This document shows positions 1 to 64,000 of a stretch of DNA of 64,000 nt, piece by piece. The stretch's first letter is position 1, and each line of letters begins with the position of its first letter. A model generated the notes under the pieces. The model was given only the letters and a program-made list of their open reading frames with translations, made no database searches and had not been told where the DNA came from. The stretch is from assembly GCA_950295325.1 (NCBI GenBank), contig OX485807.1, positions 376,501 through 440,500 of the forward strand, in the 5' to 3' direction. Both the position numbers and the translations under genes were made by a program. The stretch comes from Polytrichum commune. Its lineage: Eukaryota; Streptophyta; Polytrichopsida; Polytrichales; Polytrichaceae.

Positions 1-153
1 ACAACAACAATTTCTAAACCAACACATCCATGCAAAGATTAAGTGAAAACCAACCCGTCCCAAAACCTGTTGGAAAAAAAAATACGTGTCCAACAAGAGG
101 TATAAATAAGTCTCTTCTTTGGAGATGGTGGAAACCATCAGAAAGATACTTCC
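1..153. other. Flank left of the foldback array
   Basis: No gene is visible. It contains CCAACCCGTCCCAAAACC (about 50-67) and a TATA-like ataaataag near 109. The first 70 bases resemble 2215-2310, on the other side of the left repeat array, at roughly 80% identity by eye. The array may therefore sit inside a sequence that was duplicated around it. Confidence 0.4.
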
Positions 154-1920
154 AAGAAAATCTTATAATGTTGTGACTAATGTGACTAATACCTCGGCTA
201 GGTATTAGTCACATTAGTCACATCATTCTATAATCTTCTATAGTCTTATTTTATTTTATATTAAACTACATGCAAACCATTCCTATCGTAACCATGACAA
301 AAACCAACACAATACTATAGGTGTTTGACCATTCTAACGATTTCTCAATTTCAAGTTGAATTTAAAGTGAAATAAAACAAAACATTCATAACAATAAGAC
401 ACAAAATCAAATGCCCATAAAAACTTGCAAAATTGAAACTTCTCCGATATAGCAACTATACCAAAAATTATCACAAACTTAGGCCTTCGGGTGTGAGAGT
501 TCTCCAAGATTTTATAATGTTGTTACTAATGTGACTAATACCTCAGCTGGGTATTAGTCACATTAGTCACATTAGTCACATCATTCTATAATCTTCTATA
601 TTCTTATTTTTTTTGTAGATTCAATAGCATGCAAACCATTCCTATTGTAACTATGACAAAAACCAACACAATACTATAGGTGTTTGACCATTCTAACGAT
701 TTCTCAATTTCAAGTTGAATTTAAAGTGAAATAAAACAAAAAAATCATAACAATAAGACACCAAATCAAATGCCTATAAAAACTTGCAAAATTGAAACTC
801 CTCTAATGTGGCAACTATACCAAAAATCATCACAAACTTAGGCCTTGGGATGTGAGAGTTGTGCAAGATTTTATAATGTTGTTACTAATGTGACTAATAC
901 CTCGGCTGGGTATTAGTCACATTAGTCACATCATTCTATAATCTTCTATAGTCTTATTTTATTTTATATTAAACTACATGCAAACCATTCCTATCGTAAC
1001 CATGACAAAAACCAACACAATACTATAGGTGTTTGACCATTCTAACGATTTCTCCATTTCAACTTTAATTTAAAGTGAAATAAAACAAAACATTCATAAT
1101 AATAAGACACAAATCAAATGCCTATAAAAACTTGCAAAATTGAAACTTCTCCCATATAGCAACTATACCAAAAATTATCATAAACCTAGGCCTTGGGGTG
1201 TGAGAGTTGTCCAAGATTTTATAATGTTGTTACTAATGTGACTAATACCTCAGCTGGGTATTAGTCACATTAGTCACATCATTCTATAATCTTCTATATT
1301 CTTTTTTTTGGTATATTCAATTGCATGCAAACCATTCCTATCGTAACCATGACAAAAACCAACACAATACTATAGGTGTTTGACCATTCTAACGATTTCT
1401 CAATTTCAACTTGAATTTAAAGTGAAATAAAACAAAACATTCATAACAATAAGACACAAAATCAAATGCCCATAAATACTTACAAAATTGAAACTTCTCC
1501 GATATAGCAACTATACCAAAAATTATCAGAAACCTAGGCCTTGGGGTGTGAGAGTTGTCCAATATTTTATAAGGTTGTTACTAATGTGACTAATACCTCA
1601 GCTGGGTATTAATCACATTAGTCACATCATTCTATAATCTTCTATATTCTTATTTTTTTGTATATTCAATAGCATGCAAACCATTCCTATTGTAACCATG
1701 ACAAATACCAACACAATACTATAGGTGTTTGACCATTCTAACGATTTCTCAATTTCAAGTTGAATTTAAAGTGAAATAAAACAAAAAAAATCATAACAAT
1801 AAGACACAAAATCAAATGCCTATAAAAACTTGCAAAATTGAAACTCCTCTGATGTGGCAACTATACCAAAAATTATCACAAACTTAGGCCTTGGGGTATG
1901 AGAGTTGTGCAAGATTTTAT
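154..1920 (+). repeat. Left arm, five ~350-bp tandem units
   Basis: The landmark GTGACTAATACC recurs with its palindrome at about 182, 531, 890, 1238 and 1586, giving spacings of 348-359 bp. Each unit contains a near-perfect hairpin, then an AT-rich stretch with TATAATCTTCTAT, a block around CACAATACTATAGGTG, and a GTGAGAGTTGT-CCAAGATTTTAT tail. Units differ by scattered substitutions and small indels. The array stops abruptly at about 1920. No ORF is present. Confidence 0.9.
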
Positions 1921-2573
1921 GAATGTTATGCCTTAACATTTATATATATGATGTTTTTACTTGATCTTCCTTTACTTTGATATATTACTTTTATATTCAA
2001 GTTCAAAACATCAATTGGAATGCATTGATATTTGTTTGCATACACATAAAGGATAGGAGAATCCATCCACGTCTTTGAAGACGGCGGCAATGATGGTGTG
2101 GAAAAGACACTGTTGTACGTTGACACGTCAACATGGTGGCATTATGGCTAGGAGCAAGGCTGATTTTTCACAAAGTTTCCTTGTCCATGTCCAAAAACCT
2201 TGAATTGAAAGGCAAAAAAAATTGCAACCCGTCCCAAAACCGGTATTTTTTGAACCAACCTGTCCATGGAAAGGTTAAAGAAAAAACAACCCGTCCCAAA
2301 ACCGGTTCCCCAAGTAATTTGTCTTTTTACTAATTTCAGCTGCCACCACCCGCATTCCCTCCACGACACCCCCATTTCATTCATTTCATTCATTTCATTC
2401 ATTTCAGTTCTTAAGCTCTTCCTGTCGAGCAGGTATTGAAGTTCTTCCCATTGACATTTCTGAGTAAGTCAGGTATCTCTTACGCACATTCTTTCTTTGT
2501 CTTTTGGGCATGAGGGATTATGAGGTTTTGGGTGAAGGATTTTTTTCTTCTTTTCTAAACACGAAATGATAGG
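1921..2573. other. Spacer between left arm and solo LTR
   Basis: No convincing gene; short ORFs here lack recognisable features. A (CATTT/CATTC) microsatellite lies at about 2370-2405. 2215-2310 repeats motifs of the first 70 bases of the window (AACCCGTCCCAAAACCGG twice). Confidence 0.5.
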
Positions 2574-3447
2574 CAATGTATGAGCCCAAAATGGTTGCTC
2601 ATATTTGTTTTATGTTTAGAATTTATTTAGAATTGCATTTGGAGTGTTATTGAAACAATCAAAAGTATAAAAAGAGTGAGGCTTGGTGTGGTTTATGTTT
2701 TAGGCCTTAAGCCTAGTTTTGTGTGGTTAATTAGAAGCTTAGTGACATTAGGGAGTGTTTTGGTTAAGTGAGTAGTGTTTGATGAAGCAAGGGGAAGGGC
2801 CTTGGATTTAAATGTTTGAATTAGAACATGTTCTTGTTGGTTTAGGGGGTGAGGATTTAGTGGATAGGATAAGGTCCTACTAAGTAGGAGTGTATGAGCC
2901 CAAAATGGTTGCTCATATTTGTTTTATGTTTAGAATCTATTTAGAATTGCATTTGGAGTGTTGTTGAAACAATCAAAAGTATAAAAAGAGTGAGGCTTGG
3001 TGTGGGTTATGTTTTAGGCCTTAAGCCTATTTTGTGTGGTTAATTAGAAGCTTAGTGGCATTAGGAAGAGTTTGGGTTGAGTGAGTAGTGTTGGTGAGGC
3101 AAAGAGAAGTGCCTTGGATTTAAATGTTTGATTTAGAACATGTTTGTGTTGGTTTAGGGGGTGAGGGTTTAGTGGATAAGATAAGGTCCTACTAAGTAGG
3201 AGAAGGTTAAGGGGTTTGTGGTCTTGGGTGCCCTCTCCTCCTCCTCCTCTCCTCTCTTCTTTCTTCTTCTTCCTCTCTCCTCCTCTCCTCTCTCTCTCCC
3301 TCCTCTCTAAGAACTTGAGCTCTTAGAGCTAAAAAAAAATATGTGGGAATTAGGTAGGCCTTAGTGAAATTAGTGGGCTTGGTTAGGTTGATTAGGAGGG
3401 GATTGATAAAATTAGTTAGATAGTTAGTTAGGATGTGGGTTTGGTTG

Positions 3448-3735
3448 CCTAAGCTTGGCTGGTTCAGCCAGCAACTGTGTGGGTTTGGGGTACCTAAGCT
3501 TGGCTGGTTCGGCCCAGCAATTGTGTGGATTTGGTGCCTAAGCTTGGCTGGTTCGGCCCAACACTGAAGTGGATTGCTGCCTAATTAAGCTTGGGCTGGT
3601 TCGGCCCAGCACTGAAGTGGATTTGCTGCCTAAGCTTGGCTGGTTCGGCCAACAACTGTGTGGGTTTGGGGTACCTAAGCTTGGCTGGTTCGGCCCAACA
3701 ACTGTGTGGATTTGCTGCCTAAGCTTGGCTGGATC
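3448..3735 (+). repeat. LTR minisatellite, ~42-bp unit
   Basis: About seven imperfect copies built around CCTAAGCTTGGCTGGTTCGG followed by CCCAGCAACTGTGTGGATTT. It lies in body 1 of the solo LTR, after the CT-rich tract. Confidence 0.85.
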
Positions 3736-4365
3736 GAAGTGGAGAAAGGGGAGGGAGTTACTAGTGTTCCCTTAGCTTATGCTATGTTTAGTAATTAGGA
3801 TATGACATAATATTTATTTAGGTAGTTAGTTCATTATCAAGTTAGGTGAACACCGGCATTAGAAGGTGGCATTAAGGGGTGGACTTGTGGTTGTGTTGTG
3901 TGGAATTGTAAGGGAGTGCGCCAATGGTGCCATACTAGAGAAGAGTGTTTCTTAACACTTGTAATCTTGTTGTGGAATAAATTGGGGTACCCACCAATGA
4001 TGTGAGATGCAATGAAAGTTAATGGCATTGGAATGATTTAGCTAGGCTAGCATGAATGTGATCCCCATGCCCTCACCCGGACTAGGACGCTTAAGGGTGG
4101 GTGGTTTGGCCTCACAAAGAGGGTTAAGGAGCTTGTGGTTTTGGGAGCCTCTTTCCCTTTTCTCTTTCCCTCTCCTTCTCCTCTCTTCTCCTCTCCTCTC
4201 CTCTCTCTCTTTTTCTCCTCTCTAGGATTTGGAGCTCTTAGAGCTAGAAGAATAGTGGAATTAAGTAGTGAATTAAGTAAGGGGGTCTTAGGGGAATTAG
4301 GTAGGCAATTAGGTAAGGGGCTTTGGGGAAGTAGTGGAATTAGGTAGGGGTTAGTGGGATTAGCT

Positions 4366-4866
4366 GCTTGACTAGGAGCCGGTTGGGATTAGCTGCTGGA
4401 CTAAGGAGCCTGGCTGGGCTTAACTGCTGGACTAAGGAGCTTGGCTGGGCTTAACTGCTGGACTAAGGAGCCTGGCTGGGCTTAACTGCTGGACTAAGGA
4501 GCCTGGCTGGGCTTAACTGCTAGACTAAGGAGCCTGGTTGGGATTAGCTGCGACTAAGGAGCCGGTTGGGATTAGCTGCTGGACTAAGGAGCCTGGAGGG
4601 GATTAGCTGCTTGACTAAGGAGCCGGTTGGGATTAGCTGCTGGACTAAGGAGCCTGGCTGGGCTTAGCTGCTGGACTAAGGAACCTGGAGGGGATTAGCT
4701 GCTTGACTAAGGAGCCGGTTGGGATTAGTTGATGGACTAAGGAGCCTGGCTGGGCTTAGCTGCTGGACTAAGGAGCCGGTTGGGATTAGCTGCTGGACTA
4801 AGGAGCCTGGTTGGGATTAGCTGCGACTAAGGAGCCGGTTGGGATTAGCTGCTGGACTAAGGAGCC
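4366..4866 (+). repeat. LTR minisatellite, ~31-bp unit
   Basis: About sixteen copies of a unit containing GGACTAAGGAGCCTGG and CTGGGCTTAGCTG, with GGTTGGGATTAG variants interspersed. It occupies the position in body 2 of the solo LTR that a different minisatellite occupies in body 1. Confidence 0.85.
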
Positions 4867-5261
4867 TGCTATTGGGTGATATGGGTAGTAGGCCGGGTAT
4901 GAACCCGTGATGGGCCCGGTCGTGAACTTGACCGGATGCGGCAAGGGCTACGGGCCAAAGGCCTAGGGCATTAGTGGGATTTAGTCCCACATAAATAATA
5001 GAGTGGTATGAGGGAATAAGTCTTAGTAGGGTTTTGATTGTGGGATTGTGAATTAGTGTAGTAGGGACGGGATAAATAGAGAAGAGCATTTTTCAATGCT
5101 TGTACTCGGATTATGGAATAAATTGGTGTGCAAGATTGGATGGGAAATGTAATGGATTCTCACGAATTTGGTAAGATGGAGTTATGGAAACACGAATGTG
5201 ATATCCATTCCCTCACCCGGACTAGGACGCTTAAGGGTGGGTGGTTTGGCCTCACACAATG

Positions 5262-5565
5262 CGGTCGAGGAGATTCAACCTACCTTTTTGTATCATGCAC
5301 TGCAATATTTTTTATCTGATGACCTTTCTTCCAAAGCCGTGGCTATAGGCCTTTGCACATGGGCTTGCTCCGGTGCAAGGCAGCATGGCGAGAAAAAAAT
5401 GATATGGTGATACAATATACACCCAAAATAAAATAAAATAAAATAAAATAAAATATATACAACAAATGCCAAAATAATATATAATATTTTAAATACAAAA
5501 ATCGGTAAAAAATACTCTAGCTAATTCCAAAAAACTATAAATTTTACTACTAGAAATAAGAATAT
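5262..5565. other. Spacer with AAAAT microsatellite
   Basis: Downstream flank of the minus-strand gene at 5566-7122. It contains an (AAAAT)n run at about 5428-5453 and otherwise AT-rich sequence. No gene is seen. Confidence 0.5.
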
Positions 5566-7122
5566 CTACTCATTATGACTATCTTGTGGATCTATGAAAT
5601 ACCAATATTTTTTTATTGGAATTCTAGTAGGTTTTTCAGTCTGAGCTGTCAATTGATGCTCCACCCTAGTTTTCAACCACTTCTTGTTCGTAAGAGCAAG
5701 ACCTAATGTATAATTCTCTATTGCATTGTCTCTTAGGTCAAAATGTAAGGTCCCATGCACATATTTTTTACTTTTTACAAACACACCAGATCCATTGTTT
5801 GTTTGAAATTTGTAAGGATATTGATGCAGAGCAAATTGACCTTTTAAAAGAGCTCCTGCTGTAAAACATGTAATTATGAATGATTCCATATCCAACGAAT
5901 CAACATATGGTTTAATAAATGAATTTTTACAAAAATGCAATTGACATACATTTGTGAGACTCTCACCTAGGCCAACATATATATGATTCGTGGTTGATGC
6001 TTGTAGATGAAAATGATGGTCAACTTTCTCACCGAATGTGGACATTGCACTTCTCCATATGTTGCTTGCAATCTCGTCGCCAATATCTTTGAATGCCTTT
6101 TCTTCATGAAGTGATACTTTGGATGAATGATACGGAACAACATTGTCACTAGCAATGCTTGCATTGGAGGTGTAACCATGACTAATATTTTTGTAAAGTG
6201 CACGATGTGGATTTTGAGCTTTCTGTTTACTTATGTTTCCATAAAGAGGAGTCTCTTCATAATAAACATTGGTCAATCTCAATGTGGATCTATATGTGTC
6301 TTCATCCAACATTTTTGGAATATATATTAGAATAACATGATTTAATACCAAAGTCTTGGTATTAGAAGTTATTTTCACACCATCAAATATGATAAGAGGT
6401 GAAGATATAGTATCCAGCAAATGTTCATCTTGGAATACATCTTCCCACTTGTAATCATCATTGTTGTATTCTTTCAGATCCCAATATGGTTTTGTGTTGG
6501 ACAGAATCTTATGTTGATTCGATATATTAGAATAAGCAATGTGCATTCTTATTCCCGTTGGTAATTTCAAAGCTTCAACAGTAGACTTGTATAATGCAGA
6601 TGTATGTCTCACTTCACATTGAACAATCAACCCCAACAACAATTTATTTTTCTTGCTGTCAATAAATTTTTTGTAACCTTCAACAATTGCATCATAATCT
6701 GAAAGAGTTTGAATTATGAAATCTCGACAATTCCATAAATTCAACATAGGCTTATAATACAAGCTGTAATCTACGTCCCAAACATTTGGACATAGTTTAC
6801 ATCTTCTCCCTTTCTCTTTGAATTTTTGAAGACAATTATCACATACTTTATGACAATTATGAATAATTGTACCTTTTGGGAGGTCTGCATCTTCACCGTT
6901 GAACAACTTTATGAAAATTTCATTTTTCAATGTATATTCACAAGGAATAACATATATTGTTGAATGACGTTGTCGTTTCCGATGTACAAAATATGAGCAT
7001 CCGACAAATCCAATTTCATTGAATCTCAGCTCATATAGGTTTTCGTCCTCCAAAAGTTTATGATCTATTAGTAAAGCATACTTGCGTGGTTTCTGATTTG
7101 ACGAGGATGCCATTGTGTACAA
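5566..7122 (-). CDS. Unrecognised 518-residue protein with a partial RING-like cysteine cluster
   Basis: An intact ORF in AT-rich DNA. The first ATG is followed three codons later by a second ATG (MASSSNQKP), which could equally be the start. I do not recognise the family. At about residues 88-112 the motif CHKVCDNCL..RRCKLC resembles the second half of a RING finger (C-H-C-C...C-C). The first C-x2-C pair is not evident, so the domain may be incomplete. No signal peptide or membrane segment is obvious. The C-terminal third contains GESLTNVCQLHFC and HGTLHFDLRDN, which I cannot place. It sits between the two inverted arrays, so it may be a host gene captured in a foldback element or an element-encoded protein. 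An uninterrupted 1.5-kb frame amid decayed DNA suggests recent function or recent arrival. Confidence 0.6.
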   Translation of the reverse strand: MYTMASSSNQKPRKYALLIDHKLLEDENLYELRFNEIGFVGCSYFVHRKRQRHSTIYVIPCEYTLKNEIFIKLFNGEDADLPKGTIIHNCHKVCDNCLQKFKEKGRRCKLCPNVWDVDYSLYYKPMLNLWNCRDFIIQTLSDYDAIVEGYKKFIDSKKNKLLLGLIVQCEVRHTSALYKSTVEALKLPTGIRMHIAYSNISNQHKILSNTKPYWDLKEYNNDDYKWEDVFQDEHLLDTISSPLIIFDGVKITSNTKTLVLNHVILIYIPKMLDEDTYRSTLRLTNVYYEETPLYGNISKQKAQNPHRALYKNISHGYTSNASIASDNVVPYHSSKVSLHEEKAFKDIGDEIASNIWRSAMSTFGEKVDHHFHLQASTTNHIYVGLGESLTNVCQLHFCKNSFIKPYVDSLDMESFIITCFTAGALLKGQFALHQYPYKFQTNNGSGVFVKSKKYVHGTLHFDLRDNAIENYTLGLALTNKKWLKTRVEHQLTAQTEKPTRIPIKKYWYFIDPQDSHNE

Positions 7123-7370
7123 AAGCTCAATAATGCAATTAAGATAAATGAATATAATTCTTGACGAAAGGATATAAAAAACGGTTTAGGATCTATAATA
7201 TGACTATAACTTTAAGGCCTAATAAAAATGTATATTAGCTATAAAAGTAATTTATTAAAGAAAAATGTATAGTAAATATAAAAGTAATATATTAATGTAA
7301 AAAATGTATATTAAATATATTATATTATATTAAAATAAAAGAAGATAAAAAAAACATGCAATTTAATAAT

Positions 7371-8919
7371 AGGAATGGCTTGCATGCAATTTAATATAAA
7401 AATAAGAATATAGAAGATTATAGAATGATGTGACTAATGTGACTAATACCCAGCCGAGGTATTAGTCACATTAGTAACAACCTTATAAAATCTTGGACAG
7501 CTCTCACACCCCAAGGCCTAACTTTGTGATAATTTTTGGTATAGTTGCTATATGGGAGAAGTTTCAATTTTGCAAGTTTTTATAGGCATTTGATTTTGTG
7601 TCTTATTGTTATGAATTTTTTGTTTTATTTCACTTTAAATTCAACTTGAAATTGAGAAATCGTTAGAATGGTCAAACACCTATAGTATTGTGTTGGTTTT
7701 TGTCATGGTTACGATAGGAATGGTTAGCACGCAATTTAATATATAAAAAAATAAGAATATAGAAGATTATAGAATGATGTGACTAATGTGACTAATACCC
7801 AACCGAGGTATTAGTCACATTAGTAACAACATTATAAAATCTTGGACAACTCTCACACCCCAAGGCCTAACTTTGTGATAATTTTTGGTATAGTTGCTAT
7901 ATGGGAGAAGTTTCAATTTTGCAAGTTTTTATAGGCATTTGATTTTGTGTCTTATTGTTATGAATTTTTTGTTTTATTTCACTTTAAATTCAAGTTGAAA
8001 TTGAGAAATCATTAGAATGGTCAAACACCTATAGTATTGTGTTGGTTTTTGTCATGGTTACGAGAGGAATGGTTTGCATGCAATTTAATATAATATAATA
8101 TAAGAATATAAAAGATTATAGGATGATGTGACTAATGTGACTAATACCCAGCCGAGGTATTAGTCACATTAGTAACAACATTATAAAATCTTGGACAACT
8201 CTCACACCCCAAGGCCTAACTTTCTGATAATATTTGGTATAGTTGCTATATCATTGGGAGAAGTTTCAATTTTGCAAGTTTTTATAGGCATTTGATTTTG
8301 TGTCTTATTGTTATGAAATTTTTATTTTATTTCACTTTAAATTCAAGTTGAAATTGAGAAATTGCTAGAATGGTCAAACACCTATAGTATTGTGTTGGTT
8401 TTTGTCATGATTACGATAGGAATGGTTAATACCGAATTTGATATAGAACAGATAAGATCATAAAAGATTATAGAATGATGTGACTAATGTGACTAATAGC
8501 TAGCCGAGGTATTAGTCACATTAGTAACAACATTATAAAATCTTGGACAACTCTCACAACCCAAGGCCTAGGTTTATGATATTTTTTTGGTATAGTTGCT
8601 ATATCGGAGAAGTTTCAATTTTGCAAGTTTTTATAGGCATTTGATTTTGTGTCTTATTGTTATGAATTTTTTGTTTTATTTCACTCTAAATTCAAATTGA
8701 AATTGAGAAATCGTTAGAATGGTCAAACACCTATAGTATTGTGTTGGTTTTTGTCATGGTTATGATAGGAATGGTTTGCATGCAATTTAATATAATTTAA
8801 TATTATATTATAGAAGATTATAGAATGATGTGACTAATGTGACTAATGTGACTAATGTGACTAATACCCAGCTGAGGTATTAGTCACATTAGTAACAACA
8901 TTATAAAATCTTGGACAAC
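7371..8919 (-). repeat. Right arm, five inverted ~350-bp tandem units
   Basis: Reverse complement of the left-arm unit. The palindromic landmark lies at about 7430, 7779, 8128, 8480 and 8830 (spacing 349-352 bp). The last copy carries extra GTGACTAAT repeats. It ends at CTTGGACAAC, where element 1 begins. Confidence 0.9.
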
Positions 8920-10944
8920 TGTGAGGCCAAACCCCCCACCCTTAAGCGTCCGTAGTCCGAGTAGTGGGTTTGGGCTCACATTCCTCCGCGGTATTGGATT
9001 TGGACTTGGATGAGTCCATAGTGCAAGGTTCACCCTTCAAGTGGTCTTGGATTTAACTTTGGTCTTTGCTTCCTTTGTCTTGCCATCGCGAGAGTGCTCC
9101 ACATTCTCCATTAATTTGTGCATGTGGTTTATTTTTAAAGAGAGGATGCAAGTGTTAAAAAAAACACTATTCTCTATAGTCAATCTCAAATACATTTACT
9201 TGTGAAAGCCACCATAACACTAACTAGCATAATGTAACTAACTACTTGTCTATGAGCTAATTAGGTAGGCTATCTACTAAGCTCCTTCATGAACCCATCT
9301 CTTTACTTTCTAATTACATAAACCTAGCTCCTTCATAAACCCAGCTCCTTCATAAACCCAGCTTCTTAGCTTCTAACTAAACAAACCCAGCTCCTTCATG
9401 AACCCAGCTCCTTAGCTTCTAACTAAACAAATCCAGGTCCTTCATAAACCCAGCTCTTTACTTTCTAACTAAACAACCCCAGCTCCTTCATAAACCCAGC
9501 TCTTTACTTTCTAACTAAACAACCCCAGCTCCTTCATAAACCCAGCTCTTTACTTTCTAACTAAACAAACCCAGCTCCTTAGCTTCTAACTAAACAAACC
9601 CAGCTCCTTCATAAACCCAGCTCTTTACTTTCTAACTAAACAAACCCAGGTCCTTCATAAACCCAGCTCTTTACTTTCTAACTAAACAAACCCAGCTCCT
9701 TCATAAACCCAGCTCCTTCATGAACCCACAACTTTGTAGTTGTAATCCCCAACTACCTCACTAATTATTCAAGCCCTTAACTAATCTTCCTACCTAATTT
9801 CCCTAATTCTACTAACAACCCCTTTCTAATCACACAATTCTTCTCTAATCCTAAAATCCTAAAATCCTAGAGAGGAGAGGGGGAGAGAGAATTTCCTAAC
9901 TTCACTAAGACTAACTAATCCACACAAGTATATTTTTGCACTCATCACAACATCAAGTGCTCAACTCTTAAACATGGAACTTGCAACCACGTGTATTCAA
10001 AACATGAACTTTAAGTACCACAAATTGGAATCATGAATTAACTTTAAAATCCTTCACGTCAACACTAATTCTACCAAGAGGTCAAGCCCTCTTCAAGGCT
10101 AACAAGCCTTGGCTCTCAAACTAAAAACTAAGCACACACATGTGCTCCAATATGGCTTCCCACACCCACACTTATAACTCGTGGGGTGCCTTGGAGCACA
10201 AAGGAAAGAGAGGATGAGTGAGGGAAGAATGAGGGATTATATAGTAAGCTTGAGGGGGTGAGCACCCTCAAGGCTCACGATAAGCCCTTGAGATTTCCTC
10301 CTACTTAGTAGGCGCCAATCCTATCTTCTAAGCCTTCCTCCCTCAAATGATCAACAAGGATCCTAATTCGAACATTTAACTAGCCTTGGCTTTCTACCTA
10401 CCACACTTTACCAAACTTGGGATGCTTCAACCCAAACTTAGCCTCCTTCGCTTTCCGCCGCCATAACTTTCTCCCCTTACTTTCCCAAATCGTCGCTCAC
10501 CACTTAATTCAAACCACGATGCTTAACTCGTGATTTGATTGGTGCTTTGAGAATTTGCTTATCCTCCACCTTGCATTCTTCCTTGGGCCTTCCCCATTAA
10601 GTGGCCATGATGAGGTGGTCCACTTGTGCGCTCCATGTGATCCTCCATTCATCCCAATTCGAATGCACTTGCCTCTTGAGTCACTTTGGTTGTCTCCATC
10701 CATTTGTACTAGCCTACTCACTAACTACTCAATCCAAGTTCTCCTTACCTATCCTCATTCGCTCAAATCCTTCCGAAGGTAAAAACACAATAACAACTCA
10801 CATCCTAGCCTCTTACAACATGGTACTTCTAAGACTAACATTTCATTCTTTTTATATTTTTGTGAAGTAACATGCTACTTCAAAGTGCATCAACTAACGT
10901 TTCAAGGGTCTAAGACTAAATGTGGGCACCCTTTTGGGCTCACA
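8920..10944 (-). repeat. Element 1 3' LTR (2025 bp)
   Basis: On the plus strand it runs TGTGAGGCC...GGGCTCACA. It contains a minisatellite at about 9263-9725. On the minus strand it has a TATA-like CTATAGAGAA and a hairpin AGTGTT..AACACT followed by an AATAAA signal near 9130-9175, plausibly the promoter/poly(A) region. Short ORFs inside it recur identically in the other LTR and are not considered genes. Confidence 0.9.
9263..9725 (+). repeat. LTR minisatellite, ~46-bp unit
   Basis: About ten imperfect copies of CCCAGCTCCTTCATAAA plus CTTTACTTTCTAACTAAACA. The other element 1 LTR has a shorter version (about 18293-18545). Confidence 0.85.
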
Positions 10945-10948
10945 TAAT

Positions 10949-10966
10949 TGGCGACCATCGGGGGAT
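10949..10966 (+). promoter_or_regulatory. PBS-like sequence at the wrong end of element 1
   Basis: TGGCGACCATCGGGGGAT follows the left LTR after four bases and reads on the plus strand, opposite to gag-pol. It closely resembles the primer-binding site of element 2 (TGGCGACCATGCTGGGGA) and the tRNA-Arg complement. No polypurine tract is visible where one is expected. Confidence 0.4.
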
Positions 10967-11005
10967 GAATCCAAACATCTCTTGCTCCAAGGGTAAGTTG
11001 CCTAG

Positions 11006-14000
11006 TCAAGCTCGGTACTCCTTACATCTACTTCCCGATGTACGGGTAGGAAAGAGCTCACCATTCAACGTTTCCAATTGAATTGAATTATTAGGAAAGA
11101 CCTCATAGACAAGGTAAGGTCCTAACCATACCGCATTGAATTTCGCCGGAAATTCAAGCTTTCGTGCGTCTTGAATCATGACCATCATTCCCGGTGTTAG
11201 GGCCCTTCTCTTATGTCGTTTGTCGAAAGTAATCTTTCTCCTTCTTTGGATTGCCTCAATATGTTGAGCCGCCATTCTCCTCCCTTCGTCAAGTGCTTCC
11301 AAATCGGTTAGTCGATTTCGTAAGGATTGACTTTCGGTAAGTCTCGTACTCACGGCCACCCTAAGTGACTCGACTTCATATTCGATTGGTAGTGTCGCTT
11401 CAAGACCATAGACTAAGGAAAATGGTGTAGCACGCGTAGTTACCTTATAGGTTGTACGGTATGCCCAAAGTGCCGCCGTTAGTTTCGTATCCCAATCCCG
11501 CTTCGAGTCTATAACCGTCTTGCGTAGTATACTCACCAAAATTCCGTTAACCCTTTCCGTTTGTCCATTGGTTTGTGGGTGGTAGGGAGTAGTCTTCCGG
11601 TGATCAATTTTAAATTTCTCTGTCATCTCTCGAATCAAGTCATTCAAAAAGTGAGTACCCCTATCGCTTACTAGGATCTTCGGCACCCCGAACCGCGAAA
11701 TTATGTTTTCGTACATAAATGTTGCCGCGTGTTCCGCCGTGTCGGTCTTCACCGCTTTGGCTTCCGCCCACTTGGTGAGGTACTCGGTTGCCACCACAAT
11801 ATATTTCATTCCTTTTGAAGATTGGGGATGGACCTCACCCACATAGTCGATGCCCCATTTTTCGAAAGGAATTAAGGGTAATGATACATGTAAAGGCATC
11901 TCCATTCTAAGGTCGTCTCGGGCATACCGTTGGCAAGCGTCGCATTTCCTTACATAGTCATGGGCGTCCTTAAATAGTGTAGGCCAAAAGTAGCCCGCTC
12001 TAAGTATTTTTTGCCCGGTGAGTTGACCCGAGAAGTGACCGCCGCAAGCGCTATCGTGGCAAGCAATTAAAATCGCTTCAACCTCCGTTTTTGACACGCA
12101 TCGTCGTAAAATACCATCGGACCCCCTTCTAAACAACCTATGGCCCACTACAACAAATTGCCTACTATTTACCCTCACCTTCCTTCTCTCTTCTTTTGTC
12201 CACTCTTTGGGCAACTTGTGGGTTGTTAGAAATTCCACTATGCCCGCATACCACTCCGGTGTAGAAGTGACCACAAAGAGGCTATCATCTACTAACATAT
12301 CATTTACCGGATTTTTTCCTATCTCCTCCGACAACCTAGACAAGTGGTCCGCTTGTAAATGCATACGACCCGGTTTATATTCCACTGTGTAGTCGAATTC
12401 TTCTAATAACAAAACCCACCTAGCTAACCTACCACTTAACTCCGCCTTGTTAATTAGATACTTGATAGCCATGTGGTCAACAAAAAATACAACCGGGTTG
12501 CACATGAGGTAATGCCTAAACTTTTTAACGGAAAACACCATGGCTAGGCACTCCCTCTCCGTTGTAGAGTAGTTTCTTTCGGCGGGGGTCAATTGCTTAC
12601 TCGCATAAGCTATAGGTTGATCCTTCTCTTTTTCTCCCGTTGCTTGACAAAGCGCACTCCCTATTGCCACATTACTAGCATCACAATAGACGTGAAAAGG
12701 TTTACCCCAATTGGGTGGTATCAACACCGGATAGGTGCTCAACCTATCCCGCAATTCCTCAAAGGCTTTTTGACAAGCATCCGTCCACTCGAATTTGACA
12801 TCCTTTTTGAGCAAATGGGTAATGGGCACCGCTATCTTTGAAAAATTAGGAATAAGTTCCCGGTACCATCCCACATGTCCTAACAACTTAGAGATCCCCT
12901 TGGAATTGGTTGGAGTTGCCAAGTCGCTTATGGCCGCAATCTTATCCGGATCGGGTTCTCTACCTTTCTCACTAACAACATAACCCAACAACACTCCCTT
13001 ATTCACTCCCAAAAATGTCTTATCCGGGTTCAATGCTAACCTCATCTTCCTACACCTAACCAATGCCTCCCTAACACAATGTAGGTGATCATCCACATTA
13101 CTTTGTGTGCTAAAATCGTCCACAAAGACGGTCATGGATTTGAACAACAAGTCGGTGAAGATATACATTACTAATCGTTGGAAAGTAGCCGGGGCATTAC
13201 ATAACCCAAATGGCATCACTACCCACACAAAAGTACCCCAAGGTGTAGTAAAAGCCGTTTTATGGATATCTTGGAGGGCTATGGAAATTTGATTATAACC
13301 CGCATACCCATCCATAAAGGTATATCGCGAATGACCTCCAACCTCCTCAAGCAACAAGGTGATAAAAGGTAAGGGGAAGTGATCCTTTTGTGTGCACGAA
13401 TTCAATTTCCTATAGTCGACACAAACCCTTAATTTCCCATTTTTTTTCTTTACTAAGACCATAGGAGAAACCCAATCCGTGATTTCCACCGGCTTGATAA
13501 ACCCGGCCTTCAATAACCTTTCCAATTCCGCTTTCACCAACAATTGCAATTGAGGATTCATCCTCCTCTCCTTTTGTCTAATTGGCCTCGCCCCCGGAAT
13601 TAAAGGAATCCGGTGCTCTACCATTTCCCTAGGAATTCCCTTAAGCTCATCGTAGGACCATGCAAAAGTATCACTAAACTCATCCACCAAATTGCTATAC
13701 TTCCTAACCTCTTTCTCCCCCCATTTGGAGCCCATCTTCATTTGTCGGGTTTTTCCATTCTTTAATTTCACATCCACGTACCGCCAATCCGCTTCCGACA
13801 CATGTGCTTGTTCCTCTTTGTTCCGATACCAATCGGAAGGCACATTGGGGTAATCTTTCACATCTTGACCTACAACTATCCCCGTAGACGTGGTCTTGAA
13901 ATGTAAAGGCTCCTCCAATTTCGATGACTCAATAATCACATCCTCCTCTTGAGTCCCATCTACATGAATTAAACTAACCTCACCCTCTTCCACGTCATCT

Positions 14001-17000
14001 ACCCAAGGTGTTAACCCACCGCTAACCCACTCTTCCTCGGTGAGCACCTCACATGGCTCCAACAATGAGCCCTCTCCTAAACTAACACTAGGAAATTCAC
14101 TCCCTACGCCTACTTGGTGAAATGTAACCATTACATCAACCTCGGACTCGGGGTACTCCCTTAGCCATTGGGCATAATCCCCATTATCCCCATAATTGTA
14201 AAAATTAGGACCTAGACTTCCCGAGCCCGAATCTATAACAACCCTTTGACCTTCGGGATGGACGACTCCCACCAATGCCTTGACAATCTCATTCTCGTTT
14301 AAGTCATCAATTTCCTTCTCCAATGGCAAATACATCTCCTTCTTCATCCATCCTTCTAATGAACCAATGGACACTATGACCCTATTACCCTCCGGACCAT
14401 AAGTGATGGATGGTTTAGGTCCACCCCAATTGACCATAGCATTCGCCATCCGCAACCAAGGCCTACCTAGCAAAATGGGGAAGGTGTCCTTGTTGGAGTG
14501 CATTTTAATGACATGGAAGGTGACCAAGTACTCCTCACCTCCCGTAGTCATTCTACAATCCTTGATCATCCCCAAAGGCGTAGTCGAACTTTGATTTGCC
14601 ATATTTATGACCAAAGGTGAAGGCCCCGTGAGTCCAAGTCCCAATTTTTTCATAGTATCCTCCGGTAGTATATTTAGACTACTCCCTCCGTCGACTAGCA
14701 CATTAGGAACCACCTTATCTACTATAACAACTTCTATTTCTATAGCTTTCACGTCTCTTCCACCTTGTGATTGGATCCTAGCGGCTATTTTAGCTTTCAC
14801 CTTCCTCATCCTCTTGTGTACCGGCATTCCCTCCTTTAATGTTTTCCTTGCCGTGGGTGAAATTTCCAATAGTTGGCCGAAAGTAATATCCGCCTTGAGT
14901 GTACTAAGGTCCGCCCACAAGTCGTACCCGGTAGATCTTTCCACCTTAGAATTACCCACTACGTCGAATTCGTCTACGGGAACCCCCGGTCCTTCCCATT
15001 CACCCACATCGCTATTATCCAAGTCATGTACCGCATTAGTCCTCTCCCTATCTTGTAAAATTATATTTTGCCTCTCCACATCCTTAGTAGCTCTTCTAGC
15101 TACCCTATCCAACTCGGAGAGATTAATCTCTTCATCCGAAGAGTAATTTCCTTGCTCTCCTATTCCTACCTCCAACGGGGCATCCCCTCTCCTAGCCCTA
15201 GTAGTTACCGCTAGTGCAGGTGCTTCTTCAACCACACCCTTACCCTTCACTAACTCATATGTAATAGCATTGGTGTGAGGAGGCCATTGACTTTGCTCCT
15301 CTCCAATTCTCGTTGGGAGAGGAAGCATGTCATCACATGTGGCCTCCAACACTCCATCCATGAACCTAACATCTTGGGAGTTAGATGGTCCCGGATCCGT
15401 TGGAGGCGCTTGTCTCCCGTTACTACCATTAGGTGGAACTCCTTGTCTATTTTGTATTGGAATGTAACCGGTTGTAGTTTGCAAGCCCGCCGGTGGATGA
15501 AAAGTTTGCCTAGCATTACTATGGTCATAGTATAAGTTAGGTGGCCTAAGTTCATTGGCCGGTACTCCTTGTGGCCTAGCACCTCGCATATTATTCCTTG
15601 CTTGTTGTTGTGGATTAGCCACCGGGTAAGGGACATTAATTATTTTGTCCGGTTGGCGACACGTATCCGAGGGATGACTTCCTCCACAATTGCTACAATT
15701 AAACTCTTGACCTTCGGACCAACATTGTCCTTGAGCGTGCCACCTTCCACAAAAGGGATGAAATTCCTTCTTCTCTAAATTTTGGCCACCTTGCCCTCTA
15801 GGTTGTGGTCCTCTATTGCTTCCATTTCCATAGTGAGGTGGCGCTTGACCTCGTTGATTTTGTTGAGGTGGGTTACCGTTTCCTCTTTGGTCACGGTTTT
15901 GTCCACTTCTACAAAATTGACGCGTGTGGCCCGGTTGGCCACATTGGACACACCATAATCCGGAAGAATGCCTACCCGACTCAACCGGGGGTGGAGGCCC
16001 CGGTTGTTGACTCCGGATCATTAATGACATTTGATCCGTGAGGCTTTGCATTTGTTTTATCATAGCCTCTTGGAATCCTAGTTGGCTAGCACCTAGTCTT
16101 CTCTCAACCTCCTCCAAGTGTGGATCCGTTCTAGGGGCCGGTAGTGCCAAAAGAGGTGCCGGTTCCCTAACCGCTAAAGGTCGGGGACCGGTGTCCACAA
16201 TGGCATATGGAATTTGGTTCTCATACTTAGCGGGTTCTACCGCTACCACCCTAGGGCGTATGGGGATGAATTGTGGGATCAATTCATCCTCCCTTCTCCA
16301 TAGCCTTTCGTGATCTTTATCCAAGTTTTCAATATCTCTAGCCGCACGCTTGGCATCCGCCAAGGTCAAGGGATTCCTTTCTAGAACACCCCTAATAGTT
16401 CCGGACTTAAAAAACCCTTGAATGAAAAATTGCTTTAGCGTGTCGTCGTTGAGCATGGTACCCACAAATCTAGTGCACACTAAATCAAACCTCCTAATGT
16501 AAGCCGAAATTTCTTCCTCCCTTCCTTGCTTCAATGACGACAATGCCCTTAATGCGGTACTTTGACCCACTTCCGGCCTAAATTCGTTAAGAAACTCCCT
16601 TTGTAATTGTTCCCATCCCCTAAAATGTCCCTCGGCATGATCCCGATACCATTCATAGGCTTCCCCCTCTAGAGTGGTAGGAAACCACACTAACCAATAA
16701 CCCGGGTCGGTTATGAGGAAGCTAGCCAACCGTTCGATATACCGTTCCATGTGCCGAGAGGGGTCCTCATCCTTGGTCCCATAAAATTTAGGGAGATGAG
16801 ATGGCATATCCATCGCCGCTAAATTTTGTGGAACCACAATTGGTAGGCCTCTTGGCCTAATCAATGGGTCTATTGGAGGTATAGGAGGTATGGGCGGAAT
16901 TGGGGGTATGGGTGGTGGATCCATCCCCCGTTCCTCGGCCATGGTGACCGGTGAACTATTCAACAATCCCCTATCAACTTCTACCGGGAATTCTTCTCTA

Positions 17001-17245
17001 AGTGTGTAATTTTCCGAAGAAGTTTCACCACTCAATTTGGAGGGAGTGATCTCCTCTTCAAGTTGAGCTCCAAGTTCTAAGGTGTCTAGAATTGACCTAG
17101 TCCTAGGTTCGACGTTCAAACAACTCTCTATTCTAACATTATCTTGTTCTAATCTATCACTGATTTTAGAGGACCGCCTCTTTCGAGTAGATTTCTCTAG
17201 TCCTACTATCAAACTTGGTTTTTGTGAGCGAGTCCTACCTTGCAT
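11006..17245 (-). CDS. Gag-pol polyprotein of element 1 (2079 residues, intact)
   Basis: It encodes capsid and replication enzymes in one continuous frame. In order: a proline-rich (IPP)n stretch near residues 107-125; a retrotransposon gag domain near 130-300 (YEWYRD); two zinc knuckles, CVQCGQPGHTRQFC near 431 and CSNCGGSHPSDTC near 516; an aspartic protease with VDGGSSLNI near 850; reverse transcriptase with VFVDDF near 1373; RNase H from YCDASN near 1518 to VDHMAIKYL near 1588; one integrase zinc domain, HDSACGGHF...CDAC near 1728-1766; an integrase core with Asp in GIDYVG near 1798, Asp in VSDRGTHF near 1860 and Glu in GQTERVNG near 1895; then a GPY/F-type end (WLGPYLVYEVF). All catalytic residues I can check are present, with no stops or frameshifts. 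Many overlapping ORFs on the opposite strand are shadows. Confidence 0.95.
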   Translation of the reverse strand: MQGRTRSQKPSLIVGLEKSTRKRRSSKISDRLEQDNVRIESCLNVEPRTRSILDTLELGAQLEEEITPSKLSGETSSENYTLREEFPVEVDRGLLNSSPVTMAEERGMDPPPIPPIPPIPPIPPIDPLIRPRGLPIVVPQNLAAMDMPSHLPKFYGTKDEDPSRHMERYIERLASFLITDPGYWLVWFPTTLEGEAYEWYRDHAEGHFRGWEQLQREFLNEFRPEVGQSTALRALSSLKQGREEEISAYIRRFDLVCTRFVGTMLNDDTLKQFFIQGFFKSGTIRGVLERNPLTLADAKRAARDIENLDKDHERLWRREDELIPQFIPIRPRVVAVEPAKYENQIPYAIVDTGPRPLAVREPAPLLALPAPRTDPHLEEVERRLGASQLGFQEAMIKQMQSLTDQMSLMIRSQQPGPPPPVESGRHSSGLWCVQCGQPGHTRQFCRSGQNRDQRGNGNPPQQNQRGQAPPHYGNGSNRGPQPRGQGGQNLEKKEFHPFCGRWHAQGQCWSEGQEFNCSNCGGSHPSDTCRQPDKIINVPYPVANPQQQARNNMRGARPQGVPANELRPPNLYYDHSNARQTFHPPAGLQTTTGYIPIQNRQGVPPNGSNGRQAPPTDPGPSNSQDVRFMDGVLEATCDDMLPLPTRIGEEQSQWPPHTNAITYELVKGKGVVEEAPALAVTTRARRGDAPLEVGIGEQGNYSSDEEINLSELDRVARRATKDVERQNIILQDRERTNAVHDLDNSDVGEWEGPGVPVDEFDVVGNSKVERSTGYDLWADLSTLKADITFGQLLEISPTARKTLKEGMPVHKRMRKVKAKIAARIQSQGGRDVKAIEIEVVIVDKVVPNVLVDGGSSLNILPEDTMKKLGLGLTGPSPLVINMANQSSTTPLGMIKDCRMTTGGEEYLVTFHVIKMHSNKDTFPILLGRPWLRMANAMVNWGGPKPSITYGPEGNRVIVSIGSLEGWMKKEMYLPLEKEIDDLNENEIVKALVGVVHPEGQRVVIDSGSGSLGPNFYNYGDNGDYAQWLREYPESEVDVMVTFHQVGVGSEFPSVSLGEGSLLEPCEVLTEEEWVSGGLTPWVDDVEEGEVSLIHVDGTQEEDVIIESSKLEEPLHFKTTSTGIVVGQDVKDYPNVPSDWYRNKEEQAHVSEADWRYVDVKLKNGKTRQMKMGSKWGEKEVRKYSNLVDEFSDTFAWSYDELKGIPREMVEHRIPLIPGARPIRQKERRMNPQLQLLVKAELERLLKAGFIKPVEITDWVSPMVLVKKKNGKLRVCVDYRKLNSCTQKDHFPLPFITLLLEEVGGHSRYTFMDGYAGYNQISIALQDIHKTAFTTPWGTFVWVVMPFGLCNAPATFQRLVMYIFTDLLFKSMTVFVDDFSTQSNVDDHLHCVREALVRCRKMRLALNPDKTFLGVNKGVLLGYVVSEKGREPDPDKIAAISDLATPTNSKGISKLLGHVGWYRELIPNFSKIAVPITHLLKKDVKFEWTDACQKAFEELRDRLSTYPVLIPPNWGKPFHVYCDASNVAIGSALCQATGEKEKDQPIAYASKQLTPAERNYSTTERECLAMVFSVKKFRHYLMCNPVVFFVDHMAIKYLINKAELSGRLARWVLLLEEFDYTVEYKPGRMHLQADHLSRLSEEIGKNPVNDMLVDDSLFVVTSTPEWYAGIVEFLTTHKLPKEWTKEERRKVRVNSRQFVVVGHRLFRRGSDGILRRCVSKTEVEAILIACHDSACGGHFSGQLTGQKILRAGYFWPTLFKDAHDYVRKCDACQRYARDDLRMEMPLHVSLPLIPFEKWGIDYVGEVHPQSSKGMKYIVVATEYLTKWAEAKAVKTDTAEHAATFMYENIISRFGVPKILVSDRGTHFLNDLIREMTEKFKIDHRKTTPYHPQTNGQTERVNGILVSILRKTVIDSKRDWDTKLTAALWAYRTTYKVTTRATPFSLVYGLEATLPIEYEVESLRVAVSTRLTESQSLRNRLTDLEALDEGRRMAAQHIEAIQRRRKITFDKRHKRRALTPGMMVMIQDARKLEFPAKFNAVWLGPYLVYEVFPNNSIQLETLNGELFPTRTSGSRCKEYRA

Positions 17246-18154
17246 TCCATAAGAATCGATCGACCCTCACTTGACCACACATAATCCTAGCAATTCCCCT
17301 CTTAATATTTTCACTTGTCTTGGTGTGGTTATAATTTTTTTAGGAGGTGAGGAAAAGAACCTGCAAGCCCACTTAGGTGAAAGAATCCCAATAGGGGATA
17401 GGCATGTTCATGTTAATTTTTTGGTTAAGTCGGAGCATCATCTCCGCACCTTCCCGCAAATTAACACTCACCACAATACCGATTGTGAGGGGGTGACCTT
17501 CCGAGTAGATTATGTTAAAAGTCGAGGCTTCACCCTTCAACTTCTCACACCATCCACAATTCGGGAATTACCCTCTACAACGGATAACAACAATCACGAG
17601 TACAAAAGGCATTCCTTAATTAGTTAATGAGTTCACTTTGAAGAAATAAACATACCTTGAGCAATCGCATCCCCCTGTGAGTTAGCACTCCCCTCAATCG
17701 TGACTAAATGTAACAACACCATAAACTTTGTGAAATATTAATTTAATCTAGAGCATGAAATGACAACTCCCAAAACTTTGAGACTCACCCCGAGGTGAGT
17801 GTCAAAGTTCAATGTCCTAAGGTGAATTTACCCTCTAATGTTTTAATGAGCTACTCGGTTATAGGTTCCTTTTAAGTTCTTAGCAAATTCCCAAAAAGGT
17901 TGAGGACGTACCTTCGCCGCGCTCCTTCCTCAAAAATGAATTTGCGTAATTGACAATGCAATTCATTCCAAGGAATAGTTGAAATACAATGAATTCAAAT
18001 GTAACCCAAAGAGAGAATACTTACCGAGTTTCGGGTGCTCCTTCGCTTCTCTCAAGTTTGTGTCTCCAATTTTTCCTAGTTGCCTCCAAGTCTCCTAGTC
18101 GCCTCCAAGTCTTGTAACTACCTTCCGGTTCGCTCCCGGCGGACGCACCAATTA
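17246..18154 (-). other. Leader of element 1 between LTR and gag
   Basis: About 0.9 kb between the LTR with its PBS and the gag start. A plus-strand frame of 118 codons (17271-17627) has no recognisable domain and is treated as chance. No other feature is seen. Confidence 0.5.
18133..18150 (-). promoter_or_regulatory. Primer-binding-site candidate of element 1
   Basis: On the minus strand TGGTGCGTCCGCCGGGAG starts four bases after the LTR end, in the correct place and orientation for first-strand priming. The following GCGAACC resembles the complement of a tRNA T-loop. I could not identify the tRNA. Confidence 0.55.
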
Positions 18155-19761
18155 TGTGAGGCCAAACCCCCACCCTTAAGCGTCCGTAGTCCGAGTAGTG
18201 GGTTTGGGCTCACATTCTTCCGCGGTATTGGATTTGGACTTGGATGAGTCCATAGTGCAAGGTTCACCCTTCAAGTGGTCTTGGATTTAACTAGCTCCTT
18301 CATAAACCCAGCTCCTTCATAAACCCAGCTTCTTAGCTTCTAACTAAACAAACCCAGCTCCTTCATAAACCCAGCTCCTTCATGAACCCAGCTCCTTAGC
18401 TTCTAACTAAACAAACCCAGCTCCTTCATAAACCCAGCTCTTTACTTTCTAACTAAACAAACCCAGGTCCTTCATAAACCCAGCTCTTTACTTTCTAACT
18501 AAACAAACCCAGCTCCTTCATAAACCCAGCTCCTTCATGAACCCACAACTTTGTAGTTGTAATCCCCAACTACCTCACTAATTATTCAAGCCCTTAACTA
18601 ATCTTCCTACCTAATTTCCCTAATTCTACTAACAACCCCTTTCTAATCACACAATTCTTCTCTAATCCTAAAATCCTAAAATCCTAGAGAGGAGAGGGGG
18701 AGAGAGAATTTCCTAACTTCACTAAGACTAACTAATCCACACAAGTATATTTTTGCACTCATCACAACATCAAGTGCTCAACTCTTAAACATGGAACTTG
18801 CAACCACGTGTATTCAAAACATGAACTTTAAGTACCACAAATTGGAATCATGAATTAACTTTAAAATCCTTCACGTCAACACTAATTCTACCAAGAGGTC
18901 AAGCCCTCTTCAAGGCTAACAAGCCTTGGCTCTCAAACTAAAAACTAAGCACACACATGTGCTCCAATATGGCTTCCCACACCCACACTTATAACTCGTG
19001 GGGTGCCTTGGAGCACAAAGGAAAGAGAGGATGAGTGAGGGAAGAATGAGGGATTATATAGTAAGCTTGAGGGGGTGAGCACCCTCAAGGCTCACGATAA
19101 GCCCTTGAGATTTCCTCCTACTTAGTAGGCGCCAATCCTATCTTCTAAGCCTTCCTCCCTCAAATGATCAACAAGGATCCTAATTCGAACATTTAACTAG
19201 CCTTGGCTTTCTACCTACCACACTTTACCAAACTTGGGATGCTTCAACCCAAACTTAGCCTCCTTCGCTTTCCGCCGCCATAACTTTCTCCCCTTACTTT
19301 CCCAAATCGTCGCTCACCACTTAATTCAAACCACGATGCTTAACTCGTGATTTGATTGGTGCTTTGAGAATTTGCTTATCCTCCACCTTGCATTCTTCCT
19401 TGGGCCTTCCCCATTAAGTGGCCATGATGAGGTGGTCCACTTGTGCGCTCCATGTGATCCTCCATTCATCCCAATTCGAATGCACTTGCCTCTTGAGTCA
19501 CTTTGGTTGTCTCCATCCATTTGTACTAGCCTACTCACTAACTACTCAATCCAAGTTCTCCTTACCTATCCTCATTCGCTCAAATCCTTCCGAAGGTAAA
19601 AACACAATAACAACTCACATCCTAGCCTCTTACAACATGGTACTTCTAAGACTAACATTTCATTCTTTTTATATTTTTGTGAAGTAACATGCTACTTCAA
19701 AGTGCATCAACTAACGTTTCAAGGGTCTAAGACTAAATGTGGGCACCCTTTTGGGCTCACA
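18155..19761 (-). repeat. Element 1 5' LTR (1607 bp, internally deleted)
   Basis: Compared with the other LTR it lacks about 268 bp (equivalent to 9058-9325) and several minisatellite units. The breakpoint shows a CT microhomology. The missing part includes the TATA-like motif, the hairpin and the AATAAA on the coding strand. The rest appears essentially identical to the 3' LTR. Confidence 0.88.
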
Positions 19762-20170
19762 TGGTAGGTTCAAAAGAAGCAATTGCTTCTTTGACCAGCT
19801 GTGGGTGCAGCACTCCCCAAGAGACTGAAGTTACAAAGTCTTCAAGGTGAAGGGCCTTCAAGACCCCTCTTTCTTCTGGGGTAAGTTTGTAATTGAGGTC
19901 AGCATTAGTGCTGAACACGTACAACTCTGTGTGCTCTGCCTCTAGTCCTCGCTTCATGCTTTCTGTGAATTCAGGATTCTTCTCCCACTCCGATACTGCA
20001 CTCTTCAGAATTGTTTGGAAAACATGGAATTTGCAAGTTTGGAAGTACCACTGGGACTTACCAAGGTTCCAGTGCACTTTAGAGAAAGCTTTGAGGCAAG
20101 CAAGCTGCACCCCCTTCCAAAATCTGCCATCCTCGTCCAACTTGGGCTGATACTGATTCGGACACTCCAT
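19757..20170 (-). pseudogene. ORF cut off by element 1, function unknown
   Basis: A 137-codon frame whose last two codons fall inside the element 1 LTR, so the real C-terminus was removed by that insertion or by a rearrangement. The visible end contains LEDFVTSVSWGVLHPQLV, which I do not recognise with confidence. It may be a 3' accessory ORF of element 2, since it lies on the same strand downstream of its pol, or a fragment of another element. No continuation is found left of element 1. Confidence 0.4.
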
Positions 20171-22155
20171 GGAAACCGCTTTCTTCCCGCTGAATCTGCC
20201 TAGCCTTCAACTGAATCCCGTGCAAACCTCTCCCAGTCTGTTGAATGTTGCAACTGCTGATTGTCAGGTTCAAAATTGTGAGATCTGCTGGGGTGTTTCT
20301 CTTTGTTGCTGAAGAGTTGTTCAGCTGACACAAGGTGGTTAAGTTTTCTTGATTGTGGCGGTTGGAGAGGAAGGGTCAGCTGGACAACTTGTCTCAGCTG
20401 GTCCTGTGTGCGCAGCTGGTGGGGCCCATAAATTTGAATTCGAGGTAAACTCTTTACGTTTCCTTTTTCTTTTGCTTCTGAAGTTGTTTTCTTTCGTCCT
20501 TACTGACTGTGTGCAAGTGGGTTGACACAGGTTTTGCTAGCTACTTCTGTGGGATTCCCCACTTCGGTGGGTTGAATCCCCAATTTTCTTGGGGTCCACT
20601 TGTTGGACCCCTCCAATAAAACCAAAATTGGAGTTCTCCTTTGAAATTTGTTCTTAAGTGTATATAAAGTTGATATAAATTTTACTTCTGGTATTTTGGT
20701 TCAGTCCAGGTTGTTTAGTTGAGTATTTGTTGTCAAAATTTGAGGGCTATTTGTGGATGAGCTTGTATGGCCTGTGAGAGTGCCTTGGGTTTGGTAACAT
20801 CTTTTGAATTTTCGGTTGCAGCAGATAGCTCTTAATGTTTGACACTTCTCCTTCCACGTATAAAACTCCCTTCCGTTTTTACCACAGAATCACTACTGGG
20901 TACGCTTACGGTTGTTCCCCCTAACAGTGTTCCTCCCGCATGGGTTTACCAACTCTCCCGAATTTACAAGACTGTACTGTAATTTTGACTGAGGCTTCGT
21001 TCATTCATCCCTGCCTCATAAATTTTCTCACTCCTGGTATTTTGTTGATACTGCATCCTCTTCCAATTCCCTTCAAAGTTCATTCATCAGTTGCACACAA
21101 AACTTTAAACTTCATTCAGTAGTTGCGTTGGATAGACTTCATTCGGTGATTGTACGCAGTCCAAAAGCTCCATTCAAACCGTGCATTCTCGTAACTTACG
21201 TCCAATAACCCGATTCCATACCCATCCTTCGTGTTTGTTGGAACTCCTTCCATTTCTTAAATTTACATTTACTTTGTCTTTTCTGACACGTCATCCATCT
21301 CTTATTGACTGGAAACTTCATCTGATCACTGGTTTCGATAAAACTTCGGTTGGATGTGGTTCGTCGAGTCTGCACTTCTTCATCCAGAATTGTTGCATGT
21401 CGTTGCACCCTATAAACTTCATCCAATTGTGCCTGATATAAAGTGAAAACTTTATTCGGTGTTGCAGTCTTAAAACTTCATCCATTAGTTGTACTCCAGA
21501 ACTTCATCCAGTGGCTATATGTGATCACTTTTCCGACTTCCTCATCTTAGAATAATACTTCGTTCGGACTCTGCTCTCAATAAAACTTTGCTCAGCTGGG
21601 CAGGTGACCACGCGACATCCAGCTGTACCTCGTACGGCCGCGTTTATCAATTGACTTCATCCCTTGAAACATAAAACTTCACTCCTTGTAAAAAAAACTT
21701 CGTGCTACATTCCTCCGTGCATCCTTCAGAACTTCCTCTAGTCACTATGTCTGATATAACTCCCTCCATGTGCTGCATTTGTTAGGCCGATGCGTCATCC
21801 TAGATCATTCACTTGCGTATCAAGGTTTGTTCTCTTTTAAGGCTTCTCCCCTTTGCTCATCCTAATTCCATTTCCTAAAATGTGATCCGTCCTGAGTGCT
21901 TATGTGTCCTAAGTGGCATCTCCATTCTACATACAAAATTCGTTTTCCCTTCCATAACCTCTAGATGGGAGGTTGGTCACCCTTGGTTCAATTTTATCTC
22001 TCTCAAGCTTACGGCTTCCCTATCTATGTCTAAGATTTTGTGGTCATTAATCTAATCCTATTCATGTTGACGGTACTATGGGAACTCTCACTGGTTTACT
22101 ACTCCAGTGGTTTGTTCTAGGCGAGCTTCCACCTAGGGCTTTTCCCCTAAATCTT
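20171..22155. other. Non-coding 3' region of element 2 (or unrelated spacer)
   Basis: No gene-length frame. Between about 21060 and 21560 a degenerate motif AACTTCATYC recurs many times, like an eroded tandem repeat. A purine-rich AGGGGAAAAG lies on the minus strand near 22130, but no LTR follows it. No sequence matching the right LTR of element 2 (TGTGGAGGGCACC) is found here. Confidence 0.4.
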
Positions 22156-25100
22156 TTACTTAGTGGGTTGCTTCCCCTTGCCCCCTTTCAGCCCTAGTGG
22201 GGTGGGGTCCATCCTCTCTTGAAGAGTGTTTACATTAACGCTCCCTTCATGAATTTGTTTTAGGTTTCCTAATGGTTCACAATTTGCTTGACCCTCTAAA
22301 GGTATTTGTTTCAGTGTCCCTAATGGTCCGCAGGTAGTTTGACTCCCTAGGGTGGCATTATTCCCCTTTAGTGGGTTGATTGCGTCATAAACTTGGTGTT
22401 GAGGTATGTCATTCCTTGGTGGGGAGGGTTGTGCCCAATATCCTTCCAACATGACTCGATGTATTTCCAAATCTTCCGCGTCCAAGGTTGCTTGGTCCGG
22501 GTAAGGGGTAGATTTAATGGGTAAAATGGTTCCTCCATTATGGTGAGAGAATGAGGTGTCTTGGGGTTGGGTTGGATCATTCCTTTCAGGTATATGGGTT
22601 CTCTTTGCTCGAATCTCTGCCTCAAGAACATGGCATGCCAAAATTTGTAGGGCATAGGCTTGAGTGGATTCCGGCTCTTGATAAGGCTTGAGTTTGTTCA
22701 TGTTGACTCGCCCCAAGTCCTCTCCCTGCAGGGTGGTGACGTCAACTGATCCGTTGTCATAAACATGCTTAATAAGATAAGGTCCTGCCCATCTTATTTT
22801 AAACTTGCCTGGCCCAGGTATTTTATGGCGTAAGTGCCACAAGATTCTTTGGCCAGGGTAAAATCGTATTTTGGGAACGGTCGGTAGTTCAGGCTCTTCA
22901 CTCCTTGGGGAGTGCTTGAACTCCTCCGTGGCTGGTAAAATTCCTCCCTCCAAAGGATTATGCCGTTGGGCTTTCTTTTGGGAAGTTTTGCTTGCTCCAT
23001 GGTGACACTGCTTGCAATGTGTCCGTTTCCGAGGTTGGTCATGCCTTTCTTTGCGCAATAATTGCATGTGCCTCATGTTTTCTTCTGCTTCATGTCGAGT
23101 TAAATCAATGCTTCTGAGTTGTTCCATCCTCCTTTCAAGAATGGGATGTATATCCTGGCTCCTTTGTTGGTGAACGTCAGGATGTAGGTAGGCCATAGGT
23201 AGCAAAGCTTCTGTCCCAAACACTAAAGAGAATGGGGTGTGCTTTGTTGTCACCTTATAGGCTGTCCTATATGCCCAAAGTGCTGCATGCAATTTGGTGT
23301 CCCAATCTGTTCGATTGGCATTAACCATTTTGGTCAAGGCGATCTTGATTACTTTGTTGGTGCTCTCAGCTTGCCCGTTAGCTTGCGGGTAATATGTTGT
23401 TGACTTTCGATGTAAAATCATAAATTCGTGAGTGAGCACTTTGATGGTGTCATTAATAAAATGACCTCCCTGATCGCTCACAAACTCCAATGGGCATCCA
23501 AATTTTGTGATTATTTCCTCAAAGAGGAATTTGGCTGTCGACTTAGCCGTATTATCCTTTAGAGCTCTCGCTTCCACCCACTTGGTGGTGTAGTCAGTCG
23601 CAGTAATAATGTACCGATTCTTGGTACTTTTAGCTGGCGGGTTAACCGGTCCAATGAAATCCAATCCCCATTTTTGAAATACCTCAGTAGGCATTGTGGG
23701 ATGTAAGGGTTGGAGATTGGTTGAAATCTTGGGGCCAACTCTTTGACAAATATCGCATTGGGTGCAATATAAATGGACATCTCTTTTCATGGTGGGCCAC
23801 CAATACAAGGCGGTCAATACCTTGTGCAGGGTAATGTTGGCTGAGAAATGCCCTCCGGCAATTCCCTCATGAGCCTCAGCAATAATGGCAGTAGTTATTG
23901 GCCCGTTCACACATATTCTCCGTAAGCCATTAGGGCCTTCTTTGATCAAGGTCCCATTGTGGGTCAACCAATACGGCCTACTACGTATTGCTATTTGTTG
24001 TCGTTGGGTGATCGATGCCTCCGTGGTCAATCGACCATGCTTCAAATAATCAATGAAAGGAGTTCTCCAATCAGGTTCCTCCTTGTCTTTGCTTGTGACC
24101 GTTTGGCAGTCGATCACATGTTTTGAGGTTTCTCGAGGCTGACACTGCACACAATTTTTACAGAGATGATCGATGTCTGGCGGTATTGTGGGCCACCAGT
24201 AAGGGCCTGAAGTGACCCGCGAGATCATTTCATCCATCGAGAGGTGTGGGGATCTCTGTTGATGAATGGTTGTTAGCCATTTGATTCCCTCATCTTGGGA
24301 TATACACAATTTGATGTCTCCATTTAACCTTCGGCTCAATATATCTTCTTCCAGGAAATAATCATGTATTTCCTCTTTCAATATCCCCAACTCTTCTTGG
24401 AATACTAGTTCACTCAATTCCATTGGGTGTTTTAGGTGTTGTATGATTGGTTCTCGCCAATCCTGTGCTTCACCTCTTCTGAATGGGATGGTTCCATACT
24501 TCGCAGCTCGGAAGCTTAACGTTGTCCCGAGCTGACATATCCGGCATTCGTCAACTAAACGTTGCACGTCTAGAGAGATAGTTGGCCACCAGTACGGGCC
24601 TTCGTGCACTTGAGCGGTTGTTTCTTTCACAGTCAAGTGTGGTATTTGATATTCGTGTACCCTCTTTACCCAATCGACGGCGTCTCCTTTTGTGATACAC
24701 ATTTTTACTTCACCATCGGGTAATTGATACTTCAAACCATCCTTGGTTATGAAATACATTTCAGCGTTGGGGTCAAGTAATCCCACATTTTTATGGGTGT
24801 CAATAAAGTTCCAATCTTCAAAGCTTTCCAGTCGTTGTATGACTGAGTGCCTCCAATCCGGCTCGGATATTGGTTCTGGGAGCGCCGCGCTTTGACTTTC
24901 CTCGGGGTGTTTTGTCTTGCTCTCTGTTCCTCTACAACTATCACAGTGCTTTAGGTAGTTGCATACGTCATGTCCCCACGTTGGCCACCAATACGCCCCG
25001 GTGGCTATGGCCTTCCAAGTTTCTATGGCTGCCAAATGGGGCATGCTTTGTCCATGAATCTTAGCTAAGTACGCGGGTACTTGAGTCTCTGGTATACACA

Positions 25101-26360
25101 TTTGGTTACTCTTCCCTCCTTTGCGTATCCGTTGCAAAGTACCGTTGGTGAACACAAAATGCTTATGGCTTTGCTCCACCGCTCTCCTCACCTCTGGTGG
25201 TAAGGCTTGGTCAAAGATTTTTCCGCATGTCAGGTATTCCAAATATGGACGTCTCCAATCTAGGCTCTTCTCACCTAGAAGTGTTTGTGTTTCTTTTTCT
25301 GTTGCAAGCCCGACTTGGTTGCTGCAAACCGGGCATTTCCCGTTGCATAAGTTCTTGATGTCGGACCCGCACGTGGGCCACCAATATGGCCCAAACATGG
25401 ACAGGTGCCATGTGGTTTCCATGCTAAGATGCTCTCCTGTGTCCGTGACATGTAGTTCTTGTAGGTATTTGTCTACCTCATGTCCGGCAATACATATCTT
25501 GATTTCACCATTTGATAGTATTCTTTTCAATTTGCCTTCTTCGATGAAGTATTCCCGGCTCTGGCGGGCAATCTTCTTGTGTTGTCCTTTCGAGATGTGG
25601 GGCCCCTTAAGGTACCCATAGGTGAGGTATTCTATGAATAACCTCCTCCAATCCTTGTTGTCTTGTGGTTGTGCGGCAATGGATCCGCAAATTATGTTAT
25701 GGTATGGGCCTGTAAATCGCTCTCGACAGGATCGACAATCATACTCAATGTAGAATTGTATATCACTTAGCCCCATCGTGGGCCACCATCGGTTCCCTTG
25801 TAAACAGCGTAACCAGGTGTATTGATCGTTTAGGTGCGCTTTTCGATAGACATGCATTTTTCCTATATAATGCTTGATTTGGTAATCCGCAATGCATATC
25901 TTCGCCATTCCGTTCTTCTCTAATTTTCGGAGTTTTCCTTTCTCCAATGTGAAAATCTCACTCTCTCGTATGAGCTCTCGTTGCCGTCTTTGAGTCTCTG
26001 TGTCCATCTTGAACTTCCCCCGTGCCATGTATTCAACCAGGGGTGTTCTCCAATCATTGAAGGTTTCTTTGTACGGTATCATGTCCGTCTCATTACTAGG
26101 TTGTGAAGAGCTTTCCCCCGCTGGTAACTCTTCTCCCTGCCCTTCGCATTCAGTGCATAGCGTGATGAGTAGTGAAACATCTTCTGCTATGGTTGGCCAC
26201 CAGTACGGTCCTTGTAGTACCAGTTGTTTGGTGGCGTTTACCGAGAAATGCCGATTTCCCTGTATATGTAGGGTCTTGATGTAACTCCTCACATACCTTC
26301 CAGGTATACATTTCTTTATGATGCCGTTGTGAAACATGCGATGTAGTTCTCCTTGAGTAT
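22156..26360 (-). CDS. Element 2 pol, second part (rest of zinc array, integrase core, tail)
   Basis: The open frame begins upstream at 26472, but the meaningful sequence starts near 26355, where it takes over module 5 from the first frame. It contains the second half of module 5, then modules 6-11. Module 11 (HEGIAGGHF...CTQCDIC) is the closest to a standard integrase HHCC domain. The integrase core follows, with Asp in GLDFIG (about 23662), Asp in VSDQGGHF (about 23474) and Glu in GQAESTNK (about 23374). A GPY/F-like C-terminal domain (RWAGPYLIKHVYDNGS, near 22790) precedes a ~200-residue low-complexity tail. The catalytic triad looks complete. No chromodomain is seen. Confidence 0.9.
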
Positions 26361-28180
26361 GAAGAATCGACTGCGGTAAGCCAGCAATCTCCTTTCCTCT
26401 AGGGGTAGGGAACTCACCCACGGGGTCCCGTACGTTTGACAGGTTAGATATTGGACATATGGTATTGTCCAATCCGGTTCCGCTTTCCCTGTCATATCCT
26501 CTTGTGCCTCCAAAGGTTTGACAGGAAGGGGGTCATCGTCGTCCTCGGAGTCGTGTGGGGTAATGTCCCCAGTTACGTCACCTTTGTCTGCCAACTTACA
26601 TACTGGGCATTCATCACAATACTCCAGTACATCTCTTCGCCGTGTGGGCCACCAATAAGGTGTGCATAGTATATAGTGCCACGTAGAAGATAGATTGTAA
26701 TGTACTCCGTCCTGTACATGGGCTTTACCCATAATTTCTTCGATGATATCCCCGGCTACGCATTCGTGTACTTTGCCGGAGATACTGACCCGCATGAGCT
26801 TCTCCTCGTCCAAAACGAAAGGTTCACTCAGCTGTCTAACTTTAGTTTGTTCTTCAGGGGTAGCGAGTACGGACAACAATTTTCCGTGTGTAAGGTACTC
26901 AATAAAAGGTGCTCGCCAATCCTCAAACGGCTGCACATGTACCATGAATAAGCTTGCTAAGTTGTGAAATTGTTCCCGACATGTCGGGCAACCGTATTTG
27001 ATAAAATGTTGTACGTCGTAGATCCCCATGGTAGGCCACCACCGATTTCCTTTCGAGACCCGAAACCAAGTTTGATCAGCGGTTAAATGTTTTTGTTGGT
27101 AAGTATGCATTTCCTCTATCCATTGCTTGATTTGAGGTCCCGCAATGCATTCTTTGGTTTTCCCATTCTTCTCTAATCTCCTGAGTTTTCCTTTGTCCAT
27201 CCTAAAAAACTCGCTTCTTCGTATGATCTCTTTGTGTTCCCTTCGCGTAAGTGTCCCTACCTTGATTTCTCCCTGGGTCAGATACTCGATTATTGGTGTT
27301 CTCCAATCATTGAGGGTCTCTTCATAGGGTACGACGCCTTCTGAGGTAGTAGGTTTGTGGAATCCTTCCTTTGGGGCCAACTCGTCCCCTTTTCCACGAC
27401 AACCTGTACACAAGGTTATGAACAACGAGAGGTCCTCTGCTATGGTGGGCCACCAATATGGCTCTCGTAAGATGAGTTGCAGGGTGGCGTTGAATGAGTA
27501 ATGCCGATTTTCACGTATATGGAAAGCCTTTATGTAGCTTCTCACGTACTTTCCAGGCATACATCTTTTGACGACGTTGTTCTGGAAGATGCGGTGTAAT
27601 TCCCCTTCCTTTAGTATAAAGAATTGACTGCGATGAGCTATTAATTGCTTCTCTATCTCAGGTAGGTCGTCTTCCCATTTGGTTCCATGGGTCAAATACT
27701 GAACATAGGGGGTCGTCCAATCGGGATCGGTACCACTTGTCAAGATCTCTCCGGCTTCCCAAGGCTCAATTGGTAGCACGTTATCGGGGTCTTCAGTATC
27801 GGCCGGTGAGAATGTGTCGTGCATCTCTCCTTTATTTACCATGTTACATACCGGGCAATTTTGGCAATATGCCAAAACATCCTTCCTACGAGTAGGCCAC
27901 CAGTAAGGTGTGCGCAAAATATTCTGCCATGTGGTCGTGAAATTAACATGTGTTCCTTCGTGTTCGTGGGCTTCACCTATCATTTCTTCAATGATATCGC
28001 CAGCGATGCACTTCTGTACCTTACCAGTGATGCTTACCCGCTTGAGTGTTTCGTCATCTAAAACGAATGGTTTGCTTAGTTGTTTGATCTTATCCTGCTC
28101 TTGTGGGGTGGCTAGAACTGATAGTAATCTTCCATGGGTAAGGTATTCAATAAAAGGTGCTCGCCAGTCTTCAAAGGGTT
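23740..28180 (-). repeat. Eleven tandem integrase zinc-binding (HHCC) modules
   Basis: Each module is ~340 bp (about 112 residues). It starts with DWR/DWT plus PxxxYL, has a segment ending in [CM][IM][AP]G, then H-x(4-6)-H, the core YWWPT or RWWPT with a DV/DI after it, and C-x2-C. Approximate coding spans (high to low): 1 28178-27845; 2 27728-27400; 3 27312-26980; 4 26930-26595; 5 26480-26145 (frameshifted); 6 26062-25720; 7 25660-25320; 8 25268-24930; 9 24864-24530; 10 24470-24135; 11 24078-23740. Acidic or Ser/Pro-rich linkers of 20-40 residues separate them. Standard gypsy integrases have one such domain. Confidence 0.9.
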
Positions 28181-31100
28181 GTACATGAACCATGAAGAGG
28201 CTAGCATCTGGAAACTGATCTTGTACCCCCGAGGGGTCTTCTCCACTTTCTATCCTGGATAGGTGGTCAGCCATCACATGGCTTCTACCGGGCTTGTAGA
28301 CCACTTCAAAGTCATATTCCTGAAGCAAAAGCATCCATCTTGCAATACGCCCGGATACTACTGGTCTATTGACCAAGTATATCAACGCTTGATGGTCCAC
28401 GTAGAAGACAAAATGATTGGCTAGTAGGTAATGCCGAAATTTGCCCACCGAATAAATCATTGCTAGAGCTTCGCGCTCCGTTGTGCTGTAGTTCTTCTCA
28501 GCACTGTTCAAAAGTCGGCTTGCATAATGAATCGGAGAATCTCTATCTCCATGTATGTTTTGGGCCAAAACGGCTCCAATAGCTATGTTGGACGCATCAC
28601 AGTGCACGTGAAAGTCCATTGTCCAATTGGGAGTTATGAGTATGGGTGTGGTCGTGAGCCTTTTCTTCACTTCGTCAAAGGCCTCCTGACACGACTTGGT
28701 CCAAATGTACTTTTCTCCTTTCTTGAGCAATAAGTACAAGGGCCGAGTGATATCCGCATACATCCATATGAACTTGCGGTGGTAAGTGGCTTGTCCCAAG
28801 AAACTCCGAATTCCCCGTACTGTGGTTGGTGGGGGTAATTCCTTGATGACTCCCACCTTCTTAGGGTCCACCAACAATCCTTCCCTGCACACTACATGCC
28901 CAAGTAACCTCCCGGAGTTTACACAGAAAAAACATTTCTCCGGGTTCAAGCTCACTCCATTTTCTCGACATTTAATGAGACACTTTTCCAAGTGTTCAAT
29001 ATGGTCTTCCTTGGTGCCATATACGGTAAAGTCATCTAGAAAAACCTTCATAAATTTGTCAAGGTAGTCGGCGAAAATCTTCATCATACCCCTTTGGAAG
29101 GTGGCTGGTGCACACATCAATCCAAAGGGCATCACTCGGTATGCGAATGCTCCATACTCGGTGATGAAAGAGGTTTTCAGCTGGTCTTCCAGCGCGATCA
29201 TGATTTGGTTGTAGCCGCTGTACCCGTCCATCAACGTGTACATCTCGTGTCCTGCAACTGCTTCCAAGATTGATTCCGTAAAAGGTAGAGGAAAATGATC
29301 TACCTTGGTGACTGCGTTGAGTTTGCGGTAGTCAACGCACACTCGTAGTTTCCCATTCTTCTTGGGCACAATCACAATTGGTGATAACCATTCCGTTTTG
29401 TCAATGGGGTATATGAATCCTGCCTCCAAGTATTTGTCAATTTCTTCCTTGACCTTGGCGGCATAATTGGGATTCATCCTATAGCGCATTTGCCTTACCG
29501 GCTTGGCCTCAGGCTGCAACTCGATCTTGTGTTCGCATATGTGCGGAGGTATCCCTTTCATATCTTTGTATGTAAATGCGAATACGTCCTTGAATCTTAA
29601 TAAGAGTTCTTTTACTTGTGCTTCGTAGTCACCCAGATCCTTGGCTATCTTGACCAACTTAGGATCCTCCGGAGTACCTAAGTTCAAGTTTTTGACCAAG
29701 TCTTCATCTTCAACAGTCCATCCGGCTATTTTTTTCCCCTTGACAGCTTCTGAGGCAGGGGTACGGTCCACTGTTATGTCTCCTTCTTTTGCTTTGTAAA
29801 ATTGGGAGGGGTATACAGGTTTCTCCTCCATAGCCTCTTGCTCCTTTTTGGTCGCTTTCCTCGACCGAGGTTTCTCGGATTTACCTCCCTGTGGTGTAGG
29901 CGTTCCGACAGCAGCAACCTCCATTGTATTGCAACTTGGTCCTTTTAACTTTCTCAAGCTTTTCAAATCGAAATCTCCCATGGGGAGTAGTTCGGGGAAG
30001 GCCTCATAGACTATGGCTTCTTCCTCATCCGATAGTCCCATCTCCCAGTCGTAATCTTCCCAATGCAAAGGTCTCTTTGCAGGTGATAGTGCGGGAGTTC
30101 TTCGGGTACTTACTTCCACCTTGTTCCCTCCTTGGGTCAAGGTCAGTTTGTTGAGGGGCCAGTCATGTTGGGCTTGAGCCTCCTTCAACCACGGTCTTCC
30201 CAATAGCAGGGAATAACTATCTTCGGTACTCACCATGTCTATAACTGTGAGTGTCGTCCGGATCACAATTCCGCCAACATCAAGGCGTACATCCCGGATA
30301 ATTCCTTTGGGCATGACCTTTCTTTGGTCTGCCATTTTTATGGTGAATGGTGCGGGCTCTATCTTCTTGAGTCCCAATTTCCTTCTTAACGTGTCCGTGA
30401 TGATGTTCACTCCTGAACCACCATCGATCAAGGCGTTTGGTACTTGCCTATTCTTCACAATTACGGATATCATGGGCATTTCTTCATCAAATGCCTTTGC
30501 CGTAACTTGATAGGTTTGAGTCGGTTCTTTCGACTTCTCCTCATGTGTTAACGCCGCCATTATCCGCTTCTTGCAATAAGGGGCTATCTCAAGTAACTGT
30601 CCGATTGATATGTTTGCTTTCGTGTGATTCATCACACTCTCCAAGATCTTATCTACCCTTGCCTGGGTAGCTGTTGGGACGCCTCCTTCCTTGGGGCTCC
30701 GTTCCGTGGGCTTCTCTGCCTCTTCCTTTTCTAGGTACCAAGGTGCGAACTCTTCTGGCGTGGATAGAGCTTCGCCCTCTTCCTCCTGTATCTCATGGAT
30801 AGTCTTACTCACCTCCCGGTGGACTTCCCTATCCGCTTTCCATTCTTCACTGTTGGCTCCTATCGGCCTTTCTTCAATCACTTTGTTGCGCTCGTTATCC
30901 TCGAACGCGTCATCCCTTTCATCTTCAGAGTTCTCCTCTCTCTTTCGGTGGTCTTCTTGCTCCTCCGAGCTGCCACTGCTCGATTCATCATCGTCGTCAC
31001 TGTCATCACTTTCACTATCCTCCTTGCCTTTCTCGGCTGCAGCCCGCTGGGCTCTTGTCATTACACAAACCGCAGGGGACACCACATTGGCTCTTACTGC

Positions 31101-33287
31101 CGGTTTCGTGTTTCTAAACCCACTCAACTCCTGTTGGTGTTTAATAAAGTGCGGACAATCCGGATTCCGGTGCCCCTTCTGATGACAATAAAAACACTCG
31201 TCGGGGTTGCCATCTCGCTGTGGTCCGCCAGTGAACCCAGTTCTCGGCGCTGCCTTGGTGTTGTTACTATCCATCAGGCTTCTGGTATACTCATACCTGT
31301 CATGGTTGATAGGTCCTCTGGGGCCTCCTCGGTAGGGGTATCCATCTTCCCTCCGGAAATCTTGGGTCTTGTAAGGGGAATATCCTTCCCTTCTGAAATC
31401 ATTCCTGTAGTTGTCATTGGGCCTGTAATAGGGCCGTTCATCTCTGCGATATTCATTTCCCCGGTAGGGGCCTCCCGCCTCCCGCCGGTAATCGCCTTCC
31501 CTATAAGGGGATCTCTCTTCTCTTCTAAACTCAATCCTTGGTTCAAACCGAACCCTTCGATCATTCATGTCTCGCCTAGGAGTTATCGCTCCTGGCCTTC
31601 GATTGGTTTGGGGTTGCACTTGATTTACCCCATATCTCCTCTCTCGGGGTCTCCGAGATTCGTGCCTTTCATAGACACATTCACTTGTGTTATGCGTTAG
31701 GCTGTTGCAGTTGGTGCACTGCTTCATCTGACACTCCTGCACGTAGTGTCCTTCATTTCGGCATCTCCGGCAGATGATGCCTGTTCGAAATTTCCTGCTC
31801 CCTAGAGCTAGTCCTTCAATCTCTTCCCTAAGGGTCTTTATGTCGTCTTTGGTAGAGTCGTTTCTCTTACCCTTTGACTTTCTCTTCTTTTTCTTGCGCT
31901 CTTCTTCCGAGTCATCACTCGAGTCGTCGCTGTCACTTTCATCGAGGAATCTTCCCTTCCTCATTTGACCTAGCTCCAATTTCCGAGCTGAGGCCTTCGC
32001 TTCTTCTAAGTCATCAGTTGGCATGAGATCAATATGCTTGGCGTACTCCTTTTTGAGGCCGTTAAGAAACCATGCCTTCTTGAAATGATCACTGGGCTGT
32101 GGATTGATCTTTGATGATTCTACCATCACCCGTTCGTAAAATTCTTCAACAGTTTCATCTTTCTTTTGCTTGAGGGATCCTAGACTCTCAATCACTTCTC
32201 CCTCAGACTTCTTGGATCTAAATCTCATCAGAAAGGCAGCTCCCAAGGAGGGCCAATCCGGAAAATGGTGTGGGCCAAATTGAGAATACCATTCTAGTGC
32301 CCGCTTCTTCAAGGTAACTGGAAATAATTGTAGCTTGATTGCGTCGGTGTCTTCCTGGTTGGCAAGACAAACATTGTTAAACTCCTGCATATACGTATCA
32401 GGATCAGTCTTACCCTTATAGGTCGGTAAGGGAACCTTCGTTCTCCGTGGTTGAGCGGCCATGTTGGCTGGGTTAGGTGGGTTGTTCCCAAAACTTGGTA
32501 CGCTGTTGTTGTTGGCTGGTGGTGGGCTGACTCCGGGGTTAATTCCAAGGTTTTGGAATTGCCTAAGTCTTTCTTCAAACTTCCTCCTTAGTTCGTCAAA
32601 CTCCTCTTGACTGATAGGTTTCTTTACTTCTTGGTCGGTGTTGTTCTGTGTGCTTCCTCCGGAGAAACCGGAATCCTCGTAGCTAAATTGTGTCTCAAAA
32701 TTTCTTTTTAAATCTTCCCAAGTCCTGTGGTTGAGAAGGTCTTCCTTGTTCGGGTTTCCTTGATGAGCTTTACCCTTATCCTGCACCCCACTCCCCGGGG
32801 TATTCGTCCCGGTGGTTTCACCTGTACCTTTTGTTCTTAGCACATAGGTCCCAAGAGGGGTACCTATTATCAAGTCATCTTCGTCTTCGCTTTCTTCTTG
32901 AGTTGGGTTGTTCTCCGTTGTGTCTTTTTCTTTGTATGTTTTATCGTTACCTCCTCCTTCACTTCGACTCCTTTGGTGGATAGGTTTGGTGGTGTGGGAA
33001 CCTACTGCCGGTGGCTCAGAAGCATTTCTATTTTCTTCTTCTCCTGTAGTTCTCTGACGCGTACGCCTCGCGTACCTCTCTTCTCTCTCTCTCTTCTGCT
33101 GTTCGTTCCGTCTCACGGAATCCTCTCTAGCGTGCATGCGCTCCACATGCCTCCGCTCGGCTTCTTGTTCCCTTGGGGTTGGTGATGTGCTTCTCGTGCT
33201 AGATGTGTCCTCATGGTCAACCATGTACGCTACTGAGAGTGTTTCGGGATCATATCTTGGCCGGCTCTCCCAGCTCTGTCGCCTCAA
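26316..33287 (-). CDS. Element 2 gag-pol, first part (2323 residues, ends at a frameshift)
   Basis: In order: a charged N-terminus; a gag domain near residues 290-450 (ALEWYSQF near 326); zinc knuckles CRRCRNEGHYVQEC near 503, CTNCNSLTHNTSEC near 520 and CFYCHQKGHRNPDC near 696, separated by an Arg/Tyr-rich repetitive linker (about 560-680); a protease with LIDGGSGVNI near 951; RT with LRVCVDYRKLN near 1307 and VFLDDF near 1417; RNase H with VHCDASN near 1563, DHQALIYL near 1630 and ADHLSR near 1673. It then enters the zinc-domain array: modules 1-4 are complete and module 5 breaks off when the frame is lost near 26355. The last ~14 residues before the stop are out-of-frame sequence. Overlapping ORFs on the other strand are shadows. 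Confidence 0.92.
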   Translation of the reverse strand: MRRQSWESRPRYDPETLSVAYMVDHEDTSSTRSTSPTPREQEAERRHVERMHAREDSVRRNEQQKREREERYARRTRQRTTGEEENRNASEPPAVGSHTTKPIHQRSRSEGGGNDKTYKEKDTTENNPTQEESEDEDDLIIGTPLGTYVLRTKGTGETTGTNTPGSGVQDKGKAHQGNPNKEDLLNHRTWEDLKRNFETQFSYEDSGFSGGSTQNNTDQEVKKPISQEEFDELRRKFEERLRQFQNLGINPGVSPPPANNNSVPSFGNNPPNPANMAAQPRRTKVPLPTYKGKTDPDTYMQEFNNVCLANQEDTDAIKLQLFPVTLKKRALEWYSQFGPHHFPDWPSLGAAFLMRFRSKKSEGEVIESLGSLKQKKDETVEEFYERVMVESSKINPQPSDHFKKAWFLNGLKKEYAKHIDLMPTDDLEEAKASARKLELGQMRKGRFLDESDSDDSSDDSEEERKKKKRKSKGKRNDSTKDDIKTLREEIEGLALGSRKFRTGIICRRCRNEGHYVQECQMKQCTNCNSLTHNTSECVYERHESRRPRERRYGVNQVQPQTNRRPGAITPRRDMNDRRVRFEPRIEFRREERSPYREGDYRREAGGPYRGNEYRRDERPYYRPNDNYRNDFRREGYSPYKTQDFRREDGYPYRGGPRGPINHDRYEYTRSLMDSNNTKAAPRTGFTGGPQRDGNPDECFYCHQKGHRNPDCPHFIKHQQELSGFRNTKPAVRANVVSPAVCVMTRAQRAAAEKGKEDSESDDSDDDDESSSGSSEEQEDHRKREENSEDERDDAFEDNERNKVIEERPIGANSEEWKADREVHREVSKTIHEIQEEEGEALSTPEEFAPWYLEKEEAEKPTERSPKEGGVPTATQARVDKILESVMNHTKANISIGQLLEIAPYCKKRIMAALTHEEKSKEPTQTYQVTAKAFDEEMPMISVIVKNRQVPNALIDGGSGVNIITDTLRRKLGLKKIEPAPFTIKMADQRKVMPKGIIRDVRLDVGGIVIRTTLTVIDMVSTEDSYSLLLGRPWLKEAQAQHDWPLNKLTLTQGGNKVEVSTRRTPALSPAKRPLHWEDYDWEMGLSDEEEAIVYEAFPELLPMGDFDLKSLRKLKGPSCNTMEVAAVGTPTPQGGKSEKPRSRKATKKEQEAMEEKPVYPSQFYKAKEGDITVDRTPASEAVKGKKIAGWTVEDEDLVKNLNLGTPEDPKLVKIAKDLGDYEAQVKELLLRFKDVFAFTYKDMKGIPPHICEHKIELQPEAKPVRQMRYRMNPNYAAKVKEEIDKYLEAGFIYPIDKTEWLSPIVIVPKKNGKLRVCVDYRKLNAVTKVDHFPLPFTESILEAVAGHEMYTLMDGYSGYNQIMIALEDQLKTSFITEYGAFAYRVMPFGLMCAPATFQRGMMKIFADYLDKFMKVFLDDFTVYGTKEDHIEHLEKCLIKCRENGVSLNPEKCFFCVNSGRLLGHVVCREGLLVDPKKVGVIKELPPPTTVRGIRSFLGQATYHRKFIWMYADITRPLYLLLKKGEKYIWTKSCQEAFDEVKKRLTTTPILITPNWTMDFHVHCDASNIAIGAVLAQNIHGDRDSPIHYASRLLNSAEKNYSTTEREALAMIYSVGKFRHYLLANHFVFYVDHQALIYLVNRPVVSGRIARWMLLLQEYDFEVVYKPGRSHVMADHLSRIESGEDPSGVQDQFPDASLFMVHVQPFEDWRAPFIEYLTHGRLLSVLATPQEQDKIKQLSKPFVLDDETLKRVSITGKVQKCIAGDIIEEMIGEAHEHEGTHVNFTTTWQNILRTPYWWPTRRKDVLAYCQNCPVCNMVNKGEMHDTFSPADTEDPDNVLPIEPWEAGEILTSGTDPDWTTPYVQYLTHGTKWEDDLPEIEKQLIAHRSQFFILKEGELHRIFQNNVVKRCMPGKYVRSYIKAFHIRENRHYSFNATLQLILREPYWWPTIAEDLSLFITLCTGCRGKGDELAPKEGFHKPTTSEGVVPYEETLNDWRTPIIEYLTQGEIKVGTLTRREHKEIIRRSEFFRMDKGKLRRLEKNGKTKECIAGPQIKQWIEEMHTYQQKHLTADQTWFRVSKGNRWWPTMGIYDVQHFIKYGCPTCREQFHNLASLFMVHVQPFEDWRAPFIEYLTHGKLLSVLATPEEQTKVRQLSEPFVLDEEKLMRVSISGKVHECVAGDIIEEIMGKAHVQDGVHYNLSSTWHYILCTPYWWPTRRRDVLEYCDECPVCKLADKGDVTGDITPHDSEDDDDPLPVKPLEAQEDMTGKAEPDWTIPYVQYLTCQTYGTPWVSSLPLEERRLLAYRSRFFILKENYIACFTTAS

Positions 33288-33370
33288 TGCACCCGTACTC
33301 CACCTGTTTGCCTATGGATGATTCACTTGGAGCAAAGTTCTCCTTGCCTTGTTTCTTTTTGGTTATGCTT

Positions 33371-34015
33371 CTATTCTGAATCCTGGTTTCCCACCTTACC
33401 ATTCAAACCACCATACAGAGGTAAAAATATCTTCTTAACATACAAATCGTACAATAATCCTTCTTGCTTGTAATGATAACCTCGATGTCGAGTTGTTCCT
33501 AGTACATAGGCGCTAATTCCCTCTCTTCCGTCATTCCATACCTTGGAAATGATCAAGGCTTGCAGTTCCTCAGGTAATTCATTAAGACTTCTCTCAAATT
33601 GGGATCGGTATGTAAAACCTATTTCCCTCTCCTTATATATTTGCCATGTTTTGTCTTCGTAGATCTTCTGCATATCCCACATTAAATCGTGAAATCTCTT
33701 GGTTCCTTCCCATCTTCTCAACGCTGGTTTGCTTGTATCATATTTTGGATACTCCCACGGCCATCTTCCTAAGGCCAAGGTTCCTTGTTGTTCCGAGTTT
33801 TCTTCTTCTATTTCTTCTCCACGTCCTTGCAAAATGAATCCTCGTAGGTTGAACTGTTCGAGTCTCCGCTGCACAGCTCTTTCTATCCGGTCTTGTTTCC
33901 GCGGTCCAAATGTTTCTGCCCACTTACGTTGCTCATTTGCCTCCTGTTGGCGTCTCCCATTATGCAGGTAGTACAAGTTCTCCATTGGTACCTGCCATCC
34001 ATCTCTTTCTCCCAA
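33371..34015 (-). CDS. Extra upstream ORF of element 2 (214 residues)
   Basis: It lies between the PBS and the gag start, in a different frame from gag and 84 bp upstream of it. The protein is charged and has a Gln/Arg-rich N-terminal third. A LPEELQALIISKVW stretch lies near residues 155-170. I recognise no domain. Ogre-type Ty3/gypsy elements are known to carry an ORF before gag, so it may be equivalent. Its start is close after the LTR, so it would be the first frame on the genomic RNA. Confidence 0.6.
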   Translation of the reverse strand: MGERDGWQVPMENLYYLHNGRRQQEANEQRKWAETFGPRKQDRIERAVQRRLEQFNLRGFILQGRGEEIEEENSEQQGTLALGRWPWEYPKYDTSKPALRRWEGTKRFHDLMWDMQKIYEDKTWQIYKEREIGFTYRSQFERSLNELPEELQALIISKVWNDGREGISAYVLGTTRHRGYHYKQEGLLYDLYVKKIFLPLYGGLNGKVGNQDSE

Positions 34016-34073
34016 AACAATATGTTGTAAATTTTATCTCTAATCTAGGCAAGTGTAACGTCCATGTGGCGTA

Positions 34074-34091
34074 TCCCCAGCATGGTCGCCA
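34074..34091 (-). promoter_or_regulatory. Primer-binding site of element 2 (tRNA-Arg type)
   Basis: Minus strand TGGCGACCATGCTGGGGA, three bases after the LTR end CCTCCACA. It matches the complement of a plant tRNA-Arg 3' end as I remember it (TGGCGACTCTGCTGGGGA) at 16 of 18 positions. Confidence 0.75.
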
Positions 34092-34094
34092 AAA

Positions 34095-35900
34095 TGTGGA
34101 GGGCACCTTCAACCTTCCAGCCTCAGACGGTGTAACCCGCTGCTGAACCGGTTTACATGGAAGTTACTCCCACCTTAATTAGATCTTCTCTCTAAGTCTC
34201 GTGAAGGTGTTTGTATTCTTCTGTGTCTCAATCCCGTAACATATAGTTTCAATGTCTTTCTAATTTCTCTAGGAGTAGTTGCTCTAAAGATCACAAGTTT
34301 ATGTTCCCCGAAAGTGTCCTTAACAAGAAACACGTGAACGCATATTCAATATCTCTTAGTAATTCTCTAATGAATTCTTAATGTGTAAGTGCCTTTAGAA
34401 CTCAAGTTGATGTTTCCTCAAAAGTGTAATGTCACGGTTAAGTGTTACGAGGGAAAACGCTCCTATACAATATCTTTCATGGTTTGACTCTTATACCATA
34501 TCCTTCATGGTTGAAATCATTCACAATCCATTCAAGTTCTTATAACATAACTCTCGTGCTATTCAAGTCTTCAAGCATCTTACTCAATTTCTCTTTACGG
34601 CAAGCATACTCCCTCACTAAGTCAAAACAACCTAATTCATAGAATGTTCTACAATTACTCTCTTAGAATATTTCCCGCAAGTCTAATAACCTCTAGGATT
34701 CCTCCTAATCATTTCATGGTTTGAATGACCATCTAAATGTTTAGGATCCGATTCACGCTATCCAATTTACGCAAGCATATTCCCTCACTAAATTAGATCT
34801 CTCGGGAGCCTATTTGTTTATATATATGGTCACGAATTAATTCCTTAGTTCATTAACCTCAAATACCCTTGCTCATGTTCAAAATCCAACCTCAAGGATG
34901 AATAATATCTCTCAAATTCCTTAAGGTATCTTACAAAGATATGGCCTAAGTGATCTCTTCATGTATCCCTCAATTCCTTACTCATTGCCCCTTAAGCTAA
35001 TTTTAGATTTGATATGCGGTAAAGGTTTGATATGAGATCTTGGTATAAAGGTATGATGTGGTGATACGTTGATTTGCCTAATTGACGAACCCTCTACCTC
35101 TTATGATTACGGTTTTACGTCATGCGGTGATATGATTCTCATAACTCAAGTTCAAATGATGGTTAAGTATGTAGGCATGTGATTTCATATCCTTTTTAAG
35201 CTCAAGTGTTATTACATTCGTCCTCAATCATTTCATATCATGATTCATACAAGATACTTTCTAATTGTTTTCTTAGGTAAATTTTGTGTCCACTTTCCTA
35301 AGGTCTTTGGAGATTCCGCATACTCCAAATTCCTCCGTCATGCGGCCTCCTCCGTAAACTTTGATGTATTTCCTAAGTCTTCAATCGTCCCGCGTCGGCA
35401 CGGAATTCTCAACCTTGCCCGTTGAGTGATAATACTCGGCGAGATCGATTCGTTGCCGCGGGTGATTGTCTTGCCTCCACGAACGTTCTTAAGTCCGAAT
35501 GCCCTTCGGTGCCTCACGTCTCGGATTAATTCTCTAATTCCTAAGCTAATTAATCACCATAGGTGCCTCACGTCTCAACAAAGTCCGAAGTTCGGACACT
35601 CATGCCTCACGTCTCAACAAAAGTCCGAGTTCGGACGCTCAAGCCTCACGTCTCAACAAAGTCCGAGGTCCGGACACTCATGTATAATATTCGGGATGAA
35701 ATGAAGTGTATTAGGGCCCTTTAGTGGCCTCCTTATATAGTCTCACAAATCTATATTTTCCTAGGATTTTTGTAAATGTTAGCTCGGCTAAATATAGCAC
35801 TGTATCTAATAATAGCAGAGTTTAAATGTCTTAACTCATAGAATTTAAATCTAAATAGTCCAACATGTACTACCTACGTACATATCCCTTCATATCACCT
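34095..35900 (-). repeat. Element 2 5' LTR (outer boundary uncertain)
   Basis: The inner boundary is TGTGGAGGGCACC at 34095 on the plus strand. The body is non-coding. It includes three copies of GCCTCACGTCTCAACAAAG with GTCCGA..TTCGGAC around 35560-35680. A minus-strand TATA box, CTATATAAGG, lies at about 35731-35740, consistent with an LTR promoter driving leftward transcription. No second LTR copy is visible, so the length is unknown. Confidence 0.6.
35731..35740 (-). promoter_or_regulatory. TATA box of the element 2 LTR
   Basis: CTATATAAGG on the minus strand, upstream of the leader and ORFs of element 2. The position fits an LTR promoter, and no other leftward gene is near. Confidence 0.45.
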
Positions 35901-35969
35901 AGCTATTTAATTGACATGTGCTCCTAAATCGGGGCATTCGTGCCCCTTTAATTCTCGGGACTGGCCCTA

Positions 35970-36175
35970 CTTCCGTTCGGCCGTTCCCGTCCCCAGTGGC
36001 CGCTCACGTTCCCGGGCTCTCGCGTTCCCAGTGGCCGCTCACGTTCTCGGGCTCTCGCGTTCCCAGTGCGCTCACGTTCTCCGGGCTCTCGCGTTCCCAG
36101 TGCGCTCACGTTCTCGGGCTCTCGCGTTCCCAGTGCGCTCACGTTCTCGGGCTCTCGCGTTCCCATGGTCCTACG
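35970..36175 (+). repeat. GC-rich minisatellite, ~33-bp unit
   Basis: About five copies of a unit containing GGGCTCTCGCGTTCCCAG and a short CTCACGTTC. Long overlapping frames in all registers arise from the repeat and are not genes. The flanks to about 36400 are CT-rich. Confidence 0.85.
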
Positions 36176-37167
36176 TTCCCCTGGTCTTCCTCGCTCCTAC
36201 TGGCCGTCTTCGTTCCCAGTTGGCCGTCTTCTCTCCCAGTTGGCCATCTTCACTCGCTGGACCTCCAGCTCCTGCCCTAGTCCCTCAGCCTTTGCTCCAG
36301 TCCCTCAGATTCCTCGCTGGCTCTTCATTTTCCAGCACCGGTCCCTCAGCTCCGCAATGGTCTCGCAACACTTGTCTCTCTCCTGCCGTTTCTTGCCAGT
36401 GTAGCGAGGGTGTCTCTACACACAGGGAGGTGGTATTCCGAGGCACAACAAAGGACGGGCTAGGGAGGCAAGAAACCCTTAAACGTGTTGCAATCACATG
36501 TCGTCTTCTGTTGGGTTGTATGTGGATCCATGAAGAGCTCTGTCTGCAAGTGATGATGCCCAACTGTGTGTTTATGTAGGTAAGGCAACATTCAATTATA
36601 GTGGGATGCTGAGACTTGGATCACGGTGAAGTGGCTCTCTGTTTTTGGAAAACAAGAAGTGTTCGACATGTGGGAAGGAGGCAACGTCAACATGGACCCT
36701 AGCGGCGTGCAAGCTCGACCCCCAACAACAGACGCCCACAGAATAAGGATGCGCGATGCGAAAATGTGGCGCAGGGAATCCACACGTGAAGGCGGGAATC
36801 CTAACTCTCTAAGTGGGTGCCCATACACACTGTGTCTATTTAGGAGACCATTGCTACAGACTACGCAAGCAAGGCATTTGAGGGATTATGGCAGGCACCC
36901 ATAGAAACGGCTGCAGCCACAGGTGTAATCTGTACTAACCAGGCGCATTTTATTTTTTTCTTTCAGTAGGGTTTGCATGATTCATATGTGGGATCCTCTT
37001 GGTGCCGTCATGCCAATACAATTTACATGTACGAGGGCAACAATAGCACAACAATGCAAATTTGGCTGCCATAGGTGGCACTTGTAGCTGTCAGCGATAT
37101 TGAGGTTGGTATGCGGCCTATTTGGCTAGCAATGTGGAAATCATATAACATGCTCTTGCTATGTGAC
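36176..37167 (+). other. 5' region of the CACTA-like element, no firm gene
   Basis: A plus-strand frame at 36626-36904 (KQEVFDMWEGG...) may be an early exon of the CACTA gene, but I cannot confirm it. I found no CACTA terminal repeat. Confidence 0.3.
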
Positions 37168-40100
37168 AGGGTGATGAAAGGGACAACTCTGACGAGGAGT
37201 GGGACGTTGCCTATGCGGCAATGGATCCCATTGCCCAGCTAGGATGGGGAAACCAGCGTGGCGAGGTGGAGGGACCAGCTGCACAGCTAGTTCGGGATGT
37301 GTTCGTTGTAGCGGATTTGATGCACAAAGATGTGATGTCACAAATGGGAGGGAACAGCAGCAGTGGCGACGAGTGTGAAGTGAGCTTCGATGTTGCAGCC
37401 GAGGAGTCAGACTTGCAGTCCACAAAACGCAGTTTGGACGCAGTGGGTACCGTGGATGCCGACCCCCAAGGTCAGTGATGCCTCCATATGAGAGTATTGT
37501 GCAGTTGCAGAATTTAAATAAGAGGGATAACAATGAAGAGACCGCTAGGGTGTTTGGCGAACATATTTGGCAAAGTGGGTGAGCAGGACGTTGTGAAGGG
37601 AGAGTGGACACAAAGACGCTTGATGAGCAAGTATTGTTTTGCAGAATGCGAACTGTGGAGCTCAAGTGAAACCAGCAGTAGCAGCAGCGAGGCAGATGAC
37701 AACGGCACCCACGAAACAATGCAGGTGGATGAGGACGCCGAAACAGAGGAGGGCAATTGGGGTGCGGCATTTGTAAATGTCACGGCACTAAACGATGAGT
37801 CGCAAAAACCTTTATTTTGTGGCTCAAACCTATCTAAACTTGACACCATCCTCATGTTCATGAATGTATGTCGGACACACAAGGTGAGCAATGCATGCAT
37901 AAGCGAATTGCTACACCTGATGTCAAAGGTGATATTACCAACCCCTAACTCGTTGCCAAGTAGTGAAAGGATAGCCACATCTATGTTGAGTCGTCTCGGC
38001 CTAAGATACAACACCATAGATGCATGTAAGAATGGGTGCATATTGTTTAGGCACGAGTATGCAGAAATGGAAGCATGTCCTATGTGCCATGCATGTAGAT
38101 ATAAGAGAGTGGGCTCATCGAGAGTGCCCCAGAAGGTTTTGAGGCACTTTCCCCTGGTTCCGCGTCTAAGGAGGATGTTTTCCACTCCACAGCTAGCAGC
38201 TTTAATGACATGGCATGGAGAGAATGTGTCGAATGACGGGAGGATGCAGGGGCCATTTGATTCTGCACAGTGGGACCATGTGAGAAGTTCACATGCAGAG
38301 TTTGAAGCAGATAGTAGAAATATACACTTAGGACTGTGCGCAGATGGAGTGAATCCATACTCCCAAAAGAGATCCACACACTCTTTGTGTCCCGTGCTAT
38401 TGCTAAACTACAATATCCCACCTTGGCTAACCATAAAAAAAAATTCATTATGCTCAGCCTATTGATACCAGGACCTGATGCGATAACCGCTGATTGCTTT
38501 GATGTTTTCCTTAGACCCTTGATAGAAGAACTCAAGCAAACTGTGGAGCGATGGCATTATGTGCAACGATGCAACACGTTGGCGCGGTGAGGCCACATTC
38601 ACACTAAGAGCCATACTTCTATGGTGTATTCACGATTTTCCCGCTTACGCCATGATGGCGGGCACATCCAACAAGGGATATTGTGCTTGCCCTGTTTGTG
38701 GTCCCAATACTCCATCCAGGTACTCATCTCACTTATCAAAGGTCGTGTACGGGGGCAACCACCGAAGGTGGCTGCCACCCGACCATCCATTCCGCCAAGA
38801 TGTGAATGTTTTTGCAAGCGAGGAACTTGAAGGCGAACCTCCAAGAATGGATGCCATGAAGCACATTAGATGGGCATTTTTGCGGGCAGAGTATGCAAGG
38901 TTTGGGGGGAGGCTTGGAGGCGAAGGTGATCCCATGTTATGCAGCGGCGTGAAGTGGCTGCCAATATTATTCACCCTGCCATATTGGAAGGTACACCTTC
39001 AAACCTCTAAGCATGAAATGACTGCAACTGTGTTTTTTGGTAGTTTCTTAAGGGCATTCTCTATGGTTTTTGTGCAAGAGCTCCCCATGAGACATGTACT
39101 CGATGTCATGCATATAGAGAAGAACATCGCAAAGAATGTTCTGAAATTTCTATTTGGTGACAAGGACACTCCTCAGTCACGGAGGGACTTGCAGCACATG
39201 GGAGTTCGTTGCGAACTCTGGCTGCGACCTAGAGGAAATGGACAGACGTTTGTGAAGCCACACGCTTTGTACGTGTTGACAGATGAAGAGAGGAAAATGT
39301 TCTTTGAAGAGGTAAGTGCCCTCCGCACTCCAACAGGGTATGGGAGTGTTTTTTCAAAACACCTATGCAAGTCAAAGTATTCTGGACTGAAGTCCCACGA
39401 TTACCACTGCCTCATTCAACAAATAATACCAGTTGTGAGCATAACTCTGCTTCAACCCTTTGAAAAAACTACTTTGATAAGGTTGGGCAAGTGTTTGAAC
39501 CGCATATGTGCGAGGGTGGTAGATAAAAACGAGTTAAGCGCTCTCAGATTGTATGTCGCGGAGACTATGTGTTATTTGGAGGTGTGTTTTCCTCCCTCTT
39601 TTTTTGACATCATGCAGCACTCCCTTGTCCATTTGGTGGATGAGATCAAATTGTGTGGTCCGGTTGGTGGCCGCTGGATGTACCCGTGCGAACGTTACCT
39701 TGGTACATTGAAATCATACGTCAGAAACAAGACGCACCCAGAGGCCTCCATGGCCAATGGATACGTGGCGGAGGAAGCCCTCGGATTTTGCACAGAGTAT
39801 CTTAATCTACAAGAACACACCCAACGTCACATATGGGAGAACGCATAGGAGGAGTCCACAAGGGCCTCCGTCGTGGAGGGGACAGGCCGCGTCATTCGCT
39901 TGTCAGAAGCTGAGCTCCAGAGAGCACACGAGTATGTCATCAGCCATCATGGGCGGACGGAGGCCATGCGCAGGTGAGTGGTCGTGTGTTGCACCCACCA
40001 TCATGTGATTCTAAGGCACTGTGATATTTGAGATAGAACACATTGTGTTGGTATGTGCACAGGGAATATAGCAGGAGGGAGGCAGAGAACCCATTAGGAA

Positions 40101-40885
40101 TACCATTCAATACCTGGTTGAGGTTGAGGTGTGCTTGTTTGGCGGAGGAGGCTGGGAGGGACGCATCCCAACTGTGGGCGTTGTCGAATGGTCCTTCCAA
40201 GAGGGCCTCCTCTTTCCGAAGCATGACTTCATTTGATTCGCATTACCGTGTGGATTTGGAGGAATCCGCAAAGTAGCATGTTACCTTCGACTTTGGAGTG
40301 GCAGAGCTACGGGCTATTACAGGTGGTGTGAATGCTTCACAATATGGTGCGGCAGTGGAACTAGTACGAGTCGGCGTATTGAAAGATATTCTGGTGCTCT
40401 GCTATGGGAACCTCAACATTGTCCTCATGGTCGTGTCGTGGGTGGCTAAACATACGGATGTGCTACCAAGGCTCTGCCGTGATGCACACAATTTTTGGTT
40501 GGCTAACATTGCGGCCGTCCCGCGAGACCTTACTGCACCCTACATCCTTCCCTCACTAGCCTCCCAGGTATTAAACCCTCGAATGTCTCCCACTTTGCCC
40601 CACATGTTACGCACTGTACAGTATGTCCATCTCGGCATGAGCTGAACATTGAATATGCCTCCTGCATGTGTTCTTTGTGGACGATAAGTCCATGCCAGGT
40701 TGGTGTGTTGTGCTCAAAAACGAGGCTAGGGGGAGGCGTATCAACTGCACAGAAGTGGACCATGTGCTTGGGCAGGAGGAGTCAATGGGCGATAGACAAA
40801 CATTCCCAGAAATGGAGACAGGGAGGAGGAGGAGGGATGTGCAAGGGCGTGGAAGTCGACACCCAGACACGCGTGTCCAATGATT
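37168..40885 (+). pseudogene. Broken CACTA (En/Spm) transposase gene
   Basis: It follows the plant CACTA transposase (Transposase_21, DUF4218, DUF4216) from end to end. 37168-37468 looks like an acidic exon ending in a GTCAGT donor. 37533-38440 carries the zinc-like CKNGCILF...CPMCHACRY and LCADGVNPYSQ...NIPPWL. Then come LLIPGP, the LWCIHDFPAYAMMAG..GYCACPVC block, WLPPDHPFR, HVLDVMHIEKN, and the DUF4218 part LVHLVDEIKLCGPVGGRWMYPCERYLG. A DUF4216-like end (GVLKDILVL, then VFFVDDKSMPGW) reaches about 40750. Frame is lost near 38440 in a run of A, again near 38540, and a TAG interrupts at 39846. Likely introns lie at 39974-40062 (GTGAGT...CAG) and from 40569. Confidence 0.85.
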
Positions 40886-40934
40886 GCCATAACTTGTGTA
40901 GCAGAGGTATGAGAGATCGATCCCACGTAGTTTT

Positions 40935-41587
40935 CAGACCTTGGACAACTAACCAACTAATTCAACTATTAGTTAACTAGTTGTCTTTCACAACTATAGT
41001 TGTTTGTGATTTGACCTCCCAAAAAAATATAGCTAACTATAGTTGTTTTGATTTTGGTCTGCCAAAAAATCTAGTTAACTATAGTTATATCTAGTTAACT
41101 AAAGTTGGGCGCAACCTGCAGTGTACTAACATGATAGATCATAGCATTTATATATTTTCCTTTTTCCTTTATTCAAAATATTTAAATTTGGGACTTGATT
41201 CCAGTTGTGATGCGCACTCAATCAACACCCAAAGAGCATGACTTCATTATCTCTAAGTAACTTAGAGTATAATGGATTCGATTGCTGCAATGAACAATGG
41301 GTTCTATTCCTTCTTGGGATGGACCGGCATGGGTGACAAGCATTGATTCTAACATAAGGTCTCTTATAGAAGTTATGTAATGTACTTTAATTCAAAAATG
41401 GAAGAACTTGTTGGTTGACTCCTTGCATATTTTGGAACTCTCAAGTTCTAGCTAGTTGAATTTTTTCTAGTTAACTATAGTTCTTCAAATTGGTTTGAAA
41501 ATTTCCTAGTTAACTATAGTTGTTCTCTAAAATGTCTTGAAAAAAATCTAGTCAACTATAGTTATTTTGGCAGTCGTCCAAGGTCTG
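40935..41587. mobile_element. hAT-type MITE (653 bp) with perfect 8-bp TSD
   Basis: The terminal inverted repeats begin CAGACCTTGGACAAC (left) and CAGACCTTGGACGAC (right, reverse complement). The flanks are the identical 8-bp GTAGTTTT at 40927-40934 and 41588-41595. Multiple subterminal copies of CTAGTTAACTATAGTT lie in both ends. It has no ORF. An 8-bp TSD with CAG-starting termini is the hAT signature. Confidence 0.93.
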
Positions 41588-41595
41588 GTAGTTTT

Positions 41596-42660
41596 CAAGC
41601 TTCCTGGCAGTGACCTAGAGGAAATCGGCAGACAGTGCTGACCAACTTCAGTGGGTGTGCGCAGGTTTTGATTTTATGAAAAGCTGGACATGCTATGATG
41701 GTGTGGGGTGCCATGGACATTGGCGGAACGAATTGCCTGGAAGGGACTAGTAGCAAGGCAATGGGCTGCGTGCGACATGCAGGAAGGCGATGGGCTGCGT
41801 TGGACATATAGCAAGGCGACGCACTGCCTTGGACATAGACCAATCCAATGCAATGCATAGGACATGTAGCAAGTGCAATGTTAACGTTGTGGCATGATAA
41901 CAAGGGAATGCCATGATAGGAAAGGGATGAGTTGCAAATGTGCCACAAAACAACTAAGCAATATAGAAGATAGACGCAATAAAAAGAACGTGTATACTGT
42001 CAAACAAATGATATTCAATACAGGCTTCAATCGTGTGCGAATATTGCGTGGTGGCCTTTTGTATTGTTGTATTGTTGTGATTGTTGTGGGGTTGAAAATT
42101 CCCAACGTCCTACAAATACCCATGTATAATACTCTATATGTGCATGGAATACTCTGCATCACAAAAAAGAATAAATACGAATGGAAAGGTTGGTATACAA
42201 ACCATCGTATACAACAAGGTATATACATCATGTATCTAGAAGACAAAAAAATATATAATGCAATATAAACATATAGGAAGGTGGTGCACGAAATTACAGG
42301 ATGTTTAATACATGTCAGACTGCAGGGCATTAAAGGTGCCCACATTGAAACTTGCGCACATTTAAGTACGCATTAACTTATAATTAAAAGCCATAATGTA
42401 GGAGCATCCAATCAACTGGGCCCTCATAAAAAACAACATGTTTTTCAAATTCTCGGTCCCCATCCCAATTACATGCAATAGCCATGAGGGCGACACTGGC
42501 ATGACAATATTTTGACAGACATGAATATTGTTAGCGGGGGTTAGTTAATTTGCTGAATTTCACCCTAAACCATGTCAGAACACCGTGCATTGTGCAAATT
42601 TACAACAGAGTGGGCCCTACGTGTCAAGCCACCATGTCGTAGGGACCCTGCATTCTAGTA
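41596..42660. other. Spacer without recognised gene
   Basis: Short open frames on both strands overlap each other and show no domain. No repeat unit stands out. Confidence 0.4.
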
Positions 42661-42664
42661 GTGA

Positions 42665-42926
42665 CTTGAGCGTCCTAGTGGCAAGTGTCATTTGTGTACA
42701 TTTTAGTCAACTTGTAGACTATTGTGTAACATAGGCATGTACCTCATGACACATAACACCATTGAATATACTCATGCCAAGATATTAGTGAGCGCACTTA
42801 AACGCCAAGTGTCATGAGGTGACATTTATGGTGAAGTTGTAACTCATCAATGCAACCTAGAATACACGTCAAAATAGGGTAGGAGACACTATTATGCATG
42901 TGACACTAAATACCATAAACGGTGTA
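42665..42926. mobile_element. Fragment of the TACACC...GGTGTA MITE family (copy A)
   Basis: Right half of the family described at 59199-59738. It ends ATGTGACACTAAATACCAT followed by AAACGGTGTA. The left end is missing. Confidence 0.7.
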
Positions 42927-43854
42927 CCTTTTTGGATCTTTTTGAATCTTGCTTTGGTTTTAAAATATTAACCCATTTATACCCCTAATGCTAACTATTT
43001 TTTATCATTGATTAACCCAAACAAAGTTCTTGAATGCATGCCTTTCATTTCCCAATCTCTTCTCCATTTTATTACAAGTTGGACAACACTATTTTTTTTA
43101 CATCAACATAAATTAGCATATATTGAATAAATATATAAATATATTTCAAAGTGTAAATTTTAAGGTCACACATGGCCAATCCATAGGGTAACCTATAACT
43201 GCTCATCTCAATGCTACTCCTTGGCTACGACAATTGTTAAAACTCTTACGAGGCTAATAAATCACAAGCCACCACACATAAACTTTAATTTTTTTTGCCT
43301 GAAAAACATAGATCTCATCTATGTATACATTACATGACCCTAGTGAGCGATTAAATCATCATAGTCGACTATGGATGCCTCGACCTTAGTAATTTGATTC
43401 TCACTTACCCATGTCATTAGTTAAATCTCCTAACTAGGTGGTGCGGCCAATTTACCATCATTATAATTCGCTATAACTTTAGTTAGCTACTCTTTACTAA
43501 CTCATAACTTAGCTAATTCTCTTAGCTAGGTGGTGGGGATGGACCCTTATGTGATGTTTTTGGGATTGACAGAGAAAGTTGTATGGTAAGTGTATTTTGA
43601 TCCACCTCAACCTAGACTCTTGAACTCTATTTTGACTATTGGTTTAACTATGCAAGTTTCAAGGAAATTCTATGGAGTAGATGGACATATTTTGGTACGT
43701 ATTGTTGCCATTCATTGTAATCGGAGTTCATCAAATGTTAGACACATTGGTTTGCATGTGATTGGAAAATAATCATAAAATGGTATTGGGAAATGGGTTT
43801 CCAATGGAGACCATCAATGTGTATGTGAAAATTCAACAATACCAATTTGAGGTC
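42927..43854. other. AT-rich spacer
   Basis: No gene-like frame longer than about 60 codons and no clear repeat. Confidence 0.4.
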
Positions 43855-44345
43855 ATGTTGACACCATGGACCATGAAGTTAGACCATTGAAGATGGTCTT
43901 TTTCCATGGTCCGCTTTCTTAGAATTATGTTTTACAAAGCCTTTGCGCCCCTCACTAGGTGCAAGCCGAATGTGGACCAAGAGGAATGACTATGCACCAA
44001 AATGTGAATGTGATGATTTTATTTTGTATATGCCTAGAAAGAGAAGTTATGAAAAATAATTTAAGTTTGACCATTCTCTTGTCTTGTATTGTCTTCATCT
44101 TCTCTTTTCTAAAAAATATTTCATTAAAATTTTATTTTGACAACATTTCTCTGTCATGGACCCCTATTTTTTTTCTTCTATTAGAGCACCTCTTTTGCGT
44201 CTCCCACTACAAAACCCATTGGACCATGTTAATGGATAATGTAGGTCTTAAATTATGTCTTTTAAGGACCTCGAACTACATGATCACTCTGACATTTTTT
44301 TCTTGGTGTAAACCAAATGGTCCTAGCACGAGTTCAATAGCGAGG
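43855..44345. mobile_element. Diverged Tourist-like element copy
   Basis: Aligns along most of its length with 61015-61548: CACCATGGACCATGAAG near the start, CAAAGCCTTTG and CCTCACTAGGTG, GTGGACCAAGAGGAATGA, ACCTCTTTTGCGTCTCCC, and TGATCACTCTGACATTTTT. The right terminus is lost and runs into a GAGC-rich repeat. Confidence 0.65.
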
Positions 44346-44356
44346 GAAGCTATCTT

Positions 44357-44430
44357 ATGAGCGATGAGCGGTAAGCAGTGAGCGGTGAGCAGTAACACAT
44401 GAGCAATGAGCAGTAACATATGAGCAATGA
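44357..44430 (+). repeat. GAGCRRTGAGC simple repeat
   Basis: A dozen short copies of GAGCAGT, GAGCGGT and GAGCAAT. A reverse-complement relative (CCGCTCACTGCTCACC) occurs at about 50440-50490 beside another Tourist-like fragment. Confidence 0.7.
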
Positions 44431-44559
44431 ATCCAAATTTAGTAAAGACACACGGGTTTAGGGTACACAACCAGAATTTTGACAAATTAATTACATATTT
44501 TCAATTATAAATTGCCAGTATTTAAATGAAGCACACGTAAAAGGGCCCTATTGCCATGG

Positions 44560-44790
44560 ATCATTTAAAGCACTTTCAATTCATTGCTGATTTTTATTAT
44601 AATAATCCAAACCAATACATGTCATTTATTGACATCCTTATACATGTAGTTACAACCAACACTTGCACAACTACTCACATTCCACAACACCAGCAAGTTC
44701 AAGTATGTGCATAACCTCATTCTACGTATATGTAGGTGCCATAATTGTGAACCACTCAAACCGCTCACGGGCTGAATTAAGGCCCACAAT
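44560..44790 (-). pseudogene. Partial duplicate of the 3' end of the SWIM-domain gene
   Basis: Matches 45135-45345 (same TTATAATAATCCAAACCA and TCATTTATTGACAT blocks). It contains a decayed copy of the coding end, readable as APTYT, a stop, then NEVMHILELAGVVECE. Confidence 0.7.
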
Positions 44791-44819
44791 CTACAAAAAC
44801 AAGGAAATTAGATATTAGA

Positions 44820-45120
44820 AATAGTCAATATGTAGGTAGCTACTAGGTTTTGAAACATCCGCATGTGGATGCAAGTTGTGTAAGAGACTGGTATTGGGTC
44901 TGGATCAACCCGGGTTCGAATCCGGTTGGTTACATTGACTGGTGCTATCCCAAATTGAGCTAGTGATAAAGTAGGAATAATCTATAGGCGGATACCAAGA
45001 AAAGGATACTACGCGGATGTGCGTAGAATCTTCTCGATTATTTTTTATTTTTAGAAACTTGTTATTATTTATCCGTGTGAATCAATCAAACCGCTAAGGG
45101 TTGGGTCGTAGTCTAAATAA
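44820..45120 (+). mobile_element. SINE candidate with a tRNA-like B box
   Basis: GGGTTCGAATCC at about 44912-44923 is a perfect RNA polymerase III B-box core. No convincing A box is seen upstream, and the body ends in a T-rich stretch. It lies between the two copies of the duplicated SWIM-gene end. Confidence 0.35.
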
Positions 45121-45246
45121 AAATGAAGTTACTGAATCATTTGAAATACTTTCAGTCCATTGCTAATTTTTATTATAATAATCCAAACCAAAACATGTCA
45201 TTTATTGACATTCAAATATATGTTGCTTAATAGAACACTTGCAATA

Positions 45247-46990
45247 CTACTCACATTCTACAATACCAGCAAGTTCAAGTAGTCGCATGACCTCATTATA
45301 GGTATATGTAGGTGCATGAATGAACTTGTCACTCTCGTAATCCACCTTGCACAAAAATCTAAACACATAATAAAGATGTTTATAATACACCAATTTTCAT
45401 TTCTTTCCCAATGCATGAGAGGACATTTTCGTGAAATCTGGGCATATGCAATGCGAGATGTCGCCAATTGTGACATGGTAGGTGATATCCTGCTTGGAGA
45501 CAATGTTGATTATCACTCCAAAGCCCGGATATGGAATGGCAGTGACCCCAACCACATAGTAATATTCCATGAGTCCGGTGCTCTCCCATTTATTTTTGTG
45601 ATCCGCCAGCGGTGTTGTTGGATTACGACGCACTGTCTTCCCAAACCTGAATGTAGGGTGGATGTCCGGGTTTGGTGGCATACAAAAATACGAGCAATGG
45701 ATGGGAATAGTTGCGATTGTTGAAAGCCTACGACGAGGGGACAATGACTCCCTCTGCTGTAGTTGAAATTTAGCATCTTCAAATGCCAGAACCTCCTCTC
45801 TCGATAGATTGGTACCTATCTTCACCGGCCACGTGTTGGGTACTATAGGCCAATCCAACACATATTTATTCTTACTGCCACTCACACAACGCTTGATATC
45901 GTCAAGGCAAAACCAAAATTCATATTCTACATTGTTGGGAGAACAAAATTCATTATTGAGCCCTTTGTATGTTGGAGCAGGTGTGCCATGTTTCCCAATC
46001 CGGACTTTGGTATTGCACATAGTCCATATAATGGCCTGCAGTATCCAACATCGTTTGGCTGAGTTGGGTGGCAATATTGCAATGTGCCACTTAGAAGCAA
46101 GACAAACAGTCTCTAACACGGATGTAGTATGAACAACACCATGAATTGCAGAACTCAACGATTCCTCTATGCGTTGACGAGTTGCTCGGGTGTTGGGACG
46201 ATGAATGAAATAGTTCACTTTGTCGAGTTGATGAAAGTCACAATCAACACCCGGTGATAGGTTGAGTTTGCGTTTGGTGGAACCAAAAAGCTCTGACCTT
46301 TCCAATGTACAATCTCTAGTGTTGACGTCTTCTGCCCCTGAATAAGACTTCATGGCATCAGCCAATATTTTTGGATCTCCACACCTGGCAACCGCTTTGA
46401 GTTTCAAGGATGCCGAATCATGACCTTTACCATCAGACACACTTTCAATCATGTCCGGTAATTTACAATTTGCATGAAGGCACGGATCATGTCGTCCACT
46501 GTAGCTTCATATAAACAAGTCATCTTGTTGCCGGACTGTTGGAGCCATTTTTTGTGTACATTCTCTGCATGGTTGCATGTTGGCATTTCCGCAAGTTCTT
46601 TTATTGTCATATCCTATGGACAACACACAAATATGATGATAACACAAATATAAGATATAATAATAGAAGAAAAATGAATGACATTGAATAATGAATTTTG
46701 ATATGTACTTACAAATAGCATATGACCACCCCATTGTCTGTAACGAAAGTGCCAAAAACCCAACCACTCTGAAAGGCCAAGGCAGATCCGGATGAAAACC
46801 ACCAAGAACGAATCACATGATACTTAGTCTCGGTGTCGTCCATTGTTTTCATGTCTTTGTAATTCTTGCATATTTGCTTGTGTTGAAACTGCAAGAATGG
46901 TTTGATATACTTTTGGGTCACCTTATCCAAGCTCACAGACCAACGGAAAAGACATGTACGCTCACATACAACCATGGAGAAATACGCCAC
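45247..46990 (-). pseudogene. SWIM zinc-finger protein gene, frameshifted
   Basis: The longest frame (45397-46452, 351 codons) ends with a SWIM-like motif, YHVTIGDISHCICPDF. The family's C-terminus continues after a frameshift near 45400 as DYESDKFIHAPTYTYNEV and MRLLELAGIVECE, reaching about 45247. Upstream, another exon reads DMTIKELAEMPTCN..WLQQSGNKMTCLYEATVDDM (about 46490-46617), preceded by an intron (donor GTAAGT near 46712, acceptor near 46618). A further 5' exon carries CERTCLFRW (about 46760-46990) with another frame break. SWIM domains in plants occur in MULE transposases and in other proteins; here I cannot tell which. Several frame losses mean it is probably not functional. The last SWIM CxH appears degenerate (WCII). 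Confidence 0.65.
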
Positions 46991-47440
46991 ACAATACGAA
47001 AAAGAAGAACAATCTTCTGAGGCGGAAATGGAGGTAGGTTGTACGAACGAAATGGTAAGAGAATAATTTTAAAATCAAAATAAATTTAGAGGTATGTAAT
47101 GTATACTATATTGTGCATGCCGAGAATACGATTCCAACGGTATATAGCATGAACAAAATGATTTTGTTTTGCATATTCTAGAGCCAAAAAATAATTAGAG
47201 CATCTTAGATTCTTCTAAAATCTTCAAAAAATGAAGATTTTATGCAGGAAATCTAACCATATTAATTTCAGTAGACTTTGGCAATTTATGTAAACTTGAA
47301 ATAATCTCCAAAAATTCTCAAAAACATTGGAGTAAATGACAAGGCTATAATCTATTCACTTGATTTTTTGCGGAAATAAACTAGAATATTTCAAAATGTT
47401 ATAGCAACTCCAGAAAGTGATTCAAATCAAGGTGCATTTC
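46991..47440. other. AT-rich spacer
   Basis: No gene or repeat recognised. Confidence 0.4.
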
Positions 47441-47449
47441 TCTTCCAAA

Positions 47450-48020
47450 TGGGTAGCCGTTAACGGCCACCCTTTCTATGATGTCAACTTCAGTGTTCTA
47501 GTTTAGGGCGGCCGTCAACGGCCACCCTTTGTATGATGCTAACTTCTCTATTCTAGTTTAGGGCAGCCGTTAACGGCCACCCCTTCTAGGGTTTCAGTCT
47601 TCATTTAACAACATAATTTTTTTGAAATAAAATCAGATATATACATATATTTCTTATGTCTGTTCTATCTAAAAGTGTGGCCGTTAACGGCCACCCTTGG
47701 TTGCATCTCAGATTTATTGGTATATGTGTTTCTTTTTTCATGTATATACTCATTTCCGTCATTTTCTGTCCTTCAACAAGGATAGCCGTTAACGGCCACC
47801 CTTATTGAAAAATCAGATTCTTTTCTATATATGTTTCTTTCTTCATGTATAGACTCATTTCCTTCATTTTTTTTTCTTCCAACAAGGGTGGCCATTAACG
47901 GCCACCCTTATTGAAATTTCATATTATTTTCTATATGTGTTTCTTTCTTCATGTATACATTCATTTCCATAATGTTTTGTCCTCCAACAAGAGTGGCCGT
48001 TACCGGCCACCCTTATTGAA
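47450..48020 (+). repeat. Minisatellite with a palindromic core
   Basis: Seven copies of a core close to GGTGGCCGTTAACGGCCACC, with GCCGTTAACGGC starting at about 47456, 47511, 47566, 47680, 47785, 47890 and 47996. Spacing is 55, 55, 114, 105, 105, 106 bp. The longer units carry TTATTGAAATTTCA and GTTTCTTTCTTCATGTATA. Some copies have one change inside the palindrome. Confidence 0.88.
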
Positions 48021-48184
48021 ATTTCAAATTTTTTTGTATATGTGGTTTTCCCTTATGTATACTCTCACTTTTATAAATGTTTTTGCATATTATTTTGGTT
48101 TGTATATGTGATTTCTTTCATATGTATTTATTTATTTTATTTATTTTTGTCTTTCATATGGGTGATATTTTTTGTGCTTTAGAT

Positions 48185-49840
48185 ATGAAAGTTGTACCTC
48201 TTTCTGAAGATCAATTGGAGTTGCAATTGCATGTATTTTTTAAGAAAGAAACTATCAACACATCTTCCCGTCTTGAACGGTTGAGGTATCAACCAAGGGC
48301 AAAATCAAAATTCAACATTCCACTATGTCGAATGGTTGCATTTCCTGTTGTTAGGCATTTTTTGAAAAATAACGTTATGAACCTGACTGCACATTTTGTT
48401 ACTTGTGGTTATATGGAGGGCAATGGAATTTTTTACGTGGCCTTGGAAAACAATGAGGGGAAAACAATAGATATTACCGATGATATCATTGAATCATGAA
48501 GTGAAAATTGGGTACGGACAAATGATGCCTTTGAAAAAATATTGCAAACTGATGAGGACCTCAAAGTTTTCTCTGGCAAAATGTTCATGGTGTGGGACGG
48601 AAATTACCGTTTGCAAGCATGGTTGCACATTATTAATCGAGATCATATACATGATTATGCTTGACATTATGTTGTTGAAAGTATTATTTTGGACGTCAAG
48701 GGAGATATTGCAACCATGTTGGCAGCTTTACATGAAGTGAATTGTTAATTCTTTTATTCTTCTCTTTTTATTTGTTCGGTTCATTTGGTTTTCTTTTTAA
48801 ATTTATTTTTTTATTGTATATTTTTTTCTTGGCTTATCATTGGTTGTTTTATTTTGTCAGGAGGAACCAAAAATCCCATGTTTGTACGAATCTTGTTCAT
48901 AAGTTTTTCCGCATTCAAAGCATTGATGGGCAACCACTTTCATATTTTGAAAAAATTATCTCCAAAGAAGATCTTATTGCCGCTGATGCCAAATAAAAAT
49001 CCAAACATAGGACTTAGTTCACTTTGACTGTTGAGGCTCTTAATGGATTTCTATACTAGGTTATTTTTTCTAAAGTATTATTTGTTTTTAATGGATTTTT
49101 TTTCTCTTGTATATATTTTTTGTTTTATTTTGATTTTGATTTTGATTTCTATAACTATGTGTTTTATTGCATTTTATTTTTATTATGTGTGATTTATCAT
49201 ACTCTTATATGTTTATTCCTTGGTGTAGCAAGAGTTGGGAGATGTTGCTGCTATTGCTCAAAGGAAATTTTTTGAGAAATAGCCTAATCCTGCACATTGG
49301 ACTTCAAGTGCAGTGGATGAATTTGTTTTCAAAGTTGTTGAGAGGGTGAGATTGACTTCCCATTCGGAACTAAAGAAACAACTTCCCATTGCAGATCCTA
49401 AACATTCTCCTATGTTCTTAGAGCAGGTGAAGTCTCTTTATGAAACTCACGATGAAAATCCTGAGATGGCTCAAGAAAAGCTTTGGATGTTAGCAACTTC
49501 GGCAATGGATACATCTATAAATATTAAGTGGCTTGAGAGGTGGAACAATTCACTTGCTCTTCGTGAGGCTCTCAAGTTTCCGAAACCAAAATTCAATAAT
49601 ATAGAGTTTCCTAAGTGGCTTCATAAAGCTACTTGGTGGGCTCAGGTGATAATTTTTTGTCCATGTTTTTATTTTTTTAATATTTTTTCAATCATTCAAT
49701 TTTTCTAATCTTTATTTTGTATTTGGCAGTTGGCTATTGAGACCGAGAAGCTCTTTGATGCTACTGTGGCTGATATGCATGTGTCCATCAACTATCTTCC
49801 AGATAGTATGGATCCTTTACCCACTATTTTTTATTTTTGA
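48185..49840 (+). pseudogene. Broken multi-exon gene, family unknown
   Basis: Exon 1 from ATG 48185 reads MKVVPLSEDQLELQLHVFF and continues past a TGA at 48497 (SENWVRTNDAFEKIL...MVWDGNYRLQAW) and a second TGA near 48661 to about 48735. After an intron (acceptor TTTTGTCAG near 48860) comes HKFFRIQSIDGQPLSYFEK with one stop near 48994. A third exon from about 49229 (QELGDVAAIAQRKFFEK, a stop, then AVDEFVFKVVERVR...KWLHKATWWAQ) ends in a GTGATA donor at about 49646. A fourth starts after TTTGGCAG near 49730 (LAIETEKLFDATVADM). Coherent exon junctions with at least four in-frame stops show a once-real gene. I do not recognise it. Confidence 0.65.
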
Positions 49841-50499
49841 TATTTGATTTCCAAGAACTTCAACAATTTAAACCTACTACCCGATTTATATCTACAATCC
49901 ACTTTTGTTGTTCTTTATGTTTTGGACTTCGTAAATGTCACCCTCATGATGGTGTTATGATGTATTCAAATTTTACATTGATGTGTATTATAGTGAGACA
50001 TTCTAACGTGCTACACTTGTTTTCAACATGAGTTTGCTTACACATTGTCTCCAATTATATAATTATTATCTCAACAATTGAATGTATATTAGTTCATTTT
50101 TAGTACAAAATTGTTATAGCAACATTCTCATTTGTTGTTCATTTGGACTATAGACCCTTACATGTAATTTTACAGTCATAGGCCCCCAACGGATTTACAA
50201 ACCATAACCGGGAAAAAATTGAAGGCTCACAAGTTCACACTCGCATGCTCACATACTAGCAACCCCGAGTCGTGTACATATTGGTCTTTTTCATTGCTCA
50301 CTACTTGCAATCTAGCATTCATATTGTTTGTCCTCCCCAATCTTCTTATTATTGAACCCTAAAAATTTGTTTCTTTAGGCCACGGTTATAGGATACTAGG
50401 GGTCTTATTACCAAATATTTTGTTTTCTTCACCGCTCACAAATTACCGCTCGTCGCTCACCGCTCACTGCTCACCACTCACAAGATAGCACTCCCCGTT
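49841..50499. other. AT-rich spacer
   Basis: No gene. A CCGCTCACTGCTCACCACTC repeat lies at about 50440-50490. Confidence 0.4.
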
Positions 50500-50569
50500 C
50501 AATAGCCAATCACATATTTTACAAGGCCTTGTACGTGACGACTTCATGGTCCATGGTGTAAACAACCCC
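50500..50569. mobile_element. 3' end fragment of the Tourist-like element
   Basis: ACGACTTCATGGTCCATGGT followed by GTAAACAACCCC matches the right terminus of the copy at 61015-61548. Confidence 0.6.
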
Positions 50570-52770
50570 TCATTACTCTTGGTTGATTACCAAATTAAGT
50601 GATGACTTTGACTTGATTTTGGGATATAATTGGTTGAATAAGCATAGAGCCCACTTTGATCATGGTTCTAAAGTTTGTATATTGCATAAAGGCAACAAGA
50701 AATTGCAATTCAAGTCTAGTAACAAATAAGAAGGCTTTGCAATTCAAGAGAGGAGTAAAGAAAGGTTGTACACCTAACCTCATTCATTTGAAAGAGGTAG
50801 CCAATAAATAATCATCTTTAAGGTTGGAAGATAACCTTGTAGGGTCTTTGGCAAAAGAATAATTCAGCCCACACCCATAGGGCTTCTACTAGAGAGAGAG
50901 ATGGCCCATACTATATCATTAGAAGAAGGTCATAAACCACCTCTTAGACCTATCTAGGAACTCGGTCCTTTGGAGATGGAAGAAGCCAAACAACAAATTA
51001 CATAATATATCCATAAAGGGTCGATAAAACCAAGCTTATGGATCACCTTATGCATCACCAATCTTATTTGCTAAGAAGAAACATGGTGGACCAAGAATAA
51101 TGATTGATTATAGAGCTTCGAATAAAGTAACCACAAAGAATCGATATCCATTGCCAAAAATTGATGATCTATTTGACCAATTGGTCAGATTTTGTGTGTT
51201 TAGTTATTAGATTTGGTTCATGATTATCATCAAATTCAAATTTTGGAATAAGATGAACTTAGCTAAGACTACATTTAGAGTGCCTTTTGGCCATTAGCAA
51301 TTCAAAGTTTTGGATTTTGGATTGACCAATGTGCACTTATAACTTTCCAAGGGGTGACAAATAGAAAATTTCAAAAACACTTGGGAATTTTTGAGTTGGT
51401 ACATCTTGATGATATATTGGTTCTTTCAAAGACACAAGAAGAACACCTTGAGGATTACACATACTATTCAATAGACTATGTGAAAAAAAATTATATGCTA
51501 TATTGGGTAAGTGTCACTTTACAAAGAGTGAGTTAGAATACCTTGGCCATGTGGTGGGTGAGGACGATATTAAGGTTGACCATCGAAAGATTGATACGGT
51601 GACACGATGGACAAGGCTCATAGATGTAAGTCAATTACATTCATTCTTGGGTCTTAGTAATTATTTCCATCAAATTATTCAAGGTTATTCAATCTTAGTC
51701 GCTCTTTTGTATCATCTGACAAATGTGAAGTCATTTAGACTAATCAATGTCAAGAGTCTATTGAAGGGGTTAAGTATGTGTTAACTCACGCGCCCATTTT
51801 GATTTGACCAATATTTGATGAAAGATTTGAAGTCATATGTGATGTTTCCTTGTTGGAACTTGGGTATATGGGCAGTTTTATAGTAGAAAGGTAGGCCAAT
51901 TGCATTTGGGAGACACAAGCTTACACATGAAAAATAAATTATTCCATGTTGAACAGAAAGTAACAATTGTTATGCGTGCCTTACGAATATGGCGTTATTA
52001 TCTAGAAGGTTCAGAATGTGTAGTGATCATAGATCACAATCCATTAACCTAAGTAAAGTCACAACAAAATATGTCAAGGTGTCATGCTTGGTGCTTAGAG
52101 TATTTGGAGCAAAAATTTCATTATATGTGGGAGTATCATCTTAGGAGAAGCAACATTACCGATCCATTAAACATGAAGCCATTATATTAAAAGTGGGTTA
52201 GATTAGCCTCACTGACATGAAGCACTTCAAGTTGTAGCTTCCAATCAGTGGTGCCCAACATTGGAAGGAGTGCTCCCATGGAGATCACCAACACTTAGAA
52301 AAGTCCTCTTGGGTTTGACAATGAATTCTTGAATAAGATCATTGCATGATATGCTTTATACCCGTGGTTAAAAACCTAGTTAATTTAGAAGATTTTATGT
52401 TCAAAGATGGCATTTGGTGGTACTAAGATGCAATTGTAGTACTTGATGTGGGTTTCCTTTGTATACTCTTTGAATGTCATGATACTTTTCATAGTAAACA
52501 TATGGGTATTGTGAAGACCTTAAAGCAAGTTGAGACCAGTGTTTCATGACCATAGTTGAGGGATGATTATGAATACATGTGATCTATGTCAACATAGTAA
52601 AGCCTCAACAACAAAATTTTGGAAAAATGTGGAAATATGTTAGCTTTGGTTTTGTCACTATATTAACTCTCACTAAATAAGTGCACAATTCAATATTGGT
52701 GTGTGTGGATAAATTGAGCGAGACGGCTTATTTTATAGCCACAATGACCACACCTATTGCATAAGAGACA

Positions 52771-53179
52771 CCCGGGGAGGTCACTCCATTGTCAAGTTGA
52801 AAACCATGTGCGAAAGAAAAAAATCTACTTTTTCTAAGTTGCATCAACAAAATGGGTCAAACTTTTATCAAAAAAATTTATGAGTACATATACATGGTAT
52901 CTATTACATAGTAAAAATTAATAACCAAATTTGATAATTTGTATTTTCTAGAAAACATACCGTTTCTAACTAGAATGACGCAGAATTGAACTAAACAAAT
53001 TACTAGAAAAAATGGAGATGACTAAATATTTCAAAAAAATATACAAAAGATATTATCAATGGATATGTATATATAGAAAAATATCATAATTTTAAAAATT
53101 ATTTATGGCATATAATATAGGGGTAGCAAACTTCTTTCGCACATGGTTTTCAACTTGACAATGGAGTGACCTCCCCGGG
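52771..53179. mobile_element. MITE (409 bp) with ~48-bp perfect TIRs and 8-bp TSD
   Basis: Ends CCCGGGGAGGTCACTCCATT and its reverse complement. The inverted repeats match without difference for about 48 bp. The flanks are AAGAGACA at 52763-52770 and 53180-53187. The 8-bp TSD suggests hAT, although the termini are not the usual CAGGG form. The AT-rich centre has no ORF. It sits inside the integrase region of the old gypsy remnant. Confidence 0.92.
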
Positions 53180-54101
53180 AAGAGACATCAATGTTATTCA
53201 TAGACCTTGTGTATAAGCATCATGGTCTACTTGAAAAACTAGTTAGTAATCGAGATACTCGATTTACTACTCATCTTTTGGGTTGCACTATATAGTGTTC
53301 TAGGCACAAGACAAGCTATGTTGCAACTTTTCATCCTCAAACAAATGGGCAAATGGAGAGAGTTGATAGGATTCTAGAAAATATACTAAGGCAATATGTT
53401 GGTCCAACTCAAGATGATGAGATCTTTATTTATCGTTGGTTGAGTTTGCATACAATAATGTTTGGCGAGAATCGATTCAAAGCACTTAGTTTATGTTGGA
53501 TCATGGTCATCATCCCTTGACACCTTTGAATATTGGGATCATCAAGTGTCATATCCCTATTGCAAAGGACTTAAGGTAGATGGGTCTTAAGTGGCTAGAT
53601 TTTCTTATGGACCCCTAGATTCGGTTGGTATGTGGTTCGGTGAGGATCAAAGAACAAACATCATGAAGACACGTGTTTAAAAAAGATTGGATATCTTCAA
53701 AAATTAATAACTACTCTACACTCAATAGTGAACATAATTGGAAGGACCTATATATCCCAATTAAGAAATCAACAAACATGTATTGTTGATAACCATAACT
53801 AAATTAGGGTAGGTATGATTTTCAATCCGGTTTTGGCGTATGTTTCATCATAGATTTGCTAATGCAACATGAGTGTGGTTGTGTAAATCCAATTGGTAGA
53901 AGTTGGAGAACATGAAAAACAAACCAAATAACACCCACATACCCTAGTGCAATCAACGTATAGTATTATGTGAGAGGCTAATCATAAGGAGCATTTGCTA
54001 GCGGCATAAAATAAAGAGAATCGGTCCTATGCTGATACAAAGAGATGTGAAATCTCTTTTGATGTTGAAATTCATGTGTTGTTGAGTACATCTAACATTA
54101 A

Positions 54102-54631
54102 CGCCCCCTTCCCACTTGACTTTAGCTAAGCCTAAAAGTTGGTTCTTAAAAAGACGGCCTTCACACCATCGACACTATCTAGTTTCGAGCCTAGTTGGCA
54201 CATGATGTGGCATGATGGTTTAAAAGTGGAGGTTTCAAGCCTCAACCACCGACCCTCCCATCGGTGCCTAGACATGACGCAAGAATGTAGGACCCTTAAA
54301 AGTGTCGCCTCCTACCCTTGCGATTGGTTGCTTTTAGTCTTAGCTACGAGGGCGCAAGGAGCTGCATTAACAAAAACCAATGGTAAGATAGATGAGCAGT
54401 AAGGCATTTGGGGATGGGATAAAAAAAAATATCCAACATGTCATTGCTTGGTAGATAATACCAATGAACATGTGTGAAAAGTACTTGGCTAAAACCTACT
54501 CGAAAATCTCTGGAGCAAGTTCTTGTAGGTGCATTGGGATAGCCGGATACCTCCGCTATAACCAAGAGAACTTTACCCGGTTTTTAAGAAAGACTTTGAT
54601 TATTTGGTAACGTCAGGTGGGAAGGGGGCAC
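54102..54631. mobile_element. TIR element (530 bp) in the gypsy remnant
   Basis: Termini GCCCCCTTCCCACTTGAC and, at the other end in reverse complement, GCCCCCTTCCCACCTGAC. The flanking direct repeat is ACATTAA (54095-54101 and 54632-54638). The gypsy C-terminal coding similarity stops before it and resumes after it. An internal 87-codon frame has no recognised domain. Confidence 0.8.
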
Positions 54632-54770
54632 ACATTAATGATAGTGGAAGCAAGAAAGTTTCTACCTAGATAGATTGGTCCTTTTAAGGCATTGAAAAAG
54701 GGTGGGCAAAGTGGCTTACATATCAGTGGAATGTAACATTAATTTATGAGGAATCGTTCTTGAGTCTCCT

Positions 54771-54906
54771 CATCTCAGTTCTCCCCCAAATCGGAAGTGA
54801 AATGTGTAACTTACAGACAAATCTCCATCATGAACTCCTCATCTCAGTTCTCCCCCAAATTGGAAGTGAAATGTGTAACTTACAGACAAATCTCCATCAT
54901 GAACTC
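54771..54906 (+). repeat. 68-bp tandem duplication
   Basis: Two nearly identical copies of a block starting CTCATCTCAGTTCTCCCCCA (54771-54838 and 54839-54906), with one C/T difference seen. Confidence 0.9.
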
Positions 54907-55224
54907 CTGTGTGAAAATGAGTTATTGGGCTCTTCTAATTGCAAGCAGTCCCTGCTCTGTGAAAGTTATTAATAGCAGCTGGGAGCCGGAGGTCAAAGTG
55001 TTTTCTGGGGGTGATATTGTGGGAGTGCCATAATCACAAATTGAGGTAAGTCACCAACTCACTTGAAGTTCACTCGTGTGAACACTTTGGCCTCTGCAAA
55101 TATTGAGTTGTTTATGGCAATTTGAGAACAATTTTTTTTGCCAAGTGGAAATAACCCGCTCCCAGTAGAACAAGAGCCACGAGCCACAACCATTAAGCAA
55201 GGATGTTGAAAAAAGACACATTAG

Positions 55225-55358
55225 TACACCGTTTATGGTATTTAGTTTCACGTACACTATTTGCGAAGGGCCTCAACTATATATGCCTAGATGTCTCAAA
55301 GTATAGTTTAGGCCCTTCGCAAAGAGTGTACGTGGCACTATACACCATAAACGGTGTA
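55225..55358. mobile_element. 134-bp hairpin MITE
   Basis: Almost entirely an inverted repeat. TACACCGTTTATGGT and CACGTACACT..TTTGCGAAGGGCC on the left return in reverse complement on the right, leaving a short loop around ATATATGCCTAGATG. The termini TA-CACC...GGTG-TA suggest a TA target, as in Tc1/mariner-type elements. It looks like an internally deleted member of the 59199-59738 family. Confidence 0.8.
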
Positions 55359-56182
55359 GCACATTGTAATACTTTAGATGATAGTCTTGCGTTTTATTAT
55401 GCAAGGGGAAGTCATTTTTGAGAGCACTAATGGGAAGTGACATGTGTTTACATTTTCATGTGCAAGAGGAAGATATTCTTGAGCGTACTAATGGCACGTG
55501 TCATTTGTGTACACTTTGGTCAACTTGTAGACGACTGTGTAACATAGGCATGCACCTCGTAACCCTATTGAACATTCTTATACCAAGATATTAGTAAGTG
55601 CACTTGAACACCAAGTGTCATGAGGCGAAACTTATGGTGAAGTTGTTAATTATTAGTTTAATCTAGCATATACCTCAGATAGGGTAAGTCACACCATTAC
55701 GCATGTGACACTAAATACCATAAAAGGTGTAGCACATTGAGATACTTTAGATGGTAGTCTTGCACTTTAGTATGCAAGGGGAAGATATTATTGAACATTC
55801 TAATGCCAAGTGTCGTGTGTTCACAATTTAATATGCAATAGGAAGATATTCTTGAGCATACTAATGGCAAGTGTCAATTGTGTACACTTTAGTCAACTTG
55901 TAGACCATTGTGTAACATAGGCATGCACCACATAATTGTACTTTCAGTCCCATTAGCCTTTTCATAGTCACGGACTTTAAATCAATTTCATTCCATGTCA
56001 TCTCATTCACAACCTTATTGAACATATTCATGCCAAAATATTAGTAAGCACACTTGAACGCCAAGTGACATGAAACAACACTTATGGTGAAGTCGTTAAT
56101 TATTAGTTTAACCTAGGATACGCCTCAAAATAAGATAAGTGACATTATTATGCGTGCGACACTAAATACCATAAATGATGTA
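55359..56182. mobile_element. Two tandem right halves of the TACACC MITE family
   Basis: Copies at 55359-55731 and 55732-56182 both begin GCACATTG.AATACTTTAGAT or a close variant and end GACACTAAATACCATAAA followed by GGTGTA or GATGTA. The second holds an extra ~75-bp stretch around CACGGACTTTAAATCAATTT, which also appears near 63240. Confidence 0.75.
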
Positions 56183-56517
56183 ATTGCAGGTAAAAATGAT
56201 GCATACTCCTCATGCACATGCCGCTAGCAATAGCTTGAGTGTGTGGAACAATCTGTTGAGGATTGGGAAGCTTTGACTCCAGAACTATCACTACTAGGAA
56301 AGGGGGGTCCATTTGCACACCACAAGGACAGTAAAATCAACACTTTCCTGCAACCAAAACACATGTCATGAAGGTTGCAGCCACTGTGGACACCGTGTCA
56401 TCCTGGAACAGTCCTATTATCTAACACAGACGTGATGTCAGAACCATGCCGTGATTTTAGCAAGTAGTTTTTGCTGCGGCGATAAATTATGATTATGGGT
56501 AAAGTTCAAAGGTAATT

Positions 56518-56560
<43 letters not shown>

Positions 56561-56736
56561 ACCATATATGGATGGTTGGTAGGTCCGCACCTTCTAACCC
56601 CTCCCAGGTAGGTATAACATTCAACCTATAACTCACCTACAAGAATAGGCTACCTACCACTCACCTAGGTGGCAAGGCCAAGGGGTTCAAACCTTGCACC
56701 TTGTGACACCCACACATGTGCCTTAGCCACTAATAA
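56183..56736. other. Spacer with a TA microsatellite
   Basis: (TA)n at 56522-56553. Otherwise no gene or repeat recognised. Confidence 0.6.
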
Positions 56737-57286
56737 GGGGCACTTTATATTAGGGCCCATTTCTAGGGCCCGTTTCCAAACCCTAGGCATCAAACAATGA
56801 GAGTGTTTAGATTGCCCAAATGGGCCCTAATATGGGCCCAAGGGCTTTATATTGAGAGACGGCCCACTTCTCCTAAAGCTTACGTGGCGGGTGACATGGC
56901 AACGTTTTGGAGGGAAAGTAATGGGCCGATGCCAAACAATTGGGTCAAGGGTTTATGGAGACCCACTTCGCACCTTCGGCCCACTTCACCCAACGTCCGT
57001 CATATAGTCATTTATGACTTTATGACTTTATGACTTTATGGTTTTATGACTTTATCATGACTTTAGTTCAAGCAAGGGCATAATTTATTTAAGCCCAAGT
57101 GGGCCGTGGATTGGGCCTTACAATATAAAGTCCCTAGGCCCATTTGGAAGGCCCACTTTAAAGTAGAATTCCAATTTGGGCCTATGGACTTTATATTGCA
57201 AGGCCCATTCTATGGCCCACTTTGTAAAGTAGGGCTAAAGTTAAGGCCCACTTCAACTCCAAATGGGCCCCAATATAAAGTGCCCC
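56737..57286. mobile_element. Tourist-like (PIF/Harbinger) MITE, 550 bp
   Basis: Terminal inverted repeats GGGGCACTTTATATTAGGGC and, in reverse complement at the right, GGGGCACTTTATATTGGGGC. The direct repeat TAA flanks it at 56734-56736 and 57287-57289. The interior is full of GGCCCA/TGGGCC motifs next to ACTTTATATTG, and has a TATGACTT simple repeat at about 57010-57060. It has no transposase. Confidence 0.85.
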
Positions 57287-57289
57287 TAA

Positions 57290-58010
57290 GTCATCACACC
57301 ACACATGATATATACGGAGTGCTTCAAAGCTTTCTAGACTAAGGCCACTATTTTCTCTCTACTACCTACTATTTATTGTATATAATTTACTGCCTTCCTT
57401 TGACTATTTACTGTCTAATATTTACTTTTCTAACATTTACTTTGTACTTTTGTACTTTTGTACTTTTTATTGTTTATTTCCCACTATTTTTTGCCCATTA
57501 TTTATTATTTATTATTTATAAATTATTATTTACTATTTACCGTCTATTATTATCATTATTTAATATCATTATCTATTTATAATATATCATGTTTAATATT
57601 TAATATTTAAACTATCTTATTTACTATTTATGGGTTTTATTATTATTTTAATGTTTATAATATATTATTTATTATGAAATATATAGAGTTTATTATTTAC
57701 GATCTATTATTACAATGCTTTAATGTTGGATGAATGAAAGATACACTTGTATGCAGTAATTGCCTCTCTCCTACCGTAATAATTAATGAAGAAGGTGACT
57801 CACATCTAGGTCTAGATCTACCTAGAAGATCTATAAAACTAAATAAAGATAGAACATTCCTTCACGGACCTTTTGCATGACATGAAAGTAACATAACTCC
57901 CACACATGCAAGAAATATGTCACGGAGCTCAAAACTCCAACATGAAAGTTTTTCATGTCATGAGCCACATGTCAAAGAGGACCACTTTCTTTGTAGTATA
58001 TGGTATATTG
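57290..58010. other. AT-rich spacer
   Basis: Low-complexity TATTTACT/TTATTATT sequence at about 57340-57720. No gene. Confidence 0.5.
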
Positions 58011-58137
58011 TAGCAACTACACGTGCGTTGAAACAACCCTCTCTTGACTCAATAAATGCAATTCCGCAATGGTCTATCATAGCAACTACACGTGCATTGA
58101 AACAACCCTCTTTTGACTCAATAAATGCAATTTCGCC
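58011..58137 (+). repeat. ~65-bp tandem duplication
   Basis: AGCAACTACACGTGC.TTGAAA and TTGACTCAATAAATGCAATT occur twice, ~66 bp apart, with a few substitutions. Confidence 0.85.
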
Positions 58138-58317
58138 CAAATAGCACTCTATTATTCATACACTTGATATAAAGGCAAAGGTGCCAATAACACCCCTATT
58201 TCCTATAGTGCTACATTGTTTATGGTATTTGGTGTCACGTACACTATTTGTGAAGGGCCTAAACTAGATGCCTAGAGTTTTCAAAGTGTCACACCCACTA
58301 ATCATCAATATGATTTC

Positions 58318-59132
58318 TAGGGTTGTCTATCCTGCCGTTATGACGGTGTCGTGCCGTCATGTCGTGTTGTGTCGTGACGGACCCCTCCGTCACGACACAA
58401 TAGGGTCCACGTAGGGTCAACATAGGGGGAACGGACTAGGGTGGGTAAAATACTTACCTTCTTGCCAAGGTGGCGTCCTATGTGGCAGAAAACGCCGACG
58501 TGGTCGTGGATATGCCTAGCGCCAGGTAAATCATTTTGCCATTTTGTTTACCATTTTGTTAAAATCAAAGTAGTAAAAAACGACTAAGGAGGGTGTGGGG
58601 CGGACGGGGGACGAGGGTGGGGCGGACGGGGGACGAGGGTGGGGCGGACGGGGGTGGGGGGGGGGAACGGAGCGGACGGGGTCGGGAACGGGGGCGGACG
58701 GAGGGGGGGGGAATTTTTTTTTTAAATGGGGCGGACGGGGAAGGGGGGGGGGGGGAAAAAAAAAAAAAAAAACTGGGGCGGACGGGGGGGGGGGGGGGGG
58801 GGGGGGGGAACGGGGCGCGGACGGGGGGGAACGGGGCGTACGGGGTTGGGAACGGAGCGGACGGGGTCGGGAACAGGGGCGGACGGGGGGGCGGACGGGC
58901 GCTAGTAATTTTTTCCCCACTTTACCTCTACTTTGCTGACATGTCATCACACATGGACATCTTACATCCTACGTGTCCGAAATGGGGTAATGTAATTACA
59001 CACAAAATTCGGTAAAATTCAAGTCCGTCAGGATAAAGACAGCATCCGGCATAATGTCGTGACGGATATGTGTCGTGACGGCACGACATTATGCCGGGAT
59101 TAGCCTCCGTCACGACACAATAGACAACCCTG
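58318..59132. mobile_element. hAT-type non-autonomous element (815 bp) with perfect 8-bp TSD
   Basis: Termini TAGGGTTGTCTAT and, in reverse complement, CAGGGTTGTCTAT. The flanks are ATGATTTC at 58310-58317 and 59133-59140. Subterminal repeats of GTCGTGACGG and CCGTCACGAC in both orientations could be transposase sites. The centre (58590-58905) is an extremely G-rich minisatellite. The long frames across that centre are translations of GGGGCGGACG repeats and are not genes. Confidence 0.93.
58590..58905 (+). repeat. G-rich minisatellite
   Basis: Repeats of GGGGCGGACGG with variable poly-G (up to about 30 G near 58780-58808) and two A- or T-runs. It lies inside the hAT element. Confidence 0.9.
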
Positions 59133-59198
59133 ATGATTTCATTTGTCAACATAAGTAACTTTTGTAAGCGAAAAAAATCTACACTATGACATTTAGAG

Positions 59199-59738
59199 TA
59201 CACCATTAATGGTATTTAGTGTCACGTACACTGTTTACAAAGGCTTGAACTAGATGCCTAGAGGTGTCAAAGTGTCATGCTTGCTAATTGTCAATATACT
59301 TCCATTTGTCCACATAAGTAACTTCTTCAAGTGAAAAATTATCTACATTGTGACATTTAGAGAAGCATATTGGGATACTTTAGATGACAATCTTGCGTTT
59401 TAATGTGCAAGGGGAAGATATTTTTGAACGTACTAATGACATGTGTCATGTATTTACATTTTAGTATGCAAGAGGAACATATTCTTGAACATACTAATAG
59501 TAAGTGTCATTTGTGTACACTTTAGTCAACTTGTAGACCATTGTGTAACGTAGACATGCACCCCATAGCATTATTGAACACACTCATGCCAAGATATTAG
59601 GAAGCGCACTTGAACACCACGTGTCATGAGATGACACTTATGATGAAATTGTTAATCATTAGTGTAACCTAGGATACGCCTCAAAATAGGGTAAGTGACA
59701 CTATTACACATGTGACACTAAATACCATAAATGGTGGA
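59199..59738. mobile_element. TACACC-family MITE, near-complete copy (~540 bp)
   Basis: Starts TACACCATTAATGGTATTTA and ends with its inverted repeat, GACACTAAATACCATAAATG then GTGG. Internal landmarks are CAAGGGGAAGATATT, GTCAACTTGTAGACCATTG, and GATACGCCTCAAAATAGGG. It abuts the truncated copy on its left. No ORF of note. Confidence 0.8.
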
Positions 59739-61014
59739 GTAGACTTTGTCAAGATTCGTGCTTTGTGGGATGCGATGCCATGCCATGGGCAAGCAGAAAG
59801 CATTATATGGAACAAAGTGTGTGGTGGGAGCGGCAGATGAAGAACATGTCCAAAGAATAAGTCAGGCTTGTAAGAATCTATTAAGCTTGAGATTAGAAGT
59901 TAACCAAGGTATCAAAGAGTTGAATAGGGCTGTGGAATTGAAGAGCAGGACCGTGTCTACATCATTTATACGATCTACACTAAATACGATATTTAGTGTC
60001 ATATGGTATTTTATGTCACTATGGTAACCTTTGGATGACACTTCTTATAAATAAGTGAATAAATATTATCATGGATGATGGATGAGTCATCCATTGGCCA
60101 ACACCCTACCTTCTCTAGATGAAATATTGTCATGGATGATTGGAATTTGGATGAAAAATCACTTACTACGTGACAGTAATTGCAGACTTGTAAATCTATA
60201 ATTTCCCCCAAATTTTTTGAATGACAAATAATGTTGGGTTAACATTTTAGTGATGGTGACTACACCGGGGTTTACAGTTAGTATTAACCAAGACAATTAG
60301 AATTGGTGACACTTAATATCATATTTAGTGTAGCCACTGTACAGGGTGAAGAATAATATGCAGATGAAATTCCATTCCAGTAGGAACCTAGCCTCTCTTT
60401 ATTGATACCTACACTTATCCCTCAGGTGGAATCTACTTCTTACGGACACTATTCCTGAAGTTGTTATGGCCAATGTACAACAGTGCTACATTTTCAGTCT
60501 AGCTTGAACGCTAGGTACATTTTTGAAGACACTGACTTACTAGGTTTTTGTTCGAAACGATTGAGGAAAATGGTGAAAATAAGCTGATTTGGCCAGAAGG
60601 AGTGGTTTGAAATTTGTGCAATATTTTTCAGAGATGGAGTAGAGGAAATGACGAGGAATGCAAGTTGTTTCATACTTTCATTCCATGTAAGTAATTAGTT
60701 ACATTTTTCTCAAAAGGCAAGTAAGTCAACCCCCTACTTATATAGTAGAGTCTCTTTAAGTTGTGCATCAAAATATCTACTCTGCATACGAATGCACACA
60801 AAACGGTTAACTCAATGACACCCAAAAGTGATTGCAAGTGCCGTGAAACAACACCTATTCAGCCAATCATTGCACTCTACCTAGCATTGCATCCTTTTTG
60901 GGCCACCACTTTTACAATTAGTCATTTTGGGTCCACACAAGAATTTATGGGCGCATCTACTGTAGTCTAAGGCACCAATCGTGGTCAGTCATTGTTCTCA
61001 GTTTTTCTACCTTA
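59739..61014. other. Spacer
   Basis: A plus-strand frame at 59746-60027 (93 codons, RISQACKNLLSLRLEVNQ) is unrecognised and may be an exon fragment. Nothing else is supported. Confidence 0.35.
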
Positions 61015-61548
61015 GGGCCGGTTTACATCGTGGACCATGGAAGATGACCTTTTTATATGGTCTAACTTCTTGGTCCAACTTTCATGGTCCGATTTCTTTA
61101 AAAAATAATTTACAAAGCCTTTGGGCCCCTCACTAGGTGTAAACCAAATGTGGACCAAGAGGAATGATCATGCACCAAAAAAAGAATGTGCTAATTTTTT
61201 TAACATATGCCCAAAAGTGGCAGTTTTGAAAAGAAATTCAAGTTTTATCATTCTCTTGTCTTCATCTCCTTTCATTGAAAATTTATCATAACAACTTTTT
61301 TCTACCATGGGCCCTTGGCTTTTTCTACCAAAGCACCTCTTTTGCCTCTCCCATCACAAAACCCGTTGGACCATGTCAGTGAATAATATAGGCCTTTAAA
61401 TATATCTTTTGAAGACCTCAAACTCCATGATCACTATCACATTTTTGTCTCTGGTGTAAAGCGCAGTGGTCCCATGGGAGCTCAATAGCAAATCCCAGAT
61501 TTCACAAGGCCTTGGGACGACTTCATGGTCCATGGTGGAAACAGCCCC
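61015..61548. mobile_element. Tourist-like element, full-length copy
   Basis: Termini GGGCCGGTTTACATCGTGGA and, in reverse complement, GGGGCTGTTTCCACCATGGA. The target is TTA on the left and TTG on the right, so the 3-bp duplication is imperfect. Relatives lie at 43855-44345 and 50500-50569. No transposase. Confidence 0.7.
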
Positions 61549-63575
61549 TTGGGTTGCTACATCTGAGAAGATACATGCTTACGGGATTTTTACGGAAGGG
61601 TGTCCATGAGACGGGCTTCTGCCTTGTGGACTTATGAGTTCCATCTGTGACGAACTTGCCGACGCTGCAACAGACCACGTACCTCATACAAGTAGCTAGA
61701 TCAGATCCTGCAACTCTTCGTCATGTGGTACAACAGAGCTCTTCCTTTCACTCGAAGGAAGGGTGTTGAAGTAGTTGTATTTGATAGCAGACTGCGGCTG
61801 TCTCTTTCTATATAAGGTAATTTACTTTGTCACGCTGGGCTAGCCGTTTGTTGCACATCTTCCGAAGAACTGCATGGACAGAATTACTCAACAGCCCCAC
61901 AATACTACGTACCCCGGTCTCTGCATGAAAACACCAGGCTTGTATGTATGTCACGTTCTAACTGCACCTCACACCTCAAGTACTTGTGGTTGTGGGCTTA
62001 CAAGGGATGGTTCGATGGAGGCTAGGTGATAGCCTAAGTTTAATATTGGTTGTAGAGCTGGTGTATGAGCGGTCAAGTTCATGGCAGGCAGTAGTCTGAG
62101 TGTAATTTTGAGAGCTTTTGGAACACAACAGCCTCTCTTGGACAATTGTTCTAGCTTTGTTTCTGGGCGTTATGGAATCAAAGAGGATTCATGACGTTTT
62201 GATAAAGTGACCAAGTTGTTAATACTGTATTTCTTAGGTTTCCTGTTAGAACCCTTATTGAGTTATGTGGTTCCACCACATCCGTCCAAGAGTCCTCTCG
62301 TTTTCGGTCTTTCGGGGTACCGGTAGTCATTGACAATGAAATAACGCTTTCATTTGTCTCCCATCCACAAAAATAAGATAAAGATACAGTGGCCAAGCTC
62401 ATGGGAGTGGGGATCTGGTAGGTTTTCGCCGAACCATTCTAGAATGGGGCCGGCCTGGACGATCCGGGTTTTCATTGTGTGACTCCCTTGGTTGTCAATT
62501 TCTTAGTGATTAATTCTGGATAAATTCCTCCTTGAGATGCCTAGCAGGCTAAGAGAGGCTAGAGAATAATTAGGCCTCAACCGGATTTATAACTATGAAT
62601 GGCCGGTGCTTCCCTCAAAAGTTAGGTATATATCCCAGAGACAGACTTAGTTTTGAAAAACTAAAAGCATCTTCCAAATTAAAACGTGACAATGACTGTC
62701 TATCCTTCTGTAACCTTGCACTTAGTGAGTCATCTGATTGTGATGTGCAGATATCCAGTGCCCGGGATCTCAAAACATTCTTGGACTACAGAAGTTGAAG
62801 GCAAAGGTTCACCGGTGCATGGTGAATGTGTTCATGGCTGACAAGTTAATGGTTTTGTGGAACTGTCCCAGAGACTGCTGTACACTTGATTAAAAAAAGG
62901 TAATCAAAGTCTGTGATCATAGTGTCCATTGCACTTGTAATTATTCATAGATTCATCTCAATCGGATGTTGCAATTTTGTTAAAATCATTGAACATTGTG
63001 GAATCCACCTGCTGAGAAGGAATGCAAACGTAGAAGGTGCACTGTACCACTAATTGGTTCAGAACTTCAATGTCTACGAGTTACTCCACCGGAATGCATG
63101 CAGTTCTTGTAGAACCCATCTGGTGCTCCTAATTGCATCTCAGGATTCTCATAACATTCTTCAGTAATACCCTATGTAGTCTCCAGGTGCAGATGTAATA
63201 ATTTCTTAGTTACCCGGATAACCTCATAATGATTCCGGACTTCACGGACTTTAAAATCAATTTCATTTCATTTATTCCATTTTGGGACACACCCCTTCAA
63301 TGGCCGGGTGGTAGTCCATGAACTAGGTGAAGTTTAATGGAAGCGAGGAGTCCTATCACAATCACTGGCTGTATTAAGCATCAGACCTACTAAGCCGCGT
63401 TAGAGGCGAGATGGCTGGGCAACACCGGATGACACGTGTTCATTACCGAATATTGAGGTCATTCTATGACATGATCATAAACTATGGGTGATAATGTGCA
63501 TCGTCGTACTTAATCAAGAATAAATATATGAGAAAAATTGCTTGCCCTGACTGCTACATAAATATTGAGATTCAC
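61549..63575. other. Region upstream of the TIR gene, no recognised gene
   Basis: A 67-codon frame at 62595-62798 (MNGRCFPQKLGIYPRDR) has no known domain. No repeat or RNA gene is identified. Confidence 0.35.
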
Positions 63576-63588
63576 CTCCTTGTGCAGT

Positions 63589-63634
63589 TAGTTTTTTTTT
63601 TTTTTTTTTTGAGACAGAAGGCCAACACAGCCAA
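63589..63634 (-). mobile_element. 46-bp retro-insert: poly(A) tail with 13-bp TSD
   Basis: On the minus strand: TTGGCTGTGTTGGCCTTCTG then TCTC and ~19 A. It is flanked by the identical 13-bp CTCCTTGTGCAGT (plus strand) at 63576-63588 and 63635-63647. This is the structure of a severely 5'-truncated LINE or SINE insertion. Confidence 0.8.
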
Positions 63635-63732
63635 CTCCTTGTGCAGTATCAATTGTCATTATATATAGTAGTTGAATCGGATGTTGCGGGAGTATAACTT
63701 GCAGATTTAGCAGATCATCAAGGTTGCCATAT

Positions 63733-64000
63733 ATGGCTCGTTCCAACAAGTTTTTTGAGTATGATGTTTTCCTCAACCACCGAGGACCGGATACAAAAGA
63801 GCAGTTTCTGGTTCCTCTCATAAAAAAGCTTCAGGATGCTGGCATCCAGCGGCCGTTCATGGACAGGCGGGACATTCATCATGGAGAAGACGTCTTCAAA
63901 ACCATCGAAAACGCGTTAGCATCCGCACGAATACACATTGCCATTTTCTCCCAAAACTATGCTCATTCGACATATTGCCTGAGTGAGCTCCACGAGATGT
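63733..64000 (+). CDS. TIR-domain protein, N-terminus (cut by window end)
   Basis: The first ATG opens a frame of 89 codons running to the window edge. It is a TIR domain of the plant immune-receptor type: YDVFLNHRGPDTK (first strand and box 1), then MDRRDIHHGE, then SARIHIAIFSQNYAHS and YCLSEL. The Glu of CLSEL is the position known as the NADase catalytic residue in plant TIRs and is present. Whether NB-ARC and LRR domains follow cannot be seen. The form HIAIFSQNYA..CLSEL resembles TIRs I associate with conifers and other non-flowering plants, which is an inference. The short retro-insert lies about 100 bp upstream. Confidence 0.9.
   Translation, partial: MARSNKFFEYDVFLNHRGPDTKEQFLVPLIKKLQDAGIQRPFMDRRDIHHGEDVFKTIENALASARIHIAIFSQNYAHSTYCLSELHEM

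Follow-up and report, generated by a model that had tools for sequence, protein, structure and literature searches.

A tandem array of integrase N-terminal zinc modules, apparently inherited in fixed order, in a Ty3/gypsy-type retrotransposon of Polytrichum commune

In a Ty3/gypsy-type LTR retrotransposon of Polytrichum commune, eleven modules stand in tandem after RNase H and before the integrase core, each made of the integrase N-terminal extension (NED) and the HHCC zinc domain (NTD). To our knowledge, the integrases of retroviruses and Ty3/gypsy elements are considered to have a single zinc-binding N-terminus in each chain. That the modules are of this kind, and that the array is real and inherited, we hold to be close to certain. 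Our reading of the whole is held more tentatively, at somewhat under even chances: the element would be a damaged copy of a Ty3/gypsy family whose integrase was enlarged by module duplication and whose upstream modules serve in docking.

The stretch analysed (the window, 64,000 nucleotides) holds this element, element 2, on the minus strand, with the order Gag-protease-RT-RNase H-integrase recognizable by Pfam and motifs (Table 1). The catalytic motifs of RT, RNase H and integrase are all present, and a C-terminal motif in ORF B is one that we take to be GPY. Coding is divided between two overlapping ORFs. ORF A (P0002, 33287-26316, minus strand) contains Gag, protease, RT, RNase H, M1-M4 and the start of M5, while ORF B (P0001, 26472-22156, minus strand) contains the remainder of M5, M6-M11, the integrase core and the C-terminus. 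The frame changes inside M5. The copy is therefore damaged by a frameshift, and the single polyprotein described in the first-pass annotation is, in the window, two ORFs. The window, which may not span both ends of element 2, shows no pair of LTRs flanking it; the distance from the end of element 1 to ORF B is about 2.4 kb. At E<=1, Pfam gave no chromodomain family in P0001 and no additional RNase H (PF13456) in P0001 or P0002.

Table 1. Features of element 2 (positions in the window)
Feature	Position	Strand	Basis
Gag (PF03732 stretch)	32052..32330	-	hmmscan, residues 320-412 of P0002
Aspartic protease stretch (ALIDGGSG)	30183..30464	-	Pfam below cut-off and motif
Reverse transcriptase, FLDD motif	28893..29369	-	Pfam and motif
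RNase H	28314..28703	-	Pfam and motif
M1, type A	27840..28172	-	module profile and ligand alignment
M2, type B	27393..27725	-	module profile and ligand alignment
M3, type C	26970..27311	-	module profile and ligand alignment
M4, type A; upstream linker is one otherwise found behind RNase H	26595..26924	-	module profile
M5, type B, first part, ORF A frame; then frameshift	26349..26480	-	module profile
M5, type B, zinc-binding part, ORF B frame	26140..26391	-	module profile
M6, type C	25720..26058	-	module profile and ligand alignment
M7	25315..25656	-	module profile and ligand alignment; structure model
M8	24928..25260	-	module profile and ligand alignment
M9	24532..24861	-	module profile and ligand alignment
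M10	24136..24465	-	module profile and ligand alignment
M11, adjoins catalytic core; position of the single module in ordinary elements	23740..24075	-	module profile, ligand alignment, tree
Integrase catalytic core, D, D-35-E; Pfam stretch 23386-23688, last catalytic residue just outside	23323..23688	-	Pfam and motif
Integrase C-terminal part, GPY motif	22603..22860	-	motif

A module profile, run as a six-frame scan of the window, finds eleven modules in element 2, where M5 is split into two pieces that lie in different frames, and a single module in element 1; every one of them is on the minus strand. It has no matches elsewhere in the window and none in shuffled segments (0/258). This profile was built from the array's own modules, so the scan is not an independent test. 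Pfam PF17921 matches six separate stretches in ORF B and three in ORF A, and zf-H2C2 matches two in ORF B. When the modules are scanned singly, with M5 represented by its ORF B part, 11 of the 12 (eleven from element 2 and one from element 1) reach E<=1 with PF17921, so that most modules, and not module 11 alone, are recognized. The array runs from 23740 to 28172 on the minus strand, in agreement with the earlier proposal of eleven integrase zinc-binding domains between RNase H and the core, next to an element with a single one. Element 1 itself (8920-19762) is a Ty3/gypsy element with an uninterrupted 2079-codon ORF, one zinc module and LTR parts that are 98.6% identical.

The motif YWWPT occurs nine times and RWWPT twice. 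Two His and two Cys are invariant across all 12 aligned modules, with HHCC in 11/11 of those in element 2; the chance that ten random invariant columns out of 111 core columns would cover the four named ligand columns is 3.5e-5. The modules presumably bind zinc. Linkers of 15-39 residues separate the module cores, giving a repeat period of 129-149 residues (nine measurable intervals); the annotated succession of modules stands, while the period is longer than the module length of roughly 112 residues given there. Protein identity is 62% for M1/M4, 58% for M2/M5 and 54% for M3/M6, and 19-38% between modules outside these pairs. Judged by sequence, M4-M6 is a divergent repeat of M1-M3. A tandem DNA repeat that happens to be read in frame was considered and rejected, given the low identity outside the pairs and the lack of any array reported by Tandem Repeats Finder between 21702 and 35563.

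Structure modelling, suggested in the first-pass annotation, supports the assignment to integrase N-termini. The model of M7 is confident (pLDDT 89) and matches the N-termini of prototype foamy virus (PFV) and Ty3 integrase; a joint model of M8-M11, from a 5-row alignment, is of low confidence (pLDDT 32). The NED-NTD of Ty3 integrase (7q5b) and that of PFV integrase share the HHCC ligands of the array and the fold of the M7 model. They differ in number: Ty3 and PFV have one NED-NTD per integrase, against eight to eleven diversified ones in the array.

Further copies of the array come from two protein searches, which gave ten same-family proteins, nine from ENA and one from JGI (P0130): P0004-P0006 and P0124-P0130, the last seven being the 7 matches among 7998 scored candidates of their search. 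The first protein search, with P0002 residues 1690-2300 as query, had 0 matches in 5121 candidates at a lower length limit of about 1280 residues; the members of the family recovered afterwards measure 457-956 residues, below that limit. These copies possibly come from one or few hosts. No relative was found in viral contigs, scanned with M10-M11-integrase and with RT as queries, or in genome contigs, scanned with the stretch from M8 to the integrase core.

Each ORF covers part of the array. By best-match mapping, the RNase H side is represented by P0124 (tail behind RNase H-4-5-6-start of 7), P0125 (RNaseH-4-5-6), P0129 (RNaseH-4) and P0130 (RNaseH-part of 4), the middle by P0126 (end of 4-5-6-7-8-9-start of 10), P0127 (5-6-7-part of 8) and P0128 (5-6-7-8), and the core side by P0004 (end of 6-7-8-9-10-11-core), P0005 (7-8-9-10-11-core) and P0006 (8-9-10-11-core). 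Module order is identical in 8/8 ENA ORFs with two or more modules. Four ORFs (P0124, P0125, P0129 and P0130) cover the boundary downstream of RNase H, and in each of them the leading module is closer to M4 than to M1. Tiled together, the ORFs suggest that the usual array probably has eight modules; eleven, with the extra block M1-M3, have so far been seen in the window copy alone. Neither of the outcomes named as refuting in the first-pass annotation (a profile match to module 11 alone, or no array in any other genomic copy) has come about. A tree was built from 70 modules, namely all array modules with 60 columns or more plus the modules from 20 of 118 other proteins; it uses 111 columns and leaves many forks open. 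Six of the eight types (A, B, C, M8, M9 and M11) form supported cross-copy groups in it; M9 falls inside M10 and both inside M7, so that M10 and M7 are not closed groups. In P0124, similarity is lost abruptly early in M7 and the protein ends soon after (about residues 490-500), as a frame change would give. This end, together with the break in M5 in the window, suggests that broken copies are common.

How the window copy came by its extra block can be partly narrowed down. A recent duplication of M1-M3 was rejected, with pS at 0.71-0.77 between paired modules. Acquisition from a divergent relative by recombination seems more likely, because the other copies resemble M4-M6 more than M1-M3 and because M4 carries the linker otherwise found behind RNase H, with a sharp start of homology. 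The tree points to no particular source for the block: M1 falls within A and M2 within B, but M3 is placed apart from the remaining C modules.

The modules have evolved under constraint, since synonymous change between the paired blocks is saturated while amino-acid change is small. Between M1-M3 and M4-M6 (370 codons, M5 entered by its ORF B part only), pN is 0.235 and pS 0.739, a ratio of 0.32 (bootstrap 0.26-0.38), against 0.81-1.27 in neutral simulations at equal divergence (n=100); changes by codon position number 107, 72 and 206. Of 50 array domains from 12 ORFs, 44 retain the complete set of four ligand columns; HHCC stands in 43 of them, and the type A module of P0125 has YHCC instead. 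M9 of P0005 is degenerate too, reading YPC- with the last column missing, and the other five domains are cut pieces. Net charge is likewise kept by type: negative in A, M9 and M10 (14/14 modules examined), positive in B, C, M8 and M11 (23/23) and variable in M7 (-4 to +5). Over 16 chosen pairs, the NED (79%) is conserved to the same degree as the zinc part (80%).

Orthologous modules are 57-89% identical to those of the window. The integrase core is 97% identical in P0005, 98% in P0006 and 88% in P0004, and RNase H 94% in P0125, 96% in P0130 and 87% in P0129. Relative to the core, divergence in P0005 and P0006 is 7.7-18.5 for M7-M10 and 4.0-5.5 for M11, ratios that rest on 2-3% core divergence and rounded figures; in P0004 it is 0.9-2.7, with no excess. 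As a single-module control, 25 elements from outside the family supplied 18 pairs whose cores are 80% or more identical; their ratios have a median of 2.0 and a range of 1.3-10.3, overlapping the array ratios. Rapid change of the modules is thus suggested in two of three copies, and it could reflect weaker constraint.

Over RT-RNase H, element 2 is 96% identical to P0130, 60% to P0009 and 59% to P0008. A tree built on 34 of the 97 extracted rows places it as the partner of P0130 and joins it, at an open fork (83/90), to the Riccia and other elements, apart from Tat-like elements with an additional RNase H. By integrase, the nearest relatives outside the family, among the best 120 of 351 matches, are the Ty3/gypsy elements P0008-P0010, P0012-P0014 and P0016-P0025, which include the liverwort Riccia sorocarpa (44-54% identity over 22-33% of the query). 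In contrast to element 2, this set has a single module in 16/16 by the array's module profile.

Module duplication is also found outside the family. Among 118 such proteins (117 of the best 120 of 351 matches, plus element 1), 63 have two profile matches and none has three or more (0/118). The ligands of the first and second module are HLCC/HHCC in 34 of the 63, HDCC/HHCC in 13 and HHCC/HHCC in 3. Tat-like elements of Fagus, Prunus avium and Camellia have a tandem pair of modules separating RNase H from the integrase core (for example P0026 residues 712-923 and P0085 residues 494-704), but they have the additional RNase H that element 2 lacks, and their first module is mostly without the second His. 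The name Tat, for dual-RNase H elements, is our assignment by PF13456. Their duplication appears separate from that of the array family in the tree, where branches are long. Tat clusters without the additional RNase H are described in PMC10508981, and element 2 may have a wider Tat kinship. Two ENA proteins, P0007 (residues 3-239) and P0011 (residues 493-730), have HHCC in both of two tandem modules; unlike the array they stop at two, and they fall outside the array types in the tree, on long branches. P0015, also with HHCC in both, we take to be a chimera because its two matches lie 890 residues apart. Duplication of the module seems to recur in plant elements, with the array family as the extreme case.

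We propose that the integrase grew through successive tandem duplications of the NED-NTD (HHCC) module that it already had. M11 would still do what an integrase N-terminus normally does, namely hold the cDNA end and the other subunits. The upstream modules would have diversified into separate types (A, B, C, M7, M8, M9 and M10) on linkers, in apparently fixed inherited order. Eight types including M11 would probably be the family standard, to which the window copy adds a second A-B-C block. We infer that the modules stay fused to the integrase after processing. The string could then dock integrase to target-site or other host factors, the zinc core being fixed and the surface freer to change. 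This docking role is possible rather than probable; we favour it because module order is fixed and charges are kept by type. In evolutionary terms, the family might be a so far undescribed Ty3/gypsy lineage with a hetero-modular integrase: seven or more specialised N-terminus paralogues in cis, in fixed order and with diversifying surfaces, forming a docking or targeting arm or a mostly one-chain intasome. We put this wider statement just short of an even chance.

Other explanations share parts of this evidence. In large retroviral intasomes, supernumerary integrase subunits donate N-terminal domains, and the extra modules might replace these in cis, so that fewer chains are needed. For the module profile as for the M7 model, the match extends over the entire NED-NTD of PFV and Ty3 integrase, and types B, C, M8 and M11 are basic; the Ty3 NED stabilises contacts with the LTRs, as described in PMC8632968. 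Equivalent subunits, however, would hardly show 19-38% mutual identity outside the pairs and partly acidic surfaces, and we consider a scaffold of this kind unlikely, though the strongest of the rivals. Little less plausible is an expansion that is simply tolerated, the module duplicating easily and extra copies needing only to fold and not to hinder the polyprotein. The two-module proteins outside the family, their first module mostly without the second His, fit this, as does a module divergence far above that of the core in two of the three copies. Yet ligands kept in 43/44, order in 8/8, charge by type and purifying selection exceed what a useless spacer would lead one to expect, even if the need to fold explains part of it.

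The array adjoins RNase H in the polyprotein, and it might instead bind genomic RNA or cDNA and aid packaging or reverse transcription. We think this improbable, as every copy examined has acidic A, M9 and M10 modules, 7/10 linkers are net negative, and Gag already has zinc knuckle motifs (a weak Pfam match, below cut-off). The multivalent binding arm or scaffold of the first-pass annotation remains compatible with the data, but a uniform nucleic-acid-binding arm is disfavoured because the module types have conserved, opposite net charges. An artefact of assembly or rearrangement at a single locus would fit the confinement of the eleven-module form to the window. It is nevertheless exceedingly improbable, and as an assembly error the array is ruled out: comparison of blocks 1-3 and 4-6, module by paired module, shows 385 differences over 1110 aligned bases, and eight further ORFs contain arrays. 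A docking arm is, on balance, the reading that we prefer.

A search of titles and abstract openings, with most subscription papers and bioRxiv preprints outside its scope, gave no title on tandem integrase zinc domains and none on two-module Tat-like elements. The words zinc and HHCC are absent from the main text of the plant LTR survey PMC6317226, and the word zinc from PMC10508981. A tandem-module integrase is thus undescribed as far as the literature searched shows. Eight apparently inherited module types offer natural material on what an integrase N-terminus binds, how multimers count subunits and how target sites are chosen. Module duplication that recurs in plant elements could be missed by surveys that count a domain once per protein.

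Rfam and tRNA scans of the window had no matches. Elsewhere in it, ORFs of 518 and 351 codons (5566-7122 and 45397-46452, both minus strand) have no Pfam match above cut-off. Two ORFs at 37533-39848 (plus strand) carry Transposase_21 and DUF4218 and encode a tnp2-type transposase, presumably of the CACTA type. Tandem arrays of a 348-349 base unit lie at 163-1927 and 7369-8847, mutually inverted and about 91% identical, and element 1 begins just past the second.
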